Shown piece by piece: positions 1-64,000 of a stretch of DNA of 64,000 bases. Numbering within the stretch: the first letter of the stretch is position 1; the number at the start of each line of letters is the position of its first letter. The position numbers were made by a program, and so were the translations under genes. This DNA is from Halorubrum lacusprofundi ATCC 49239. Lineage in GTDB: Archaea > Halobacteriota > Halobacteria > Halobacteriales > Haloferacaceae. The stretch spans positions 186,001-250,000 of the forward strand of contig NC_012029.1 of NCBI RefSeq assembly GCF_000022205.1, given 5' to 3'. Under the pieces are notes generated by a model. That model ran no database searches. It was given only the letters and a program-made list of their open reading frames with translations, and was not told the DNA's origin.

Positions 1-171
1 CGACTCCTCGGCGGCGTCGGCGAGCAACGCCTCGATCTCGTCGTCGAGTTCGGCGTCGAGACTCTGGTAGTGGTGGTGGGCCCGCGCCTCCACGACTTCC
101 TCAAGTACGATCCCGATCTGTAACAGCCGAGCGAGCTGGTCGTCCGAGGCGATCCGCTGGCTCACGCTCAC
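1..171 (-). CDS. Partial gene, possible ferritin/rubrerythrin-like protein (N-terminus only)
   Basis: Only the first 57 codons lie in the window; the gene runs off the left edge. The start is a GTG at 171, with a second in-frame GTG at 165. The visible part is helical and acidic, with a helix of the type E-E-x-x-E-A-R-A-x-x-x-Y followed by another acidic helix. That pattern resembles the first helix of ferritin-like or rubrerythrin-like proteins, and iron storage would suit the neighbouring suf operon. The assignment is tentative because the metal-binding pattern cannot be checked without the rest. A TATA-like CTTAAG lies at 235-240 on this strand. Confidence 0.45.
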   Translation of the reverse strand, partial: MSVSQRIASDDQLARLLQIGIVLEEVVEARAHHHYQSLDAELDDEIEALLADAAEES

Positions 172-308
172 GGCGACCACCCGTCACCGATCGATACGCC
201 CGTTCGCATACACTCGCCTTCGGGTGCAGGCCGACTTAAGATTTTCCCCTCCAGTCGAGGGTTCGTTCGGACGGACTGCGGGCGCGCAGGCAACGGAGAA
301 CCGGCCAC

Positions 309-908
309 CTAGATTCCGAGCCAGTCGTCGTTCCGGATCTCGTGTCCGCTCTCTCGGCAGACCTTCGCCGCCTGTCGACGGATCTGCCGCGAGGTCGGGA
401 GCTTCTCTTTGTCACGGATCCGGTCGACGACCCAATCGCGGACGACGCCGATCGATTCGTCGTAGTCGTCGGGACTGACCCGCGCGAGTTCGACGAAGGT
501 CTTCTCGTAGGCGTCGTGTTGCGATCCACCGAGCTCCTCGTTCGGCAGCGTCTCGCTGGCCTCCACGATCCGCTTCATGGCCGTGGCGACCGTGGGTCGC
601 CGTATCCGAACGCGGACGCGATCCGGCGAGTCGAACTGCACCTTGTCCGTCTCGGGGACCAGCTGCTCGACGGTGTATCGTTCGGCCGACGGTCCGATAT
701 CGCGGTCTCCGATCGCCGCGATGATCTCCGCTCCCGTGGCTGGGAACTCCAGCGATTCGAGCTCGGCCTCGACGTCGCCGAGGTCCGCGGCGTCGATCTC
801 CGGCTCCGGCTCGTCGCCGCGTTCCAGTTCCGTGGCGATGTCGCGGCGCCGCTGGCGGTCGTCGTCGTCTCGTGCCTGTTTCTCTCGTCCGTCTTTATCG
901 TCTGCCAT
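309..908 (-). CDS. Conserved haloarchaeal protein of unknown function (DUF5789-like)
   Basis: A 199-residue soluble protein. It opens with a highly charged segment of about 40 residues, then a globular region, and ends in a conserved-looking basic/aromatic tail (N-D-D-W-L-G-I). I recognise the overall layout as a haloarchaea-restricted conserved family, probably DUF5789, from memory only. No catalytic motif, membrane segment or metal site is visible. The gene lies 114 bp downstream of sufD on the same strand. An AT-rich stretch at about 935-960 may carry its own promoter, so co-transcription with suf is uncertain. Confidence 0.7.
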   Translation of the reverse strand: MADDKDGREKQARDDDDRQRRRDIATELERGDEPEPEIDAADLGDVEAELESLEFPATGAEIIAAIGDRDIGPSAERYTVEQLVPETDKVQFDSPDRVRVRIRRPTVATAMKRIVEASETLPNEELGGSQHDAYEKTFVELARVSPDDYDESIGVVRDWVVDRIRDKEKLPTSRQIRRQAAKVCRESGHEIRNDDWLGI

Positions 909-1022
909 TCCCGTACCTACGGCTCTCGTCCATATAGTACTGTAGGTAATATGAAACTATTCTCGTCTCGAAATAATGAACGTCCCGGGTCGCCGAGAAG
1001 ATCCGGCGACAGACGAATCAGC

Positions 1023-2237
1023 TTACTGGAGGCGCTGTAAGACGAGTTCTTGGACGTCGTCGCGGAACTCGTCGACTGCGATTTCCTCTAACACGGGCAC
1101 GAAGAAGCCCTCGACGAGCATGTTTCGGGCCGTCAGCGGGTCGATCGTTCGACTCTCGAGGTAGAACAGGTCCTCGGCGTCGACCTGTCCGACGGTCGCG
1201 GAGTGGGACGCCTCGGTGTCGTGGTTGTGGATGATCAGCTTCGGCGACGCGTCGGCCTCGGCGTCGTCCGACAGCATCAGCGTGTTCTCGCGCTGGTAGC
1301 TGGAGGTGTTCCACGCGTCCTCGCCGACATCCTGAACCCCCTCGTAGACGGAGCGGGACACGTCGTCGAGTACGCCGCGCGTGACGAGGTCGGCCGTCGT
1401 GTGCTCGGCCTGGTGCCAGACGCGGGCGTTGATGTCGAAGTGCTGGTCTTCGGTGCCGAAGAACGTCCCGACGATCTGGCTCTCGGAGCCGTCGCCGTTC
1501 AGTTCGGTCTCGACGTCGGAGCGCGTGAGCTTCGAGCCGAAGTTGCTCTCGATCCAGTCAACCGTCGCGTACGTGTCGGTCACGCCACGCTTCAGCGAGT
1601 AGGTGTACGAGTCGTCGTCGAGGTTCTGGAGCGAACCGAACTGGACGTTCGCGTTCTCGCCCGCGACGATCTCGACGAGGTTCGAGAAGTACCGGTCGCC
1701 GTCGACGCCGTCGTCACCGCTCTCGATCGACTCGAGGATCGTCACCGACGACGACTCCTCGGCGACGACCAGCGTCTGGCTGAACAGCGAGCGGGAGTTC
1801 ATTTCCGCGCGTACCGTCACGTCCTCGACGTCGACGCCCTCGGGGACGTAGACGAACGTCCCGGTCGTGAAGAGCGCGACCGACAGCGCGGTGAGGTAGT
1901 TGTGTTCGGGATCGAGTACCGACCCGAAGTTCGCCTCGATGATGTCGCCGTACTCGTCGAATGCCTCGCTGAAGGGTAAGATGACGACATCGTCATCGCC
2001 GGCCGACCGCTCGGTCGTGTCCGACTGGTTCAGCGGGTCGACGAGCGCCTCGAAGTCGAGCGCCTCCAGGTCGGTCCAGCGGCGGCCGGGCGTCTGGATG
2101 ACGTCGGGCAGATCGGCCGTCTCTAGCGCGGAAAGCGCGTTCAGACGGGTCTCTAAGAGCCACTCGGGCTCGTCGCGTTCCTCGGCGATGCGTCGTACCG
2201 TGTCCTCCGAGAGGCTCTCGATTGCTTTCGTGCTCAT
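1023..2237 (-). CDS. sufD: Fe-S cluster assembly protein SufD
   Basis: A 404-residue SufD, the non-catalytic scaffold partner in the SufBC2D complex that builds Fe-S clusters in the cytoplasm. It carries the SufBD beta-helix core with the family signature H-S-A-T-V-G-Q near residue 355, then L-F-Y-L-E-S-R. SufD has Ser where SufB has Glu in this motif, which separates the two paralogues. The N-terminal domain contains the shared E-P-E-W-L-L-E-T-R-L motif also present in SufB. It is the last gene of sufC-sufB-sufD; its ATG follows the sufB stop by one nucleotide, so translation is probably coupled. Confidence 0.95.
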   Translation of the reverse strand: MSTKAIESLSEDTVRRIAEERDEPEWLLETRLNALSALETADLPDVIQTPGRRWTDLEALDFEALVDPLNQSDTTERSAGDDDVVILPFSEAFDEYGDIIEANFGSVLDPEHNYLTALSVALFTTGTFVYVPEGVDVEDVTVRAEMNSRSLFSQTLVVAEESSSVTILESIESGDDGVDGDRYFSNLVEIVAGENANVQFGSLQNLDDDSYTYSLKRGVTDTYATVDWIESNFGSKLTRSDVETELNGDGSESQIVGTFFGTEDQHFDINARVWHQAEHTTADLVTRGVLDDVSRSVYEGVQDVGEDAWNTSSYQRENTLMLSDDAEADASPKLIIHNHDTEASHSATVGQVDAEDLFYLESRTIDPLTARNMLVEGFFVPVLEEIAVDEFRDDVQELVLQRLQ

Positions 2238-2238
2238 G

Positions 2239-3669
2239 TTATCCGAGCGAGCCCTCCATCTCCAGCTCGACGAGCCGGTTGAGCTCGACGGCGTACTCGA
2301 TGGGCAGCTCCTCCGTGATGGGCTCGATGAAGCCCGAAACGATCATCTGTTTGGCGTCGTCGTCGTCGAGACCGCGCGACTGCAGGTAGAAGATGTCCTC
2401 GTCGCCGATCTTCCCGACGGTCGCCTCGTGGGCGACGTCGACCTTCGACTCGTTGATCTCCATATACGGCATGGTGTCCGATGTCGACTTGTTGTCGAAC
2501 ATCAGCGCGTCGCACTCAACGGCCGTCGAGGAGTTCTCGGCGCCGTCGGCGATGTGGACGAGCCCGCGGTAGTTCGTGCGGCCGCCGTCCTTCGCGATCG
2601 ACTTCGACTCGACGGTCGACTTGGTGTTCGGCGCGTTGTGGTACACCTTCGCGCCCGTGTCGATGTCCTGTCCCTCGCCCGCGAAGGCGATGGTGATGTG
2701 GTTGTCGGAGGCACCGCGCCCCTTCAGGATCGTCGAGGGGTACAGCATCGTCGCTTTCGACCCCATCGATCCCGAGATCCACTCCATGCGCCCGCCCTTC
2801 TCGGCGATGGCGCGTTTGGTGTTCAGGTTGTACGTGTTCTTCGACCAGTTCTGCACCGTGGAGTACTGGACGTGGGCGTCCTCGCCGACGAACACTTCGA
2901 CGCCGCCGGAGTGGAGGTTGAACGCCGAGTACTTCGGCGCGGAACAGCCCTCGATGTAGTGGACTTCGGAGCCCTCCTCGGCGATGATGAGCGTGTGCTC
3001 GAACTGGCCCATCCCCTTGGAGTTCATCCGGAAGTACGCCTGGATCGGCATGTCGACGGTGGTGTTCTCCGGCACGTACACGAATGAGCCGCCGGACCAG
3101 ATCGCACCGTGGAGCGCGGCGAACTTGTTGTCGCTCGGGGGGACGCACTTCGTCATGAAGTGCTCGCGGACGATCTCTTCGTGCTCTCGGACGGCCTCGT
3201 CCATGTTACAGAAGATGACGCCCTTCTCCTCCCACTGCTCCTGCATGTTCTGGTAGACGACCTCCGACTCGTACTGGGCGCCGACGCCGGAGAGCGCGTT
3301 CTTCTCGGCCTCCGGAATGCCCAGCTTGTCGAAGGTGTCTTTGATCTCGTCCGGGAGTTCGGTCCAGTCGTCGACACCGGCGCGGACGTCGACGTCCGGC
3401 CGGATGTACGGGATGATCTCGTCGATGTCGACCTCGCTCAGGTCCGGCTGTCCGGGCCAGTCGGTCGGCATCGGCATCTCCTGGAACTGCTCGAGCGCGC
3501 GCAGGCGCCGCTCCAGCATCCACTCCGGTTCGTCTTTGTCCTCCGAGATGACGCGGACCGTCTCCTCGGTGAGTCCCTTCTCGGTCTGGAAGGCGGATTT
3601 CTCCTCCTTCTTGAACTCGAAGCGGGCCTCGGTGTCTGTCTCCTTCAATTCGTCCTGTTGTGAGCTCAT
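2239..3669 (-). CDS. sufB: Fe-S cluster assembly protein SufB
   Basis: A 476-residue SufB, the scaffold on which SufBC2D assembles nascent Fe-S clusters. Length matches the family. Diagnostic segments are E-P-E-W-M-L-E-R-R-L near residue 47, the central beta-helix, and the C-terminal H-E-A-T-V-G-K-I-G-D-E-D motif followed by F-Y-L-Q-S-R-G-L. It is the middle gene of sufCBD. The 52-bp gap to sufC contains a TATA-like element 26 nt before the ATG, so sufB-sufD may have a second, leaderless promoter. Confidence 0.97.
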   Translation of the reverse strand: MSSQQDELKETDTEARFEFKKEEKSAFQTEKGLTEETVRVISEDKDEPEWMLERRLRALEQFQEMPMPTDWPGQPDLSEVDIDEIIPYIRPDVDVRAGVDDWTELPDEIKDTFDKLGIPEAEKNALSGVGAQYESEVVYQNMQEQWEEKGVIFCNMDEAVREHEEIVREHFMTKCVPPSDNKFAALHGAIWSGGSFVYVPENTTVDMPIQAYFRMNSKGMGQFEHTLIIAEEGSEVHYIEGCSAPKYSAFNLHSGGVEVFVGEDAHVQYSTVQNWSKNTYNLNTKRAIAEKGGRMEWISGSMGSKATMLYPSTILKGRGASDNHITIAFAGEGQDIDTGAKVYHNAPNTKSTVESKSIAKDGGRTNYRGLVHIADGAENSSTAVECDALMFDNKSTSDTMPYMEINESKVDVAHEATVGKIGDEDIFYLQSRGLDDDDAKQMIVSGFIEPITEELPIEYAVELNRLVELEMEGSLG

Positions 3670-3690
3670 AGTATCTTGTTACGGATTCTC

Positions 3691-3700
3691 GTATTTACGT
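3691..3700 (-). promoter_or_regulatory. Possible internal TATA element upstream of sufB
   Basis: On the minus strand this reads ACGTAAATAC, about 26 nt before the sufB ATG at 3669. That spacing would give a leaderless sufB-sufD transcript independent of sufC. This is a positional inference only. Confidence 0.4.
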
Positions 3701-3721
3701 GTATCGCGTGACTGGATTCGG

Positions 3722-4639
3722 TTACGCGGCCTCGAACGCGTCCTCGCGGACCCAGTCGTACCCCTTGTCCTCGAGCTTCTCGGCGAGTTCCGCACCGCCG
3801 CTTTTGACGACCTCGCCGTCTAACATAACGTGAACGTGGTCGGGCTCGACGTAGTCGAGAATCCGCTGGTAGTGCGTGATCTGGAGAACGCCCGTGCCCT
3901 GCTCGTCGCGGAGCGCGTTGATCCCCTTCGAGACATCCTGCAACCGGTCGATGTCCAGCCCGGAGTCGATCTCGTCGAGCACGGCGACGGCGGGCTCTAA
4001 CATCGCGGCCTGCAGCACTTCGTTCTGCTTCTTCTCGCCGCCGGAGAAGCCCGCGTTGAGGTACCGCTGCATGAACTTCTCGTCCATGTCGAGTAGCTCC
4101 ATCTTCTCCGAGAGGATCTGCTGGAACTCGGCGACGCCGATCTCGCCGTCGTCCGCGGGACCCTCCATCGGGGAGGTGTCGTACCCCTCGTCGTCCTCGT
4201 CCGCGTCGGCTTCCGCCTCTTCGTCTTCGAACAGCTCCTCGCGCTCGTCCGCCTTGGCGTTGAGCGCCTGCCGGAGGAAGTTCGTCATCGTGACACCCTC
4301 GATCTCCGCCGGGTACTGGAACCCGAGGAAAATACCGAGCGCTGCGCGCTCGTTGGGTTCGAGTTCCAGCAGCTTCCAGTGGTAATCCTCGTCGTCGAGT
4401 TCGGCGTCGATGTCGGCGACGTCCTCCTCGTCGAGATGCAGGAGGATCTCGCCGCCAGTGACCTCGTACGCAGGATGGCCGGCGATGACCTTCGCGAGCG
4501 TCGACTTCCCAGAGCCGTTCGGACCCATCAGTGCGTGGATGTCCCCGGACTCGACGGTTAGGTCGACCCCACGAAGAATGCGTTCGCCGTCCTCTTCCGC
4601 CACCCGCGCATGAAGATCGTTGATTTCGAGAGTTGCCAT
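3722..4639 (-). CDS. sufC: Fe-S cluster assembly ATPase SufC
   Basis: A 305-residue ABC-type ATPase that drives the SufBCD scaffold. Visible motifs are Walker A G-P-N-G-S-G-K-S (39-46), the Q-loop in G-F-Q-Y-P (about 106-110), the signature F-S-G-G-E (198-202) and Walker B L-D-E-I-D (221-225). The family is usually about 250 residues; the extra length comes from two acidic insertions, about 69-88 and 131-168, the second rich in Glu and Asp. Such acidic loops are expected as a salt adaptation. It is first in the operon and reads into sufB and sufD. Confidence 0.97.
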
Positions 4640-4740
4640 ATGTATTCTCGTGCCTCGTGTCCGTACAGTGGTGTCTTATCGGGTTAATGGTTACGCATCT
4701 CCCGTAGAATTTCCCAAAATCGGCAAGAATTTTTCTCTAC

Positions 4741-4750
4741 AATTAAAAAG
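4741..4750 (-). terminator. Oligo-T terminator downstream of polB
   Basis: Just after the polB stop the minus-strand transcript reads CACTTTTTAATT, with a run of five T about 25 nt past the stop. Archaeal termination typically uses such oligo-T tracts. The stretch also lies upstream of sufC. Confidence 0.5.
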
Positions 4751-4773
4751 TGATTTTCAAACTCCGGATTAAA

Positions 4774-7563
4774 TCACATGAAGGAGCCGAGTCCGGTCTG
4801 CTCTTGACCCGTCTTGACCTCCTCCCACGACAGGCCGAGCGCCTCGATGACGCGCTCGATCGGCCCCTGAAGGGTCTTGTCCAGCATCTTTTCCCAGTCG
4901 ACCTTGAACTCGTCGGGGACCTGATCGGCGTACTCGAAGCAGATCACGTCGGGATCGCGTTTGAACTCTCCGTATAAGTGATCGCGTTGGGGATCGAGGC
5001 CCTCCTCATCTTCCATCCGCTGCCAGAAGTCGGGGTGGACCTTCTCGATGTACAGCCGCTTCGGCTTCGACCCGCTCCCGAAGTTGGTCCCGAGCATGAG
5101 GTTGGCGTACTTCGCCCCGCGAACCTGCGCGGTCGGGGTATCGTATGCGTCGAGCTTCTTGCCGATCCCGCCGGGAATCCCGATCTCGTCGAGGTCCATG
5201 TCGCCGCCGAGCACGCGCGCGATGACATCGACGAGGTACGACTTTATCTCCTCTAAGTCCTCGTCGATGTCGTCGCCGGTGACAATCGTCTCGATAACGT
5301 TCTGCTGGACCTCCTTCGTGATCTGTGCGATATCCGAGCGCTTGTACTCGAAACCGGTGATGTCGATGTCATCGACGTCTTTCCCCTCCTTCCAGATGAT
5401 GTGGCCAGCGTACCGCTTCTTCTTGCCGGCCTGGAAGAACCGCCGGTAGAGCTTTTCGAACTCGATCTGGAAGCGGTGAACGTCGGCGTTCAACTCATCA
5501 CGCGCGAAGTCGTCGTAGCGCTCGTTAATGTGGTCCTCGATCTCGAAGGAGGTCTCGATCGCCTCCTCTTTCGACATGTTGGATAACGAGAGCATGACGC
5601 TGTCGGTATCTCCATAAGAAACTTGATAATTAAGTTCGTTGGCGGCTTCCTCAGTGAAGTCGATGACTTCCCGACCGGTCGCTGTGACGGCTGCAGCGCC
5701 CTCTTTGTCGTAGAGACGGAACCGATCCCATCCCGTAACGCCGTATAGAGAATTCATAATAACCTTGACAGCTCCCTGCTGTCGGTCGTACTGCTCGTAG
5801 GGCTCGGTGCCGGGGTCGTGGTCGTTCCGGAGCCCCTTCTTCTCCTCGCGCTCGGAGAGGAGTTCGTCGACCATCTCGCGCATGATCCCGTCCGGCTCCT
5901 TCTGGAAGTGAGTCCCGTTAGGCGCGACGTACATCTCGCCGTCGTACTTGCCGGGATCGACCTTCGTCTCCGGGCCGGCGTTAATCGTCACCATGCACAT
6001 CGGGTAGAGGCTCTTCAGGTCTTGGACCGTCACCATCTCCTTGACGCCCGTGATGGGGTCGAAGACGGCGCCGCCCTCGAACTCTTCCGACTCCTGTTGC
6101 CCCTTCGTCGGGAGCGCGAACTTCCCGAACGCCTTGTGGAGGACGTACATGTCGACGGTGTCGCCGGGGGTCGGCGCGTCCTCGATCTTGCAGCCGACGA
6201 ACGTTCGCACCTCGTCCCAGAAGGCGATCACGTCCTGTTTCCGGTCGATCTCGACGCACAGCTCCACGTCGCGGATGCTGTACTCCAGCAGACGTTCGGG
6301 GTCCTGTTCCCACAGGTCGCCGATGTCGCCCGTGTAGCGCTCCTTGCCGACGCCGAGTTCGCGCTCGCCGACGGCGTCGAGCCGGTACGACTCCAACTCG
6401 GTGAACATCGTGCGCTTGTACGCGTACAGCAGGTCGAAGACGACACGGCCCTTGATGTCGGGACCGCCCCAGCCGGAGCGCCACACCTCGCCGATCCGAG
6501 AGAGCCGGTCGATCGAGAGATCGTACTGGCTCCCGTCGTCGAGCACCTCCAACCGGTCGAGGACGTACGGCGCGTCGAAATCCTCGAAGTTCCACCCCGT
6601 CAGCAGATCCGGGTCGGTGTCGTCGATGTACTCGATGAACGCGTCGAGCATCGCGGCCTCCGTCTCGAAGGTGCGGACCTCAAAGTCGATCTCGCCGCCC
6701 CCGTCACCCACGATCCCCTCGTAGTCGGGGAGATCCTCGGGCGGCGGGATCTCGGCCTCGGGGGCGTCGTACAGCCAGACGACGTACTCGTCGTCGTAGG
6801 AGTCATGGCTCGTGAGACAGATGATCGGCTCCTCGCCGTCCTCGGGGAAGCCGCGGCGGTCGTCGACCTCGATGTCGAAGGTGTTCACCCGCATCTCGGC
6901 GTCGATCTCAGCGGGTTCGAGATGCCCCTCGTGGACCTGGATCGCGTCGGAGCCGTCGTCGAGCCGGCGCTCCTGCACGCGCACTCCCCCGTTGAGCCCG
7001 TTGTCGATCAAAAGGCGGTTCGGGAAGAGGATATCGGCCTCGAAGGTCGTCGCGAAGTCGTCGCGGATGTTCCCCACGTCGCGGGGCGTACGGGTGACGA
7101 TCCGGGTGAGCGGCTCGCCGCGGATGCTCTCGTACGGCTCGCCCTCGACGTTCTCCTCGCGCGTTCCGATCACCACGTCGTACTCCTCGGTCGGATCGCC
7201 GTTGAGGTCGGCAGTCGGCACGTAGAAGTACGGTTCGACGCCCAGCACGCGGAGGTGTTCGACGGCGTCGTCACCGTCGTCGACGGGTCGCCGGCCGAAC
7301 ACGTGCACGACCGGGTACTCGTCGCTCCCGTACCCCTCGACGGCGTAGTCGATTTGGGTGATCATCAGCTCGACGGTCCCGGTCGATTCCGGGAACTTCG
7401 CCTCGTCGACGTCGACCACGTCGCTGACGTGTCCGCGCCCGCCGCCGGCGACGACGGCCGCCTCCTGTGCGGCCATGTCCTCCCGTTCGGTCTCCATGCT
7501 GTCTCTCGTCCCGTCGTCCGCGTCTCCGGGCGACGAGAAGTCCGACAGCCCCGACTGAGTCAT
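4774..7563 (-). CDS. polB: DNA polymerase family B (intein-free)
   Basis: A 929-residue replicative/repair family B DNA polymerase. The 3'-5' exonuclease domain shows Exo I F-D-I-E at about 229-232, Exo II G-W-N-F-E-D-F-D and Exo III Y-S-I-R-D. Polymerase motifs are D-L-K-S-L-Y-P (about 513), N-S-L-Y-G (about 602) and the catalytic Y-G-D-T-D-S (about 650). I chose the ATG at 7563: a TATA element lies 27 nt upstream, and the 32 extra residues from an earlier in-frame ATG are not acidic or family-like. None of the three usual haloarchaeal intein sites is interrupted. Confidence 0.97.
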   Translation of the reverse strand: MTQSGLSDFSSPGDADDGTRDSMETEREDMAAQEAAVVAGGGRGHVSDVVDVDEAKFPESTGTVELMITQIDYAVEGYGSDEYPVVHVFGRRPVDDGDDAVEHLRVLGVEPYFYVPTADLNGDPTEEYDVVIGTREENVEGEPYESIRGEPLTRIVTRTPRDVGNIRDDFATTFEADILFPNRLLIDNGLNGGVRVQERRLDDGSDAIQVHEGHLEPAEIDAEMRVNTFDIEVDDRRGFPEDGEEPIICLTSHDSYDDEYVVWLYDAPEAEIPPPEDLPDYEGIVGDGGGEIDFEVRTFETEAAMLDAFIEYIDDTDPDLLTGWNFEDFDAPYVLDRLEVLDDGSQYDLSIDRLSRIGEVWRSGWGGPDIKGRVVFDLLYAYKRTMFTELESYRLDAVGERELGVGKERYTGDIGDLWEQDPERLLEYSIRDVELCVEIDRKQDVIAFWDEVRTFVGCKIEDAPTPGDTVDMYVLHKAFGKFALPTKGQQESEEFEGGAVFDPITGVKEMVTVQDLKSLYPMCMVTINAGPETKVDPGKYDGEMYVAPNGTHFQKEPDGIMREMVDELLSEREEKKGLRNDHDPGTEPYEQYDRQQGAVKVIMNSLYGVTGWDRFRLYDKEGAAAVTATGREVIDFTEEAANELNYQVSYGDTDSVMLSLSNMSKEEAIETSFEIEDHINERYDDFARDELNADVHRFQIEFEKLYRRFFQAGKKKRYAGHIIWKEGKDVDDIDITGFEYKRSDIAQITKEVQQNVIETIVTGDDIDEDLEEIKSYLVDVIARVLGGDMDLDEIGIPGGIGKKLDAYDTPTAQVRGAKYANLMLGTNFGSGSKPKRLYIEKVHPDFWQRMEDEEGLDPQRDHLYGEFKRDPDVICFEYADQVPDEFKVDWEKMLDKTLQGPIERVIEALGLSWEEVKTGQEQTGLGSFM

Positions 7564-7585
7564 ACCCGTGCTTCGGCGCACCCGG

Positions 7586-7594
7586 CTAAAAAAC
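7586..7594 (-). promoter_or_regulatory. TATA element for polB
   Basis: Minus-strand TTTTTTAG, centred about 27 nt before the ATG at 7563, as expected for a leaderless haloarchaeal transcript. It supports the shorter polB start. Confidence 0.6.
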
Positions 7595-7634
7595 TCGGCT
7601 TTCGGGTGCGGCGAGGAGTCCCAGCACGGAAAGG

Positions 7635-7642
7635 CATATAAT
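7635..7642 (+). promoter_or_regulatory. TATA element for the 57-aa gene
   Basis: CATATAAT, centred 26 nt before the ATG at 7665. It implies a leaderless mRNA and argues against the earlier in-frame ATG at 7641, which overlaps the TATA itself. Confidence 0.6.
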
Positions 7643-7664
7643 GTGTGACGCCATACCACGGGCT

Positions 7665-7838
7665 ATGTCTTCGGACCCACGTTCCGAACCCCAGGTGGCT
7701 CGCCCGGCCGACCGCGACCCCGGCGCCGCCGAGGTGGAGGTGTACGAGGACGGCGGGAACGTGGTGCTTTTCGACGCCGCGAACCCCCTCGCGTGGGTCG
7801 AGGCGAGCCGAACGGTCCGGCTGGCCGACGCGACCTGA
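7665..7838 (+). CDS. Small conserved haloarchaeal protein (DUF7331-like)
   Basis: A 57-residue acidic protein. The N-terminal half is disordered and rich in Arg, Asp and Pro; the C-terminal half is a compact block with Y-E-D-G-G-N-V-V-L-F-D and N-P-L-A-W-V. I associate this block with a small haloarchaea-only family (DUF7331), from memory. No enzymatic motif is present. The start at 7665 is fixed by a TATA element 26 nt upstream. It is divergent from polB, with the two promoters facing apart within about 100 bp. Confidence 0.65.
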   Translation: MSSDPRSEPQVARPADRDPGAAEVEVYEDGGNVVLFDAANPLAWVEASRTVRLADAT

Positions 7839-7934
7839 CGGGGTCTCTCCTCCCGTTTCGCTTCGGACCGTCGCCGCGGCTCGCGTGCCGATGCGGGGCG
7901 GAATCCCTTTCCCCCGTCCCCGCGTACGTCTGGC

Positions 7935-8345
7935 GTGTTCAGCCTCGACGAGGACGACGAGGGCGAGGTTTCCTTCGGTGAGAGTTCCGACGCCGAGCGG
8001 GAGATGACGCCGGATATTCCGAAGGCGCCCTCGGTGAAGACGTTCGACGACAGCGGCGACTTCGAAGGCGCGAGCGACGTGGATTCGAGGACTCTCCGCG
8101 CGTTCGTCGTCGCCGTCATCTACGCCAACGCCGCCGTGCTCCTCGTCGCGCTCGGCCCGATGCTATGGTTCTTCGAGGGGTGGTCGCGGATCGGTCCGGT
8201 CCTATTCTTCCTCGGGCTCCTCGCGGGCGTTCGGACCTACCAGACGTACCGGGCGTGGGAGCGGGCGCGGGACGCGACGGAGTCGGATTCCGAAGGCGAC
8301 GGGGACGACGAGGGCGACGCCGACCACTCGCCCCCGGAAGCGTAA
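7935..8345 (+). CDS. Hypothetical two-helix membrane protein
   Basis: A 136-residue protein starting at GTG. A charged cytoplasmic-type N-terminus of about 55 residues precedes two hydrophobic helices (about 57-80 and 86-102). An acidic C-terminal tail of repeated Asp/Glu/Gly follows. No family function is recognised; similar small membrane proteins are common in haloarchaea. It is followed 27 bp later by the winged-helix-like gene, so the two are probably co-transcribed. Confidence 0.6.
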   Translation: MFSLDEDDEGEVSFGESSDAEREMTPDIPKAPSVKTFDDSGDFEGASDVDSRTLRAFVVAVIYANAAVLLVALGPMLWFFEGWSRIGPVLFFLGLLAGVRTYQTYRAWERARDATESDSEGDGDDEGDADHSPPEA

Positions 8346-8372
8346 TGCCCGCGCGACCGCTGTTTCTGATCC

Positions 8373-8810
8373 ATGCAGACGGTTCGTGATGCGGCCGGCG
8401 AGACGTACCTCCTCGTGAAACGCTCCGCCGAGTCGAGCCGGGTGCGGGACCCAGCCACCGGCGAGGAGCGGTACGTCGACAACGACGAGCTTCGTATCGT
8501 CGACGGCGAGTCGCCGCTCGCGACCGCGGCCTCGGGCGTGCCGGCCCCGGTTCGGCGGACGCTTCGAGCGGTCCGGGACGACCGGTCGCTCGGCCTTTTG
8601 GCGGTCGTCGTCGACGAGGGACCGATCGCCGCGATCGACCTCCTCGACGCGGCCGACATGTGCGAGTCCGATCTCCACGGGACGATTACGGAGTTCCGCG
8701 CGGCCGGCCTGATCGACGAGGCCGAGGTCGCGGGGCAGCGCGGCTACGAGGCGACTCCGGTCGCAGTCGAAGCGATAGAGCTGTTGCGGGGCGGGTCGGA
8801 GGACGAGTAA
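8373..8810 (+). CDS. Conserved haloarchaeal protein with probable winged-helix fold (DUF7346-like)
   Basis: A 145-residue protein. The first 45 residues form a beta-rich segment containing Y-L-L-V-K-R and a V-R-D-P-x-T-G-E-E-R-Y-V pattern. The second half has the helix pattern of a winged helix (L-L-D-A-A-D-M-C-E-S-D-L-H-G-T-I-T-E-F and A-A-G-L-I-D-E-A). That suggests a DNA-binding or protein-interaction role, not an enzyme. I link it to a haloarchaeal DUF (7346) from memory only. It ends just before the TATA-containing gene-free stretch. Confidence 0.65.
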   Translation: MQTVRDAAGETYLLVKRSAESSRVRDPATGEERYVDNDELRIVDGESPLATAASGVPAPVRRTLRAVRDDRSLGLLAVVVDEGPIAAIDLLDAADMCESDLHGTITEFRAAGLIDEAEVAGQRGYEATPVAVEAIELLRGGSEDE

Positions 8811-8813
8811 CCA

Positions 8814-8821
8814 TTTATAAG
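8814..8821 (+). promoter_or_regulatory. Strong TATA element with no gene downstream
   Basis: TTTATAAG is close to the haloarchaeal TATA consensus. Transcription would begin near 8842-8846 and run rightward into structured sequence with no open reading frame of typical composition. Confidence 0.45.
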
Positions 8822-8955
8822 TGCGACTCGTGGCGATTCGCGGCTGTTCGTCCCCGATCCTCGTTCGGCCGAGCGTATGCCTCGCGCCTCCCCAGCCTCG
8901 GCGGACGGGTCGGCGGGGGAAACGCCGCGCCGACCCACCGCCTCCCTCGCGATCT

Positions 8956-8979
8956 GCTCGCGCCTTATAAGGCGCGAGC
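8956..8979. promoter_or_regulatory. 24-nt perfect palindrome centred on TTATAA
   Basis: The two 12-nt arms are exact reverse complements. The centre reads TTATAA, so a TATA element is present on both strands. It could be a bidirectional promoter or a TATA overlapped by a dyad operator. On the plus strand a GTG lies 28 nt downstream (8995). Confidence 0.45.
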
Positions 8980-9067
8980 GGGCGCGCCGACGTAGTGGGT
9001 GTGGACTGTCGTCGCTGCCCCTGTCGGTGGTGGCGTCACCGCCGCTTTCTTCTGATAGTGCAGTACA

Positions 9068-9092
9068 GCCGTTTCTTACAAAGAGAAACGGC
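9068..9092. terminator. Hairpin just downstream of rad50
   Basis: The 9-bp inverted repeat GCCGTTTCT / AGAAACGGC has a 7-nt loop and ends 15 nt past the rad50 stop. It may end or stabilise the mre11-rad50 transcript or a transcript coming from the left. Confidence 0.4.
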
Positions 9093-9107
9093 GGAGAGAC
9101 CGCCCGC

Positions 9108-11816
9108 TCAGTCGTCGGCGAGTTCGGCGATATCGAGCTCAGCGGCGTCGAGATCGGCGGCGTCCTCCCGGCGCACCGTCGACCGATTCGTGCGCGGGTC
9201 CTTCTCCACCGTCACCAGCTCGTCGGCCGCACCTACCAACTCGTCGTCGTGGCTGACGATGAGGATCTGGCGCACGCCGAATCCGCGCATCTCCTCGACG
9301 AGCCGGACTAGCCGGGAGACGTGCCCGGAGTCGAGGAAGACGGTCGGCTCGTCGAGGATGAGCGGCGGCGTCGGCGCCGCGCCCTCGATCCCCTCCGAGA
9401 GCAGTCGGTAGATCGCACAGCGCAGCGAGAGGTTGAACAGGGCGCGCTCGCCGCCGGAGAGCTGCTCGGGATCCAGCGGCTCGCCGTCTTTCTGGTAGAC
9501 GGTAAGGACGTACTCGCCGTCGAGCTCGATATGCGAGTAGGCGTCGTTGCCGTAGACGAGTTCGAACGTCTCGTTGAGCGTGCGCTCCAACTCGGCGACG
9601 TTGCGCTGCCGAAGCTCCGCCCGGAGGTCGCCGTACATCGCCTCCAGCTCGCTCGTCTCTTCGTGGAGGTCTTCGAGCGCGTCTACCCGCTCCGCGAGCG
9701 ACTCGCGCTCCTCCCGGAGGTTCTCCAATTCCTGAATCTCACTGTTCACTCCGCCGATCGCGTTCTCCAGTTCCGTCCGTCGTTCCGCGAGGCGGTCGAG
9801 CTCGCCGTCGACCTTCTCGAGGTATTCCTCGGCCGTCTCCTTCCGCTCTCTCGCCTCGTCGACCGCTGCCTCGTCGACCGCCTCCGCGAGCTCGTCGCGG
9901 CGCTCGCGCTTGTCTGCGAGTCGGTCGCGCCGCTCGTCGTTCACCTCGTTCAGGTTCTCCCGCTTCTCGCGGCGACGCTCGATCTCGTCTTCCGCGTCCG
10001 CGATCGCCGACAGTTGCTCTTCGATCGCCGCTACCGCCTCCCGGGCGTCGTCGACCGCCGCGAGTGCGTCTTCGAGTTCCGCCACGCGTTCCGCGGCCGC
10101 CTCGGCCTCCTCGCGCTTCTCCGTGGCGACATCGTGGGTCTCCTCGGCCTCCTCGCGGAGGTCTTCGACACGCTCACGCTTTTCCGCCGCCGCCTCCCGC
10201 TTCCGGTCAGCCTCCGCGTGCTTCTCCTCGACACGGTCTTCGAGGGTCTCGACGGTCTCGTCGATCTCGTCGAGCCGGTCCGCCGCGCTTGCGAGCTCAC
10301 TCAGCTCCGCGAGCCGGTCATCAAGGTCGCTCTCGCGTTCGCGGGCCTCCTCCAGTTCCGCTTCCAGTTCGGCGACCTGCTCGCGGTCCTCGTCGATTCC
10401 GCTCGCGTGCGGCGAGTCCTCGACCGGCTGTCCGCACTCGGGACACTTCCCCGCCGCGAGCAGCTCCTCGGCCTCCTCGACGCGGTCGCGGGCGTTCTTC
10501 AGCTCCGCCGACAGCTCCGCGATCCGCTCGCGGACCTCACCGCGCCGCTCGCGCAGTGCCTCTCGCTCGTCGGCGACCCCGTCCCGGTCGATGTCGGCGT
10601 CGGCGGCTGCGAACCGCTCGCGAAGCGTCTCGGCCTCCTCGCGGAGTTCTTCGACCGAAGACTCGCGCTCGTCAGCCTCGTCCGCCGCCGCCTCGGCCTC
10701 GTCGCCGAGGTCGTCGGCCTCCGATTCGATCTCCGCCGCGCGCTCGGCGCGGTCGTCGGCCTTCCCGGTGAGGTTCGTCGCCTGATTGCGGAACGCCTCG
10801 GCGCTCACCCGCTCGTCGTCGAGCTCCTCGCGGACCGTCTCCTCGCGGCCGTCGAGCTCGGCGCGGCGCTCGGCGATGGTCTCGTCGCTTGCCGCGTCGA
10901 GTCCGGCACCGTCGAGCCGGCCGTCGATCGCGGCCTCGATCTCCTCGACCCGCTCGCGGGCCTCGCGGACCGCGTCTCGGTGCTCGTCGCGCTCGCGCTC
11001 CGCCTCGCGAATTGTCGCTTCAATCTCGTCGATCTCAGCCGCCACCGACTCCAGTGTCTCGCGTTTCTCCGCGTGGGTCGACAGCGTTTCCGCGGCGGCC
11101 TCGCGGGTCTCCTTCGCCTGCTCGCGCTGCGTCTCGTAGCGGTCGATCTCGTCGGTGACCTCGGAGAGGTCGCTTTCGAGTCCGTTGAGGCGGTCGTGGA
11201 GGTCCTTCTCCTTCTTCTCCGCGATCTGGTCGTCGAGCTGGTCGAGTCGCCCGCGGCGGTTCTCCAGCACGTCCTCGACGCCGAGCCGCGCGTCACCGGC
11301 GCGCTCGCGGTACTCCTCTAGCTTTCCGAGCTGGAGCAGGTCATCGATCGTGTCCTGTCGCTCGCGGGGCGTGGCGTTGATCAGCTTGTTGACCTCACCC
11401 TGTCGGACGTACGCGCAGTTGACGAACGCCTCGGCGTCCATCCGAAGGAGTTCCGTGACGAACTCCCGCACGGCGCGCGCGCCGTCGCGGGTCACGTCGC
11501 TCCCGTCCGTCGTTTCGAGCGTGCACTGGTGATCGATCCGACCGTCGTACTCCTTGAGCCGTCGCTCGATATGGTAGGAGGCACCGTCGTGCGTGAACCA
11601 CAAGTCCACTTCCGTCTCTTCCTCGCCGTTCGTGATCACGTCTCCGAGAGTGCCGTCGAGCGCCTTCGACCCGTAGAGCGCGAAGAAACAGGCCTCCAGA
11701 AGCGAGGACTTCCCGCTGCCGTTGAGTCCGTGGATGACCGTGACGCCCTCGGTCAGTCGGAGGTCGGCGTCGCCGTACGGCTTGAAGTTCGAGAGCCGGA
11801 CGCGGTCGAAGTTCAC
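9108..11816 (-). CDS. rad50: DNA double-strand break repair ATPase Rad50
   Basis: A 902-residue SMC-like ATPase that works with Mre11 in break sensing and end processing. The N-terminal lobe has Walker A G-L-N-G-S-G-K-S (about 30-37). Two long coiled coils flank the zinc hook C-P-E-C at about residue 457. The C-terminal lobe has the signature L-S-G-G-E-R-A-L, Walker B/D-loop L-D-E-P-T-V-F-L-D and switch V-S-H-D. The GTG start overlaps the mre11 stop by 4 nt (GTGA), so the two are translationally coupled. The length is normal for archaea. Confidence 0.97.
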   Translation of the reverse strand: MNFDRVRLSNFKPYGDADLRLTEGVTVIHGLNGSGKSSLLEACFFALYGSKALDGTLGDVITNGEEETEVDLWFTHDGASYHIERRLKEYDGRIDHQCTLETTDGSDVTRDGARAVREFVTELLRMDAEAFVNCAYVRQGEVNKLINATPRERQDTIDDLLQLGKLEEYRERAGDARLGVEDVLENRRGRLDQLDDQIAEKKEKDLHDRLNGLESDLSEVTDEIDRYETQREQAKETREAAAETLSTHAEKRETLESVAAEIDEIEATIREAERERDEHRDAVREARERVEEIEAAIDGRLDGAGLDAASDETIAERRAELDGREETVREELDDERVSAEAFRNQATNLTGKADDRAERAAEIESEADDLGDEAEAAADEADERESSVEELREEAETLRERFAAADADIDRDGVADEREALRERRGEVRERIAELSAELKNARDRVEEAEELLAAGKCPECGQPVEDSPHASGIDEDREQVAELEAELEEARERESDLDDRLAELSELASAADRLDEIDETVETLEDRVEEKHAEADRKREAAAEKRERVEDLREEAEETHDVATEKREEAEAAAERVAELEDALAAVDDAREAVAAIEEQLSAIADAEDEIERRREKRENLNEVNDERRDRLADKRERRDELAEAVDEAAVDEARERKETAEEYLEKVDGELDRLAERRTELENAIGGVNSEIQELENLREERESLAERVDALEDLHEETSELEAMYGDLRAELRQRNVAELERTLNETFELVYGNDAYSHIELDGEYVLTVYQKDGEPLDPEQLSGGERALFNLSLRCAIYRLLSEGIEGAAPTPPLILDEPTVFLDSGHVSRLVRLVEEMRGFGVRQILIVSHDDELVGAADELVTVEKDPRTNRSTVRREDAADLDAAELDIAELADD

Positions 11817-13123
11817 AGGTAGTCCTCCATGGAGACCTGCTCGTCGATGTCGGCAGCGCTGGCCGTCGCGGTATCGTCCTTGCCTCCGATCGGTTCGCCG
11901 TCAGTTTCGTCGTCTGCGAGTTCGGCTTCGTCGTCTGCGAGTTCGGCTTCGTTGTCTTCGGCTTCCGCATCTCCGTCTACGGTCTCGCCTCGATCGAACG
12001 CGTCGAGATCGTCGAGGTCGTCGATCCGCTCTTCAACCCGGCGTTTCACGGTCTCTCTGACGTTTGTGTCGGGAATCGTGTCGGCGCGGACCGCCTCCTC
12101 GACGTCGAAAGCGGCCTCTGACAGTCCCATCTCCTCGACCCGCTCTCGGACGGCGTCTTCGGGGTCAGCGAAACTCACATCGATCTCGGCATCCGTCTCC
12201 ACCTCGCGGCGGTCGGTCACGCGAGCGATCAGCGCTCCCTCGTCGGTCGCGAACTCCTCGATCGCGGCCGGCGTGACCGGGTCTCCCTCGCCGGTCACGT
12301 CGACGAGGACGACGGCGTCGCCGAGGTCGTGTTGGCGGACCTTCTCGCGCACCCGCGCCGCGCCCTCGCCCTCGCGAAGGTCGACTTCCACGAAGACGAA
12401 CGGGCGGGTGTCGAGCGCGCGCCGCCGGATCTCCACGCGGTCGTCGCCCCCGGCGGCGTCGGCGTCGAAGGTGACGAGGTTGTAGCCGCGCCCCTCGCGC
12501 TCGCTCGCGCTGGCGCGCTCGGTCGACCCCGGATACGTGACCCACGTGCCGTCGACCTTGGCGACATCGGGTGTGTGGTTGTCGCCGAGAAGCATCGCGT
12601 CGAAGTCCACGTCGCTCTCCGTGAGCACCGTTTCCGTGTCCCAGTCCGCGTAACCGAACGGCTCGAAGAGGCCGTGCGCGACGAGGGCGGCGTAGTCCGC
12701 GTCGTGATCGTCGAACGCGTAGTCGAGGTCGTCGCGGCGGGAGACGGGGACGTGATCGAGCCCGTAGAAGGAGGTGTCGCCGACGACGGTCGGATCGTCG
12801 CCGAGCCGGGTCGCGAGCCCCAGCCGTTCGAACAGGTCGAGCCACTGGCCGCCCCGCGTCGACTCGTGGTTTCCGACCACGGCGAGGAAGGGTACCCCCG
12901 CGTCGTCGAGCCGGCGGAGGATCGAGATTGTTCCCATCAGATCGGTGAGCTCCGGCCGGCGGTCGTGAAAGAGGTCGCCGGCGTGGACCACTGCGTCGAC
13001 TTCTCCTTCGATCGCGTCGTCGATCACGGCCGCGAAGGCGTCGAGGAAGTCTTGTCGTCGGACCGGCGAGTGGTACTGCGTGTACCCCATGTGGGTGTCG
13101 CCGGTGTGAATCACCCGTGTCAT
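11813..13123 (-). CDS. mre11: DNA double-strand break repair nuclease Mre11
   Basis: A 436-residue Mre11 nuclease. The metallophosphoesterase core shows H-T-G-D-T-H-M-G at the N-terminus, then H-A-G-D-L-F-H, V-V-G-N-H-E and A-H-G. I chose the ATG at 13123 over a GTG two codons earlier because a TATA-like element is centred about 29 nt upstream and T-R-V-I-H-T-G-D-T-H is the usual family start. The C-terminal tail, about 60 residues, is very acidic and contains an internally repeated E-L-A-D-D-E-A unit. It is the first gene of mre11-rad50. Confidence 0.96.
   Translation of the reverse strand: MTRVIHTGDTHMGYTQYHSPVRRQDFLDAFAAVIDDAIEGEVDAVVHAGDLFHDRRPELTDLMGTISILRRLDDAGVPFLAVVGNHESTRGGQWLDLFERLGLATRLGDDPTVVGDTSFYGLDHVPVSRRDDLDYAFDDHDADYAALVAHGLFEPFGYADWDTETVLTESDVDFDAMLLGDNHTPDVAKVDGTWVTYPGSTERASASEREGRGYNLVTFDADAAGGDDRVEIRRRALDTRPFVFVEVDLREGEGAARVREKVRQHDLGDAVVLVDVTGEGDPVTPAAIEEFATDEGALIARVTDRREVETDAEIDVSFADPEDAVRERVEEMGLSEAAFDVEEAVRADTIPDTNVRETVKRRVEERIDDLDDLDAFDRGETVDGDAEAEDNEAELADDEAELADDETDGEPIGGKDDTATASAADIDEQVSMEDYL
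11908..11949 (-). repeat. 21-bp tandem repeat in the mre11 tail
   Basis: Two exact 21-bp copies (11908-11928 and 11929-11949) encode the repeated E-L-A-D-D-E-A heptad in the acidic Mre11 tail, and a degenerate partial third copy follows. The length is a multiple of three, so expansion would keep the frame. Confidence 0.85.
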
Positions 13124-13146
13124 CTGCACGGATCTTGGCCGGTATC

Positions 13147-13155
13147 GGGTTTAGG
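13147..13155 (-). promoter_or_regulatory. TATA-like element for mre11-rad50
   Basis: Minus-strand CCTAAACCC, centred about 29 nt upstream of the mre11 ATG at 13123, consistent with a leaderless transcript. Confidence 0.45.
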
Positions 13156-13188
13156 GGTTCCGGGGGCGGAGCGGAAGTGGTCCGGCGG

Positions 13189-13524
13189 TCACCGGCCGCG
13201 TTCGTCGTCGCAGGCCCTGTCATCTCCGGCTCTGTCGTCGCCGCCCCGGTTGTCGCTGTCGGCCGCCGCTTCGCGGAACCGGCGGAACGCGGCGCGCGCC
13301 TCCCGGCCCCGTTCGGCGGCGGCCTCGTCGCCGGCGCGTTCGGCGGCGGCGATCGCCTCATCCAGCCGGTCGAGTCCGCCGCTGTCGACGAATCCTGCGG
13401 CGCGTCGCAGATCGGATCGCGCGGCATCGGCCTCGTCGATCACGGCGACGGACGGCCGGGTCGCTGTGTCGGTGCGGCTCGCCAGCGCGGAGAGCGCCTG
13501 CTTGACGGCGGCGGTCGAGACCAT
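13189..13524 (-). CDS. Hypothetical helical haloarchaeal protein
   Basis: A 111-residue protein that is almost entirely helical and rich in Ala, Arg and Asp, ending in a low-complexity Asp/Arg/Gly tail. No family or motif is recognised. A TATA-like TCTTATG lies about 26 nt before its ATG, implying its own leaderless transcript. It sits 65 bp upstream of mre11 on the same strand. A role in repair is possible from position only. Confidence 0.5.
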   Translation of the reverse strand: MVSTAAVKQALSALASRTDTATRPSVAVIDEADAARSDLRRAAGFVDSGGLDRLDEAIAAAERAGDEAAAERGREARAAFRRFREAAADSDNRGGDDRAGDDRACDDERGR

Positions 13525-13642
13525 GGGTGCGCTGGGTCGCTATCGCTCATAAGAGATGGTTCTTCGAAGGGGACAGACGGGAATCGAAATAGGACGACGG
13601 GGACGGGAACAAGGGCAGTTCAGTCGCTCCCGGTTCGCCCTC

Positions 13643-13906
13643 TCACACCGACAGGGTGTACAGTCGCTTTCGGGCGTCAGCGAAGGAGAACCGGGAGTCG
13701 ACGACATCCTCCTCTTCTAGCCGCGAGAGCGCGTACCTAACGGTCCGGGGCGGGAGGAGGGTTTCCTCGGCGAGTTCGCTCTGTGTGAGCGTGTCGTTGT
13801 AGTCGAGGACCTTCGCGACGAGCTTTGCGCTCGGCGGCAGGTCCCGGACGGCGCTCCAGCGGTCCGTGACGTCCTCTTCGGCGGCGACAGCGTCGGTGGC
13901 ACTCAT
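13643..13906 (-). CDS. Small HTH transcriptional regulator (MarR/TrmB-like winged helix)
   Basis: An 87-residue single-domain DNA-binding protein. The winged helix is visible as L-P-P-S-A-K-L-V-A-K-V-L, then T-Q-S-E-L-A-E-E-T-L-L-P-P-R-T-V-R-Y-A-L-S-R-L (recognition helix), then a wing ending in K-R-L-Y-T-L-S-V. This single-domain type is widespread in haloarchaea. Unlike most genes here it has an SD-like AAGGAG (minus strand, 13917-13922) 10 nt before the ATG, downstream of AT-rich promoter sequence. It is divergent from the PAN gene, and its target is unknown. Confidence 0.85.
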   Translation of the reverse strand: MSATDAVAAEEDVTDRWSAVRDLPPSAKLVAKVLDYNDTLTQSELAEETLLPPRTVRYALSRLEEEDVVDSRFSFADARKRLYTLSV

Positions 13907-14046
13907 GCGTGATTCTCCTTATTTCATGCTGGAAGATAATATTTACTATCCTATTTAATTACTTTTGCGCATTTACCGGGCAGATGTACCCCGCTAGCTC
14001 TCCCCCACCCGAAACCTCTTACGCGCGAGACGCTTTATTACGCACA

Positions 14047-15264
14047 ATGACCGACACCGTCGACGACGTCGAGCTGCCCTACGATGAGGGGTCGGCGTCG
14101 AGACAAGAGAAGATCGAGTCCCTCCAGGAGGAGCTCGACGTGCTGGAGTCACAAAACGAGGAGATGCGCGACAAGCTCCTCGACGCAAACGCCGAGAACA
14201 ACAAGTACCAGCAGAAGCTCGAACGGCTCACACACGAGAACAAGAAGCTGAAGCAGTCCCCGCTGTTCGTGGCGACGGTTCAAGAGATCACGCCCGATGG
14301 CGCCGTTATCAAACAGCACGGGAACAATCAGGAGGCACTCACCGAGATAACCGCCGAGATGCGGGAGAAGCTCAACCCGGACGACCGGGTCGCGGTGAAC
14401 AACTCGCTTTCCGTCGTCAAGAAGCTGGAAAAGGAAACGGACGTGCGCGCCCGCGTGATGCAGGTCGAACATTCCCCCGACGTCACCTACGCTGACATCG
14501 GCGGACTGGAAGAGCAGATGCAGGAGGTCCGCGAGACCGTCGAGATGCCCCTCGAACACCCCGATATGTTCGAAGATGTCGGCATTACACCGCCGAGCGG
14601 TGTCCTACTGTACGGGCCGCCCGGCACGGGGAAGACGATGCTGGCGAAGGCGGTCGCCAACGAGACGGACGCCACCTTTATCAAGATGGCCGGCTCCGAG
14701 CTCGTCCACAAGTTCATCGGTGAGGGCGCGAAGCTGGTCCGCGACCTGTTCGAGGTCGCCCGCGAGAACCAGCCGGCCGTCCTCTTCATCGACGAGATCG
14801 ACGCGATCGCCTCGAAGCGGACTGACTCGAAGACCTCGGGCGACGCCGAGGTCCAGCGCACGATGATGCAGCTGCTCTCCGAGATGGACGGCTTCGACGA
14901 ACGCGGCGAGGTCCGGATCATCGCCGCCACCAACCGCTTCGACATGCTCGACCCGGCAATCTTGCGTCCGGGCCGGTTCGACCGCCTCATCGAGGTCCCC
15001 AAGCCGAACACCGAGGGTCGCGAGATCATCTTCCAGATCCACACCCGGAAGATGAACCTCGCAAGCGACATCAACTTCGACGAGCTCGCCGAGATGACGC
15101 CGGACGCCTCGGGCGCCGACATCAAGGCCATCTGCACGGAGGCCGGAATGTTCGCGATCCGCGACGACCGCACCGAAGTTACGCTTGACGACTTCCTCGG
15201 GGCTCACGAGAAGCTCCAGCAGGACGACGAGACCGGCGCTGACGATTCGCTGGCGTTCGCCTGA
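14047..15264 (+). CDS. pan: Proteasome-activating nucleotidase PAN
   Basis: A 405-residue AAA+ ATPase that unfolds substrates for the 20S proteasome. The order is an N-terminal coiled coil (about 15-72), an OB-like domain with P-L-F-V-A-T-V, then the AAA+ core. The core has Walker A G-P-P-G-T-G-K-T (about 190-197), Walker B L-F-I-D-E-I-D and the second region of homology A-A-T-N-R-F-D. I chose the ATG at 14047 because M-T-D-T-V-D-D begins acidic, family-like sequence; the 46 codons before it are hydrophobic and AT-rich intergenic DNA. The C-terminus is L-A-F-A, with Phe where the HbYX docking motif has Tyr. Confidence 0.96.
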   Translation: MTDTVDDVELPYDEGSASRQEKIESLQEELDVLESQNEEMRDKLLDANAENNKYQQKLERLTHENKKLKQSPLFVATVQEITPDGAVIKQHGNNQEALTEITAEMREKLNPDDRVAVNNSLSVVKKLEKETDVRARVMQVEHSPDVTYADIGGLEEQMQEVRETVEMPLEHPDMFEDVGITPPSGVLLYGPPGTGKTMLAKAVANETDATFIKMAGSELVHKFIGEGAKLVRDLFEVARENQPAVLFIDEIDAIASKRTDSKTSGDAEVQRTMMQLLSEMDGFDERGEVRIIAATNRFDMLDPAILRPGRFDRLIEVPKPNTEGREIIFQIHTRKMNLASDINFDELAEMTPDASGADIKAICTEAGMFAIRDDRTEVTLDDFLGAHEKLQQDDETGADDSLAFA

Positions 15265-15280
15265 CGCGGCTCGCTGCCCC

Positions 15281-15289
15281 GATTTTTAC
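15281..15289 (+). terminator. Oligo-T terminator after pan
   Basis: GATTTTTAC, with five T, begins about 17 nt past the PAN stop codon. It is consistent with archaeal oligo-T termination. Confidence 0.5.
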
Positions 15290-15319
15290 CGCTTGTTCGT
15301 TCCACCTCGTCGCTAGTCG

Positions 15320-15466
15320 CTACAGCGCTCGCAGGACCACGTACGGAACGATGAAGAAGAGCGCGAATATCAGTCCGGTCGCGATCGCGTAGCCGACGCC
15401 GACACCGGCGAGCGCGCGCCACCCGTCGTCGGTGGGTAGACCGCGTGTCGAGAGGTCGAGATCCAT
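15320..15466 (-). CDS. Small membrane protein (48 aa)
   Basis: A 48-residue open frame reading M-D-L-D-L-S-T-R-G-L-P-T-D-D-G-W-R and then one or two hydrophobic helices (about residues 18-45) ending L-R-A-L. The ATG at 15466 has TTTAAG about 25 nt upstream on the same strand, as expected for a leaderless gene, and the composition is typically haloarchaeal. It is convergent with PAN. Small single-gene membrane proteins of this kind are frequent in haloarchaea and usually unnamed. No function is inferred. Confidence 0.65.
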   Translation of the reverse strand: MDLDLSTRGLPTDDGWRALAGVGVGYAIATGLIFALFFIVPYVVLRAL

Positions 15467-15549
15467 ACCCGTGGCTTCGCCGCCGTCGACTTAAACATCG
15501 GTGACGGCTCCGCCCCGGAGCACTCCTCTCTTCTGATCGATCTTCCCGC

Positions 15550-16725
15550 TTACACGTCGCCCGCCAGCGCACGGAACAGGTCGTCTGTGAGCGCGTCGCG
15601 GTCCACGGTCTCCGGTTCCTCGTCACCCGCCGGATCGATCGTCGGAGCGACCGTTCCGCCGCCCATCCGCGAGTGGCCGCCGCCGTTGCCGTTGTCGAGG
15701 TCGGACAGGACCGATCCGATGGCGTTGCCCATGTGGACGCGGTCGTCCCGTGACCGGCCGGAGAGATGAACCGTCCCGTCGCGCTCTCCGATGACCACGA
15801 CGGCACTGACTCCCTCCAGTTGGATCAGCTCGTCGGCTGCCTGCGGGATCGCGTCGACGTTGTTCACGCCCCCGACGTCGGCGACCGCGAACGACCCCTC
15901 GATCTGGCGGCCCGCGATGGCCCGCGCTTTCACCTCCAGCACCTCCGCATCGACCGCCGGGTTGGCGATCCGGTCGAGCCGGTCCTGATCGACGCCGGGG
16001 TACACGTACGCCGCGGCCGCGAAGTCGGACTCGCTCGCGCCGACCGTGAGATGTTTGGTGTCGGTGAGAATCCCGTACAAGAGCCCGGTCGCCGTGTCGG
16101 TGGGGAGCGTGAGGTCGCTGTCCGTCTCGCTTGCGTGCTTGTCCGGCGGCACCGGTGTCGCGTCGTTTTGCTGGAAGTACTCCGCAACTACCGAGGCCGT
16201 CGCGCCGTAGTCGGTTCGTACGTCAGTGAACGCCTCGCCGGCGCCATCACCGGGATGGTGGTCGACGACAGCGAGCGGAAGCACGCCGTCGGCACCGGCG
16301 AACCCCCGCGGCTCGTTGTGATCGACTAGCACGATGGACTCGGCGGCCAGATCGCTCACGTGTTCGATCGGGTCCAGCTCCAAGTCAAGCACCGTGCGGA
16401 ACGCCCGGTTCTCCTGATGACGGATTTGTCCGGGGTACTGTACCGTCGCGTCGACGTCGAGCTGCTCCGCGAGCGAGGCGACGCCGAGCGCCGCCGACAT
16501 CGCGTCCGGATCCGGGTTCGGGTGCATCAGCACCGCGATCTCATCGCGCTCAGCCAACAGGCGGTGGAACTTAACGCCGGGCGTCCTGCGAACGCGGAAC
16601 AGCACGTACGCGCCGACGATCGCGACGATCGCGACGACCGCGGCCGCGACGACGAACTCCGGGCTCTCTCGAGCCATCGCCTCCGCCTGCGAAAGTCGGT
16701 CGTCGGTCACGCTCAGAGACCACAT
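15550..16725 (-). CDS. Membrane-anchored DHH/DHHA1 phosphoesterase
   Basis: A 391-residue protein. A single N-terminal transmembrane helix lies at about 24-46. The DHH domain follows, with H-P-N-P-D-P-D-A-M (about 67-75), V-D-H-N-E and V-V-D-H-H-P-G as Mn-binding motifs. The DHHA1 domain ends in G-G-G-H-S-R-M-G-G-G. DHH/DHHA1 enzymes hydrolyse short oligonucleotides (nano-RNases) or cyclic dinucleotides. A membrane-tethered version recalls bacterial GdpP, so a c-di-AMP phosphodiesterase is possible, but the PAS and GGDEF domains of GdpP are absent. The substrate cannot be decided from sequence. Confidence 0.88.
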   Translation of the reverse strand: MWSLSVTDDRLSQAEAMARESPEFVVAAAVVAIVAIVGAYVLFRVRRTPGVKFHRLLAERDEIAVLMHPNPDPDAMSAALGVASLAEQLDVDATVQYPGQIRHQENRAFRTVLDLELDPIEHVSDLAAESIVLVDHNEPRGFAGADGVLPLAVVDHHPGDGAGEAFTDVRTDYGATASVVAEYFQQNDATPVPPDKHASETDSDLTLPTDTATGLLYGILTDTKHLTVGASESDFAAAAYVYPGVDQDRLDRIANPAVDAEVLEVKARAIAGRQIEGSFAVADVGGVNNVDAIPQAADELIQLEGVSAVVVIGERDGTVHLSGRSRDDRVHMGNAIGSVLSDLDNGNGGGHSRMGGGTVAPTIDPAGDEEPETVDRDALTDDLFRALAGDV

Positions 16726-16815
16726 ACGTGCCGGTCGAGTCGCTCCCGGTACATCAAGGTTCGTTACCGTTTCGACTCGCCGGCAACGACGGAACCGGCC
16801 ACGCCAACCGCGAGC

Positions 16816-17745
16816 TCACTCGCTCGCCGCTCTGAACGTCCGCACCGCGTCGCGGTACCCCTCGCGAAAGGTCGGATAGGTGAACTCGTAGCCGAGCGCC
16901 CGCAGGCGGTCGTTCGAGCAGCGCTTGCTGGTCCGGATCCGCCGTTCGGCCGCGGCGGAGAGATCACCGTTCGCGATCTGATCCGCTTTCGACCGCTTCG
17001 CCGGCCGCGGCACGCCGCACGCGTCGGCCAGCCAGTCCGCGAACGCGTGCTTGTCGATCGGCTCGTCGTCGACGACGAGGACGGCGTCGCCGCGAGCACA
17101 GTCCGCTTCGAGGAGGTACCGGACCGCCCCGGCGGCGTCGTCGCGGTGGACCATGTTGAGGTATCCGGCTGTGACCGGTCCATCGAGGTAGCGCTCAAGC
17201 CGGTAGCGGTTCGGGCCGTACAGCCCCGCAAACCGTGCAACCGTCCCGTCGATCCCGAACTCGGCCGCCGTCTCTAGCGCGATCCGTTCCGCCGCTGCGA
17301 GGACGCGGGTCTTGTCGGTCGTGGGCTCTATCGGCGTCTCCTCGTCGACCCACGCGCCGTCGTGGTCGCCGTACACGCCCGTCGACGAGGTGTAGATGAG
17401 CCTGTCTGGCGTCTCCACCCGCGATCCGTACGCCTCGATCACGTTCCGGAGGCCGTCGACGTACACCTCGCGGGCGGCCGCGGCGCCGCGACCGCCGGAG
17501 CTGGCCGCGAACACGACCGTGTCCGCCTCGGGGAGCGCGTCGAGCGACGCCGGATCGGTCGCGTCCGCGCGGACGGCGTCCACTTCGCCCAGATCTCTGC
17601 CGCCGTCTACCGCCTCTCCGACCGACTCGATCGCGTCCAGCCCGGCGTCCGATCGCCGGACGCCCGTCACGGCGTGGCCGCGCTCGGCGAGTTGTCGGGC
17701 GAGTTCGAGGCCGACGTAGCCGCAGCCGACGACGACGACCCTCAT
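16816..17745 (-). CDS. NAD(P)-dependent epimerase/dehydratase family protein
   Basis: A 309-residue extended SDR-fold protein. The Rossmann motif G-C-G-Y-V-G-L is at residues 7-13. A T-S-S-T-G-V-Y-G segment near 120 provides the usual active-site serine/threonine region. The classical Y-x-x-x-K pair is not clean here, as in the YeeZ-like subgroup. It probably acts on a nucleotide sugar or related substrate, but none can be named. Its ATG overlaps the stop of the upstream gene by 4 nt, so the two are coupled. Confidence 0.85.
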   Translation of the reverse strand: MRVVVVGCGYVGLELARQLAERGHAVTGVRRSDAGLDAIESVGEAVDGGRDLGEVDAVRADATDPASLDALPEADTVVFAASSGGRGAAAAREVYVDGLRNVIEAYGSRVETPDRLIYTSSTGVYGDHDGAWVDEETPIEPTTDKTRVLAAAERIALETAAEFGIDGTVARFAGLYGPNRYRLERYLDGPVTAGYLNMVHRDDAAGAVRYLLEADCARGDAVLVVDDEPIDKHAFADWLADACGVPRPAKRSKADQIANGDLSAAAERRIRTSKRCSNDRLRALGYEFTYPTFREGYRDAVRTFRAASE

Positions 17746-18239
17746 GACTTCCGTCGCTCGATGACCGCCATGATCTCCGCCAGCTGCCCGAGCGTCATCG
17801 GAGCGCGCCCCTCAAGCGCCTGCTGGACCTCCTGTCCGGTGAGATCCGCGTCGATCGCGGCGGCAATCGTGTCCACGTCGAGCACCGCCGTCGCCATCCC
17901 CATCAGTAGGTGGTCGCGGACCTCGGCGACGACTGCGTCGCCGTCGCGGTCGGTCGATACGGCGACGATTGCGGCTCCGTCTTCGAGCCGAATCTCCGTG
18001 GCGTCGCCGTCAACGGCAGCGTCGATGACACCTCCATCGAGCCCCGTCTCATCGACGAGTCGGTCGCGGCCGACCTCCGCGGCCGCCTCGCTCAGCAGCG
18101 TCTCAAACGACGCCAACAGCGCCGCAGCGGTCACTTCGTCCGTGTCGGTCGACTCGCCGTCCTCAGTCTCTCCGCTCTGCGTCTCTCCCGCGCCGCTCTC
18201 GACTCCCGTCGCGCCGTCGGCGACGACCTCGTGAAACAT
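17742..18239 (-). CDS. Conserved haloarchaeal protein (DUF5791-like)
   Basis: A 165-residue acidic protein. A Ser/Thr/Glu-rich linker separates M-F-H-E-V-V from a C-terminal domain. That domain has A-L-L-A-S-F-E-T-L-L-S-E-A-A, a beta-rich middle, and helices ending L-G-Q-L-A-E-I-M-A-V-I-E-R-R. I recall this as DUF5791, a haloarchaeal family without known function; that name is from memory. It overlaps the epimerase gene by 4 nt and lies 42 bp past the end of the secretion operon. Confidence 0.65.
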   Translation of the reverse strand: MFHEVVADGATGVESGAGETQSGETEDGESTDTDEVTAAALLASFETLLSEAAAEVGRDRLVDETGLDGGVIDAAVDGDATEIRLEDGAAIVAVSTDRDGDAVVAEVRDHLLMGMATAVLDVDTIAAAIDADLTGQEVQQALEGRAPMTLGQLAEIMAVIERRKS

Positions 18240-18281
18240 GGTCCCCCTCGGTCGCCGCGTCTCAAAACGGCTGCGGTCGGG

Positions 18282-21200
18282 TCACGGCTTCGAACACTTC
18301 CCCTCGCCGCCCGACGGCGATTCCCCCATCGCGCCGGGGCATGGCCATCCCCCTGACCGCTCATCGCGAGTTCCGTCGACATCGCCGACACCGGGCGGGC
18401 CGGCTGGGACCGCGACGGCGACTACCGTCTCGGCCTCGAACGCGATCGGTTCCGTCTTGCCCAGTTGCACCGTCTCTCCGCCCACGTCGACGGTCACATC
18501 GCCCTCGCTCCGGACGTACGTAAAGCGTTTATCGGGTGTTCCCACATTGGCGCGCAGCGCGAATCGCGGGTACTCCCCGCGGATCTGCACGCGCCAGGCG
18601 TTCACCGTCGTCACCCAGTACCCCGGAACGGGCGCGACTGGGAGCCCTGCGCCGACGGTTCGAGCGGGCTTCATCGACCACTTTTCGCCCAGTTCTTTTA
18701 CAGCCTTCTCGCTCACCTTTCCGGTAGCTGCTTTGCCCGCGCGCGCCGCTTGGTTCTCAACCGCCTTTTCCATCCGGTCTCTGAGCAACACCCGCGCTCC
18801 GCTCGTCGTCTCGTCGACGAACCGGGTCGGGACCCGAACCGCGTCCCTCCCGGCCGCGGTCCGCGTCGCGACGCGTAAGTTCGCGGCGAGCGCCTCTTCG
18901 GCCGCCCGCGACAGCGACCCGACGCTTGCGGCCTCGGCGGCGACGCGATCCGGATAGGATCCGTCTCCGACGGCAACCGCACGCTCGCCGGGGGAACCGT
19001 AGCTCGCGGCGGCCTCGTCGAGCGCTCTGCGTCGCTCGTCTCGCGACAGCGAGGTCCGGACGCGGAGTGTCGATCCGAGCGCCCCGTCAACCTCGTCCAG
19101 CGACCCGTCTATCTGCCGGGCAAGTGCATCCCGATCTGCTCGCAGGTCGGGATCGTCGTCCGCTGCCAGCGCATCGTTCGCTAGGAGGAGCGACCGGCCC
19201 GCAGTTCCGACCCGTACCGTGTCCTCGGTACCGAGGATCCGATCGACGACGCCGCTCGACACCTCCCCGTACGGCACGGTGACGTAGTTCACGTTGCGGA
19301 CCGCGAGCGGTCGCGTCGTCGTCCCATCCACGCCGTCGACGGCTTCCCCGTCGACGGTCGTCCGCGGGAGGTATCCCGGAGAGCCGTTCGGTTCGAACGT
19401 CACCGCTCCGCCGGGGCCGTCCTCGCCGATCGCGTACGTCCCGGAATCGCGGGCGGCCTCTCGGCTGGCGAGAGCGTCGCCAACGTCAGGGCCGTCGAAG
19501 GCGCTGTTCACGCGGTCGAGGAACCCGTCAGTCGCGCGCTCGCGGTCGCTTGCGGCGGACTCGAGCTCGTCGATTACGGCGTCGAGATACGCGGTGCGGG
19601 CAGCGGTTCCGGCCCGATCAGCGGCTCCGTCGTACGTCACCGGCGCGTCGACAAGTTCCGCGCGTCGGTCGCGGATTGCGTCGGCGAGATCGGCGTACGG
19701 TTCCGCCTCGCCGACCGCTGCATCCTCCATCGACGCCTCGGTCTCGATGTCGCGCACGTCGCTCGCGAGTGCGGCCACGTCGGCCGCAACGGCGTTCCGA
19801 TCGGCCTCCGATCGGGAGCCGACAACGGTCGTTGATCGCGTCACCTCCCCACCGCTGATCGCGTCTTCGGTGATCCGATCGACGCCGTTCTCGGTGTCGA
19901 CATCGAGGTCGACCCGTGCGATCGGGGGCGTGTCGCGCAGGTCCGGACCGTCGCTCGCGTCGCCCGCGCCGAACGTCGCGGTGGCCCGGTCGGGCGCTCC
20001 GTCGGTCGGGGCGTGTTCCCCCGATACCGACACCCTTACCCGATAGTGGTCGGTCACCGCGTCGCGTGTGGTCGCCCGATGGACCCGCTCGTCGACGACG
20101 CTCCCGTTCGGGCCGCGCTCGACCGTCACTCGCTCCCACTCCGCGACCGCAACGCGCTTGACGGTCGCCTCGCGGGTTTCGAGGCCGAACGAGACACGCT
20201 CGCCGGGGTCGACGATTCCCGACGGGACACCCTCCGGTACGCCGGATCCGGAGATGATCGGCGACCGTTCTGTCCGTGTCAGGTCGACGCGCTCCCAGTC
20301 GCCGGTCGTCGTGAATTCCGAGGGAGAGGGTGTCGGCGGCGTCGGACGCCCGCCGTCGACAACCTGCGTCGTCGACGTCTCGACGCGTGCTTCGACCCGA
20401 TACGCGCTCTCGATGATCGCGTCAAGATCGTCGTAGACGCGCGTCGCCCCCTCGTCGGCTGCACGGCCGACCGGAACCGAAGTCCGTTCGTCCGTCCGCT
20501 CTTCTCCGAACTCGAACGCAGCGTCCTCGCTCGGCTGATCGCCCGGGGTGTCGTTCTCGCCCGAACCGTCTCTCTCGCCCGGACCATCGCGTACCCCCGG
20601 TGTCGGCGCGCTGAGCACGGCCTCGGTCCACGACCCCTCGTCGACGCCGGTCGGCTTGAGCAGGTCGGTGACTCCGGTCCGCGCCGTCGCGCGCGCCACT
20701 CCCCCGCGTGCGTTCGGGTCGCTCGTGCCGAACACGTCACGCTGCGTCCGGACGATCCCCGCGTTCGTCGACAGCTCCACGTGGCGGTTCGCGAGCACGT
20801 TCTCGACCGGCGCGCCCGCGTACTGCCCGTACCCGCGCGCCCATGTCATCGCGTAGAGACTTGCGGTGATCTGGCGCCCCAACCCCGGCCCCTCGACCGG
20901 ACCCCGGTTAAGCCGCTCCTCGAACCGCTCCGTCCGCTCATGTGCCGCGAGCGTCGGCACGGCCACCACGACTGTCCGGTCTTCCGTTCGCTCCACGACG
21001 GTGCGTCCGCTCCGCGTCGCGGTTGTTTCTACCCCTTCGAACGTCACCCGTGTCGCTGTTCCGTTCGCGGCGGGTTCGACGCGGATTCGATCGCGCGCCG
21101 CCGCCAGCTCACTCGGACCGTCTACCGCCGGTAGCGACGCCGTCGCCGTCACGTCACCGACTTCGGCGTCCACGGCTGCCAGCGCCTCGGAACCGGCGAT

Positions 21201-21584
21201 CGCGAGCCGGATCCGGAACGCGTCTTCGAAGGCCGATCCGTTCCTGACTGCGGTTGATCCGTGTCCGTCTTCCGAGCCGGCGGCTGATCCGTCCGGCGCT
21301 CGCGTCACCGGCTCTGCGGCCGCGTCGTGCGCGGCCTGACGCGCTGCGGCCCTGAGCGCGGCGGTAGAATCGGCGTCGACGCGCTCGACGGCGCGCTCCA
21401 CACTCCGGTCCTCGCCGATGAGTCCCTGATCTGCGATCCCTGCGGCGTACGTCGAACTCGTCACGAGGAGGAGAACACCGATCAGCGCGAACGGGACTCG
21501 TGCACGCTCGTCGACGGTGAAGGACCGACACCGCGTTCCGGAACACGACGCGTTCGTTCCCGGCGATAGCTTTCCCACGCTCAC
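18282..21584 (-). CDS. Giant membrane-anchored exported protein of the Tad-like operon (DUF7286-like)
   Basis: About 1,100 residues. One hydrophobic helix near the N-terminus (about 30-50) follows a short charged segment, giving a pilin/TadG-like topology with nearly the whole chain outside the cell. The exterior is acidic, mixed beta and coil, with Ser/Thr-rich stretches. A C-terminal domain contains P-G-Y-W-V-T-T-V-N-A-W, followed by a tail with two Cys. I chose the GTG at 21584 because it gives a 4-nt GTGA overlap with the preceding gene; another GTG is one codon upstream. It is the last gene of the operon and by far the largest product. I recall a haloarchaeal DUF7286 family of this size and context. 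Confidence 0.8.
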   Translation of the reverse strand: MSVGKLSPGTNASCSGTRCRSFTVDERARVPFALIGVLLLVTSSTYAAGIADQGLIGEDRSVERAVERVDADSTAALRAAARQAAHDAAAEPVTRAPDGSAAGSEDGHGSTAVRNGSAFEDAFRIRLAIAGSEALAAVDAEVGDVTATASLPAVDGPSELAAARDRIRVEPAANGTATRVTFEGVETTATRSGRTVVERTEDRTVVVAVPTLAAHERTERFEERLNRGPVEGPGLGRQITASLYAMTWARGYGQYAGAPVENVLANRHVELSTNAGIVRTQRDVFGTSDPNARGGVARATARTGVTDLLKPTGVDEGSWTEAVLSAPTPGVRDGPGERDGSGENDTPGDQPSEDAAFEFGEERTDERTSVPVGRAADEGATRVYDDLDAIIESAYRVEARVETSTTQVVDGGRPTPPTPSPSEFTTTGDWERVDLTRTERSPIISGSGVPEGVPSGIVDPGERVSFGLETREATVKRVAVAEWERVTVERGPNGSVVDERVHRATTRDAVTDHYRVRVSVSGEHAPTDGAPDRATATFGAGDASDGPDLRDTPPIARVDLDVDTENGVDRITEDAISGGEVTRSTTVVGSRSEADRNAVAADVAALASDVRDIETEASMEDAAVGEAEPYADLADAIRDRRAELVDAPVTYDGAADRAGTAARTAYLDAVIDELESAASDRERATDGFLDRVNSAFDGPDVGDALASREAARDSGTYAIGEDGPGGAVTFEPNGSPGYLPRTTVDGEAVDGVDGTTTRPLAVRNVNYVTVPYGEVSSGVVDRILGTEDTVRVGTAGRSLLLANDALAADDDPDLRADRDALARQIDGSLDEVDGALGSTLRVRTSLSRDERRRALDEAAASYGSPGERAVAVGDGSYPDRVAAEAASVGSLSRAAEEALAANLRVATRTAAGRDAVRVPTRFVDETTSGARVLLRDRMEKAVENQAARAGKAATGKVSEKAVKELGEKWSMKPARTVGAGLPVAPVPGYWVTTVNAWRVQIRGEYPRFALRANVGTPDKRFTYVRSEGDVTVDVGGETVQLGKTEPIAFEAETVVAVAVPAGPPGVGDVDGTRDERSGGWPCPGAMGESPSGGEGKCSKP

Positions 21585-22255
21585 CACCTCCTAATCACGA
21601 TTCTGACCGATTTGGCGGCGTCCGCGGCGTTCGGTGCCGGGTGCGTGATCACCGCGACTGTGACATCGGCGCCCCGCGGCGGCTCGCTCCCGACGGTGAC
21701 TGGGTCCGGCGACTCGGACCCGGCAGTCGGGTCTTCCGTTTCGGGGCTACCGGCCTCTCCGTGTCTCCGATCGATACGCCACGGGATTCCTGTTCCGCCC
21801 GTCGTCGGCGCCACAGACCCGTTCGACGCCCAGCGCGGTGTTCTGACCACGATGCCGGGCGAAGGAGCCCCCGTTTCGCCCTCGGCTTCGTCTTCAGTCT
21901 CGTCCAACGTTCTCACTTCCGCGTCGACCCGCGTCCGCGGTCCGATCCCCCGATCGATAGCGGCCAGCGCTTCGGACTCGAACGCCTCCCTCGCCGCACG
22001 TTTCCCGCCGCCTCCTTCGTTTTCGGCCGCCACCAGCGCCAGCAGCTCGGCGCGCGTCGCGTGGACCGTCCGGGTTCCGTTCGGCGCCTCTGCTGACGCG
22101 TACGTCACCGTTACTGTTTCCGTCACTATCAGATCGGCGACCTCGGCGACTTCGGGTCCCGCCGCCCTGCGGTCGCTATCAGCCGCACCGAGCGCGACGA
22201 CGCTCGCGGAGACACAAAGGAGAAGCACCGTCACGTCGAGTACAGTGCTGGTCAC
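21581..22255 (-). CDS. Exported membrane-anchored protein of the Tad-like operon (DUF7284-like)
   Basis: A 224-residue protein starting at GTG. The first 25 residues form a hydrophobic helix (S-T-V-L-D-V-T-V-L-L-L-C-V-S-A-S). An acidic, Thr/Glu-rich exterior domain follows, with a long low-complexity linker around 125-185. It overlaps both neighbours by 4 nt, so it is tightly coupled in the operon. It has the shape of a minor pilin or pseudopilin, but without a canonical archaeal prepilin cleavage site. Function unknown. Confidence 0.75.
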   Translation of the reverse strand: MTSTVLDVTVLLLCVSASVVALGAADSDRRAAGPEVAEVADLIVTETVTVTYASAEAPNGTRTVHATRAELLALVAAENEGGGGKRAAREAFESEALAAIDRGIGPRTRVDAEVRTLDETEDEAEGETGAPSPGIVVRTPRWASNGSVAPTTGGTGIPWRIDRRHGEAGSPETEDPTAGSESPDPVTVGSEPPRGADVTVAVITHPAPNAADAAKSVRIVIRRW

Positions 22256-22692
22256 CGGTACACCACCGCCCGAAGCGTTCCGCGGATGTTCCGTCCCGGC
22301 TCGACGCTAACCGTTACCGGCCGCTCGGCGACCGCGACTGCGTCTGTGCCCCGAGCGGCCTCTGCTACCGGCGCCTCGTCGCCGGACCGGACCGTCCACG
22401 TCTCGCCGTCGGCCTGGATCTCGACGGTTGCGCCGAACCGGAACTCGCCGACACCGCGCAACCGTTCCGGATCGACGACGCCGCCCGTCGTCACCGCCGG
22501 CTCGACCCGATCGAGCGTCGCTTCGGCGGTCGGACGCTCTCGATCTGGCGCCGCGTCGTCGAGCGCGCCGACGTACAACCCGAGCGCCGCTCCGACGGCG
22601 AGCACGGCAACCAGGGCGGCGATCGGCTCGACCGCGGCGCGGCTCTCGGTCCCCTCCCCGCGGAGGAACCGCTCATCCGACGAGCGTGACAT
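22252..22692 (-). CDS. Pilin-like exported protein of the Tad-like operon (DUF7285-like)
   Basis: A 146-residue protein. A short charged leader runs into R-A-A-V-E-P-I-A-A-L-V-A-V-L-A-V, a hydrophobic helix at about 20-42 with Glu four residues after Arg. This recalls TadE/pilin N-terminal helices. The exterior domain is mostly beta. It overlaps the previous gene by 20 nt and the next by 4 nt. It is the best pseudopilin candidate in the operon, but cleavage by the prepilin peptidase is inferred only. Confidence 0.75.
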   Translation of the reverse strand: MSRSSDERFLRGEGTESRAAVEPIAALVAVLAVGAALGLYVGALDDAAPDRERPTAEATLDRVEPAVTTGGVVDPERLRGVGEFRFGATVEIQADGETWTVRSGDEAPVAEAARGTDAVAVAERPVTVSVEPGRNIRGTLRAVVYR

Positions 22693-23161
22693 GGACCTCC
22701 CCGTAATGAACTCGTCTCACTGTCAGCCGATCCGGCGCCGGACGCCACTCGTGATCGCCTCTCCGGGCGCGCTCGGCGGCGGCTGCGAACTCCTCCGGAT
22801 CGTCGAACGCCGCGTCCGGCGGAACGCCGCTGAGCACTCGACGGAGACCGTCGCCCTCGGTAGTCTCTCGTCGCTCCGTCGGGACCGGCGTTATCCGCGG
22901 CGCACGTAAGGACGCTCGCGCGGTCCCGCCTCCACCATCGAGTGCGACGGACCCGGTGGTGAGTCGAATACGGTTTGCGGCGAGTCCGTGTTCCGCCCTC
23001 GCTGGATACTCGTCGTCCGCGATCGAGTCGATCGTGTGTGCGACGCCGCTCGCGTCCGGCGGCGGCGAGGCCGGGAACGCGCCGACGACGCCGGCGGTTG
23101 CGACGCTCACCATCGCCAAGCCGATCCACGCGTAGGTGGCGTCGAGGTTGGTCTCGAACAC
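22673..23161 (-). CDS. Exported membrane-anchored protein of the Tad-like operon (DUF7283-like)
   Basis: A 162-residue protein starting at GTG. One hydrophobic helix lies at about 9-30 (A-W-I-G-L-A-M-V-S-V-A-T-A-G-V-V). The exterior part is an acidic domain ending in V-H-Y-G-E-V-H-V-T-L. A TATA element 27 nt upstream suggests that an internal leaderless promoter starts the block of four exported-protein genes. No enzymatic motif is seen. Confidence 0.75.
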   Translation of the reverse strand: MFETNLDATYAWIGLAMVSVATAGVVGAFPASPPPDASGVAHTIDSIADDEYPARAEHGLAANRIRLTTGSVALDGGGGTARASLRAPRITPVPTERRETTEGDGLRRVLSGVPPDAAFDDPEEFAAAAERARRGDHEWRPAPDRLTVRRVHYGEVHVTLVG

Positions 23162-23184
23162 GGGGCGGCTGGCCGCGGCTTTGT

Positions 23185-23192
23185 ACTTAAAC
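23185..23192 (-). promoter_or_regulatory. Internal TATA element before the four exported-protein genes
   Basis: Minus-strand GTTTAAGT, centred 27 nt before the GTG at 23161, in the only sizeable gap (57 bp) of the ATPase-to-exported-protein part of the operon. It could allow extra expression of the exported components relative to the machine. Confidence 0.55.
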
Positions 23193-23218
23193 GATCGCTC
23201 CGACGCTTCTTCGTCTGG

Positions 23219-25045
23219 CTACAGCAGCAGTCCGGCACCGAGGAAAGCGACGAGGTACGTCGCGGCCGCGGTCGGGAGCGCGATTCCAACCCGATAGGCG
23301 ACGAGGGTCCGGTCGAACCCGCGTTCGAGTCCTGTCGCTAACGCAGTGAGCAGCGCCGCGAGGATCAACACGTACGCGCCGACGATCTGTCCGAGCACGG
23401 GCACCGAGAGTGCGCTGGCGCTGTCCGATTTTGCACCCGCCCCGCTCGTCGTTCCGCTCGCTTCGGCACCGACTGTGCCCGGGTCACCGACACCACCGGC
23501 ACCGCCGAGCGCGTCTGCGCCGGCCGTCGCTCCGGCGCCGAGTCCCCCAGCGTCGACCGCGTCGATTCCGGTGGCCAACGCGACTGTCGCCCCGCCGACG
23601 AGCGGCGCGAACACCGCCGCGGTGTTCGTCAGCGTTCCCGTCACGGTCGCGAGCTGTCGTCGCGCATCGTTTTCGAGCTCGCGCAGCTCCTCCAACTGGT
23701 CGGCGAGTTCGAGCAGCACGTCGCCCGCGGGACGCCCCTCACGCCCGGCGACGGCGAGCAGCGCGACCGCGCCTTGCACCCGCGGCGACGGAACCGGAAC
23801 CGCCGGACCGCCCCGGCCGAGGAACGCCTCCCGAACGTCGACGCGGAGCGTGTCGCTCCGCCGTCCAGCGCGCTCGAACAGCTCCCCAGTGGCGCCGTCG
23901 AGTCGTTCGCCGGCGTTCGCAATTGCGGTCTCGACGGCGACGCCCTCGGCCACGTCGCCGCCGATCACCGTCATCGCGTCTGGGAGGGAGCGCTCGACGG
24001 CACGGACGTTCGACAGCACCGCTCTGCGGCGGTGAACGGCAACGAACAGCGCGACGCCGGCTCCGACGCCGACCCCTGCGACCGGAGCGGCCCATCCGGA
24101 GACGAACCGCGCTGTAACGACGGCGGCGATGGCTCCGGTTCCCAATCCGGCGACCGCGGCGTGAGTTCCTCTCTCCGGGACATCCGGGTGGTCTTCGTCG
24201 ATACTCGGGGGCGCGAACGCGACCGGGCGACGGGAGAGCAGCCATGCCGACGCCGCGAGCAGTCCCGCCGGCAGCACGCCGAGGTACAGCGCCGCGACGA
24301 CGCCGGGACCGATTGGGACGCCCGTCGCGGCAGCCGCCGGAAGGAGAGCAATGAGCGCAAGGGGAAGCAACACCCCGAACGCGTACAGCGCCGAGACGGG
24401 GCTGCGGACTTCCCCGACGAAGGCGGCAAGTCGGTCCGTCGTTCCGGAAATTGTTGCATCGAGCGCGCGGTCCAGACACCGCCCTCGACGCTCGGGCGGC
24501 GCTGATGCCGCCGTTCGGACGAGCGCCGCTGCCCGATCGATGGCCGGAAACCACGGCTGCCACTCGCGGGCGAACGCCCGGAGCCCGCTGGTCGGTCCAT
24601 CGGTGTTCGCTCGCTCGTGGCGCGCGAGGCCGTCGGCCAGCGGTCCGTCGCCAGTCCGTGCGGCGAATCGAACGGCACGCTCCGTCGACGGGTCCAACCG
24701 CATTCGCAACACGAGCCGTCCGACGAGTCCGGGCGCGGCCCCGAGCGCTCTGGTCCGCCGGAGCGAGGCAAGCCACACTGGGCCCCGATGGGCGATGTGC
24801 GTGGCTCCGAGACCGCCCGCCAGTCCGGACAACAAGCCGGGAACGGGTCCAGAGACGAACGCGACGACGACGGCGCAGGTGAGACCGACTCCCACGCCGG
24901 CCCAATATCCCGTTTCGATCACACGCGCGCTCGTCGCCTCCCATCCGAGGAACGCGATCGCTCGACGGAGCTCGGCCGACCCCTCACCGTCGTCCGTCGC
25001 ACTGCGTCGCGCAGCGCCGTCGAGATCGCTATCCGGACCAGTCAT
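23219..25045 (-). CDS. TadC/GspF-family inner-membrane platform protein
   Basis: A 608-residue multi-spanning membrane protein, the platform partner of the adjacent ATPase. Two T2SSF-type cytoplasmic domains are visible, one about 75-190 and the other about 335-450 with helices such as E-L-A-D-Q-L-E-E-L-R-E-L-E. They are separated and followed by hydrophobic segments. A Gly/Ala-rich low-complexity linker of about 50 residues lies near 500-550. Its ATG overlaps the ATPase stop by 4 nt. It would sit in the cytoplasmic membrane and transmit ATPase motion to pilin-like subunits. Confidence 0.88.
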   Translation of the reverse strand: MTGPDSDLDGAARRSATDDGEGSAELRRAIAFLGWEATSARVIETGYWAGVGVGLTCAVVVAFVSGPVPGLLSGLAGGLGATHIAHRGPVWLASLRRTRALGAAPGLVGRLVLRMRLDPSTERAVRFAARTGDGPLADGLARHERANTDGPTSGLRAFAREWQPWFPAIDRAAALVRTAASAPPERRGRCLDRALDATISGTTDRLAAFVGEVRSPVSALYAFGVLLPLALIALLPAAAATGVPIGPGVVAALYLGVLPAGLLAASAWLLSRRPVAFAPPSIDEDHPDVPERGTHAAVAGLGTGAIAAVVTARFVSGWAAPVAGVGVGAGVALFVAVHRRRAVLSNVRAVERSLPDAMTVIGGDVAEGVAVETAIANAGERLDGATGELFERAGRRSDTLRVDVREAFLGRGGPAVPVPSPRVQGAVALLAVAGREGRPAGDVLLELADQLEELRELENDARRQLATVTGTLTNTAAVFAPLVGGATVALATGIDAVDAGGLGAGATAGADALGGAGGVGDPGTVGAEASGTTSGAGAKSDSASALSVPVLGQIVGAYVLILAALLTALATGLERGFDRTLVAYRVGIALPTAAATYLVAFLGAGLLL

Positions 25046-26994
25046 TGGTTGCCACCGCCGAGGCTGTCCGTCCTCTGCCAGCCGTCGCCGTCGCGGCCGA
25101 CGTAGCGCTCCGGCGTGATCCGGCCGGTTCTCGCTGCCTCACCGATTCTCTCTCCCCGCCGATCGACGGCGTCGCGGACGGATGCGTACGATTCGTCGGT
25201 CTCTGCGAGCGACTCGACGAGCCGGCTCTCCCCGCGATCGATCCGGCCGGTAGAGACCAACCCTGATCCGGTTCGCTCGAACAGCGGCTCGAACGAGGCC
25301 TCGCCGTCGTGACCGACGACCTCGGCGATCGTCTCGACGCGATGATCGTCGAGCACAACGATCAGATCGGTCGCAGCGAACGAGGATGGGGAGACGCCGA
25401 GATCGGTAACGACCCGCTCTCGGACCGCGGCGGGGTCCTCGCCGTGGATCGTCCCGAGGACCGCCTCGCCGGCCGCGCCGACGCGCATCGCCTCGTACAA
25501 CGCCGCTGCCTCCTCGCCGCGGACCTCGCCGACGACGATCGCACCACCGCCGAGCCGGAGGGCAGTTCGCACCGCCTCGCTCGGTGACGGCTCTGCGCCG
25601 TCACCCACTCGGAGCCGCTGGGTGTCGCGCCCGGCCGCAGTCACCGCGGCGGCCGGCAGCTCCGGCGTATCCTCGATCAATATCGATCGCGTCTCGGCTG
25701 GCAGCTCCCAGAGGAGGGACCCAAGCGCGGTCGTCTTCCCCGCGCCGCGGCCGCCGGCCACGAGTCCAGTCACGCCTCGCTTGACGGCCACGGAAAGGAG
25801 CCCAGCGGCCGCGGGCGTGATCGTCCCTCCATCCACGAGCCGCGCGAGGGTCCACGCGTCCGGGTCACCGCGGCGGAACGTAAACGAGAGGCCGTCGCTG
25901 GCGGGGGCCGTCGTCGCTGCGACCCGAACTCGACCGGCTTCGGCCTCGATCGTCGCGTCGAGCGTGGGACTTGCTCGGGAGAACCCTCGCCCGCTCGTCC
26001 GCCGAAGGCGGGACGCCAACGTCGCCGCCCCCTCCGGCGGCAGCCTGACGTTGGTGCGACACCGCTCCCCGTCGACGACCACCCGAAGCGGATTCTCGGC
26101 GACGGGCGCCGACAGCGTCGCGTCGCTCACGCGGTCGTCAGCGAACACGTGCTCGAACGCGCCGTATCCGCGCGTGTGTCGTCGAAGCACGTCGACCAGT
26201 GTCGAGACGGGGTCACCGGCCGACGCGATCGACCGCACCGCTCGCCCTGGTGCCCTGTCGCCGCCGGTTGGGTCATCGAGCAGTCGGTCTTTGGCGTCGG
26301 CGAGCCGCTCGACGGCCTCGTCGTCGAGCCGGGCCGAGGGGGGCGTGAGGTGGTACGTCCGAAGCGGTCCCGCTCCCTCGTACAGTCGCACGGTCGCGCC
26401 GGTATCGATCTCCCATCGGTCGACGAGCGCCGCATCCGGCGGCGGCGCCGACGCGATGCGCGTGGCCGCGATCGTCGGACCGGCGTGCGCTCGCAACACG
26501 TCGCCGGTCTCCTCAGCGCTAGCGACGGTCTCGGCCAGTCCGGTCTCCGCGGCGATCCGCTTCGGTGGTCCCTCGCGGCCGCTCGCCTCCCGCGCTGCCT
26601 CGATAGGCTCTCGGGTCACGCGCTCCGCGAGCCGCGTCTCGTGGAACTCGATCTGCTCTCGGAACCGCCCGGCGGCGATCAGGCACGCCGCGGCCCGCCC
26701 GGCATAGGTTCGCTCTCGGCCCGCGTGGTGCGTCCGGATCACGTCGGCGTCGCGCTCCGTCAGCGTCTCCACGACCGTCGCGAGGCAGGCGGGGCTCGCC
26801 GCGAGGTCGCCGCGCCCGGGGCAGTCGTCGGCGTCCACTGAAAGGACCACTCGGTCGTCAACACCGGTCCCGACTGGCTCTCTGAACGATGGATCGCACT
26901 GACAGCTATCTGTGTCGCCGTCGAGCCACGGGAGCGAGCGCAGCGACGTGTCGTCGCCACCGAGCCGCGACAGCGAAGGGAGATCGAAGCTCAT
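25042..26994 (-). CDS. TadA-type secretion ATPase (type II/IV secretion, archaeal pilus family)
   Basis: A 650-residue motor ATPase. The core has Walker A G-R-G-A-G-K-T-T near residue 411, Walker B I-V-V-G-E-V-R-G-E-E and His box G-T-I-H-G-E-D. A Cys cluster near the N-terminus (C-Q-C at about 33-35, then Cys near 58 and 69) could bind a metal. It should power assembly of the pilin-like proteins encoded downstream. It overlaps the TadC-like gene by 4 nt. Substitutions compared with PilB3 or ArlI cannot be judged by eye. Confidence 0.9.
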   Translation of the reverse strand: MSFDLPSLSRLGGDDTSLRSLPWLDGDTDSCQCDPSFREPVGTGVDDRVVLSVDADDCPGRGDLAASPACLATVVETLTERDADVIRTHHAGRERTYAGRAAACLIAAGRFREQIEFHETRLAERVTREPIEAAREASGREGPPKRIAAETGLAETVASAEETGDVLRAHAGPTIAATRIASAPPPDAALVDRWEIDTGATVRLYEGAGPLRTYHLTPPSARLDDEAVERLADAKDRLLDDPTGGDRAPGRAVRSIASAGDPVSTLVDVLRRHTRGYGAFEHVFADDRVSDATLSAPVAENPLRVVVDGERCRTNVRLPPEGAATLASRLRRTSGRGFSRASPTLDATIEAEAGRVRVAATTAPASDGLSFTFRRGDPDAWTLARLVDGGTITPAAAGLLSVAVKRGVTGLVAGGRGAGKTTALGSLLWELPAETRSILIEDTPELPAAAVTAAGRDTQRLRVGDGAEPSPSEAVRTALRLGGGAIVVGEVRGEEAAALYEAMRVGAAGEAVLGTIHGEDPAAVRERVVTDLGVSPSSFAATDLIVVLDDHRVETIAEVVGHDGEASFEPLFERTGSGLVSTGRIDRGESRLVESLAETDESYASVRDAVDRRGERIGEAARTGRITPERYVGRDGDGWQRTDSLGGGNQ

Positions 26995-27027
26995 GGCGGG
27001 CGTGCCCGCCGTATCGTATATAAATCC

Positions 27028-27498
27028 TCACTCGATCCGCGTGATCCGGACGATCGGGCCGCCGTCGTCGACGAGGCGGAGGTCCAGACGACTCTCGCCG
27101 CGCGTTCGGAGCGCAATCGGCCCGTCGACGACCTCGACGGTCGCGGTCACTGCGTCGGAGACGATCGGGACAGTCCGGTCGCGGCCCCCGTCGATCCGAT
27201 ACCGGAGCGCGGCGCCGGACTCGTTTCCAGACTGTTCCGTCTCGACGAGCGCGAGGCGGCCGATCCGCGCCGCGGTGACGCCGGCCGGCGCTCGGATGGT
27301 CACCGTCGTCCGGGCTGCGAGCGACGGATCTGAGACGCTCATCGACCCGGAGACGAGCCCGCCGATCGCTCGCTCGACGCGGTCCGATTCGGTTCCGAGC
27401 CGATCGTCGGTCGTGCTGACGCGGGCGTCCTCCAGCGCCGGCATCGAGGCCGCGAGGAGCGCAACCGCGACGAGGACCGTGAGGACGACGCGGATCAC
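27028..27498 (-). CDS. Exported single-helix protein of the Tad-like operon (DUF7311-like)
   Basis: A 156-residue protein. The N-terminal hydrophobic helix (2-20, I-R-V-V-L-T-V-L-V-A-V-A-L-L-A) is followed by an exterior domain of mainly beta strands ending I-V-R-I-T-R-I-E. It lies between the coiled-coil gene (27 bp away) and the ATPase gene (33 bp). The topology again resembles a minor pilin or TadE-like subunit. I recall a DUF7311 family in this position from memory only. Confidence 0.75.
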   Translation of the reverse strand: MIRVVLTVLVAVALLAASMPALEDARVSTTDDRLGTESDRVERAIGGLVSGSMSVSDPSLAARTTVTIRAPAGVTAARIGRLALVETEQSGNESGAALRYRIDGGRDRTVPIVSDAVTATVEVVDGPIALRTRGESRLDLRLVDDGGPIVRITRIE

Positions 27499-27525
27499 TG
27501 GCTCGTCCTCACGGTACGAAGGCGT

Positions 27526-28317
27526 TTACAGTGAGTCACGGAGCCGATCCAGCGCGCCGGCGCGCCACGAGTCGTCCGCTCGATCGCCGTCCGCTTCGCC
27601 GGGGTCGACTGCCGACGTGGACGCCGCTCCCGTCCCGTTCTCTCGCTGTCGCTCTGACGGAACGGCGGCGTCGAGGGCGGTCTCACTCGGCACGACGCCG
27701 TCGAGTGTATCGTCGTTCGCGCCCGTGTTGTCGTCCGCAGTCGTTCCACTACCGGCGATCGAGTCATCGCCCGCGGTCGTGTCATCGTCAGTGAGCGTGC
27801 CCTCGTTTTCGACTGCCTTCTCGCCCGCACCGTGGTTCTCGCTCGCTCTGGCGAGCGCGAGGTCGGCGCGGCGCTCGACCGCTTGGTTCACCGCCCGGAT
27901 CGATCCGACGTACCCCCTGATCGCCTGCGTCGCCGCCTCCAGCTCCTCGACGCGCGCTTCGAGGTCGTCGAGCCGTGTCGACAGCTCCTCACGCTCCGCG
28001 GTCGCGGCCGCTCCGTCGCCGATGTCTGCGACGGCGTCGTCGGTCCCGGTAAGCGCCCGCTCGACTGCGCGAAGCCGTTCTTCGACCCGGTCGTCGCTCG
28101 ACTCGGTGTTCGGATCGACGCTCGGCTCAGCGCTCGGCTCGGTATCTGAACCGGCGACTGTGCTCCGATTTTTGCCGGCGAGCGAGGTCTGATCGGGCCC
28201 GGAACGCTCCGTGCCCCCTCTCGCTGCTGATACGCCTCGACGACCATCGCCCGTCGTCTCCGGTGGCTCCCCGGCGTCGGCGAACGCCCGGTCGCGATCG
28301 TGAGTGTCGTCGGTCAC
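27526..28317 (-). CDS. Coiled-coil protein, first gene of the Tad-like operon (DUF7310-like)
   Basis: A 263-residue acidic, soluble protein starting at GTG. Disordered Asp/Ser/Thr-rich ends flank a coiled coil at about 75-150, visible as heptads in L-R-A-V-E-R-A-L and R-L-D-D-L-E-A-R-V-E-E-L-E. There is no signal peptide or membrane helix, so it is probably cytoplasmic. As the first gene of the secretion operon it may organise the ATPase or act as an adaptor. Its promoter is back-to-back with that of the CetZ gene. Confidence 0.75.
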   Translation of the reverse strand: MTDDTHDRDRAFADAGEPPETTGDGRRGVSAARGGTERSGPDQTSLAGKNRSTVAGSDTEPSAEPSVDPNTESSDDRVEERLRAVERALTGTDDAVADIGDGAAATAEREELSTRLDDLEARVEELEAATQAIRGYVGSIRAVNQAVERRADLALARASENHGAGEKAVENEGTLTDDDTTAGDDSIAGSGTTADDNTGANDDTLDGVVPSETALDAAVPSERQRENGTGAASTSAVDPGEADGDRADDSWRAGALDRLRDSL

Positions 28318-28342
28318 GCGGCCGACTGGCCGCGGTTCCCTA

Positions 28343-28349
28343 CTTAAAA
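28343..28349 (-). promoter_or_regulatory. TATA element of the Tad-like operon
   Basis: Minus-strand TTTTAAG, centred about 29 nt before the GTG at 28317. It would drive the roughly 10-kb operon as a leaderless or nearly leaderless mRNA. Confidence 0.6.
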
Positions 28350-28362
28350 CTCGGGGGAAAAG

Positions 28363-28370
28363 GTATTACG
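28363..28370 (+). promoter_or_regulatory. TATA-like element of the cetZ gene
   Basis: GTATTACG, centred about 27 nt before the ATG at 28393. It lies about 20 bp from the divergent TATA of the secretion operon. Confidence 0.45.
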
Positions 28371-28392
28371 ACCGGTCGGTGAGCATACGATC

Positions 28393-29472
28393 ATGAAAGC
28401 GGTCCTCCTCGGCGTCGGACAGGCGGGTGGGAAGCTCACGACAGCACTCGCTGAGTTCGACGCCGACGCCGGCTACGGCGCGGTGCTCGACGCGCTCGCG
28501 GTGAACACGGCATCGGCGGATCTGGAGCCGCTCCCGCTCGACACGGTCCTCGTCGGCCAGTCGCGGGTGAACGGTCACGGCGTCGGCGGCGACAACGAAC
28601 TCGGTGCCGAGGTGATGGAGGAGGACTCCGTCGAGGTGCTGGACGCGCTCGCATCGAAGGTGAACGCCGACGCGGAGGCGCTGTTCGTGGTCGCGGGGCT
28701 CGGCGGCGGCACCGGCTCCGGCGGCGCGCCGGTGCTCGTCCGTGAACTGAGCCGCGTGTACGACGTCCCGGTGTATGCGCTCGGCGTCCTCCCCGGCCGC
28801 GACGAGGGGGAGATGTATCAGGTGAACGCCGGCCGGTCGCTGAAGACGCTCGTCCGTGAGGCCGACGCGACGATCCTGCTCGACAACGACGCGTGGCGCT
28901 CCTCGGGTGAGTCGGTCGAGGGCGGCTACGCGGCGATCAACGCCTCAATGGCGAAGCGAGTCGGACTCCTGCTCGCGGCCGGTGAGTCGGTCGATGGGGT
29001 CGCCGAGTCGGTCATCGACACCAGCGAGGTGATAAACACGCTGCGCGCCGGCGGTATGGCCGCGGTCGGTTTCTCGTCCGCGCCCGCCGCCGAAGACGCC
29101 GAAGAGAACGTTACGACCGTGATGAGCGCGGTTCGGAGCGCGGTGATGACCGGAATGTCGCTTCCGAACGCGACTGACGCGGACGCCGCCTTAGTCGCTA
29201 TCGCGGGTGATCCCGACCGAATCTCTCGGAAGGGAGCCGAAAAGGCGCGCAAGTGGTTACAGGAGGAGACCGGGTCGATGCAGGTGCGCGGCGGCGACTT
29301 CCCGCTCGACTCCGACCGGGTGGCCGCCTTGGTTCTCCTCGGAGGCGTCGAGCGCTCGCGCCGCGTCGAGAAATTCCTCGAACGCGCGCGACAGGCGGTG
29401 AGAGACGAGCCGGAGGAACAGCCCGATCCCGCCGAGGCGTTCCAGAACGACGAGCTTGACGACTTGCTGTAG
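28393..29472 (+). CDS. cetZ: CetZ/FtsZ-family tubulin-like GTPase
   Basis: A 359-residue cytoskeletal GTPase. The N-terminal G-V-G-Q-A-G-G-K is the CetZ-type nucleotide-binding loop, and the tubulin signature G-G-G-T-G-S-G-G lies at 104-111. In the T7-loop region the chain reads [13 protein letters not shown], so the acidic catalytic residue of canonical FtsZ is not obvious. The C-terminus (N-D-E-L-D-D-L-L) resembles a short partner-binding tail. CetZ proteins control cell shape and motility in haloarchaea. This could be one of the less-studied paralogues. It is divergent from the secretion operon. Confidence 0.85.
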
Positions 29473-29513
29473 TCTCGGTTCCCGATCCGAACTTCGGCAA
29501 GACAGGTTCCGCA

Positions 29514-29522
29514 CCTTTTTGG
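29514..29522 (+). promoter_or_regulatory. TATA-like T-tract for the GGGP synthase gene
   Basis: CCTTTTTGG, centred about 29 nt before the ATG at 29547, consistent with a leaderless start. The five T could also serve as terminator for cetZ. Confidence 0.4.
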
Positions 29523-29546
29523 TTCCGCCCGGTGGAGTCGATTCCG

Positions 29547-30263
29547 ATGAACAACCCGTGGGACGACTGGGACCACGTGCTGAAGGTCGATCCCGATAAG
29601 GAGCTGCACGGGAACGAGACCTTCGAGGACGTCTGCCGGACCGGAACTGACGCGATCGAAATCGGCGGGACCCTCGACGTCACCGCGGAGAAGATGAGCC
29701 GCGTCGTCGACGCCGCCGCCGAGTACGACGTGCCGCTCTATCAGGAGCCATCGAATCCGGGTGTCGTTATCGACTCGCCCGCCCTCGACGGCTACCTGAT
29801 CCCGACCGTGTTCAACGCCGGCGGCCCGTTCTGGATCACCGGCGCGCACAAAGAGTGGGTCCGCATCGACGACCTCGACTGGGACCGGACGAACACCGAG
29901 GCGTACATCGTGATGAACCCCGAGGCGTCGGTCGCTCAGCTGACTGAGGCCAACTGTGACCTCAGCGCCGACGACGTGGAAGCCTATGCGAAGGTGGCAG
30001 AGCGCATGTTCGGCCAAGAGATCGTCTACGTCGAGTACTCCGGCATGTTCGGCGACACGGAGAAGGTCGCCGCCGCTCACGACGCGCTTGATGAGGCCGC
30101 CCTCTTTTACGGCGGCGGGATCCACGGCTACGAGTCGGCCAACGAGATGGCCGCCCACAGCGACGTTATCGTCGTCGGCGACCTGCTCCACGACGAGGGC
30201 GTCGACGCGGTCCGTGAGACGGTGAAGGGCGCGAAGGACGCGAAGGACGCAAAAGACGCCTGA
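29547..30263 (+). CDS. Geranylgeranylglyceryl phosphate synthase
   Basis: A 238-residue TIM-barrel enzyme that joins glycerol-1-phosphate to geranylgeranyl diphosphate, the first committed step of archaeal ether-lipid synthesis. Family segments include H-V-L-K-V-D-P-D-K near the start, [12 protein letters not shown]-x-x-Q-E-P-S-N-P, [10 protein letters not shown] and the phosphate-binding [11 protein letters not shown] chose the ATG at 29547 over one five codons earlier because the spacing fits the upstream T-tract and M-N-N-P-W-D-D-W is family-like. The C-terminus ends in a short K-D-A triplet repeat. Confidence 0.93.
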
Positions 30264-30296
30264 GTCGGGTGGTTTCGGGACGGATTCGACTCCGCG

Positions 30297-30908
30297 TCAG
30301 TATCCGTCCACCATGTTCTCGACGTACTTTGCGATCACGTCCACTTCGAGGTGAATCGGGTCGCCGACCGACTTCTCCGAGAGCGTCGTCAGCTCGTAGG
30401 TCGTCGGGATGATCGCGACGTCGAACTCGTCGGTCCGCTTCTCCGCGACTGTCAGCGAGATGCCGTCGAGCGTCACGGACCCCTTGTCGACGAGGTAGTC
30501 ACCGTGACCTTCGGGGATCGAGAAGGTGAACCGCCAGTCCTCACCGACGCGCTCGATCGCCGTCACCTCGGCGACGGTGTCGACGTGGCCCTGCACGACG
30601 TGGCCGTCGAATCGCCCGTCGGCGGGCATCGCGCGCTCGACGTTGACCGCGTCGCCCGCGCCGATCTCGCCGAGGTACGTCTTCGCGACCGTCTCGCTCG
30701 CGAGAAACACCTCGAACCAGTCGTCGCCGTCCGCGTTGTCGGTACCGGTGTCGTACTCTTCCACGGTCAGGCAGACGCCGCTGACGCTTATCGACTGGCC
30801 GTGATGCAGGTCGTCGAACCCGTCGACGGCGATCCGGAGGCGGAGCCCGTCCTCGGTCTCGGTCCGATCGCGGACGGTTCCGGTGTCCTCGACGATGCCG
30901 GTGAACAT
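30297..30908 (-). CDS. ribE: Riboflavin synthase (bacterial-type alpha subunit)
   Basis: A 203-residue enzyme that converts two 6,7-dimethyl-8-ribityllumazines into riboflavin. It begins with the hallmark M-F-T-G-I-V-E. Two homologous lumazine-binding domains follow (about 1-95 and 96-195): the first has S-V-S-G-V-C-L-T-V, the second G-H-V-D-T-V and D-G-I-S-L-T-V. The start at 30908 is chosen because M-F-T-G-I-V-E is the invariant N-terminus. This is the trimeric bacterial-type enzyme, not the lumazine-synthase-like archaeal one. It is convergent with the GGGP synthase gene. Confidence 0.95.
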   Translation of the reverse strand: MFTGIVEDTGTVRDRTETEDGLRLRIAVDGFDDLHHGQSISVSGVCLTVEEYDTGTDNADGDDWFEVFLASETVAKTYLGEIGAGDAVNVERAMPADGRFDGHVVQGHVDTVAEVTAIERVGEDWRFTFSIPEGHGDYLVDKGSVTLDGISLTVAEKRTDEFDVAIIPTTYELTTLSEKSVGDPIHLEVDVIAKYVENMVDGY

Positions 30909-31022
30909 ATCGGAACTGGACGCGGGCGACACATATCGGTTCGGTGTTCGCTTGGGATCGGCCCGGAGTCGCGCTCCGCGACGCCGCGCCCCTTTTGACC
31001 CCCGGGAGCCAACTCGGTCCCA

Positions 31023-31367
31023 ATGAGGCTCGGACTGACCGACATGATCGGGCTGGCGGCGTCGCTGATATTCGCCCTCCCGCTCGCGAACTACGCGATC
31101 GTCCGGTTGTTCGCCGGCGAGGTCGCGCTCGGCGTCGGCCTACTCGCCGTCGCCGCCGCGATGGTCGTGCTCCCCCAGTACTTTCTCGACCCGGGACGGA
31201 TCCTGCGGGGACTGCTCACGGGACTGCTTCCCCGGCAGCTCCGCGAACTCATTATGCCCGATACTGTTGAGACGGGACCGGACAATGCGGGTTCTGTCGA
31301 GGGCTCGTCGACCGAAGACGAGGCAACCGACGCGACGCACGAGGACGCGACCGCGGTCGAGAAGTGA
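31023..31367 (+). CDS. Small two-helix membrane protein (DUF7533-like)
   Basis: A 114-residue protein with hydrophobic helices at about 8-28 and 33-55, the second ending M-V-V-L-P-Q-Y-F-L-D-P-G-R-I-L. A 35-residue Glu/Asp/Thr-rich cytoplasmic-type tail follows. I associate it with a haloarchaeal small membrane protein family (DUF7533), from memory. No function is known. It is divergent from the riboflavin synthase gene. Confidence 0.65.
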   Translation: MRLGLTDMIGLAASLIFALPLANYAIVRLFAGEVALGVGLLAVAAAMVVLPQYFLDPGRILRGLLTGLLPRQLRELIMPDTVETGPDNAGSVEGSSTEDEATDATHEDATAVEK

Positions 31368-31405
31368 GCGTCGGCGGCGGTCGGGTGTGAGATCTCTTTC
31401 TCCAT

Positions 31406-32704
31406 TCACTCGCGCTCGTTCGGCACGATCCCGAACGGGTACTCGGCCAGCACCTCGTACCCGTCTTCGGTGACGACGACGAGGTCCCCCAGTCTGACAC
31501 CGCCGACGTCCGGGTCGTAGACGCCGGGCTCGACCGTGACGACGTGGCCCGGTCGCAGTTCGCCCGCACCCGACAGCGACGGCGACTCGTGGAGGCTCAC
31601 TCCCACGCCGTGGCCGGCGCCGTGAGTGAACCCGGCCTCGCCCTCCCCCGCGTTCGGGTCGAACCCGTACGCGGCCAGCTCGGCGGCGGCCTCGCCGTGG
31701 ACGGTCTTAGTCGGGACGCCCGGCTCGATCTCGGCGAGCGCGGCCTCTCGGGCCGACTCGACCGCGAGGTACGCCCGACGCTCCCAGCCGCCGTCGCCGT
31801 CGACGACGAACGTCCGGGTCAGGTCGCCGCGGTACCCGTCGGGCCCGCGCGGCGAGATGTCGATCAGCACCGTCTCGCCCGGCCGGATCGGGTCGTCGCC
31901 GACGTAGTGGAGGTCGGCCGCCGACGGGCCGGCGCCGATCGCGGTGTCGCCGGCGTCGCGGACGCCGCGGTCGGCGAGCGTCGCGTTCACCGCTCGCCGC
32001 AGCCGCTCGGTCGTCAGGGGGGCGCCCTCCCAGCGGAGGGCGGGCCTGCGTTCTGTGTCGGTATCCTCGACGGATTCCACCTCGACGACTTCGCTTTCAG
32101 CCAACATGGTCTCCGCGCGTGCCATCCCCGCGACCGCCGCGCACTGGACGCGGCGGAGCCGGTCGATCTCGGCGTCGGTCTTCCGCGCTCGCGCCCTCGC
32201 GACCGCGTTGGTCGACGCGAGCGCGTTGCCGGCGCGTTCCAGGTACACCGCCGCGTCGTGCGGGATCGACGGGGGGACGAGCAGGGTGGGTTCGCTGTCC
32301 TCGCCGCCGAGCAGGTCGCGAATGACCGCCGCCGCGCGCTCGCCAGCGTGGTTGCCGACGCGCTCGGTCCGTACCTCGCGAGCGACGCCGTCGTGGAAAC
32401 CGCCGTCGTCGGCACTTCGACTGCGCGCGCTCGCGACGAACTCACGTTCGGCCTGTTCGCGGAACAGCGACGGGGCACAGCAGACGGCGCGGCCCCCGGC
32501 GTCGTCGGCCGGAACGATCACCAGCGCGTACGCTCGGTCCGGCCCGGAAAAGCGCGTGAGGTACCGAAGGTCGTCGTCGAACCGATCGCCGACCGTGACG
32601 AACGCGTCGGCGTCCGCGGCCGCGACCGCCTCGACGATCGGGGTGAGATCGGTGCGGAGCGGGAGACGATCGCGCGAATCGGCGTCGTCGCTCCCGTCGT
32701 TCAC
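31406..32704 (-). CDS. M24-family metallopeptidase (Xaa-Pro aminopeptidase-like)
   Basis: A 432-residue pita-bread-fold peptidase, probably a cytoplasmic Xaa-Pro aminopeptidase or dipeptidase. The N-terminal creatinase-like domain covers about 1-165. The catalytic domain shows the metal ligands in order: Asp in L-I-D-I-S-P and Asp in G-D-L-T-R-T-F, His in G-H-G-V-G, then the Glu of V-E-P-G-V-Y and a final Glu near V-V-V-T-E-D-G. Its GTG overlaps the helicase stop by 4 nt, so the two are co-expressed although their functions look unrelated. Confidence 0.9.
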   Translation of the reverse strand: MNDGSDDADSRDRLPLRTDLTPIVEAVAAADADAFVTVGDRFDDDLRYLTRFSGPDRAYALVIVPADDAGGRAVCCAPSLFREQAEREFVASARSRSADDGGFHDGVAREVRTERVGNHAGERAAAVIRDLLGGEDSEPTLLVPPSIPHDAAVYLERAGNALASTNAVARARARKTDAEIDRLRRVQCAAVAGMARAETMLAESEVVEVESVEDTDTERRPALRWEGAPLTTERLRRAVNATLADRGVRDAGDTAIGAGPSAADLHYVGDDPIRPGETVLIDISPRGPDGYRGDLTRTFVVDGDGGWERRAYLAVESAREAALAEIEPGVPTKTVHGEAAAELAAYGFDPNAGEGEAGFTHGAGHGVGVSLHESPSLSGAGELRPGHVVTVEPGVYDPDVGGVRLGDLVVVTEDGYEVLAEYPFGIVPNERE

Positions 32705-34545
32705 GGCTCGGGTTCGGGGACGGCCAGCTCTGCCTGCACCTCATCGACGAGCTCCTGTGCGGGCTCGTCGCGGAGTTCGTTAAAGAGCAGGACGCTGATC
32801 GGGAGCGTCGGCGCCCCACTGATGAGGCTCTCCATGATCACGAGCCGCTCGCGGGCGCGGGACATCCCGACGTAGAAGACCCGGCGCTCGTTGTCGGTGA
32901 GGACGGGGACCGGGCTCGTGGTCTTCGTGAACTCCTCGATGCCGTCCACGTCGGTCGGGTCGTCGATGGAGGCGGCCATCTGCTCGACCACCTTCTCGGT
33001 GAGATCCGTCGCGACGAACACGTGATCGGCCTCGCGGCCCTTCGCGGAGTGGATAGTGCCGACGCGGACGCGGGTCGGGTCCGCCCCCTCGTAGTCGCCG
33101 CCGAAGTACGCGCCCATCGACTTCCGCTGGAAGCTCGTCACCTTCCGGACCATGTCGTCGGCGCTGTTCGCGTCGGGCATGAACGGGATGTGGGCGTCGA
33201 GCTCGTCGGTCGTCACCTCGATGAGCGAGATGTCGTCGGCGTCGGCCGCCTCCTCGCGGTCGTCGAGGAAGTCGTAGAACTCGTCGCGCTCGTGGGTGCC
33301 GAACGCCGAGTCCTGCAGCATGTCCGCGAGCCGCCGGGCTTCCAGTCCGTTCACGGGATCGCCCGCGTCGGACTTCTCGATGGCGCTGACGTAGTCCTGC
33401 ACGCGGTCCGTCCACATCCGGCCGTCGGTCAGCATCGTGAACGGGATCCCGTGGTCGATGAACTCGTCGATGAAGTCGAACATCTGGTAGCGCGCGCGGA
33501 ACAGACACATCACGCTGCCCTCGTCGTCATCGACGGTGTACCGGACGTTCCGGACGAGTTCGAGCATCGACGGCGACTGGATCGCTTCGACGCTGCCGCC
33601 CTCCTTGCGGGGGTGGAGGTCCTTCTCCTGCCGCTTGTCGATGTGACGGATCTCGGCGTTGACGACGTTGAGGATCTCGGAGGGCAGCCGGTAGGAGTTC
33701 GGGAGGACCACGTCCTCGTCGACGTCGGTGTCCAAGAGGAGGTCGGGGTCGGCGCCCTGCCACGCGTAGACGACCTGGTCGTCGTCGCCGGCGATGAGCA
33801 CCTTCCGCATGTGCGGTTCCCACTCCTCGAAGACGTTGTACTGCAGCGTCGTGATGTCCTGAAACTCGTCGATGATCAGGTAGTCGACGTTCGGCACCAG
33901 CGAGCGCTGCGCGACGCGTTCGAGCATGTCCGCGAAGCCGACCAGATCGTTGTCGCCCTTGTAGCCGCGCCACGCGCGGATCGTCTCGGGGATGTCGATC
34001 CGCTCGTCGTCGGAGGGCCACGTCGGGGTGTACTTGTTCCCTTCCTGAGCGTTGGGGTCCTCCTCGGGCGGGAGCCGAACCTCCTCGACGTCCCACTGGA
34101 AGGGCACGTCGTACCAGTCGGACACGTCACGCTCGGTGCGCTGGAGCCACTGCGAGGTGGCGATGATCTTGTTACCGATCGTCGTCGACCGCGCGGTCCG
34201 CCGCCCGGCGCCGCCGTGCTGGTCCTCGAATTCGATGCCGTACTCCTCGCAGAACTCCTCTTTGTCGTCCTCGCCGACCACGTCGCCGCGCGACAGATCG
34301 AGCAGCTCGTACGCCTTCGCGTGCATGGTACAGACGTTCCCCTGGAGGCTGCGCGGGGAGATGTCGAGCCGCTCTGCGAGTCGTTCGCGGATCTCGGCGG
34401 CGGCTGCGCGCGTGTACGAGACGACGAGCACGTCACGGACGTCGGCGTCCCCGTCGTCGAGGATCCCCTCGACGCGGTCCAGGAGCGCCGTGGTCTTCCC
34501 GCTGCCCGGACCGCCGAACAGTCGCGTCACCGTGGGATCGGTCAT
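32701..34545 (-). CDS. UvrD/Rep-family (superfamily I) DNA helicase
   Basis: A 614-residue SF1A helicase. Motif I G-G-P-G-S-G-K-T is at about 11-18, and motif Ia/Q-like S-Y-T-R-A-A-A lies near 44. The Walker B-type D-E-F-Q-D is near 237, motif III is G-D-D-D-Q-V-V-Y-A-W-Q-G-A, motif V is G-T-I-H-S-A-K-G-R-E, and motif VI is V-G-M-S-R-A-R-E-R. Such enzymes unwind DNA 3'-5' in repair or restart. It is somewhat short because the 2B domain is reduced. The peptidase gene follows with a 4-nt overlap. Confidence 0.93.
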   Translation of the reverse strand: MTDPTVTRLFGGPGSGKTTALLDRVEGILDDGDADVRDVLVVSYTRAAAAEIRERLAERLDISPRSLQGNVCTMHAKAYELLDLSRGDVVGEDDKEEFCEEYGIEFEDQHGGAGRRTARSTTIGNKIIATSQWLQRTERDVSDWYDVPFQWDVEEVRLPPEEDPNAQEGNKYTPTWPSDDERIDIPETIRAWRGYKGDNDLVGFADMLERVAQRSLVPNVDYLIIDEFQDITTLQYNVFEEWEPHMRKVLIAGDDDQVVYAWQGADPDLLLDTDVDEDVVLPNSYRLPSEILNVVNAEIRHIDKRQEKDLHPRKEGGSVEAIQSPSMLELVRNVRYTVDDDEGSVMCLFRARYQMFDFIDEFIDHGIPFTMLTDGRMWTDRVQDYVSAIEKSDAGDPVNGLEARRLADMLQDSAFGTHERDEFYDFLDDREEAADADDISLIEVTTDELDAHIPFMPDANSADDMVRKVTSFQRKSMGAYFGGDYEGADPTRVRVGTIHSAKGREADHVFVATDLTEKVVEQMAASIDDPTDVDGIEEFTKTTSPVPVLTDNERRVFYVGMSRARERLVIMESLISGAPTLPISVLLFNELRDEPAQELVDEVQAELAVPEPEP

Positions 34546-34652
34546 TGTCTACTCCAGACTCCGACTCTCCTTAAACGCCGTGGCTCGGGGCGTTCCGGAG
34601 AGGGCGCCCTGTCGGGTCGTCCCTGTGTCTGCCGTTGGGTCCTCGACATATT

Positions 34653-34698
34653 CGCCGTCGGATTGGCGTCGCGCTCGCGCCGTCGGATTGGCGTCGCG
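34653..34698. repeat. 21-bp direct repeat, two copies
   Basis: The 21-nt unit beginning CGCCGTCGGATTGG occurs at 34653-34673 and again at 34678-34698, separated by 4 bp. It lies between the helicase promoter region and the end of the small zinc-finger gene, in non-coding DNA. Confidence 0.85.
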
Positions 34699-34699
34699 T

Positions 34700-34858
34700 T
34701 CAGTTACTTCGGGTCGCGCGTGCTTCCCGAACGTCGGCACCGTCGCGAACGAGGTCCTCGCAGGCGGGGCAGACCCGAGGCCGGTCGACCTCGTTCGGGG
34801 TGAACACCCGAACGTAGTCGGTCGTGACGAACGAACCGCAGTTCTGGCAGGTCGGCAT
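34700..34858 (-). CDS. Mini zinc-finger protein (52 aa, DUF7563-like)
   Basis: A 52-residue protein with two Cys pairs: C-Q-N-C at 4-7 and C-P-A-C at 30-33, a compact zinc ribbon. The start M-P-T-C-Q-N-C-G is typical of haloarchaeal mini zinc-finger proteins, and I recall the family as DUF7563. These micro-proteins are often regulatory or protein-binding. It sits near another zinc micro-protein gene on the same strand (88 bp upstream) and reads toward the helicase gene. Confidence 0.8.
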   Translation of the reverse strand: MPTCQNCGSFVTTDYVRVFTPNEVDRPRVCPACEDLVRDGADVREARATRSN

Positions 34859-34946
34859 ACTCGTCACTATCGATTGATACTACATAATACTGCCGCCGAC
34901 TTACGCCGAAAGAAAACCGCTAACCGGCCGTGCGACGCCGTCGTCG

Positions 34947-35129
34947 TCAGGTCGGGCGCCAGTCGCAGACGTCACACCGTGCGGTTCCTTCGGGATGTAG
35001 CGCACCGCACTCCGGACACTGGAGCTTGTTATAGGATCGGTCCCAGCGTACAATCTCCGTCTCGTGGCCGCGGTCGGACAGGAACTCGTCGAACACGTCG
35101 TCGTCCGCGCTGGGTGCACTACTAGACAT
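34947..35129 (-). CDS. HVO_0416-family zinc-finger protein
   Basis: A 60-residue protein. A D-D-V-F-D-E-F-L-S-D-R-G-H-E segment is followed by W-D-R-S-Y-N-K-L and a four-Cys zinc ribbon, C-P-E-C (38-41) and C-D-V-C (52-55), ending D-W-R-P-T. This layout matches the haloarchaeal family named after HVO_0416. No catalytic role is known. It has a clear TATA element 28 nt upstream and is therefore leaderless. Confidence 0.88.
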   Translation of the reverse strand: MSSSAPSADDDVFDEFLSDRGHETEIVRWDRSYNKLQCPECGALHPEGTARCDVCDWRPT

Positions 35130-35153
35130 GCATGTTAGTGAATGCCACTCAGG

Positions 35154-35160
35154 TATAAAT
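35154..35160 (-). promoter_or_regulatory. TATA element of the HVO_0416-family gene
   Basis: Minus-strand ATTTATA, centred 28 nt before the ATG at 35129, a good haloarchaeal TATA. Confidence 0.65.
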
Positions 35161-35331
35161 ATCTTATTGCGACTCTCTCAATCTGCGAAAACGCCGACAA
35201 ACAATTGGGTTTCGCCGGGAGACGTTCCGAGCCGCTCCGAGTGCGTGCTCTCCGACACTATCGATTTCGTCGTCGATGGCTCTCCCTTCACCGCCGACGG
35301 CCCTTTCAGCGCCGGACGTGTGGGGACCGGT

Positions 35332-35781
35332 ATGCCGACCGTCAGCGACACCTACATCGAGAACCGTCAGCGGGTCCAGCCGACCCACACCAACAACTAC
35401 GAGTCGGCTCACGGGGGCAACGTCGTCAAGTGGATGGACGAAATCGGCGCGATGTCGGCGATGCGCGCCGCCGGCGAGACGTGCGTCACGGCCAAGATCA
35501 ACGGGCTCGACTTCAAGCGGCCGGTGCCACAGGGCGACACCTGCATCGTCGAGTCGTACGTGTACGCGGTCGGACGAACGAGCCTCCGCACGCGGATCCG
35601 CGCGTACCGCGAGTCCCCTCGGACCGGCGAGCGCGAGTTGACGACCGAGTCGTACTTCGTGTTCGTCTCCGTCGACGCCGACGGGACCCCGACGCCGGTG
35701 CCGGAGCTGACGGTGGAGGGGGACCGCTGCCGGGAGCTCCGCGACGCCGCGCTCGCTGCCGAGCCCGACGAGGAGCGCTGA
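35332..35781 (+). CDS. Acyl-CoA thioesterase (hotdog fold)
   Basis: A 149-residue single hotdog domain. Family features are the N-terminal Y-I-E-N-R-Q-R-V-Q-P, the catalytic region T-N-N-Y-E-S-A-H-G-G-N-V-V-K-W-M-D and the strand G-L-D-F-K-R-P-V. It hydrolyses acyl-CoA to free acid and CoA in the cytoplasm; chain-length preference is unknown. I chose the ATG at 35332 because M-P-T-V-S-D-T-Y-I-E-N-R is the usual family start and upstream residues do not look like the family. Its stop lies 2 bp from the truncated methyltransferase on the other strand. Confidence 0.9.
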   Translation: MPTVSDTYIENRQRVQPTHTNNYESAHGGNVVKWMDEIGAMSAMRAAGETCVTAKINGLDFKRPVPQGDTCIVESYVYAVGRTSLRTRIRAYRESPRTGERELTTESYFVFVSVDADGTPTPVPELTVEGDRCRELRDAALAAEPDEER

Positions 35782-35783
35782 GG

Positions 35784-36014
35784 TCAGTAATCCTCGAGTC
35801 CCCGAATCTCGCCCGCGGGGGCGAGCCCGCGCCGCGACACGTCGAGTCCGACGCTGCCGGCCGTGAGGTTCGCGAGGGTCCGCGCGCCGTCGCCGCAGCC
35901 GACGTCGAGGACGGCCGGGTCGGACGGAAATCCGGCGAGCAGATCATCGATCGGCGCGGCGTCGGAGCCGTTGGGATCGTGACGGGCGACGTACGTCGTC
36001 GCCACGTCGTCCAC
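35784..36014 (-). pseudogene. Truncated SAM-dependent methyltransferase
   Basis: A 76-residue frame starting at GTG. It contains the N-terminal part of a class I methyltransferase, with motif I V-L-D-V-G-C-G-D-G-A at about 35-44. The chain stops at L-E-D-Y, two nucleotides from the convergent thioesterase gene. A functional methyltransferase needs about 180-250 residues, so motifs II-IV and the substrate domain are missing. It may be a decayed gene whose 3' part has been lost. Alternatively it could be a short standalone protein. Confidence 0.6.
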
Positions 36015-36128
36015 GCGCGCCGCACCTCGTTGCGGTCTATAGTCCGATTGGGGGCGCGAATGGCACGACTTCTCGGACGGGTTGGTGGCCGCAAAAAATG
36101 CCGTCGCGAAAAAACGGTGGTGGTACCT

Positions 36129-37913
36129 TCAGAAGGTCCCCGGAACCACCACGTAGGCGAGAATCAGTGTGAGGAGACCGGTTGCAACCCCGTAGTACAG
36201 CACCGGTATCAGCTCCAGCCGGATGACGCGCCCTTCCTCACCGATGAGGCCGACAACAGTGAGCGCGGCGACGACGTTGTGGATAGCGATGAGGTTACCG
36301 ATTGCGCCACCGACCGCCTGTGCGGCGACCACAATTTGGGTCGGGGCGCCGATCTGCTGGGCCGCCTCGAACTGAAAGAGGCCGAACAGGATGTCGCTGA
36401 CCGTGTTCGAACCGGCGATGAACGCGCCGAACGCGCCGATGAAGGGCGAGAAGAACGGGAACAGCTGGCCAGTGAGGTTCGCCGTGGATTGGGACAGCAA
36501 CTGCAGCATGCCCAGATCGACGGCTGCGGCGTTGTTGATCACGATGTCGGCACCGGTCTTTTGCATGACCATCACCGTCGCCACGGCGAACCACAGCGCG
36601 ATGACCGCCGGAATGATGTTCGTGATGGCTTCTGCCCACGAGTCTCTGATCCCCTCGGAGTCCATGCCGTGGAGCCCGTACGTCACGACCGCGACCAGCA
36701 CGAACAGCGATCCCGGGAGGTAGAATATCTCGATACCTTCAGAGAACGGCGTTCCGAGGATGTTGTTCCACGTGATGACGCCGGTCGACGACAGGAACCC
36801 CTGCACGGGTCCGATGACTCGAGTCACGATCAGTAGGGCCGCAACGAGGATGTAGGGAGCCCACGCCATACCGAGGGACATGTCTTGACTGTGCATCTCC
36901 TCGAAGCGGCTCGTGCCGCCGTCGGCCGCGACCTTCTGGCCGGTGTCGGAGGTGCCCATGCCCGTTCCGGGCTCGATTTTGCCGATCCAGTGGTCCGGCC
37001 ACTGCTCCTGCGGTCCGAAGTCCCACTCCTCTTCCGGGAGGAAGTAGCCCGCACGCAGCGTCGAGCCGACGACGAGTAGACCGACCATCGCACCCAGCAG
37101 TCCCGGGAACGTCGGCCCGAGGAAGTACGCCGTCAGGAGGTACGGAATCACGAAGGAGGCCCACGCGAACAGCGTGAGCGGAATCACTTCGATGGCGGGC
37201 TTGAGCGAGCGCTCCTCACCGAAGAAGCGAGTCATCATCGCCACGCCGATGAACGGAATCGCGATGCCCACGATGGCGTGAATGACGGCTGCCCAGACTC
37301 CGATCTGGGCCACGTAGGCGCCGACACTCTCATAGCCGCCGTTCTGGACGACGGCGTACGCTGCCGTGCCGGTCTCTGTCGGGTCCTGCCCGAAGACGAC
37401 GTCTTCGAACCCGATAATAAGCGGTGTCCCGACTGCACCGAAGGTGATTGCGAGGATGTTCCCGGTTAGGGCGACCACCACCGCAGCCAGCGGCGGGAAG
37501 CCGAGTCCGACCAGTAGCGGGCCGACGATTGCGGCCGGCGTCCCGAACCCGGCTGCCCCCTCGATGAACGAGCCCATGAGGAACACGAGGAGGATGACCT
37601 GCACGCGTCTGTCATCGCTGATCGAGGAAAAGCCCGCGTTGATGACTTCGAACGCGCCCGACTGCTTGAGTGTGTACAGCAGCAGTATTGCACCGAAGAC
37701 GATGACGAGGATTCGCGTCGCCGTCAACGCCCCACGGATAGAAGCCGCCGCGATCAATGTCGGAGACATCTGCCAGCCGACGTACGCGGCCACGGCCGCG
37801 ATGGCCCACGCGATGGGCATTGTGATCGTCGCCGGCTGGTAGAGGAGGACCATGATGATCGCGATCGCTGCGAGCGGCAACAGCGCCAGCAGTATGAGCA
37901 TCGGGTCAGCCAC
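36129..37913 (-). CDS. lctP: L-lactate permease (LctP/LldP family)
   Basis: A 594-residue multi-spanning lactate/glycolate permease. It has about 13 hydrophobic helices. Family segments include [16 protein letters not shown] and, near the end, [11 protein letters not shown]. The acidic loop around 330-370 faces the cytoplasm. I chose the GTG at 37913: a GGAGGT Shine-Dalgarno lies 7 nt upstream, whereas the GTG at 37922 overlaps it. The gene lies next to a D-lactate dehydrogenase, which supports lactate uptake and oxidation. Confidence 0.93.
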
Positions 37914-37920
37914 GGTAACC

Positions 37921-37926
37921 ACCTCC
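37921..37926 (-). promoter_or_regulatory. Shine-Dalgarno site of lctP
   Basis: Minus-strand GGAGGT ends 7 nt before the GTG at 37913. It is one of few clear ribosome-binding sites in the window and decides the lctP start. A TATA-like GTAAATG near 37948-37955 would place the transcript start just before it. Confidence 0.6.
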
Positions 37927-38197
37927 TACCGTCAGAGTGGAGTTGTCATTTACACTCGTAACACCCCGAAGGCCCACCCGCCTGTGGACCCGTGTCGTGA
38001 ATTTGCCACGAAGTGGCATGAGGGAATTGTTGATATATCATTATTTAAATCTACTGGGAATATTCATGACATTTCTTGCCAGTCGTCCTCGGAGCCACAG
38101 CGGTCGACGGGCTCAAACCTATTCTTGACAGACTACACACATCGAATAGAGAGGGAGGACACACGTCATGTTCGACAGAGAGGATAACGGTTGTGTC

Positions 38198-38356
38198 AAC
38201 GACGCGTCGACGCTCGCGACGGTCGGCCTCCTCGGACAGGAGGGACGGGTGATGCGGCTGAACATGATCCCGCTCCTGTACTACTCGACCGGTGTCGGCC
38301 TGCTGTGTCTGCTGTGTCTGCTGTTCGGCTACGTGCTGTTCTCCGGCGTGTTCTGA
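38198..38356 (+). pseudogene. Remnant of a second lactate permease (C-terminal fragment)
   Basis: About 52 codons on the plus strand, ending at a TGA, closely match the last 50 residues of LctP. The fragment reads T-V-G-L-L-G-Q-E-G-R-V-M-R-L-N-M-I-P-L-L-Y-Y; LctP has [22 protein letters not shown]. The DNA upstream of the match is AT-rich and not homologous, and an ATG at 38168 opens a short frame that is probably fortuitous. It is best read as the leftover of a deleted or rearranged paralogous permease gene. Confidence 0.8.
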
Positions 38357-38453
38357 ACACGGGAACGGTACGGCGGTGCGGCCTTTTTATCGCCGCCGAT
38401 CGCGATCCGAGAGCGGTGCTGTCGCCGGACACATTCAAACCCGATCAGTAAGA

Positions 38454-38474
38454 GCGTCGCGAGCGCCGCGACGC
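38454..38474 (-). terminator. Hairpin downstream of the D-lactate dehydrogenase
   Basis: A perfect 8-bp inverted repeat (GCGTCGCG / CGCGACGC) with a 5-nt loop begins 4 nt past the stop of the dehydrogenase gene on the minus strand. It probably ends or protects that transcript. Confidence 0.5.
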
Positions 38475-38478
38475 TGCC

Positions 38479-41400
38479 TCAGTCGTCGGCGGGCGACGGG
38501 CTCGCGGCCTCGGCGGCGCCCGCGTCGGCGACGGCGTCGGATGCGGCCCCGGTCACCGCCTCGGCGACCTTCTCGATCGGGTGCGGTGGGTTCTCCGCGC
38601 CGTCACGGTCTCCCAGCTGCGAGCGGCAGGAGGCGCCCGGCGCGGTCACCGTCTCGCCGCCGCTCTCCTCGACCTGATCGAAGAGGATCCGGCCGATCGC
38701 CTTCGAGATGTCGTAGTGTTCCGACTCGTAGCCGAACGAGCCGGCCATCCCGCAACACGAGGAGTCGAGCGGGTCCACGTCGTAGCCGGCCCGGCGGAGT
38801 ACCCCGACCGCGTGGTGGTCCTTGTTCGTCGCCTTCTGGTTGCAGTGGCCGTGATACGTGAGCGACTCCGCAGGCGCATCGAACGCCAACTGCTCGTCGA
38901 CGCGGCCGGCGTCGAGGTACTCTAAGACGCCGTACGCGGCGGCCGACACCGCCTCAACATCGTCGCCGTCGAGGAGATCGAGGTACTCATCCTGGAACAT
39001 CACCGCGTCCGAGGGCTCGACGAAGACGACTGACTGCCCGTCGCGGACGCGGGGCGCGAGCGCCGCCACGTTGGTTGCCGCGCGCTCGCGGGCGTCGTTG
39101 AGGAAGCCGGTCGAGAACGCCGCCCGGCCCGAGGGCGCCAGATCGTCCGGTACTTCCACGCGGACGCCGGCCGCCTCAAGCACCTCGACGGCGGCCTTGC
39201 CCGCCGCCGGGTAGCTGTAGTTGGTGTACGTGTCGGGGAACAGCGCGACCGTGTCGACCGCCTCGGCGGGGTCGATCGTCGATCCGCCGCGGGACGCGAA
39301 CCACTCCTCGAAGCTCTCGGAGCGGAACGTCGGCAGCTCGCGGTCCGGGGCGATCCCCGCGACCGCGTCCATCACCGCGCGAGCGCCGGGAATCTTCGTC
39401 GCCGCGTTCGACACCGGTGCGAGCGCGCTCCCGATCGCTGAGAAGCGGTCGATGTCCCGGAAGATCCGCTCGCGGAGCCCGGAGCCCTCCTCCTCGTGGT
39501 GCTCGTGTTTCACCTCGGCTTTGAGCTTCGCGAGGTCGACGCCGGTCGGGCAGTCGCTCTTACAGCCCTTACAGCCGACGCAGAGTCCGAGCACCTCCTC
39601 TTGGAACCGGTCGGAATGGATCTCGTCGTCGTCGAGCTCGCCGCTGATGGCGGCCCGAAGCATGTTCGCCCGGCCGCGGGTCGCTTGGATCTCCTCCTCG
39701 GAGGCGCGGTAGGTCGGACACATCACGCCGGAGTCGACTTCCCGGCAGGTGCCACAGCCGTTACACAGCTCGACGAGATGGGAGAACCCGCCCTCCTCTG
39801 AGAAGTCCAGCGTCGTCTGCGGCTCGATCGACTGATAGGCAGGACCGTACCGGAGGTTCTCGCGCATGTCCGTGTCAGCGGCGGTGTCGGGGTAGCCGCG
39901 CTCGTCGGCGGTCTCGCCGTCGACGTAGACGACCTTCCCCGGGTTCATCCGCCACTCGGAATCGAACGTCGATTTGAGCTCCTGGAACGCGCTCCAGAGC
40001 GCCTCGCCGTACATCTTCGGGTTGAACTCGGTGCGGGCGAGCCCGTCGCCGTGCTCGCCCGAGAAGGCGCCGTGGTGTTCCAAGACGAGGTCGGTGACGT
40101 CCTCGGAGATGGAGTGCATCTTCTCGACGCCTTCCTCCTCTTTCAGCGAGAGGATGGGTCGAATGTGAAGGGTGCCGCTGCCGGCGTGCGCGAAGTAGGC
40201 GGCCGAGGTGTCGTGGTCGGTGAGCACCTCCTCGAACTGCCCGACGTACTCCGCGAGTTCCTCGGGCGGCACCGTCGCGTCTTCGATGAACGGGTACGGT
40301 TTCGGGTCGCCCTGCATGCTCATCAGTAGCGGGATGGCCGCCTTCCGGAGCTTCCAGAGGTCTTCTTGGTCCTCGGGAGTGTACGCCTCCAGCACGTCGA
40401 AGGCGTCGCCTTCCTCGACGAAGTGGGCGTTCGTGTCGGCGATCGCCGCCTCGAAGTCGTCGACGAGCTCCGAGTCCCACTCCAGCATGAGCGCCGCGGT
40501 AGCGCGGTCCGGAATCGGCTCGGCGTACTGCGCGAACTCCTGAGAGCCCGCAGCGAGGTCGAACACCTCGTCGTCCATCAGCTCGACCGCGCTCACCGGG
40601 AACTCCAAGGCTTCCGGGACCGCCTTCATCGCGTCGACCAGCGAGTCGAAGGTGTACAGCGCGAGCGCCGTCTCCTCGGGGCGGCTGACGAGCGACACCT
40701 CGGCCTCGACGATCGTTCCGAGCGTCCCCTCGGCGCCGACGAACAGCTTCGAGAGGTTGATCACGTCCTCGCCGTCGTCGTTCTCGTAGATGACCTTGTG
40801 GAGATTGTACCCGGAGACGGAGCGCTTGAGGTTCGGGTACTTCTCGTCGATCTCGGCTTCGTTCTCCTCGACGAGCTTTCGGGTGGTCTCGTAGAGAGCG
40901 GCCTCCCGATCGTTCTTCGAGACGATCTCCTCGTACTCCGGCGAGTCGAGGACGACCTCGCGGGTGTGGATCAGCGAGCCGTCCGCGAGGACGACCTGCA
41001 ACTCCTCCGTGTACGCGTCGGTGATCCCGTACCGCACCGAGTGCGCACCGGTGGAGTTGTTGCCGATGCCGCCAACGACGGTCGCCCGCGCCGAGGAGGC
41101 CGGGTCGGGCGCGAACTTCAAGCCGTCCTCGGTCAGTCGGTCGTCGAGCTGGTCCTGGACGACTCCGGGCTGGACCACCGCTCGACGATCGTCGGGCCGG
41201 ACCTCCTGAATCTCGTCCATGTGCGTCGAGAAGTCGAGCACGACACACCCTGGCCCGACGGTCTGTCCCCCGAGCGAGGAGCCCGCACCCCGCGGGATGA
41301 CGGGAACCCCGTGGTCGGCCGCGACACGCATCGTTGCCTGCACGTCCGCGACCGAGCGCGGCGTCACGACGCCGGCCGGTCGCGCCTGATAAATACTGCC

Positions 41401-41577
41401 GTCGGTGGCGTACAGCACCTGCGCGTACTCGTCGAACTGAACCTCGCCGTCGACGCGCTCGCGGAGATCCTCCGCGAGCGCTCGATAGGCCGGCACGTCC
41501 GGTCGCTCGTGACCGAGCGCGGCCGCCGACGTATCCAAGCCGGGCGTGTTATCTCCTCGCGTGGGCTCGCTTGCCAT
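38479..41577 (-). CDS. FAD-binding, Fe-S-binding D-lactate dehydrogenase (GlcD-GlpC fusion)
   Basis: A 1,032-residue membrane-associated oxidoreductase fusing two units. The N-terminal half is a PCMH-type FAD domain (about 40-270, with P-R-G-A-G-S-S-L-G-G-Q) plus an FAD oxidase C domain. The C-terminal half has two 4Fe-4S motifs (C-N-G-C-G-T-C-R and C-V-G-C-K-G-C-K-S-D-C-P) and CCG repeats (S-C-C-G-M-A-G-S-F-G). Adjacent lctP points to D-lactate, though glycolate is possible. I chose the ATG at 41577 because a TATA lies 27 nt upstream and the 21 extra residues from an earlier ATG are not acidic. Confidence 0.92.
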   Translation of the reverse strand: MASEPTRGDNTPGLDTSAAALGHERPDVPAYRALAEDLRERVDGEVQFDEYAQVLYATDGSIYQARPAGVVTPRSVADVQATMRVAADHGVPVIPRGAGSSLGGQTVGPGCVVLDFSTHMDEIQEVRPDDRRAVVQPGVVQDQLDDRLTEDGLKFAPDPASSARATVVGGIGNNSTGAHSVRYGITDAYTEELQVVLADGSLIHTREVVLDSPEYEEIVSKNDREAALYETTRKLVEENEAEIDEKYPNLKRSVSGYNLHKVIYENDDGEDVINLSKLFVGAEGTLGTIVEAEVSLVSRPEETALALYTFDSLVDAMKAVPEALEFPVSAVELMDDEVFDLAAGSQEFAQYAEPIPDRATAALMLEWDSELVDDFEAAIADTNAHFVEEGDAFDVLEAYTPEDQEDLWKLRKAAIPLLMSMQGDPKPYPFIEDATVPPEELAEYVGQFEEVLTDHDTSAAYFAHAGSGTLHIRPILSLKEEEGVEKMHSISEDVTDLVLEHHGAFSGEHGDGLARTEFNPKMYGEALWSAFQELKSTFDSEWRMNPGKVVYVDGETADERGYPDTAADTDMRENLRYGPAYQSIEPQTTLDFSEEGGFSHLVELCNGCGTCREVDSGVMCPTYRASEEEIQATRGRANMLRAAISGELDDDEIHSDRFQEEVLGLCVGCKGCKSDCPTGVDLAKLKAEVKHEHHEEEGSGLRERIFRDIDRFSAIGSALAPVSNAATKIPGARAVMDAVAGIAPDRELPTFRSESFEEWFASRGGSTIDPAEAVDTVALFPDTYTNYSYPAAGKAAVEVLEAAGVRVEVPDDLAPSGRAAFSTGFLNDARERAATNVAALAPRVRDGQSVVFVEPSDAVMFQDEYLDLLDGDDVEAVSAAAYGVLEYLDAGRVDEQLAFDAPAESLTYHGHCNQKATNKDHHAVGVLRRAGYDVDPLDSSCCGMAGSFGYESEHYDISKAIGRILFDQVEESGGETVTAPGASCRSQLGDRDGAENPPHPIEKVAEAVTGAASDAVADAGAAEAASPSPADD

Positions 41578-41599
41578 GCTAATACTCGGGGGAGAAAGG

Positions 41600-41608
41600 C
41601 GAATAAAA
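41600..41608 (-). promoter_or_regulatory. TATA element of the D-lactate dehydrogenase gene
   Basis: Minus-strand TTTTATTC, centred 27 nt before the ATG at 41577. It supports a leaderless mRNA and the shorter start. Confidence 0.6.
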
Positions 41609-41659
41609 CCTTTGTTAATGACAGTCTCACGGGCGGCCACGAGTTGCCCGCTTGCCGGG

Positions 41660-41668
41660 ATTTATTAC
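41660..41668 (+). promoter_or_regulatory. TATA element of the VOC gene
   Basis: ATTTATTAC, centred 26 nt before the ATG at 41690, the expected leaderless spacing. Confidence 0.6.
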
Positions 41669-41689
41669 CCCGCCGTGACACCGCGAGGC

Positions 41690-42058
41690 ATGGAGATACT
41701 CCACACGTGTCTCAACGTGGCCGACGCCGACCGCACCGCGGACTGGTACGTCGACCAACTCGGCTTCGAGCGCTCTTGGGAGTTTACGACCGCCGACGGC
41801 GACACGCGCAACGTGTACGTCGCCGACGACGCCGGCGTCGAGTTCCAGCTGTCCGACACCGACGGCGAGGAGCCGAGCGACGACGGCGACCGCTACGACC
41901 ACGTCGCCGTCGGCGTCGACGACGTCGACGCGGCGTTCGAGGCGATCGACCACCACGGCGTCGTGAAGGAGCCGGGCGACCAACCGGAGGCCGGCGCGCG
42001 CACCGCGTTCGTGAAGGACCCCGACGGCCACGCGGTCGAACTGATCGAGCCGTTATAA
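41690..42058 (+). CDS. VOC-superfamily protein (glyoxalase I-like)
   Basis: A 122-residue vicinal-oxygen-chelate protein with two beta-alpha-beta-beta-beta modules. The N-terminal H-T-C-L-N-V-A-D-A-D-R-T-A-D-W-Y carries the first metal ligand, H-V-A-V-G-V-D the second, and D-P-D-G-H-A-V-E-L-I-E the last. Glyoxalase I, which turns methylglyoxal-thiol adducts into D-lactoyl thioesters, is the closest candidate. Neighbouring D-lactate dehydrogenase makes that attractive, but the VOC fold also covers dioxygenases and binding proteins. The start is set by the TATA spacing. Confidence 0.85.
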   Translation: MEILHTCLNVADADRTADWYVDQLGFERSWEFTTADGDTRNVYVADDAGVEFQLSDTDGEEPSDDGDRYDHVAVGVDDVDAAFEAIDHHGVVKEPGDQPEAGARTAFVKDPDGHAVELIEPL

Positions 42059-42262
42059 AGGGAGCCGACAACCAGCGAGCGAGTTTAATATCGACGGAAC
42101 GCCACAGAAAAGCTCACACATCTGTGAGAGTCATCGATCGGTCGGTACAAGGGACTCACGTACCGATATATTGAACTACTCGTTATTTGCCAAGAACACT
42201 CTGCGGGGTATCGAGAGTAAATCTTGCGAGTCGTCAAAAATAGGTGCCTCGGTGGGCCAGAT

Positions 42263-42511
42263 TCACTCGCCCTGTTCGACTTCGAAGATCTCGTCTGCAG
42301 CGAGACCGTGGGCCTCTTTGTGGACCTTCTCGCCCGCTTCTTTGCTGGGGCCCTCGAAGAGGCAAAAGACGGCCCCCTCGTCATCGTCCACCCAGTAATT
42401 CAAGTATTTCACGCCGTGTTTCTCCTGGGTTTCGAGATCCTTTTTGTGAGCTTCTACAACCTCCTCAACGCTTGCATCGACGTCCCTATGAACGTCCATA
42501 TAGAGTGGCAT
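42263..42511 (-). CDS. DUF4242 / SCO4226-like nickel-binding family protein
   Basis: An 82-residue ferredoxin-like fold protein. It starts M-P-L-Y-M-D-V-H-R-D-V and continues with V-E-E-V-V-E-A-H-K-K-D-L-E-T-Q, Y-L-N-Y-W-V-D and A-V-F-C-L-F-E-G-P-S. This is the DUF4242 pattern; the Streptomyces member SCO4226 binds nickel. Whether this one binds a metal is unknown. I chose the internal ATG at 42511 over one three codons earlier because M-P-L-Y-M-D-V is the family N-terminus. It sits alone in a lower-GC stretch. Confidence 0.85.
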   Translation of the reverse strand: MPLYMDVHRDVDASVEEVVEAHKKDLETQEKHGVKYLNYWVDDDEGAVFCLFEGPSKEAGEKVHKEAHGLAADEIFEVEQGE

Positions 42512-42903
42512 GGTGCACATCGATACGGGAGATACCCACGGTTAGTTATTGAGGGCCACTTAACGGTACGACGCAATTATTAGGGTGACGGGACGTCCGT
42601 GTAGGATGGTCGGAGACTCTGCAATCGGTATCGAGTAAACATCAACCTTCCCTTGCGATCCGGCCGCAAGGTATGCGCTGTGTATCCCGCACGACTAACG
42701 AACCAGCTCCTTGATCTGGTAGAACCCTCGGTGATCAAGACGCACGCTTGGTCTACCGACTGCCGTTCTAGCATGGTACCGAAATCAAACGGTGGGAGTC
42801 TGCCGTCATGCGCGCTGCCGTTCAGAGTACTGCCGCTCCGAGACGCGAGCGACGCCAAAAAGTCGGTATATCGGGGGCGAACGAGCCGAAGTCGAACGCG
42901 ACC
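42512..42903. other. Lower-GC gene-free stretch
   Basis: About 390 bp between the DUF4242 gene and the lyase gene. Short frames on both strands lack the acidic composition of this organism, and none has a TATA at leaderless spacing. GC content is visibly below the neighbours, and the region may be decayed foreign DNA such as an old mobile-element remnant. I cannot identify any source. Confidence 0.5.
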
Positions 42904-43815
42904 TTAGAGGATCCCGGCCGCCTCGGCCGTCTCAACGATGTCTTGGGCCATCTTGTTGGTCGCCTCGTCGACCATCTGCCCGTCGACGCTCACGGCGCCC
43001 TTGCCCTCCTCCATCGCCTCGGCGTAGGCGTCGACGATGCGCTTGGCGCGCTCGGCGGTCTCCGGGTCCGGTGCGAACACTTCGTTGCCGATCTCGATCT
43101 GCGACGGATGGATCGCCCACTTGCCGTCACAGCCGATCATGTTGGCGTTTTCGGCGGACTCGCGGAAGCCGTCGGAATCCTCGATGTCGGCGTACGGGCC
43201 GTCGAGACACGGCACCCCGGCCGACTTCGCCGCGGAGTTACACTCGGAGAGGGCGTGGTGCCAGTAGTGGCCCGGGTACTCCGGGAACTGGCCGATGTCG
43301 AGTCCGGGCGTGCCCATCGCCGCGGAGTAGTCGCCCGGTCCGAAGATGATCGACGAGAGTCGATCAGAGGCGTGGGCGATATCGTGAACGTTGTGGATCC
43401 CCTCGCCGTCTTCGATCTGGGGTTCGAGGCCGATGCCCCCGACCTCCAGCCCGTTGTTCTCTTCGACCTGCGCGAGCAGGTTCTCGACCGTGTGCACGTC
43501 GCTGGCGGACTTCACCTTCGGAACGATGATGTCGTCGATGAACTCGCCCGCCTCGCCGACGACCGTGATCAGGTCGTCGTACCACCACTTCGTGTCGATC
43601 CCGTTCATCCGGAAGCTGAGGACCTTGTCGCTCCAGTCCTCCTCGCGGGCCGCCTTGATCAGGGGCGCGCGCGCGTCCGGCTTCGCGTTCGGTGCCACGG
43701 AGTCTTCGAGATCGAGGAACACCTCATCGGCGTCGCTGTCGGCTGCCGAGTGCATCATCTTCTCGTCGCTCGCTGGCGTTGCAAGCTGCGTCCGACGAAG
43801 GGTAACGTCTGTCAT
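42904..43815 (-). CDS. HpcH/HpaI aldolase/citrate lyase family (malyl-CoA or beta-methylmalyl-CoA lyase-like)
   Basis: A 303-residue CitE-like TIM barrel that would cleave or form a CoA thioester such as malyl-CoA or beta-methylmalyl-CoA with Mg2+. Family segments are V-F-L-D-L-E-D-S-V-A-P (about 30-40), I-G-L-E-P-Q-I-E-D, the I-F-G-P-G-D-Y motif with a metal-coordinating Asp, and K-W-A-I-H-P-S-Q-I-E. In haloarchaea such enzymes act in the methylaspartate cycle or propionate metabolism. Which one applies cannot be decided here. The start at 43815 follows the conserved M-T-D-V-T-L-R-R-T-Q. Confidence 0.88.
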   Translation of the reverse strand: MTDVTLRRTQLATPASDEKMMHSAADSDADEVFLDLEDSVAPNAKPDARAPLIKAAREEDWSDKVLSFRMNGIDTKWWYDDLITVVGEAGEFIDDIIVPKVKSASDVHTVENLLAQVEENNGLEVGGIGLEPQIEDGEGIHNVHDIAHASDRLSSIIFGPGDYSAAMGTPGLDIGQFPEYPGHYWHHALSECNSAAKSAGVPCLDGPYADIEDSDGFRESAENANMIGCDGKWAIHPSQIEIGNEVFAPDPETAERAKRIVDAYAEAMEEGKGAVSVDGQMVDEATNKMAQDIVETAEAAGIL

Positions 43816-44044
43816 ATATAGCGAGTCTATCACACTTGTCCATGAAAATAAAGCTACCTTAGCCGGGGGTATTTTCTCTGATTCGGAGGCGAGTAACTAT
43901 AGAACGAGGGCGGGAGCGAGTGGATTGGCCGCGCGGGCTCGGTGCCTTGCGCTCTCAGCGGTCGCGGCTCGCGATTGCGCGGCGCTTACAACGGGGCGGG
44001 CCGTACCGTCTCAGCGATCTGCGCGATAAGCGTGCGACATCGCC

Positions 44045-44239
44045 TCAGCGGTCGGCGTGTCGGACTGCAGCCACGATCAGCAACGCGATTAGGAACGCCC
44101 CGATCACCGCGCCGAGCGTCGTCAACGAGAAGAGGTTGGGCTCCTCGATCGGAGCGGCACCGGCCGCCTCCGTCGACGCGACTGTGGGAAGCGCCATGAT
44201 CGCAGCGAAGAAGGCGGTACGGAACCGCGATTGTGTCAT
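44045..44239 (-). CDS. Small exported or membrane protein (64 aa)
   Basis: A 64-residue frame. The N-terminus looks like a Sec signal (R-F-R-T-A-F-F-A-A-I-M-A-L-P-T-V-A) ending at an Ala-rich cleavage-like site near 26. A second hydrophobic helix at about 40-58 is followed by a basic tail (R-H-A-D-R). It could be a tiny membrane protein or the anchor of an unknown complex. No family is recognised and no good TATA is visible, so confidence is moderate. Confidence 0.45.
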   Translation of the reverse strand: MTQSRFRTAFFAAIMALPTVASTEAAGAAPIEEPNLFSLTTLGAVIGAFLIALLIVAAVRHADR

Positions 44240-44510
44240 CTATTGATCACCTATCGCTGTCCCGTCTTCCGTGAAGCGTCGGTAAGCGTGTGCATGCTTG
44301 CAGTACTCCGCCGTGGAGATGGTCCAACGAAAGAGCGACATCGGGGTAGTATTTCGCCGCCAGAACCGTCGTTTCTGAGTGTTGAAACATCTTCAGGCCC
44401 AGCCTGAAACGCGGTTTAAACCGGTGTACCTCGGGGTACGGATTCAGCGCTCACCGTGACGTCGACCGCGAGAAATCGTCGGGGTTCGGGGCGGAGTCGA
44501 CCCGGCCGCG

Positions 44511-44701
44511 TCAGTCGTCGGCCGGGGTGCGCGGTTCGGCCGGAGGTTCGCGCTCTTCGGGCTCACCCGCCGGGTCGTCGACGGCGTCGGCGTCGGGGTC
44601 CCCTCGAGCCGTGCGTCCGCCTCCTCGGATCGGTGGCGCTCTTGGAGCGCCTCGACAGAGTGCGCCTCGGTGTAATGATGGGAGATGATAACTATTAACA
44701 A
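44511..44701 (-). pseudogene. Small acidic gene broken by a one-base frameshift
   Basis: The minus strand encodes a natural-looking segment (H-H-Y-T-E-A-H-S-V-E-A-L-Q-E-R-H, then R-S-E-E-A-D-A-R-L-E-G) in one frame. Right after a C4 run (44595-44598) this becomes a Thr-Pro repeat, while the neighbouring frame continues as D-A-D-A-V-D-D-P-A-G-E-P-E-E and ends P-A-D-D at a TGA (44511). Adding one base to the run joins the two into a typical haloarchaeal acidic tail. No good start codon is seen, so the N-terminus is also missing or lies in AT-rich DNA near 44700. Confidence 0.45.
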
Positions 44702-44761
44702 TGAGTGTTCACTAATACGTATTCCGCAGATATCGTGGAGAAGGTGGCTGATTCGGGGGTT

Positions 44762-45802
44762 TCAGAGCTTCACAAGCACCTTGATCGCCTCGCGCTCGTC
44801 CATCATGCGGTACCCCTCGTCGACCTCGTCAAGGCCGACCGTCTCGGTGAAGACCGGCGCGGGGTCGAGGGTGCCCTGCAGTACGTCCGCCATCAGTTCC
44901 TCAGCGTACGCGCGGACGGGCGCGACGCCGCCTGCAAGTGTGACGTTGTCGCCGAACATTCCGAACACGTTGAGGCCCTCCTCCTCGACGCCGTAGGGGA
45001 CGCCGACGTAGCCGATCGTGCCGCCTGGCCGGACCACGTCGATGGCGGTGTTCATCGCGCTTGCGGCGCCGACGCACTCCATCACGTGGTTCGGCCCGCC
45101 GTGGGTGAGCTCTTGGATCCGTTCGACGGCGGCCTCGCCGCGCTCCGAGACGGTCTCCGTGGCGCCGAACTCCTCGGCGAGTTCGAGTCGGTCCTCGTGG
45201 TGGCCCACCGCGATGATCCGCTCGGCGCCGAGTCGGCGGGCCGCGAGCACGCCGCAGAGGCCGACTGCGCCGTCGCCGATCACGACCACGGTCGAACCCG
45301 CCTCGACGCCCGCATTGACGGCCGCGTGGTGACCGGTTCCCATCACGTCGGTCAGCGGGAGCAGTGACCGGAGCGTCTCCTCGTCGTCGGCAAACCGATC
45401 GGGGACTCGAACGAGGGTGCCGTCGGCGTGAGTCGATCGAACGTACTCGCCCTGCCCGCCGCCGTTGTCGCCGCCCCACGAGTCCCCGTTCTCGCAGGAG
45501 GTATGGAGTCCCTTGCGGCAGAACTCGCACTCGCCACAGGAGATGGCGAAGGGCGCGAGCACGCGGTCTCCGGGCGCGACCGAGGTGACCTCGTTGCCGA
45601 CTTCCTCGACGATCCCCATCGGCTCGTGGCCGACCGGCGAGCCCTCGTCGCGGTCGCTGTCGCCGCGGTAGAACCACAGGTCCGAGCCGCAGATCGCGGT
45701 GTGGGTCACGCGGACGATCGCGTCGGTCGGGGCCTCGATCTCGGGGCGCGGACGCTCTTCGACGCCGATGTCTCCGGGGCCGTTGAAAATGGCAGCGCGC
45801 AT
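44762..45802 (-). CDS. Zinc-dependent alcohol dehydrogenase family protein
   Basis: A 346-residue medium-chain dehydrogenase. The catalytic zinc site is visible in A-I-C-G-S-D and G-H-E-P-M-G. The structural zinc loop has four Cys in C-G-E-C-E-F-C with a fourth in H-T-S-C. The NAD(P) Rossmann motif is V-I-G-D-G-A-V-G. The substrate is unknown; similar proteins are annotated as threonine or alcohol dehydrogenases. The start at 45802 follows the family N-terminus M-R-A-A-I-F-N-G-P-G; the eight residues upstream are Arg/Ser-rich and not conserved-looking. Confidence 0.93.
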   Translation of the reverse strand: MRAAIFNGPGDIGVEERPRPEIEAPTDAIVRVTHTAICGSDLWFYRGDSDRDEGSPVGHEPMGIVEEVGNEVTSVAPGDRVLAPFAISCGECEFCRKGLHTSCENGDSWGGDNGGGQGEYVRSTHADGTLVRVPDRFADDEETLRSLLPLTDVMGTGHHAAVNAGVEAGSTVVVIGDGAVGLCGVLAARRLGAERIIAVGHHEDRLELAEEFGATETVSERGEAAVERIQELTHGGPNHVMECVGAASAMNTAIDVVRPGGTIGYVGVPYGVEEEGLNVFGMFGDNVTLAGGVAPVRAYAEELMADVLQGTLDPAPVFTETVGLDEVDEGYRMMDEREAIKVLVKL

Positions 45803-46216
45803 ACCGTCAGTGCGGCTCGAACGCACAAAAGCACGGCGTCGTTTCGGGTCGCCGCCACCAGAAGTAACGGTTCGCGGCTCGGTATCCGCTCAACGAATCG
45901 GTCCCGGTGAGTGGATACTCGGTGCCGAACACCGATCGAGGTCCGGTCGCATCTCGTCAAGGTTGAGCGCGATCGACTCCATATTTGCCGGTATCTGTGA
46001 CTCGTTGTTTCTTCACCGAACCGTTCTCGAAGTGAAACGAACAATTTCTTCGATCGCCGCTGTCGTGGCCGCTCGCGCTTCTGCTGAACTCCCGCTGTCT
46101 AGCAACCCGACCCACGCCGATGGGTGCGGGTGATTTTCGCCGAATACGGCGTCACAGGTCGCTTCAACTGTCGTCCGTAACGGAGGCGTTTCCCCCGCGG
46201 ATTCACACCTGTCGAT
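45803..46216. other. Gene-free stretch
   Basis: About 410 bp between the divergent dehydrogenase and symporter genes. A minus-strand frame ending near 46013 has some haloarchaeal-looking residues but no start of its own, and it continues as an antisense shadow into the symporter. I see no RNA gene or repeat. It probably holds the two promoters and possibly a decayed 3' end. Confidence 0.45.
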
Positions 46217-47482
46217 ATGGCCAGTTTCATCGGATCGCTGTGGCGTCGGTATCGATCGGTACCGCTCATCTACCGCATCGCGGTCGCGTTCCTCCTCGGA
46301 TCGCTCGCTGGCGCGGTCTTCGGTGAGCGGATGACCGTCGTCAAACCGTTCGGTGACCTCTTTTTGCGCCTGCTCAACATGCTCGCCGTCCCGATCATCG
46401 TCTTCACGCTGCTCACCGGGATCAGACAGCTCTCGCCGGCGAAGCTCGGGCGCATCGGCGGGGCGACGGTCGGGCTCTACGCCGTGACGACGACGTTCGC
46501 CGGGCTGATCGGGCTCGCGGTCGCGAACCTGCTGCGCCCGGGTCGCGGCGTGGAGTTCACGGGCGGTGAGGCGCAGTCGCAGGCGCCGCCGTCGCTGACC
46601 GAGGTCGTCCTTGGAATCGTCCCGAACAACCCGGTGGCCGCGATGGCCGAGGGGAACCTGCTCGCGACGGTCTTTTTCGTGATCGTGTTCGGTATCGCGC
46701 TCACCTACGTCCGGGCGCAGAAACCGGAACTCGCGGGCCGCGTCGACGGCGTGTTCGGGGCGTTCAAGATCGGAGCCGAGGCGATGTTCGTGGTCGTCCG
46801 CGGCGTGTTGGAGTACGGGGTCATCGGCGTGTTCGCCCTCATGGCGGTCGGGATCGGCACCGAGGGCGTCGGCGTGTTCTCCTCGCTCGGCGCGCTCGTG
46901 CTGGCGGTCGGCGTCGCGGTCGTCGTCCACATCGCGTTCACGTACCTGTTCGTACTCATGCGCGTGGTCGCCGGCGTCTCCCCGGTCGCGTTCCTTAGGG
47001 GCGCAAAAGACGCGATGCTCACCGCCTTCGCGACGCGCTCGTCCAGCGGGACGCTCCCCGTGACGATGACGAACGCCGAAGAGGATCTCCGGATCGAAGA
47101 GCGGGTGTACTCGTTCGCGCTCCCCGTCGGCGCCACCGCCAACATGGACGGCGCCGCGATTCGACAGGCGATCACCGTGATGTTCGCGGCCAACGCCGTG
47201 GGACAGCCGCTCGCGCTCACCGAGCAGTTCCTCGTGTTGGTCGTCGCCGTGCTGATCAGCATCGGGACCGCCGGCGTCCCGGGCGCCGGACTCGTCATGT
47301 TGACCGTCGTATTGAGTCAGGTCGGCCTCCCGCTGGCGGTCGTCGGCTTCGTCGCCGGCGTCGACCCCATCCTCGGGCGCATCGCGACGATGAACAACGT
47401 CACCGGCGACCTGGCGGTCGCGACCGTGGTCGGCAAGTGGAACGACGCCGTCGACTTCGGCGACGGCGTGTGGGCCAGATAG
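46217..47482 (+). CDS. Dicarboxylate/amino acid:cation symporter (DAACS/SLC1 family)
   Basis: A 421-residue sodium- or proton-coupled transporter like GltP or DctA, with about eight membrane helices and two re-entrant hairpins. Family motifs are the serine-rich R-S-S-S-G-T-L-P-V-T, G-A-T-A-N-M-D-G-A-A, I-G-T-A-G-V-P-G-A and D-P-I-L-G-R-I-A-T-M-N-N-V-T-G-D. The last segment contains the cation/substrate-binding Asp and Asn. Substrates could be glutamate, aspartate or C4-dicarboxylates; sequence alone does not decide. It stands alone and is divergent from the alcohol dehydrogenase. Confidence 0.92.
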   Translation: MASFIGSLWRRYRSVPLIYRIAVAFLLGSLAGAVFGERMTVVKPFGDLFLRLLNMLAVPIIVFTLLTGIRQLSPAKLGRIGGATVGLYAVTTTFAGLIGLAVANLLRPGRGVEFTGGEAQSQAPPSLTEVVLGIVPNNPVAAMAEGNLLATVFFVIVFGIALTYVRAQKPELAGRVDGVFGAFKIGAEAMFVVVRGVLEYGVIGVFALMAVGIGTEGVGVFSSLGALVLAVGVAVVVHIAFTYLFVLMRVVAGVSPVAFLRGAKDAMLTAFATRSSSGTLPVTMTNAEEDLRIEERVYSFALPVGATANMDGAAIRQAITVMFAANAVGQPLALTEQFLVLVVAVLISIGTAGVPGAGLVMLTVVLSQVGLPLAVVGFVAGVDPILGRIATMNNVTGDLAVATVVGKWNDAVDFGDGVWAR

Positions 47483-47580
47483 GGCGATCGGTGTCGGAGA
47501 TGCGTGTGACGGTCCGAACCCGACTATTTGCGCGAATGTTTTTGAACGCTGAAATTATCTATTGCTGACAGAAAATAACC

Positions 47581-47588
47581 CTTAAATC
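47581..47588 (+). promoter_or_regulatory. TATA element of the second ATPase locus
   Basis: CTTAAATC, centred about 32 nt before the ATG of the 20-codon ORF at 47617. AT-rich DNA precedes it (47535-47580). Confidence 0.55.
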
Positions 47589-47616
47589 GGCCCACCGGCC
47601 ACCCGCCGATCGCACG

Positions 47617-47679
47617 ATGACACGCAGCCGTGACGCCGACGCCGCGACGAACCGCCCGACGCGGGGGACCGAGCCGTGA
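47617..47679 (+). CDS. 20-codon leader ORF coupled to the pilus ATPase gene
   Basis: ATG to TGA, encoding M-T-R-S-R-D-A-D-A-A-T-N-R-P-T-R-G-T-E-P. The stop overlaps the GTG of the ATPase gene by 4 nt (GTGA). The TATA position predicts that the mRNA starts at or just before this ATG, so ribosomes would translate the leader first and reach the ATPase GTG by coupling. It may be a regulatory leader peptide or simply a way to initiate on a leaderless mRNA. Confidence 0.5.
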   Translation: MTRSRDADAATNRPTRGTEP

Positions 47680-49979
47680 GCGACGGGCCGACCCTCCGGA
47701 TCGTCGACGAGGACGACGACGATCCGGGCGGCGCGGTCCCGGCGCCGGTGCCGCCGGACGACCCCGAGGCGTGGTACGCGCCGGACGTGCGCGCGCAGTA
47801 CGAATCGGAGCCGGGGGTCGTCGCCACGGTCCGCGAGCGCGACGGCGGCCGGTTCGGGTACGACGTGCGCGAGCCGCCGCTGTCGGGGGCCGACGATCGC
47901 GCGCTCGACCGCGTCCGCGACCACTTCTCCGGGGTGCGACACCGGCGACCGCTCACGCGGGTCGGCGTGATCGAGCGGGCCGAGTCGGGATTCGAGCCGA
48001 AGTACGAGCGGGCGCTCGACCGGCTGCTCGACGCGAGTCGGGCGGCGCGCCGCCGGATCGACTACCACGCCTTGCGCGACCTCCGGCTCCTCGGCGACGT
48101 GACGCCCCTCGCCTTAGACGGCCGGATCGAGGTGGCCGACGTGGGCGACGAGCGCGAACTGGTCGTCCACACCGAGACGTTCGCGCCCTTGGAGACCGGT
48201 ATCGACGCCGACGCGGAGTACGTCGAGCGCGTCGCCGCCGAGCGGCTCGCCCGGTACGCGGTCGGCTTCGCCGGGCTCTCCGTCGAGGTGGTCGTCGCCC
48301 GCGAGCGCTTGCTCGGCTCCGACGCGTTCGAGACGAAGTACGCCGTCCGCGAGCCCGACCTCCTCCCCGGCGACGAGGCGCTGATCGAGGAGTGCAAACA
48401 GCGCATCTGGGAGACCACCGTCAACGGCGTCGTCGACGACCGCGAGGCGTTCGTCGCCGAGCACGCTCGGCGGTTCCTCTCGCGGCGGCTCACCGCGCGC
48501 AACACCCGGGCGTGGCTCGGCGCGGCCGCCCACCGAGCCCGCTCCGCGCTGGCCGACCGCGGGCTCGCGGTCCCGCCGGTCGACTCGCGGTACGCCCACG
48601 ATCGCCTCGACGATCTGGCGTACTACGTGCTCCGCGACTTCGTCGGCGAAGGAATCTTAACGGTCCCGATCCGCGACCCGAACTTGGAGGACGTGGAGGC
48701 CAACCGCGTCGGCGAGCGCGTGAAGGTGGTTCCGCGGACCTCGATCCTGCAGGGAGCGGGCGCTGGGGACGAGAATTCCAGAGACGCCGGACGACGCGTC
48801 CCGACGAACCTCGCGTTCGACGACGAATCGACGTTCGTCAACGTCGTCACCGGGCTGGCGGCCCGCGACGGGACCGAGCTCAACGCGTCGACGCCGTCCG
48901 CGAAGGTGAACCTCGACGTCGACGGGGTCGACGAGACGATCCGGTGTGCGGTGGCGTTACCGGTCATCTCGGAGGGCGGCCCCCACGTCTCGATCCGCAA
49001 GCAGAGCGCGGACGCCCTGACGCCCGTCGATCTGATCGACCGGGGGACGCTCTCTCCCGATCTGGTCACCCTGCTGTGGCTGCTGTACGAGCACCGCGGG
49101 GTCGTCCTCTTCGCCGGGCCGACCGGCGTGGGGAAAACGACCCTGCTCAACGCTCACACCCCCTTCATCCCGTTCGACGACCGGCCGGTGTCGATCGACG
49201 AGGGGTCTCGCGAGGTCCGGCTCCCGCACGAGACCGGGGTGTCGCTCACGACGCGCGACCACGAGGACGCGTACAAGGCCGTGAGCATGTCGGAGCTGAT
49301 GGCCGAGGCGAATTACTTGAACCCCGACGTTGAGGTGATCGCCGAGATCAACACGCCCGCGAGCTTCGAGACGTTCGCCGAGACGCTGAATACGGGGCAT
49401 GGCGTGATCGGCACTACTCACGCCGAGGACGTGGAGGCACTCGTCAACCGCGTGATCGAGCGCGGGCTCCCCGCCTACCTCCTCCGCGAGGTCGACCTCG
49501 TCGTCTTCCCGCGGCAGGTCGACGGCGAGCGCTACGTCTCGCGGGCGGTCGAACTGCTCTCCGAGGCGGAGTACGAGGCGCTCGACCCAGAGGCGACACG
49601 CAGCCCGACGGGCAACCCCAAACACGGCGGCGCCGGCGTCGTCGACAAGGGGACGGAGGCGGTGTACTACAACACGGTCGCGTGGCGCGACGCCGACGGC
49701 GAGTTCCGGTTCCCGGGTGCTCCCGAGAGCGACGCGCCGACCGCGTCCCGTGAGGGGCGCCGCCTTCACGCGCTCGCTCGCATCGCCGACCATACCGACC
49801 GCGATGTCGACGCCGTCGAATCGGAGTTCGCGTCGAAGCGCCGATACGTCGAGTACCTCGTCCGTGAGGGAGTCGACGACTTCGACGCGCTGTTCGAGTT
49901 CCTCGCGGACCTCCGGACCGACGAGGCGGCGACCGTCGAGCGCGCCGCCCGCACGATGGGCGGGGAGGGACGATCATGA
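47676..49979 (+). CDS. Type II/IV secretion system ATPase (second locus)
   Basis: A 767-residue GspE/PilB-superfamily motor. Walker A G-P-T-G-V-G-K-T-T lies near residue 483. In the Walker B position it reads E-V-I-A-E-I-N-T-P-A-S-F instead of the usual G-E-V-R-G-E-E, and the His box is G-T-T-H-A-E-D. A long N-terminal domain of about 350 residues precedes the motor. It overlaps the membrane partner by 4 nt (ATGA). The GTG start is supported by coupling to the leader ORF. It is distinct from the 650-residue ATPase of the other locus. Confidence 0.9.
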   Translation: MSDGPTLRIVDEDDDDPGGAVPAPVPPDDPEAWYAPDVRAQYESEPGVVATVRERDGGRFGYDVREPPLSGADDRALDRVRDHFSGVRHRRPLTRVGVIERAESGFEPKYERALDRLLDASRAARRRIDYHALRDLRLLGDVTPLALDGRIEVADVGDERELVVHTETFAPLETGIDADAEYVERVAAERLARYAVGFAGLSVEVVVARERLLGSDAFETKYAVREPDLLPGDEALIEECKQRIWETTVNGVVDDREAFVAEHARRFLSRRLTARNTRAWLGAAAHRARSALADRGLAVPPVDSRYAHDRLDDLAYYVLRDFVGEGILTVPIRDPNLEDVEANRVGERVKVVPRTSILQGAGAGDENSRDAGRRVPTNLAFDDESTFVNVVTGLAARDGTELNASTPSAKVNLDVDGVDETIRCAVALPVISEGGPHVSIRKQSADALTPVDLIDRGTLSPDLVTLLWLLYEHRGVVLFAGPTGVGKTTLLNAHTPFIPFDDRPVSIDEGSREVRLPHETGVSLTTRDHEDAYKAVSMSELMAEANYLNPDVEVIAEINTPASFETFAETLNTGHGVIGTTHAEDVEALVNRVIERGLPAYLLREVDLVVFPRQVDGERYVSRAVELLSEAEYEALDPEATRSPTGNPKHGGAGVVDKGTEAVYYNTVAWRDADGEFRFPGAPESDAPTASREGRRLHALARIADHTDRDVDAVESEFASKRRYVEYLVREGVDDFDALFEFLADLRTDEAATVERAARTMGGEGRS

Positions 49980-51970
49980 GCGGGGAGCCACAGAGAGGAG
50001 CCGACGCCGCGGGAGGCGGCCGCGCCCTCGACGCGGCCGAGGCCGACGGGTTCACGCGGACCAGCGGCTCCTCGGTGGTCGACCGCGTGCTGTACGCTCT
50101 GTTCGCACGCCACGCGAGCGACCGCCGGCACGACGCCGACCGGAAGCGGTACCGTGGGACTGCGCTCGACACGGGGTTCGAGACGCATTTGGCGCGGGTG
50201 TACGGGCTCTCGTGGCTCGTCTGCGTTGCCGTCATCGTCCCGGCGCTGCTTGTCGCCGCGTCGACCGTGCCGGGGTTACTCGCGGCGGCCGACGCCTGGA
50301 TCGGCGCGCGTTCGCCGGTCCCGATCGGGTCGCTGTCGCCCGAGCGCGTTGCCGTCGTCGCCGCCGGCCTCACCGGGTTCCTCGCGAAGCGCGCAACGGT
50401 GCGGCTCGGTGGGCTCCACCTCCGGTGGCTCACGGCGACGCGCCGGACCGACATCGAGCGGACCCTCCCGCCCGCGGTCCGCTACCTCGAACTACTCGCG
50501 GCCGGGAGCGACGGCCCCCGGAAAATGGTCGAGAAGGCCGCCGCGAACGACGCGTACGGCGGGACCGCCACCTCGCTACGGAAGGCGCTCAACGCCGCGC
50601 GACTCGCCGGGAGCCTCGACGAGGGACTGCGTCGGGTCGCCCGCGACACGCCCTCGCGAGAGCTGCTCGCGCCGTTCCTCCTGAAGTTCCGCAAGCACGC
50701 GGCGACTGGCGACGCGGCGCTCGCGGAGTACCTCCGGACGGAGAGCCGGATGCTCGCGCACCGGCAGGACCGGGCCCGCAAGCGCGCCCGGCGATTCCTG
50801 GAGCTTCTCACCGAACTGTTCGTCGTCGTGTTGGTGTTGCCGGCGCTGCTCGTCATCGCGGCGACCGCGCTCACGGTCGTCGTCCCCGAGCTGCTCCCGC
50901 CGGTCGACACGCCGGTCGGCGTGGTGCCGACGCGGGCGGTCGTCCTCTACGGCGCCGTCGTCTTTCTCGTTGCTATCGGCCTCGTCGGTGCGGTCGCGGT
51001 CGGCACGCTCCGCCCGCCGAACCAGCGCGCGAGCTACGACTTGCCGGCGTTCCCCCGCAAAATCCTCGCCTCGGCCGGGCGCAATCCGTCGAGCGCCGCG
51101 GTCGTCTGCGCGCCGCCCGCGGCGCTGCTCGCGGTCGGGCTCGCGTTCGCGGGGTACACTCTCGTCAACGTCGCGCTGCTCTCGTACGCGGCGTTCGCGG
51201 TTCCCGTCGGCGCCGTCGCGGGGAGACGCACCCGGATCGACGACGCGAAGGACCGCGAGCTGGCGGACTTCGTCCACGCCGTCTCGGGACACGTCGCGCA
51301 GGGGCGGCCGTTCCCCGCGGCGGTCGAGGCGGTCGCGCGCGACGTGGACCTCGGCGTGCTCGACGACGACGTGGCCGACCTCGCGTTCGCGCTCCGGTCG
51401 ACGACCGCGACGGGGGGTGCGGGGAGTACGGAGCGTGCGAGAGACACGGGGAGTACGGGTGCGTCGGCACAGTCGCCCGGCGTCCGCGCGGCCGCGATCG
51501 ATCGGTTTGTCCAGCGCGTCGGAACGCCGCTGGCCGAGGGGACACTCGGGCTCGTCACCGACGCCTTAAACGCCGGGAGCGACGCCGACGCCGTCTTCGA
51601 GACGCTTCGGATCGAGGTCGGCCGGCTCTACAGCGAGCAGCGCGCGCTCCGCTCGTCGATGCACCCCTACGTCGCGGTCGGCTGGGCGGCGGCCGCGCTG
51701 GTCGCGGCGGTCGTCGCCGTCGTCAACACGCAGGTGATCGACGCCGCGCACCTCGCCGACCTCGCCGGGGCAACCGATTTCGTGGCCGAGCCGGAGACGG
51801 TGCTTCCGGAGCTGGAGCGCTTCCGGCTGTACGTCGTCACGCAGGCGACGATGCTCGCCTCGGGCTGGTTCGCCGGCACCGCCTCCCGCGGACGCTACGC
51901 GGCGCTGTTCCACTCCGGGCTGCTCGTGGCGATCTGCTACGCGGTGTTCACCGCGGGCGGGCTGGTGTGA
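49976..51970 (+). CDS. Type II secretion F-family membrane platform protein (second locus)
   Basis: A 664-residue polytopic protein with two T2SSF-type cytoplasmic domains (about 155-265 and 420-560), each followed by hydrophobic helices, about nine in all. A clear helix is L-V-V-L-V-L-P-A-L-L-V-I-A-A. It would form the membrane platform driven by the upstream ATPase. The ATG overlaps the ATPase stop by 4 nt. A short Gly/Thr/Ser-rich insertion lies near 475-500. No pilin gene follows. Confidence 0.88.
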   Translation: MSGEPQRGADAAGGGRALDAAEADGFTRTSGSSVVDRVLYALFARHASDRRHDADRKRYRGTALDTGFETHLARVYGLSWLVCVAVIVPALLVAASTVPGLLAAADAWIGARSPVPIGSLSPERVAVVAAGLTGFLAKRATVRLGGLHLRWLTATRRTDIERTLPPAVRYLELLAAGSDGPRKMVEKAAANDAYGGTATSLRKALNAARLAGSLDEGLRRVARDTPSRELLAPFLLKFRKHAATGDAALAEYLRTESRMLAHRQDRARKRARRFLELLTELFVVVLVLPALLVIAATALTVVVPELLPPVDTPVGVVPTRAVVLYGAVVFLVAIGLVGAVAVGTLRPPNQRASYDLPAFPRKILASAGRNPSSAAVVCAPPAALLAVGLAFAGYTLVNVALLSYAAFAVPVGAVAGRRTRIDDAKDRELADFVHAVSGHVAQGRPFPAAVEAVARDVDLGVLDDDVADLAFALRSTTATGGAGSTERARDTGSTGASAQSPGVRAAAIDRFVQRVGTPLAEGTLGLVTDALNAGSDADAVFETLRIEVGRLYSEQRALRSSMHPYVAVGWAAAALVAAVVAVVNTQVIDAAHLADLAGATDFVAEPETVLPELERFRLYVVTQATMLASGWFAGTASRGRYAALFHSGLLVAICYAVFTAGGLV

Positions 51971-52023
51971 GCGGGGGCTTTGCACCCGCTTCGATACCGC
52001 CGTGGGATTCATTCAACAGCAAT

Positions 52024-52031
52024 CCTTATCA
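52024..52031 (+). promoter_or_regulatory. TATA-like element of the 76-aa membrane gene
   Basis: CCTTATCA, centred 27 nt before the ATG at 52054, consistent with a leaderless transcript separate from the ATPase operon. Confidence 0.5.
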
Positions 52032-52053
52032 TATCTCAGAAAAATCGTCGTCT

Positions 52054-52284
52054 ATGGCTGGTCGTTACGGCAATATAGACTATCCGAAGATCACCAAACG
52101 CGGTGTCCTCTTCGGGCTCGGACTGTTCCTGATCGGGGCCGTCGGCGAGGCGTATATCCACATGACGGGGACGCAGGTGCCCGGCTGGGAGGAGCGGCTC
52201 CTCCTCGATCTGGAGTTCCTCGGTACCGCGATCGCCCTCGTCACTCCGTTCGTCTTCGGGATCTTCCTCCCGCTCACCGAGTAG
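52054..52284 (+). CDS. Small two-helix membrane protein (76 aa, DUF7860-like)
   Basis: A 76-residue protein starting M-A-G-R-Y-G-N-I-D-Y. Hydrophobic helices lie at about 17-36 and 51-72; the second ends P-F-V-F-G-I-F-L-P-L-T-E. This layout matches a haloarchaeal small membrane family, which I recall as DUF7860. It is the genuine 3' part of a much longer open frame whose upstream portion is an antisense or off-frame shadow of the platform gene. The TATA spacing supports this start. Confidence 0.75.
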   Translation: MAGRYGNIDYPKITKRGVLFGLGLFLIGAVGEAYIHMTGTQVPGWEERLLLDLEFLGTAIALVTPFVFGIFLPLTE

Positions 52285-52417
52285 ACGCGGGTCAAATTCC
52301 GTCTCGCGGACCTGGACGGGCACCCGACGTGATCGACCGGGACAGAAATCTGCCCGATCGGGGCCGCGCCGTCGAGCCAAATACTGATTACCGTGACGCG
52401 TCCACCTCTACGGAGAG

Positions 52418-52948
52418 ATGCCCGAGAAACAGCCGATCCCGGACTGGAACCTCTCCGAGCGGGACACCATCATCCTTCAGGAGCTCGCTCGGGACCCTCA
52501 GCTCACCTCGCGCGGGCTCCGCGATCTCCTCGCCGAGGAACACGATATCGACGTCTCGCACGTCACCGTCAACGAGTCGATCCGGCGGATGCGCGCCGAC
52601 GGGGTGTTCCGAGAGGCGTTGGTCCCCAACGAGGAGCACCTCTTCTTCTCGCTGTTCGAGTTCCAGTTCAACCCGGAAGGGTTCGACGAACACTGGGAAG
52701 ACGCTCTCGAACACATCCGGTCGAGCCGCCACACGTTCATGTATTTCCTCTCTGACGGCGACTACCAGTGGAAGACGATCATGATGTTCGAGGACCGCGA
52801 ACAGGAGTCGAAGTGGATCCACGAGTTCTACAAGGAGTACGGCGTGCTCGTCAACAACCTCCGCAACTCCGTCGTGACGAACGTCCTCAAGTTCGGGACG
52901 GATCCCGAGCTGTTCGAGGTGTTCCAGGAGGACGGCAACGACGAGTGA
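52418..52948 (+). CDS. Winged-helix transcriptional regulator (Lrp/AsnC-like)
   Basis: A 176-residue regulator. The N-terminal winged helix (about 14-62) contains R-D-T-I-I-L-Q-E-L-A-R-D-P and V-N-E-S-I-R-R-M. The C-terminal domain of about 110 residues alternates strands and helices (F-F-S-L-F-E-F-Q-F, W-K-T-I-M-M-F) like a RAM/AsnC effector domain. It is beside the acyl-CoA dehydrogenase (convergent, 21 bp) and the acid-oxidation operon, so it may sense a CoA-linked metabolite. This is inferred from position. Confidence 0.85.
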   Translation: MPEKQPIPDWNLSERDTIILQELARDPQLTSRGLRDLLAEEHDIDVSHVTVNESIRRMRADGVFREALVPNEEHLFFSLFEFQFNPEGFDEHWEDALEHIRSSRHTFMYFLSDGDYQWKTIMMFEDREQESKWIHEFYKEYGVLVNNLRNSVVTNVLKFGTDPELFEVFQEDGNDE

Positions 52949-52969
52949 CCGCTGCTATCGACTCTCGAC

Positions 52970-54190
52970 TTAGTCGAACTCGCCGAACCGCGTGACGGTC
53001 TCAAGCTCCTCGGCCGGCGGGTCCTCGAAGGCGTCCCGCGCGATCGACCGGCGGTGGACCTCGTCGGCGCCGTCGACGAGGCGGAACTGCCGGACGTTCT
53101 CGTGGAAGCGCGCGATCGGCAGGTCGTACGCGATCCCGTTGCCGCCGCAGAACTGGAGCGCGTCGTCGATCGCCTCCTGCGTCACGTTCGCCGCGAACGT
53201 CTTTGCCATCGCGACCTCGATGCGCGCCTCGTGACCGTCGGCGATCCGCCCGGCGGCGTGCCGGACCATCGTGCGCGCGGCGTGGAGCTCGGTGCGGCGG
53301 TCGGCGATCCGGAACCGCGGCCCCTGCTTCTCCGAGAGCGGTTCGCCGAACCCCTCCCGCTCGGAGAGGTAGGCGGTCGCGATGTCGAGCGCGCGATCGG
53401 CCATCCCGGCGTACCGCATGCAGTGGGTGAGCCGGGCCGGACCCAGCCGCTGTTGGACGAGGGTGAACCCCTCGTTCTCCTCGCCGAGCGTGTTCTCGAC
53501 CGGCACGCGCACGTCGTCGAACCGGATCTCGGCGTGCGTCGTCCCGACCAGCCCCTCGCCGAGGTGCGGGATGTTCCGAACGACCTCGACGCCGTCGGCG
53601 TCGGCGGGCACGAGGATAACCGAACAACCGGCGTACGGATGCGCCTCCTGATCGGTGCGGGCGAACACGAGGAGGAGGTTCGCCTCGACGCCGCCGGTCG
53701 TCCACCACTTGTGGCCGTCGATGACCCACTCGTCGCCGTCTTTCTCGGCGGTCGTCGCCAGCATTTTCGGGTCCGACCCCCCGCCCTGCATCGGCTCGGT
53801 CATCGCGAACCCCGAGTCGATCTCCGCGGCCGCCAACGGGCGGAGCCAGCGCTCCTTCTGTGCGTCGGTGGCCGCGATCTCGAGGGTGTGCATGTTCCCC
53901 TCGTCGGGCGCCGCACACCGGAGCGCCGTCGGCCCGAGCAGGCTCCGGCCCGCCTCTTCGAACACCGGCAGCATCTCGCGGAACCCGAGTCCGAGCCCGC
54001 CGTACTCCTCGGCGACCTGCGGGGCGTAGATCCCCTCGTCGCGCGCGGCGTCGCGCAGCGCCTCTATGTCCGCCGGCGGGATCGGTCCTCGGCCGAGCCA
54101 CTCCCGCTCGACCGGAAGCACCGTCTCGTCGACGAACTCCCTGACGGCCTCGGCGATCTCCGGCCCGCGACCGATATCGTCGTACTCCAT
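52970..54190 (-). CDS. Acyl-CoA dehydrogenase
   Basis: A 406-residue FAD enzyme that introduces a 2,3-double bond in acyl-CoA. The N-terminal helical domain is about 1-125. The middle beta domain has F-A-M-T-E-P and W-W-T-T-G-G. The C-terminal helical domain has A-L-Q-F-C-G-G-N-G-I-A-Y-D and R-D-A-F. It resembles the ACAD10/11 group that acts with an APH-fold partner. A gene of that fold, divergent on the other strand, is its neighbour. The start is the ATG at 54190, with AT-rich promoter DNA before it. Confidence 0.92.
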   Translation of the reverse strand: MEYDDIGRGPEIAEAVREFVDETVLPVEREWLGRGPIPPADIEALRDAARDEGIYAPQVAEEYGGLGLGFREMLPVFEEAGRSLLGPTALRCAAPDEGNMHTLEIAATDAQKERWLRPLAAAEIDSGFAMTEPMQGGGSDPKMLATTAEKDGDEWVIDGHKWWTTGGVEANLLLVFARTDQEAHPYAGCSVILVPADADGVEVVRNIPHLGEGLVGTTHAEIRFDDVRVPVENTLGEENEGFTLVQQRLGPARLTHCMRYAGMADRALDIATAYLSEREGFGEPLSEKQGPRFRIADRRTELHAARTMVRHAAGRIADGHEARIEVAMAKTFAANVTQEAIDDALQFCGGNGIAYDLPIARFHENVRQFRLVDGADEVHRRSIARDAFEDPPAEELETVTRFGEFD

Positions 54191-54371
54191 AGCAACTCTT
54201 GTTTAGCAATGTAAATAGTAGTTCCGACGATCTGCCCCAAAAGGCTATAAATCCCGAGCATAACCAGTTCTGTATCGCAAACTGATTTACAATGTTAGTC
54301 AAATTCGCCGAAAACGGTGAAAGCCGTTCGGGACCGGGGCCGGAGGAGGGCCGGCCGGAGGCGGATCGCCC

Positions 54372-55439
54372 GTGAGCGACCCCGACTACCTCGACCGACT
54401 GGTCGACGACGACGCGCTCGGGGCGTACCTGACCGCCGAGTTCGGGTCGGCGGACACGTTCGCCGTCGAGCGGCACGCCGAGGGTCACTCCAACGAGACG
54501 CTGTTCGTCACGTGGGGCGACCGCGAACTGGTGGTTCGGCGGCCGCCCCCCGGCGAGACGGCCGACACGGCCCACGACGTGCTCCGGGAGTACCGCGTGG
54601 TCGACGCGCTCGGTGACACCGACGTTCCCGTCCCGCGGACGCTTCGCGCCTGTGACGACCACGGGGTCCTCGGCAGCGACTTCTACCTCATGGAGCGCGC
54701 CGAGGGGGACGTACTTCGGGAGACCGAGCCGGAGCGCTTCGCCAATCCGGCCGCCCGAGAGCGGGTCGGGACCGGGCTCGTCGACACGCTGGCGGCGATC
54801 CACGGGGTCGACTACGAGGCGGTCGGGCTCGGCGACTTCGGCCGCCCTGCGGGGTATACGGCCCGACAGGTCGAGCGCTGGACCGGGCAGCTCGAGTGGG
54901 CGTTCGAGACGACGACGGAAGTCAGAGAGGTCCCCGACCTGATCGCCGTCGGCGAGTGGCTCGCCGACAATGCCCCCGACGAGCACCCCGAGACGCTCGT
55001 CCACGGCGACTTCAAGCTCGACAACGTGATGTACGGCCCCGGAACGCCCCCGGCGGTCGTCGCCGTCTTCGACTGGGAGCTGTCGACGCTCGGCGACCCG
55101 CTCGCCGATCTCGGCTGGCTGCTCCTGTTCTGGTACGACGAGGGCGATCCGGACCCGGCGATGCCCGAGCTGATGTCGACGTTCACCGCGCGGGAGGGGT
55201 ACCCGACCCGCGCGGAGCTGATCGCTCGGTACGAGACGACGACGGGACGCGAGTTCGCCCACGAGCGGTTCTACCGCGCGCTCGCGGCCTACAAGATGGC
55301 CGGGCTGGGCGAGATGTTCCTCGCGCGGCACCTGAACGACGACAGCGACGATCCGCTGTATCCGAAGATGGAGGCACAGGTGCCCACGCTCGCGGCCCGG
55401 ACGCTCGCGTACGTCGAGGGCGAGACCGAGCGGCTGTGA
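54372..55439 (+). CDS. Phosphotransferase family protein (APH/ACAD10-like)
   Basis: A 355-residue protein-kinase-like fold protein. The catalytic loop is H-G-D-F-K-L-D-N-V-M (H-x-D-x-x-x-x-N) and the metal motif is F-D-W-E-L-S. It begins at GTG and is divergent from the acyl-CoA dehydrogenase. In mammalian ACAD10/11 these two domains are fused, where they phosphorylate and dehydrate hydroxyacyl-CoAs. Here they are separate genes, so a similar pathway step is plausible but unproven. It is convergent with the SDR gene. Confidence 0.88.
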   Translation: MSDPDYLDRLVDDDALGAYLTAEFGSADTFAVERHAEGHSNETLFVTWGDRELVVRRPPPGETADTAHDVLREYRVVDALGDTDVPVPRTLRACDDHGVLGSDFYLMERAEGDVLRETEPERFANPAARERVGTGLVDTLAAIHGVDYEAVGLGDFGRPAGYTARQVERWTGQLEWAFETTTEVREVPDLIAVGEWLADNAPDEHPETLVHGDFKLDNVMYGPGTPPAVVAVFDWELSTLGDPLADLGWLLLFWYDEGDPDPAMPELMSTFTAREGYPTRAELIARYETTTGREFAHERFYRALAAYKMAGLGEMFLARHLNDDSDDPLYPKMEAQVPTLAARTLAYVEGETERL

Positions 55440-56231
55440 CTACCGCGCCGTCCAGCCGCCGTCGGCGGCGAGCGTCTCGCCGGTGACGAAACTCGCCGCG
55501 TCGCTCGCGAGGAAGACGGCCGGTCCCGCGATCTCCATCGGATCGGCGAAGCGATCGAGGGGTGTCCGGTCGAGGATCGACTGCCGAAGCCGCTCGTTCT
55601 CCTGTAGCGTCTCCGTGAGGTCGGTCGCGACGTAGCCCGGGGCGACCGCGTTCACCCGCACCTCAGGCGCCCAGTCCATCGCCGCGCTCTTCGTGAGCCC
55701 GACGAGGCCGTGTTTCGAGGCGACGTACGGGTGCTGTTTCGGGAGGCCGACCTCTCCCGCCACGCTGGCGACGTTGACGACGCTCCCGCCAGCCTCCTTC
55801 AGGTGCGGGCCGGCGGCTCGGAGAGTTCGGAACGCCCCTCGAAGGTTCACGTCCAAGACCGAATCGACGGCGTCGCTCTCGATTTCCGCTGGGTCGCCGA
55901 GCGCGTCGCCGGGGTTGAATCCGGCGTTGTTGACCAAAATATCCAGGGAGCCGAACGCGTCGACGATCTCCTCGACGAGCGCCTCTACGTCGTCGTCGTC
56001 GGTCACGTCGGCAGTGATACCGCGCGCTTCGACGCCGAAATCGCGGGCCTCGTCGGCGACGGCCTCGACCTCGGCCGCGGTCCGCGCCGAGGGGACGACC
56101 GTCGCTCCCGCGGCGGCCATCCCGAGGGTTATCGCTCGTCCGATCCCCCGGCCGCCGCCGGTGACGACGGCGACCCGCCCGGTGAGGTCCGGGAGGGAGT
56201 CGTCCGGCGTCAGGGTGGTGTCTTCGGTCAT
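55440..56231 (-). CDS. SDR-family NAD(P)-dependent oxidoreductase
   Basis: A 263-residue classical short-chain dehydrogenase. The cofactor motif T-G-G-G-R-G-I-G is near 24-31, N-N-A-G follows, and the catalytic Y-V-A-S-K is near 174-178 with Ser in N-V-A-S-V-A-G. It is FabG/HADH-like, so it probably acts on a 3-hydroxyacyl-CoA or related alcohol. It is the last gene of the operon with the acyl-CoA ligase and ABC transporter. Its ATG overlaps the ligase stop by 4 nt; earlier in-frame codons lie inside the ligase gene. Confidence 0.92.
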   Translation of the reverse strand: MTEDTTLTPDDSLPDLTGRVAVVTGGGRGIGRAITLGMAAAGATVVPSARTAAEVEAVADEARDFGVEARGITADVTDDDDVEALVEEIVDAFGSLDILVNNAGFNPGDALGDPAEIESDAVDSVLDVNLRGAFRTLRAAGPHLKEAGGSVVNVASVAGEVGLPKQHPYVASKHGLVGLTKSAAMDWAPEVRVNAVAPGYVATDLTETLQENERLRQSILDRTPLDRFADPMEIAGPAVFLASDAASFVTGETLAADGGWTAR

Positions 56232-57877
56232 TCTCCACCCTCCTCTCCCGGCGCGTACGGCAGAGCGGGATCGTCGACGGTCTCCCGGAGCGTCTTCTTG
56301 TCGAACTTCCCGGTCGCGGTCTTCGGAATCTCCTCGCGGAACCGCACGTCGTCCGGGAGCCACCACCGCGGGAACTCGTCGGCGAGGAACGTTCGGATCC
56401 CCTCGACGTCGAGCTCGCGGCCCGCCTTCGGCACGACGAACGCCAGCGGGCGCTCCTGCCAGCGCTCGTGGGACGCCGCGATCACGACCGCCTCGGCGAC
56501 GTCCTCGTGGGCCATCAAGGCGTTCTCCAACTCGATGCTGGAGATCCACTCGCCGCCCGACTTGATCACGTCCTTGACCCGGTCGACGACCTCCATGTAC
56601 CCGTCTTCGTCGACGGTGGCGATGTCGCCGGTGCGGAGCCACCGCGCCCCGCCGTCGTCGGCCGCGACGAAGTCCGTCGCGTCGGCCTCCGGGCGGTCGT
56701 AGTACTCTTCGACGACCGAGGGTCCCCGGACGAGCAGTTCGCCGAACGCCTCGCCGTCCCAGGCGACCGGCTTGTCGTCGTCGTCGACGACCCGCATTTC
56801 AAGGCCGGGCGAGAGCAGCCCCTGTTTCGCCCGTTTGTCGAGTTTCGCCTCGCGATCGGCACCGGCCATCGCCGAGGTCGGTCGGGAGACCGAGCCGATA
56901 CTCATCGTCTCGGTCATCCCCCACGCGTGTTCGATCGTCACGTCGTGTTCGTCCTCGTACCGGCGCATCACCTCTCGGGGCGCCGCGCTCCCGCCGACGA
57001 CGATCCGCTCCAGCGAGGAGAGATCGCCGCCGTGCTCGTCGAGGTGGTCGAGCACGTCGATCCAGACGGTGGGCACGCCCGCCGTGAGCGTCACGCCCTC
57101 GGACTCGATCAGCTCGACGAGGTCCGCGGGGTCCGGGGACGGTCCCGGATACACCTGTTTCGCGCCGGCCATCGTCACGGCGTAGGGGAACTCCCACGAG
57201 TTTACGTGAAACATGGGAACGACGGGCATCACCACGTCGTCCTCGGCGATGTCGAGCGCGGCGGGCGTCATCACCATCATCGCGTGGGCGTAGATCATCT
57301 TGTGCGTGTACTCGACGCCCTTCGGCTTCCCCGTGGTGCCGGAGGTGTAACACATCCCGGCCGGGTCGTCCTCCGAGAGCGGCGGCCACGATTCTACCGG
57401 GTCGGCGTCCGCGATCAGCTCCTCGAACGCCGAGAGCGGCAGGTCGGACTCCGTCTCCGGCACCGAATCACCCATGACGACGACCTCGCGGACGCCGTCG
57501 ATCCGGTCCCACAGTCGGTCGAGCGTCGCGACGGCGTCGCGGTCGACGATCAGCACGTCGTCCGCGGCGTCGTTGATGATGTACTCGACGTGGTCGTCCT
57601 GTAAGAGGAGGTTCACCGTGTGGAGCTGGGCGCCCGAGAGGGGGACCGCGTAGTACGCCTCGAAGTGCCGGTGGGTGTTCCACCCGAGCGTTCCGACGCG
57701 GTCGCCGGGCTCGACGCCCAACTCCGCGAGCGCGGCCGCGAGCCGCCGGACGCGGTCGCCGAAGTCGGCGTACGTGTAGCGGTCGACCCCGTCGTGGGTG
57801 CGGGAGACGACCTCCGTCTCCGGGAACAGTCGGGTCGCCCGCCAGAAGAACGGGCGGAGCGTGAGCTCTTCAGGCAT
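56228..57877 (-). CDS. AMP-dependent acyl-CoA ligase (fatty/carboxylic acid-CoA synthetase)
   Basis: A 549-residue adenylate-forming enzyme that activates a carboxylic acid to its CoA ester. The P-loop motif is T-S-G-T-T-G-K-P-K-G near 183-192, followed by G-D-I-A-T-V-D-E-D-G-Y and the K-S-G-G-E-W-I hinge. The catalytic Lys lies in P-K-T-A-T-G-K. Medium- or long-chain and aromatic acids are possible substrates. It overlaps the ABC ATPase gene by 8 nt, so it is translated with the importer. Confidence 0.93.
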   Translation of the reverse strand: MPEELTLRPFFWRATRLFPETEVVSRTHDGVDRYTYADFGDRVRRLAAALAELGVEPGDRVGTLGWNTHRHFEAYYAVPLSGAQLHTVNLLLQDDHVEYIINDAADDVLIVDRDAVATLDRLWDRIDGVREVVVMGDSVPETESDLPLSAFEELIADADPVESWPPLSEDDPAGMCYTSGTTGKPKGVEYTHKMIYAHAMMVMTPAALDIAEDDVVMPVVPMFHVNSWEFPYAVTMAGAKQVYPGPSPDPADLVELIESEGVTLTAGVPTVWIDVLDHLDEHGGDLSSLERIVVGGSAAPREVMRRYEDEHDVTIEHAWGMTETMSIGSVSRPTSAMAGADREAKLDKRAKQGLLSPGLEMRVVDDDDKPVAWDGEAFGELLVRGPSVVEEYYDRPEADATDFVAADDGGARWLRTGDIATVDEDGYMEVVDRVKDVIKSGGEWISSIELENALMAHEDVAEAVVIAASHERWQERPLAFVVPKAGRELDVEGIRTFLADEFPRWWLPDDVRFREEIPKTATGKFDKKTLRETVDDPALPYAPGEEGGE

Positions 57878-58583
57878 CCGCAGTCCCCACGGAGAGATAC
57901 GTTTCGAGGAGATCGTCGCGGTCGCGGATCTCCTCGACGGTGCCGTCGAACACGATCTGTCCGGTGTCCATGATGTAGCCCCGTTCCGCCAGATCGAACG
58001 CGAAGTCCACGTTCTGTTCGGTCAGGAGGACGGTCACGTTCTCGTCGACGACCGTCTGGACGATCTCCCGGAGGTCGTCGACGATGACCGGCGCGAGTCC
58101 CTCGGTGGGCTCGTCCAACAGGAGCACGTCTGGCGCCTGTACCAGCGCGCGAGCGACCGATACCATCTGCTGTTCGCCGCCGCTGAGGTTCTGCCCGTCG
58201 TTTTTCCGCAACGGATCGAGCGCCGGGAACAGTTCGTACATCTCCTCGACCGGCCGCGGGTCGCTCGCGAGGTTGTGCGCGAGTCGGAGGTTCTCGTGGA
58301 CCGTCAGAGTAGGAAACACCCGCCGGTCCTCCGGGACGAGTGAGATCCCGAGTTCGTTGATCTCGTCGGGGGAGAGCCCGGAAATCTCCTCGCCCCGGTA
58401 GGTGATCGATCCGGTTCGCGGCGGCGACGCACCGACGATGGAGCGCATCGTCGTCGTCTTTCCGGCGCCGTTTCGCCCGAGTAGCGTCACCACTTCGCCC
58501 TCGTTGATCTCGAGTGAGATCCCGTGGAGGACGTGGCTGTTCCCGTAGTACGTGTTAATGTTGTCGACGTCGAGTATCGTCAT
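57870..58583 (-). CDS. livF: ABC transporter ATP-binding protein (LivF type)
   Basis: A 237-residue ATPase of a branched-chain-amino-acid-type (HAAT) importer. Walker A is G-R-N-G-A-G-K-T-T near 37-45, the signature is L-S-G-G-E-Q-Q, and Walker B is L-L-L-D-E-P-T-E-G-L. LivF forms a heterodimer with LivG below the LivHM channel. It overlaps livG by 4 nt and the ligase by 8 nt. The transported substrate may be an acid, not an amino acid. Confidence 0.92.
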   Translation of the reverse strand: MTILDVDNINTYYGNSHVLHGISLEINEGEVVTLLGRNGAGKTTTMRSIVGASPPRTGSITYRGEEISGLSPDEINELGISLVPEDRRVFPTLTVHENLRLAHNLASDPRPVEEMYELFPALDPLRKNDGQNLSGGEQQMVSVARALVQAPDVLLLDEPTEGLAPVIVDDLREIVQTVVDENVTVLLTEQNVDFAFDLAERGYIMDTGQIVFDGTVEEIRDRDDLLETYLSVGTADA

Positions 58584-59353
58584 ACGCTATCACTCCCCAA
58601 GTACGCCTCGGTCACACGGTCGTCCGTCAACACGTCCTCCGGCGTCCCGTCGGCGAGGATCGCTCCCTCGGCGAGCACGACAATTCGGTCGGAGATGTCG
58701 GTGACGACGTCCATGTTGTGCTCGGTCACGACGAACGTGGCGTCCAGATCCGCGTCGAGTTCGCGGATCAGCGAGACGATCTCGGTGACCTCCGTCGGGT
58801 TCATCCCCGCGGTCGGCTCGTCCATCAGGAACACGTCGGGCTCGATGGCGAGCGCCAAGGCGATCTCGACGGTCCGCTTCTCGCCGTGACTCAGCGTGTC
58901 GCACGGCGTGTCCGCGATATCGGTGAGCCCCGTCAGCTCCAACAGCTCCTCGATGTCGACCTCGAGTGCCTCGTCGCCGGCCGCCCGCGATCGGAAGTCG
59001 AGGCGCGTCCCCTCGTGGCTGATCCGAGCGACTCGGACGTTCTCGCGGACCGTGAGCCCCTCGAAGATATTCGTGATCTGGTAGGAGCGCGAGAGCCCGG
59101 CCTGTGCGACCTCGTGCGGCTCCGCGTCGGTGATGTCGGCGAGGCCGCCCTCGCCGTCGTCCCGGAGCCAGATCGACCCCGAGGTCGGCCGGAGCACGCC
59201 CGTCAACAGGTTGTAGAACGTGGTCTTGCCGGCCCCGTTCGGGCCGATGATGCTGGTGATCTCGCTGTCGTCGATCTCGATCGACACGTCGTCGACAGCG
59301 GTCAGTTCGCCGAACTGTTTGCGGAGGTCTTCGGTCTTGAGAACGGTCGTCAC
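58580..59353 (-). CDS. livG: ABC transporter ATP-binding protein (LivG type)
   Basis: A 257-residue ATPase. Walker A is G-P-N-G-A-G-K-T-T, the signature is L-S-H-G-E-K-R (His at the third position is normal for LivG), and Walker B is F-L-M-D-E-P-T-A-G-M. The C-terminal Y-L-G-S extension is the usual LivG end. It pairs with LivF. It overlaps both neighbours by 4 nt. Confidence 0.92.
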   Translation of the reverse strand: MTTVLKTEDLRKQFGELTAVDDVSIEIDDSEITSIIGPNGAGKTTFYNLLTGVLRPTSGSIWLRDDGEGGLADITDAEPHEVAQAGLSRSYQITNIFEGLTVRENVRVARISHEGTRLDFRSRAAGDEALEVDIEELLELTGLTDIADTPCDTLSHGEKRTVEIALALAIEPDVFLMDEPTAGMNPTEVTEIVSLIRELDADLDATFVVTEHNMDVVTDISDRIVVLAEGAILADGTPEDVLTDDRVTEAYLGSDSV

Positions 59354-60537
59354 GAGTTATCACCGCGGTCGGTCCGTGCTTCGTCGTCGGCCGGTGCAGT
59401 CGCTCCTGTGCCGCGGGAGCGCTCGTCGCTGCTGGCGGTCTCTCCGCCATCAGCGTCCCCTCCGCCATCAGCGTCCCCTCCGCCGTCTCCGAGCAGTCGA
59501 TCGCGGAGCAGCAGGAGTCCGCCGACGGCCCCCTGCTTGAAGTACAGCACCACACCGATGAGCAGCGCGCCGAAGAACAGCTCCCAGTACGCTTCGAGCG
59601 TCGGGAAGCGGCTGATTCCCCAGCGGATGTATAGGAAGACGAACGCGCCCACGATCGGGCCGGAGAAGTACGTCGCGCCGCCGATCACGGTAGCGATGAC
59701 GGCGATCGCGCTCGTCGACCAGTGGGTCAGTCCCGGGGACGCGACGCTCGCGAGCCCCGCGCGCAACACGCCGGCGATCCCGACGATCGCCGCCGAGATA
59801 ATGAACGTCATCCAGCGGTGGTGTCTGACGTCGATCCCGAGCGCCGACGCCCGGTCGGGGCTCTCGCGGATCGCCTTACAGACGGTGCCGAACGGTGAGT
59901 TGACGACGCGCCACGTTCCGTACGTCGCGGCGAGCACGACGACCACGGTGAGGGCGTAGTACGTCCGTCGGGCGCCGATCCGGAAGCTCCCGCCACCGAT
60001 GTCGACGCTCCCGAGCAGGACGATGATCCCGTCGGTCCCGTTCGTCAGCCCCGCCGGGTCTTGGATGATCAGTGAGTAGCCGAGCATTCCGAACGCGAGG
60101 GTAATCAGCGCGAAGTAGATCTCCTCTAACCGGACGCTGAGCCACCCGACGGGCACCGCCACGACGACGACGAGTGCTAAGCCGACGACGCCGCCGACGA
60201 CGAACGTGACGAGCGGGGAGATCCCGGATCCGACGAGGTCGGCGAACACCGGCCCCAGGTCTCGCAACACGATCGCGACTCCGTACGCGCCGCCCGCGTA
60301 GAACAGGCCGTGACCGAACGACAGCAGACCGGTGTAGCCGTACAGCAGGTTGAACCCGAGCGCGAACAGCGCGACGACGAGGAAGTCGGTGAACAGATAT
60401 ATCTGGAAGGACGGTCCGAACGCCAACAGGATCAGGCCGAGCGCGCCGAGGAGCCCGAACCGTTCGCGGGTCCAGCCGTCGGCGACGGCCGAGCCGAACT
60501 CGCTGACGCGGCCGCCGGTGTCGGTCGACGCGCTCAT
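59350..60537 (-). CDS. livM: ABC transporter permease (LivM type)
   Basis: A 395-residue permease with about ten hydrophobic helices. The family segment L-S-F-G-H-G-L-F-Y-A-G-G-A-Y appears at about 71-84, and the EAA-like cytoplasmic loop is I-R-E-S-P-D-R-A-S-A-L-G. The C-terminal 45 residues are a Gly/Asp/Glu low-complexity tail created partly by an 18-bp tandem repeat. It pairs with LivH to form the channel. It overlaps livG and livH by 4 nt. Confidence 0.9.
   Translation of the reverse strand: MSASTDTGGRVSEFGSAVADGWTRERFGLLGALGLILLAFGPSFQIYLFTDFLVVALFALGFNLLYGYTGLLSFGHGLFYAGGAYGVAIVLRDLGPVFADLVGSGISPLVTFVVGGVVGLALVVVVAVPVGWLSVRLEEIYFALITLAFGMLGYSLIIQDPAGLTNGTDGIIVLLGSVDIGGGSFRIGARRTYYALTVVVVLAATYGTWRVVNSPFGTVCKAIRESPDRASALGIDVRHHRWMTFIISAAIVGIAGVLRAGLASVASPGLTHWSTSAIAVIATVIGGATYFSGPIVGAFVFLYIRWGISRFPTLEAYWELFFGALLIGVVLYFKQGAVGGLLLLRDRLLGDGGGDADGGGDADGGETASSDERSRGTGATAPADDEARTDRGDNS
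59446..59481 (-). repeat. 18-bp tandem repeat in the livM tail
   Basis: Two exact 18-bp copies (59446-59463, 59464-59481) encode the repeated G-G-D-A-D-G hexapeptide in the acidic C-terminus of LivM. A partial third copy follows. The repeat preserves the frame. Confidence 0.8.
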
Positions 60538-61427
60538 TCGCCGATCCCTCCGAAGAGCCCCTCAGGACGGAACAGCAACACGATCACCATCGCGAGGAAC
60601 GGGATCGCGATGCTGCCGGCGCTGATGAACTGCGGGCCGAGGCTCTGCATCATCCCGATGAGCATCGCGCCGACGAACGCCCCGCTCATGGAGCCGAGCC
60701 CGCCGATGACGACGACGATGAACGCGTCGATGATCACCTGATCGCCGAGCGCCGGGCTGGTCGACTGTAGCGGCGAGGAGAGCGCGCCGCCGAGGCCGGC
60801 GAGCACGCTCCCGAGGAAGAAGACGCCGGTGTACAGGCGCGGTACGTCGACGCCGAGCATCGACGCCATCTCGCGGTCAGAGGAGGTGCCCCGCACCAGC
60901 GAGCCGAAGTACGTCCGCGTGATGAACAGCCAGAGGCTCACTAACACCGCGACCGCGAGGCCGATGACGACCAGCCGGTACGCGCTGAAGGTGCTCCCGC
61001 CGAGTGCCACCGAGAAGTTGAACACGTCGGGCGGGTCGATCGAGTACGACCCCGATCCCCAGATGAATCGGACCGCCTCGTGGATCACGAGGACGAATCC
61101 AAACGTGACGATGAGCTGGTCGAGATCCGCGTCGACCCGGTCGTACAGCGGTCGGATCGCCGCAAACTCGATGGCGGCGCCGACGACACCCACCGCGAGG
61201 GCACCGGCGACGACGGCGAGCCAGAAGTTGTCGACGACGTTCGTCACGACGGCGAGCGTCACGTACGCGCCGAGCATGTAGAAGCCGCCGTGTGCGAAAT
61301 TGAGGACGCCGAGCACGCCGAAGATGAGACTCAGCCCGACGGCGATCAGGAAGAGTCGACTCCCGAGGCTCAGCCCGATGATGACGTCGGCGATCCCGAT
61401 CAGTGGAACGAGAGATGGTAGACTCAT
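60534..61427 (-). CDS. livH: ABC transporter permease (LivH type)
   Basis: A 297-residue permease with about eight hydrophobic helices. The conserved L-N-F-A-H-G-G-F-Y-M-L-G-A-Y is at about 43-56. The cytoplasmic loop contains R-G-T-S-S-D-R-E-M-A, with a LivH-type coupling helix. It lies 15 bp downstream of the binding-protein gene and overlaps livM by 4 nt. Confidence 0.9.
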   Translation of the reverse strand: MSLPSLVPLIGIADVIIGLSLGSRLFLIAVGLSLIFGVLGVLNFAHGGFYMLGAYVTLAVVTNVVDNFWLAVVAGALAVGVVGAAIEFAAIRPLYDRVDADLDQLIVTFGFVLVIHEAVRFIWGSGSYSIDPPDVFNFSVALGGSTFSAYRLVVIGLAVAVLVSLWLFITRTYFGSLVRGTSSDREMASMLGVDVPRLYTGVFFLGSVLAGLGGALSSPLQSTSPALGDQVIIDAFIVVVIGGLGSMSGAFVGAMLIGMMQSLGPQFISAGSIAIPFLAMVIVLLFRPEGLFGGIGE

Positions 61428-61442
61428 GGAGTCGACCGCGGA

Positions 61443-62768
61443 TTAGATGCCCGTCGGCAGATCGGAGTCGGCGAGCGCCTCGGACAGCTCGTCGGGGCCG
61501 GCCTCGTACCTGTTCACGGGATCGAGCACGTTGCTCTCCCATTCCTCGTCGTACGAGACCGTTCCCCAGATGGACGACACCGTCGCCTGATTCGTCTCGC
61601 TGAACTGGTAGTCACCGACCGGACCGGCGTGTTCCATCCCGGTGAACTCCTCGACGAGCGCGCTGGCTTCGGTGCTTCCGGCCGATTCGATCGCTTCCTT
61701 GTACAGGTAGACGGCGCGGTACGCGCCCTCAGCGTTGTACGTCGGGAGCGCGTCGTATTCCTCGTAGTACGTGTCGCGGAACGTGTTATTTGCCTCGGTG
61801 TCGGGGACGAACGGGTCGTACCGAGTCGAGGCGTACTCGCCTTCCGGGAGCGGGTTCCCGTCGCTCGCGAGATCGGTTCCCATCCCGACGCTGAACAGCG
61901 TGTGGTCGATCTGATCGAACCAGCCCGCATCCTCTGCCTGTCCGATGAACGTGGTGAGGTCGGCACCCCATAGCGGCGTGAGCACGGCGTCCGGCTCGGC
62001 GTCGAGGATCGAACTGATGTACGGCGTGTAATCGCCCGTCTCCAGCGGCGGGAACTGTTCGGCGGTGAACTCGGCGTCGACACCGAGACCCGCACAGAAG
62101 TCTTGGAAGTAGTCCCACGTCTCGTAGCCGAACGCGTAGTCGGGGCCGATCGTCGCCCACTCCGTGGCGTCGAGTTCGGCGGCGGTCAGTGCCGCCCCGT
62201 AGATATCCTGCGAGAGGCTGTTGGAGTCGCGGAACACGTAGTCGTTGCCGACGGAGTCTTCGTGTTCGCCTTCGGGCGAGGTGACGAACGGAGTTGCCGC
62301 GTGCGTGATCATGTACGGCATCTGGAGCTGTGCCGCCTGCGGCGCCACGGCCTGTGCGACGCCGCTGGAGTCTAGCCCGAACAACCCGTGGACGTTATCC
62401 TCCTCGACGAGGCTCCGCATCTGCTGGATCGCCGTATCGGCGCTCGCCTCGGTGTCTCGGACGGTCACCTCCACGTCGCGTCCGTCGATGCCGCCGTTGT
62501 CGTTGATCTCCGACTGGGCCATTTCGAGGCCCCGCTCGGCGGCCTCGCCGTACAGCGAGGCGAATCCGGAGAGAATGTACGTCGCCCCCAGCCGAACCAC
62601 GTCGTCGTCGCCGCTCCCGCCCGAGCAGCCGGCCAACGCGACGGTCGCACCGGCGCCGGCGGCCTGCAGGAATCGTCGCCGACCGACCGGCGAGCGGCTT
62701 TCCGAATTCGTCTCGATATCTCTGGTTCGGTTTCGCTTGTTTTCTTCATCCGGACTTGCAGTTACCAT
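61443..62768 (-). CDS. ABC transporter substrate-binding lipoprotein (LivK-like)
   Basis: A 441-residue type I periplasmic-binding-fold protein. A twin-arginine signal (G-R-R-R-F-L-Q, residues 29-35) leads to a lipobox L-A-G-C with Cys 48, so it should be exported folded by Tat and lipid-anchored outside. The mature part opens V-R-L-G-A-T-Y-I-L-S-G and has the leucine/amide-binding bilobed pattern. It is the first gene of the operon. The acyl-CoA ligase in the same operon suggests the ligand may be a carboxylic acid. The TATA lies about 34 nt upstream. Confidence 0.9.
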   Translation of the reverse strand: MVTASPDEENKRNRTRDIETNSESRSPVGRRRFLQAAGAGATVALAGCSGGSGDDDVVRLGATYILSGFASLYGEAAERGLEMAQSEINDNGGIDGRDVEVTVRDTEASADTAIQQMRSLVEEDNVHGLFGLDSSGVAQAVAPQAAQLQMPYMITHAATPFVTSPEGEHEDSVGNDYVFRDSNSLSQDIYGAALTAAELDATEWATIGPDYAFGYETWDYFQDFCAGLGVDAEFTAEQFPPLETGDYTPYISSILDAEPDAVLTPLWGADLTTFIGQAEDAGWFDQIDHTLFSVGMGTDLASDGNPLPEGEYASTRYDPFVPDTEANNTFRDTYYEEYDALPTYNAEGAYRAVYLYKEAIESAGSTEASALVEEFTGMEHAGPVGDYQFSETNQATVSSIWGTVSYDEEWESNVLDPVNRYEAGPDELSEALADSDLPTGI

Positions 62769-62797
62769 TGTTAACGATTATCCGTGAGTGTCCGCCC

Positions 62798-62806
62798 TAT
62801 ATAAAT
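62798..62806 (-). promoter_or_regulatory. TATA element of the liv-ligase-SDR operon
   Basis: Minus-strand TTTATATAG, about 34 nt before the ATG at 62768, giving a very short leader. It would drive all seven genes down to 55440. Confidence 0.6.
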
Positions 62807-63037
62807 ATTCAGGTCAATCATATGCACCGCTCCGTCTTTGAGTGGGGACCGGCAGCCGCTCGCTGCGTCACGGCTGCACCGCCGGGGGCGTCACCGTCTG
62901 GTTGGGGCGAGTCCCGATCGATTAAAGTCAACTTGTGCTAATCAACCGCTAGTGGTTGTTACCGACCGAACGGGTGGTAGACGCGATCAACCGACCCAAA
63001 AACTCGACCGATCGGCGCAACGAGCCGGAGGTACGGC

Positions 63038-64000
63038 GTGACCGACGTGACCCTCGCGGTCGTCGCGGGGACGACTGCAACCGCCGCGATCGACGGGATC
63101 AGCGCCGCGGGCGCGGATCCGGAACTCCGGAAACACACCCCGAGCGCCGACATTGAGATCGTCGCCGACGGGCGGCCCGCACCCGACTCGGTGGTCCCAG
63201 TCAGCCCCTCGGGCTGTCCGACCCCCGCGGTCGTCACCCGAGCCGTGCGCGAGCTCGTCGGGTTCGAGTTCGTCGGGGTCGACGCCGGCCTCGCGGTCCC
63301 GACGGCCCCGACGGGGGCGCAGGTCCTCGACGCGGGTGCCGCGCCCGGCGGCGACGTGCGCGACCCGGAGCCCGTCCCGGACGCCGCGGCGATCTTCGAG
63401 GCGGCGCGCGGACTGGTGCCGGAGATAGTGGAGAGTCGGACGAACGCGTCCGACGGCGACGATGTCGACGCCGACGACGATCGCGAACTCCTCGTCGCCG
63501 AGACGATCCCCGGCGGCACGACGACCGCGCTCGGCGTCCTCACCGCGCTCGGCGAGCGCCCGGCCGTCTCTTCGTCGCTGCCGGCGAACCCCCTTGGAAC
63601 CAAGCGAGCGGTCGTCGACGAGGGGCTGGCCGCCAGCGAGATCGCCGCTGGTGACGCGGCCGACGACCCGCTCGACGCGCTCCGGCTGATGGGCGACCCC
63701 GTGCTCGCCGCGGCCGCCGGCCTCGTGGTCGGCGCGGTCGAGCGCGGCGTGCCGGTCACGCTCGCGGGCGGCACCCAAATGGCGACGGTCGCCGCGCTCG
63801 CCCGGCACGCGGGCGTGGAGGGCCGACTCCCGCTCGCGACGACCTCGTTCGTCGCCGACGACCCCTCCGCGGACGTGGGCGCGCTCGCGGACGATCTCGG
63901 GCTGACGCTCGCCGCGACCGACCCGGCGTTCGGCGAGAGCGACCACCCGGCGATGGCGGCGTACGCCCGCGGCGAGGCGAAGGAGGGCGTCGGGATGGGC
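63038..64000 (+). CDS. cobT: Partial CobT-family protein (nicotinate-nucleotide-DMB phosphoribosyltransferase-like)
   Basis: 321 codons to the right edge; the 3' end is outside the window. It starts at GTG with [19 protein letters not shown]. It continues with [18 protein letters not shown] and V-T-L-A-G-G-T-Q-M, the pattern of archaeal CobT homologues (TIGR00303 type). These are linked to activation of the lower ligand in cobamide nucleotide-loop assembly, though the archaeal biochemistry is less certain than the bacterial. It is divergent from the transport operon. Confidence 0.88.

Follow-up and report, generated by a model that had tools for sequence, protein, structure and literature searches.

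What kind of machine is encoded by an operon of Halorubrum lacusprofundi ATCC 49239 that joins a secretion-type ATPase and a membrane platform to five exported proteins of DUF families, one of them giant? The operon lies on the minus strand at positions 18282-28317 of the window, that is, the whole stretch of 64,000 nucleotides that was analysed (contig NC_012029.1, positions 186,001 to 250,000), and had been singled out from the DNA alone as a Tad-like candidate for an undescribed system, with no recognisable function. We found that it is the Halorubrum copy of a predicted surface pilus cluster already surveyed in 2016 and 2023. Accordingly, we consider it likely that it encodes an archaeal type IV pilus-family machine of subclade 4F, corresponding to the cetZ2-linked pilB2/C2 regulon, with the DUF7286 protein as a giant minor pilin.

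Organization of the operon

All eight co-directional genes are present where the original prediction had placed them. In 5′ to 3′ order they encode DUF7310, DUF7311, the ATPase, the TadC-like platform, DUF7283, DUF7285, DUF7284 and DUF7286, with successive gaps of 27, 33, -4, 57, -20, -4 and -7 bp, so that the predicted spacing of 57 bp or less holds and exactly two of the overlaps are of 4 nt. The first gene (27526..28317) encodes a cytoplasmic coiled-coil protein of 263 aa without a hydrophobic segment (Pfam PF23991, E = 7.1e-28). It is followed by the gene for DUF7311 (27028..27498; PF23993, E = 1.3e-39), by that for a T2SSE/TadA/PilB-type assembly ATPase, the PilB2 of the literature (25042..26994), and by that for a probable TadC/PilC-type membrane platform made as one 608-aa protein (23219..25045). 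The remaining genes encode DUF7283 (22673..23161; PF23954, E = 2.6e-52), DUF7285 (22252..22692; PF23956, E = 8.4e-27), DUF7284 (21581..22255; PF23955, E = 8.2e-13) and the 1,101-aa DUF7286 protein (18282..21587; PF23957, 1090.5 bits). The operon is not a product of chance, because every gene except the platform has a Pfam family match above the cut-off. As had been claimed, each of the five exported proteins (DUF7311, DUF7283, DUF7285, DUF7284 and DUF7286) has a single hydrophobic segment near its N-terminus by hydropathy, and none besides at the threshold used; in DUF7311 the helix starts at residue 1.

Next, we examined the motor. The ATPase matches PF00437 (E = 1.8e-18; 66.8 bits against a cut-off of 24.9), and its best curated model is the TadA-family TIGR03819, with an E value of 2e-32, although the match falls far below the cut-off of that model. 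Its closest solved structures in the PDB are 2oap and CpaF, with FlaI also among the relatives. The N-terminal region carries four conserved cysteines (CxC..CPGxG..C), two of them invariant and two present at at least 90% in an alignment of 28 sequences, and a similar Cys-rich N-terminus is found in the methanogen orthologues. In a quick tree, built without named clade references, the Cys-rich ATPases of Halobacteria and methanogens form one group (99) that excludes five further T2SSE ATPases encoded in the genome. The match of the platform to PF00482 (T2SSF) lies below the cut-off (E = 3.2e-4; 21.1 bits against 25.2). The protein shows several transmembrane-like peaks and a weak similarity between its N-terminal and C-terminal halves, and its gene adjoins that of the ATPase in 73 of 81 loci, as does the methanogen orthologue in 5 of 6 loci.

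Correspondence with surveyed pilus loci

We found no papers on the six DUF numbers, and the prior descriptions surfaced through the gene architecture and cetZ. In 2016, Makarova, Koonin and Albers listed the locus under subclade 4F of the archaeal type IV pili (PMC4858521). The main text of that survey gives 4F loci a secretion ATPase with a Cys-rich N-terminus, TadC, predicted pilins, a cytoplasmic coiled-coil protein, a nearby FtsZ-family gene and a spread over Halobacteria and methanogens, all of which, with the platform as a probable TadC, are common to the operon; this main text shows no difference between the two, and from it we infer the identity of the individual genes. With the Cys-rich ATPase N-terminus, the coiled-coil gene and the FtsZ-family neighbour CetZ2 all present, the operon would by its sequence belong to subclade 4F, and DUF7310 would be the counterpart of the coiled-coil component arCOG07564. 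In 2023, Brown and Duggin described the cetZ2-linked pilB2/C2 regulon, for which they gave no function and whose organisation is very similar across most Haloferacales and Halobacteriales (PMC9856176). We found no difference between this regulon and the operon, which share an adjacent cetZ2 and, in the same region, probably the sugar epimerase and arCOG04674. The system had thus been described before, at least as a subclade 4F locus in the main text of the 2016 survey and as a cetZ2-adjacent regulon. The original view that it has no recognisable function holds only at the experimental level; we found no test of its function, mutant or filament in the literature searched.

The clade names conflict: PMC6491452 assigns H. 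volcanii PilB2 to clade 4C, whereas the main text of PMC4858521 ties the FtsZ-like neighbour and the coiled coil to 4F, and we followed the latter. The pilB2 of Halobacterium salinarum (OE1347R, PMC4292770) was taken to be a different locus, following the survey by Makarova and colleagues, who place the adhesion loci of H. salinarum in clades 2 and 4C. A possible connection to H. volcanii through the CdrS-regulon gene HVO_0739 was set aside, as this gene is monocistronic and could not be placed relative to the operon.

The divergent neighbour cetZ2 (28393..29472, plus strand) encodes a cytoskeletal GTPase of the tubulin superfamily and is separated from the operon by a 75-bp spacer containing TTAAAA (28318..28392). 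Its product is a better match to H. volcanii CetZ2 (4b45, 504.7 bits) than to CetZ1 (4b46, 315.2 bits; structures as assigned in PMC9856176). A cetZ gene is divergent to the operon in 60 of the 61 loci that hold one; the other 20 of the 81 loci are without cetZ in the sequence examined, partly owing to contig ends. Downstream, on the minus strand, lie genes for a DUF5791 protein (17742..18239; PF19104, E = 1.9e-43), found again in 35 of 40 survey loci, and for an NAD-dependent epimerase/dehydratase (16816..17745; PF01370, E = 2.4e-17). These are probably the arCOG04674 and, likewise probably, the arCOG03095 of the cetZ2 region.

Conservation of the exported proteins with the motor

A search of named genomes found the full eight-gene order again in 73 of 81 loci, in agreement with the predicted conserved DUF-family operon with a TadA/TadC-type motor. 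Across 242 Halobacteria genomes, the ATPase and DUF7286 occur together in 180, both are missing from 50 and only one is present in 12 (table 180/7/5/50, Fisher p = 3.5e-38). The exported proteins are therefore conserved with the ATPase in Halobacteria, with 180 of 187 DUF7286-positive genomes also carrying it. About three quarters of the sampled Halobacteria genomes keep the operon, which suggests that it probably has an important role. In one haloarchaeal genome the operon is in two separate pieces, both retained (loci L202/L203), and in one genome (locus L200) cetZ is retained beside a mere C-terminal scrap of DUF7286.

Besides Halobacteria, relatives were found in other lineages of this archaeal phylum. 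Methanogens share the set of exported proteins and its gene order, but no ATPase gene adjoins it and the orthologous ATPase/TadC pair is encoded elsewhere, an arrangement of which we found no published description. Their set includes an additional exported protein of about 200 aa beside DUF7286. One methanogen genome has, a few kb away from its orthologous ATPase/TadC pair, a DUF7311-like gene that overlaps a gene for Peptidase_A24.

Prepilin-type motifs divide the exported proteins

With shuffled sequences as control, we searched the residues immediately preceding the hydrophobic helix for a prepilin-type motif. The motif was found in 102 of 121 orthologues of DUF7286 (shuffled mean 29), 93 of 121 of DUF7285 (shuffled mean 25) and 36 of 121 of DUF7284 (shuffled mean 6). 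For DUF7311 it was present in 1 of 113 halobacterial orthologues, which is chance level, and for DUF7283 in 0 of 120. By sequence, DUF7285, DUF7286 and part of the DUF7284 family thus retain the motif and DUF7311 and DUF7283 in Halobacteria are without it, a split of which we found no published description; the methanogen counterparts of the latter two appear to carry a predicted motif. A PibD-type prepilin peptidase is encoded elsewhere in the genome (Peptidase_A24, G000:C2:2127980-2128360, E = 2.5e-10). Near this match, a weak Arc_PepC_II piece lies in an open frame of equal length.

The DUF7286 protein consists of an N-terminal R-[GA]-R-V-P-F-A helix, an ectodomain of about 1,000 residues and a C-terminal beta domain; Foldseek of its structural model (pLDDT 75.6) gave no significant match. 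The AlphaFold2 model of DUF7285 (pLDDT 83.5) has a predicted transmembrane helix and a small alpha/beta domain, and its comparison with known structures by Foldseek and VIA-align showed no pilin likeness, the best being ribosomal uS3-like alpha/beta arrangements with Z < 7. The profile search of solved structures returned nothing significant, and none of the five exported proteins matches phage families. For DUF7311, methanogen relatives were found (hhalign, 95%). As originally stated, the exported proteins are unlike textbook pilins. Their Pfam matches are to DUF families, and no canonical PilA-type major pilin was recognised among the matches of the operon.

A candidate pilus machine and its alternatives

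The type IV pilus reading is supported by the ATPase family and its closest structures, the features shared with subclade 4F, the conserved gene order and the co-occurrence with DUF7286. Furthermore, the motifs of three proteins stand well above shuffled sequence in a genome with a PibD-type peptidase, the split haloarchaeal operon keeps both halves, and the methanogen peptidase gene overlaps a DUF7311-like gene. It is weakened by the two proteins without a cleavage motif, by the missing match to a PilA-type major pilin, by the sub-threshold Pfam match of the platform and by the absence of a filament or mutant from the literature searched. The structural models of DUF7285 and DUF7286 also brought up no known pilin, a result that does not amount to a negative. 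Under this hypothesis, PibD would trim DUF7285, DUF7286 and DUF7284, and ATP hydrolysis by the hexameric ATPase would, via the platform, drive the extraction of pilin-like subunits from the membrane and their assembly into a filament or a short pseudopilus. DUF7311 and DUF7283 would act as leaderless pilin-like partners, and the major pilin would be either one of the small operon proteins or a PilA-type pilin encoded outside the operon and acting in trans. Whether a pilus or a pseudopilus of the archaeal type IV family, the machine probably has DUF7286 at its tip, where this giant minor pilin would, by analogy with GspK, PilY1 or TadG, most likely serve as adhesin or priming subunit. On the cytoplasmic side, DUF7310 and CetZ2 may regulate the machine or determine its position, and surface adhesion or cell-cell contact is its probable use. 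The ATPase and platform are of the same superfamily as those of the Haloferax volcanii PilB3-C3/PilA adhesion pili and PilB1-C1 pili; PilB3-C3 has no pilin genes of its own and uses PilA1-6 in trans, and those pili have been studied experimentally, while the operon is known from its genes. With a gene of the tubulin family beside the motor of a type IV filament, the locus allows a tractable test of a role for archaeal CetZ proteins in organising surface machines. Concrete predictions as to the filament-forming parts follow from the leadered/leaderless split and from the methanogen gene set, which has no motor next to it.

Bacterial Tad (type IVc) pili also combine small pilin-like proteins with one large one, TadG. 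Their ATPase family is shared with the operon, and a Tad pilus gained by transfer would fit the TIGR03819 match and the proximity to CpaF. However, the exported proteins share no family with those of Tad pili, the operon is without separate TadB, TadZ, secretin and Flp pilin (with E values of up to 0.01 allowed, none of its eight products has a Pfam match to TadZ, secretin/pilotin, Flp or TadE/F/G), and the relatives found are archaeal; a transferred Tad pilus is hardly credible. "Tad-like" is a loose term here, since a single long platform protein, with TadB not encoded separately, marks an archaeal type IV pilus and not a bacterial Tad system. It is very improbable that type IV pilus parts have been put together here as a machine for taking up DNA or for passing it between cells: some archaeal type IV pili serve DNA exchange (PMC6668835) and haloarchaea mate and so exchange DNA (PMC7749143), yet neither the operon nor its immediate downstream neighbours include a competence-type gene.

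It is unlikely, too, that the small pilin-like proteins form a short piston, driven by the motor, for the secretion or display of a cargo such as DUF7286, in the manner of type II secretion without an outer membrane. One giant exported protein among several small pilin-like ones, the lack of a recognised major pilin and the extra methanogen exported protein agree with such a secretion pseudopilus, but the pilin-like N-terminus of DUF7286 makes it look like a subunit and not cargo, and the halobacterial operon has no conserved cargo gene among the families tracked. The near-constant divergent cetZ2 and the two motif-less proteins would also suit an envelope complex in which five membrane-anchored surface proteins are joined through DUF7310 to CetZ2 and the ATPase is a motor for cell shape. 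We regard this as distinctly unlikely, as cetZ2 and the operon each occur without the other (PMC9856176), cetZ persists beside the DUF7286 scrap of locus L200, and a quarter of the loci, 20 of 81, show no cetZ in the sequence examined, partly owing to contig ends. A related and similarly doubtful proposal is that the exported proteins make up an ancient surface complex of euryarchaea other than a classical pilus. In Halobacteria, two of its members, derived from pilins, would have lost the cleavable leader and become permanent membrane anchors, and the complex would be coupled via DUF7310 to CetZ2. If so, this non-pilus machine would connect the cell surface with an archaeal tubulin.

Conservation and composition of the operon

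Eight minus-strand ORFs were confirmed at positions 18282-28317 and belong to curated families, with family matches giving the transcription order DUF7310, DUF7311, T2SSE ATPase, T2SSF-like platform, DUF7283, DUF7285, DUF7284 and DUF7286 and successive spacings of 27, 33, -4, 57, -20, -4 and -7 bp. The closest named relatives of the window DUF7286 are from Halorubrum species (84-87% identity).

We found DUF7286 in 187 of 242 Halobacteria genomes, DUF7283 in 182 and the N-terminal part of the window ATPase in 185. Comparing the listed genomes by hand (n = 242), ATPase and DUF7286 are both present in 180 and both missing in 50; seven have DUF7286 without the ATPase, several of them with partial matches, and five have a weak ATPase match without DUF7286 (Fisher p = 3.5e-38, which overstates independence because the genomes are related). 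Furthermore, all eight genes occur in about nine-tenths of 40 loci picked for spread, in the same order in nearly all, and the full order is found in 73 of 81 loci (80 from a named-genome search plus the window), several exceptions being on short or truncated loci.

One genome (G046) has the operon divided over two distant loci with both halves kept: DUF7310-DUF7311-ATPase-platform-DUF7283 at one, and DUF7285-DUF7284-DUF7286 adjoining cetZ at the other. Its sister genome G045 keeps DUF7285-DUF7284-DUF7286, but neither the ATPase nor DUF7283 was matched there. Another haloarchaeal locus (L200, about 8889-12182) has an operon loss scar between cetZ and DUF5791, a 313-aa ORF with the C-terminal quarter of DUF7286 only.

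Pilin character and motor

For all five exported families we used one criterion, a prepilin-type motif ([KR][GA] directly before the hydrophobic helix). The motif is present in 93/121 DUF7285 (shuffled mean 25), 102/121 DUF7286 (mean 29) and 36/121 DUF7284 proteins (mean 6), and in just 1/113 DUF7311 and 0/120 DUF7283 proteins; single calls may be wrong, because orthologue start codons were chosen by script. A prepilin peptidase is encoded in the genome. In the predicted structures, DUF7285 has a small alpha/beta domain after its TM helix, whereas DUF7286 starts with a helix, continues through long mixed regions and ends in a beta domain; neither model had a convincing structural match, so the fold comparison speaks neither for nor against pilins.

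In a quick tree of 44 ATPases, two outside rows of which have very long branches, the window protein falls among halobacterial operon ATPases, and these group with methanogen Cys-rich ATPases, apart from five further T2SSE ATPases encoded in this genome. Another such pair lies at 47676-51970 on the plus strand, a T2SSE ATPase of 767 aa and a T2SSF platform of 664 aa whose genes overlap by 4 nt; it may be of the halobacterial PilB4-like kind, which has additional terminal domains.

With gene content, order, co-occurrence, motifs and peptidase presence observed directly, the operon most likely encodes a machine of the archaeal type IV pilus family in which DUF7286 is a giant minor pilin. Subunits would be processed and assembled into this machine, with DUF7286 probably at its tip; it may be linked to CetZ2 and would probably serve adhesion.

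The cetZ2 neighbour and earlier descriptions

A tubulin-superfamily protein is encoded divergently, 75 bp from the operon (28393-29472, plus strand). It scores 504.7 bits against 4b45 and 315.2 bits against 4b46, which are CetZ2 and CetZ1 of H. volcanii (PMC9856176). Of the 81 loci, 61 show cetZ, divergent in 60. Brown and Duggin (2023) reported that a pilB2/C2 type IV pilus regulon adjoins cetZ2 in most Haloferacales and Halobacteriales, accompanied by an epimerase and arCOG04674, and gave its role as unknown (PMC9856176). Makarova et al. (2016) had earlier placed such loci in type IV pilus subclade 4F, marked by a Cys-rich ATPase N-terminus, a coiled-coil component and a nearby FtsZ-family gene. 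Of the features in these two descriptions, the window has the four-Cys ATPase N-terminus, the coiled coil, CetZ2, the epimerase and DUF5791, and the system is therefore already known; we infer that DUF7310 and DUF5791 are the counterparts of arCOG07564 and arCOG04674. Thus the original prediction of an undescribed system gives way to the accounts of Makarova et al. (2016; PMC4858521) and of Brown and Duggin, while its word "uncharacterised" stands, with no test of operon function in the literature reached.

Relatives outside Halobacteria

Other families of the phylum also have DUF7286 relatives, with Methanosarcina acetivorans as positive control; for the others we infer the label methanogen. 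In several non-halobacterial genomes the DUF7286 gene either belongs to a run of pilin-like genes or lies near such a run on the other strand, and the stretch examined contains no ATPase gene. Profile comparison, on alignments of 3-5 sequences each, pairs the halobacterial and methanogen rows in order (DUF7311 95%, DUF7285 97%, DUF7284 98%); DUF7283 (E = 0.014) and the coiled coil (E = 2.6e-4) pair more weakly, each still the best of its own row, and off-diagonal pairs are negligible.

The methanogen orthologue of the Cys-rich ATPase is encoded away from the exported row, adjoined by a TadC-type gene in 5 of 6 loci examined. At one such locus, a few kb from ATPase and platform, a Peptidase_A24 gene and a DUF7311-like gene overlap; the latter scores slightly below the Pfam cut-off (E = 1.6e-5). 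Methanogen DUF7311 counterparts have a leader and a GAD-type start at the N-terminus, both missing from the halobacterial proteins, and profile alignment sets residue 3 of halobacterial DUF7311 opposite residue 14 of the relative. This offset, with the leader in the relatives, suggests, without proving, that the leader was lost in Halobacteria.

Non-halobacterial loci also carry further genes. A gene for an exported protein of about 200 aa, with no Pfam match, follows DUF7286 at L184 (11370-11984), L190 (10758-11357) and similar loci. Beside the exported set of L184 are four further pilin-like genes (665-3549, minus strand), one of them DUF7288 (E = 5.4e-40), an adjacent number in the Pfam DUF series. 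At L229 (11950-14094), near the ATPase/platform pair, a HerA/DUF87-like ATPase, a prepilin peptidase and a DUF7311-like gene are consecutive; the first of these was classified by its relative at L225 (10071-11183).
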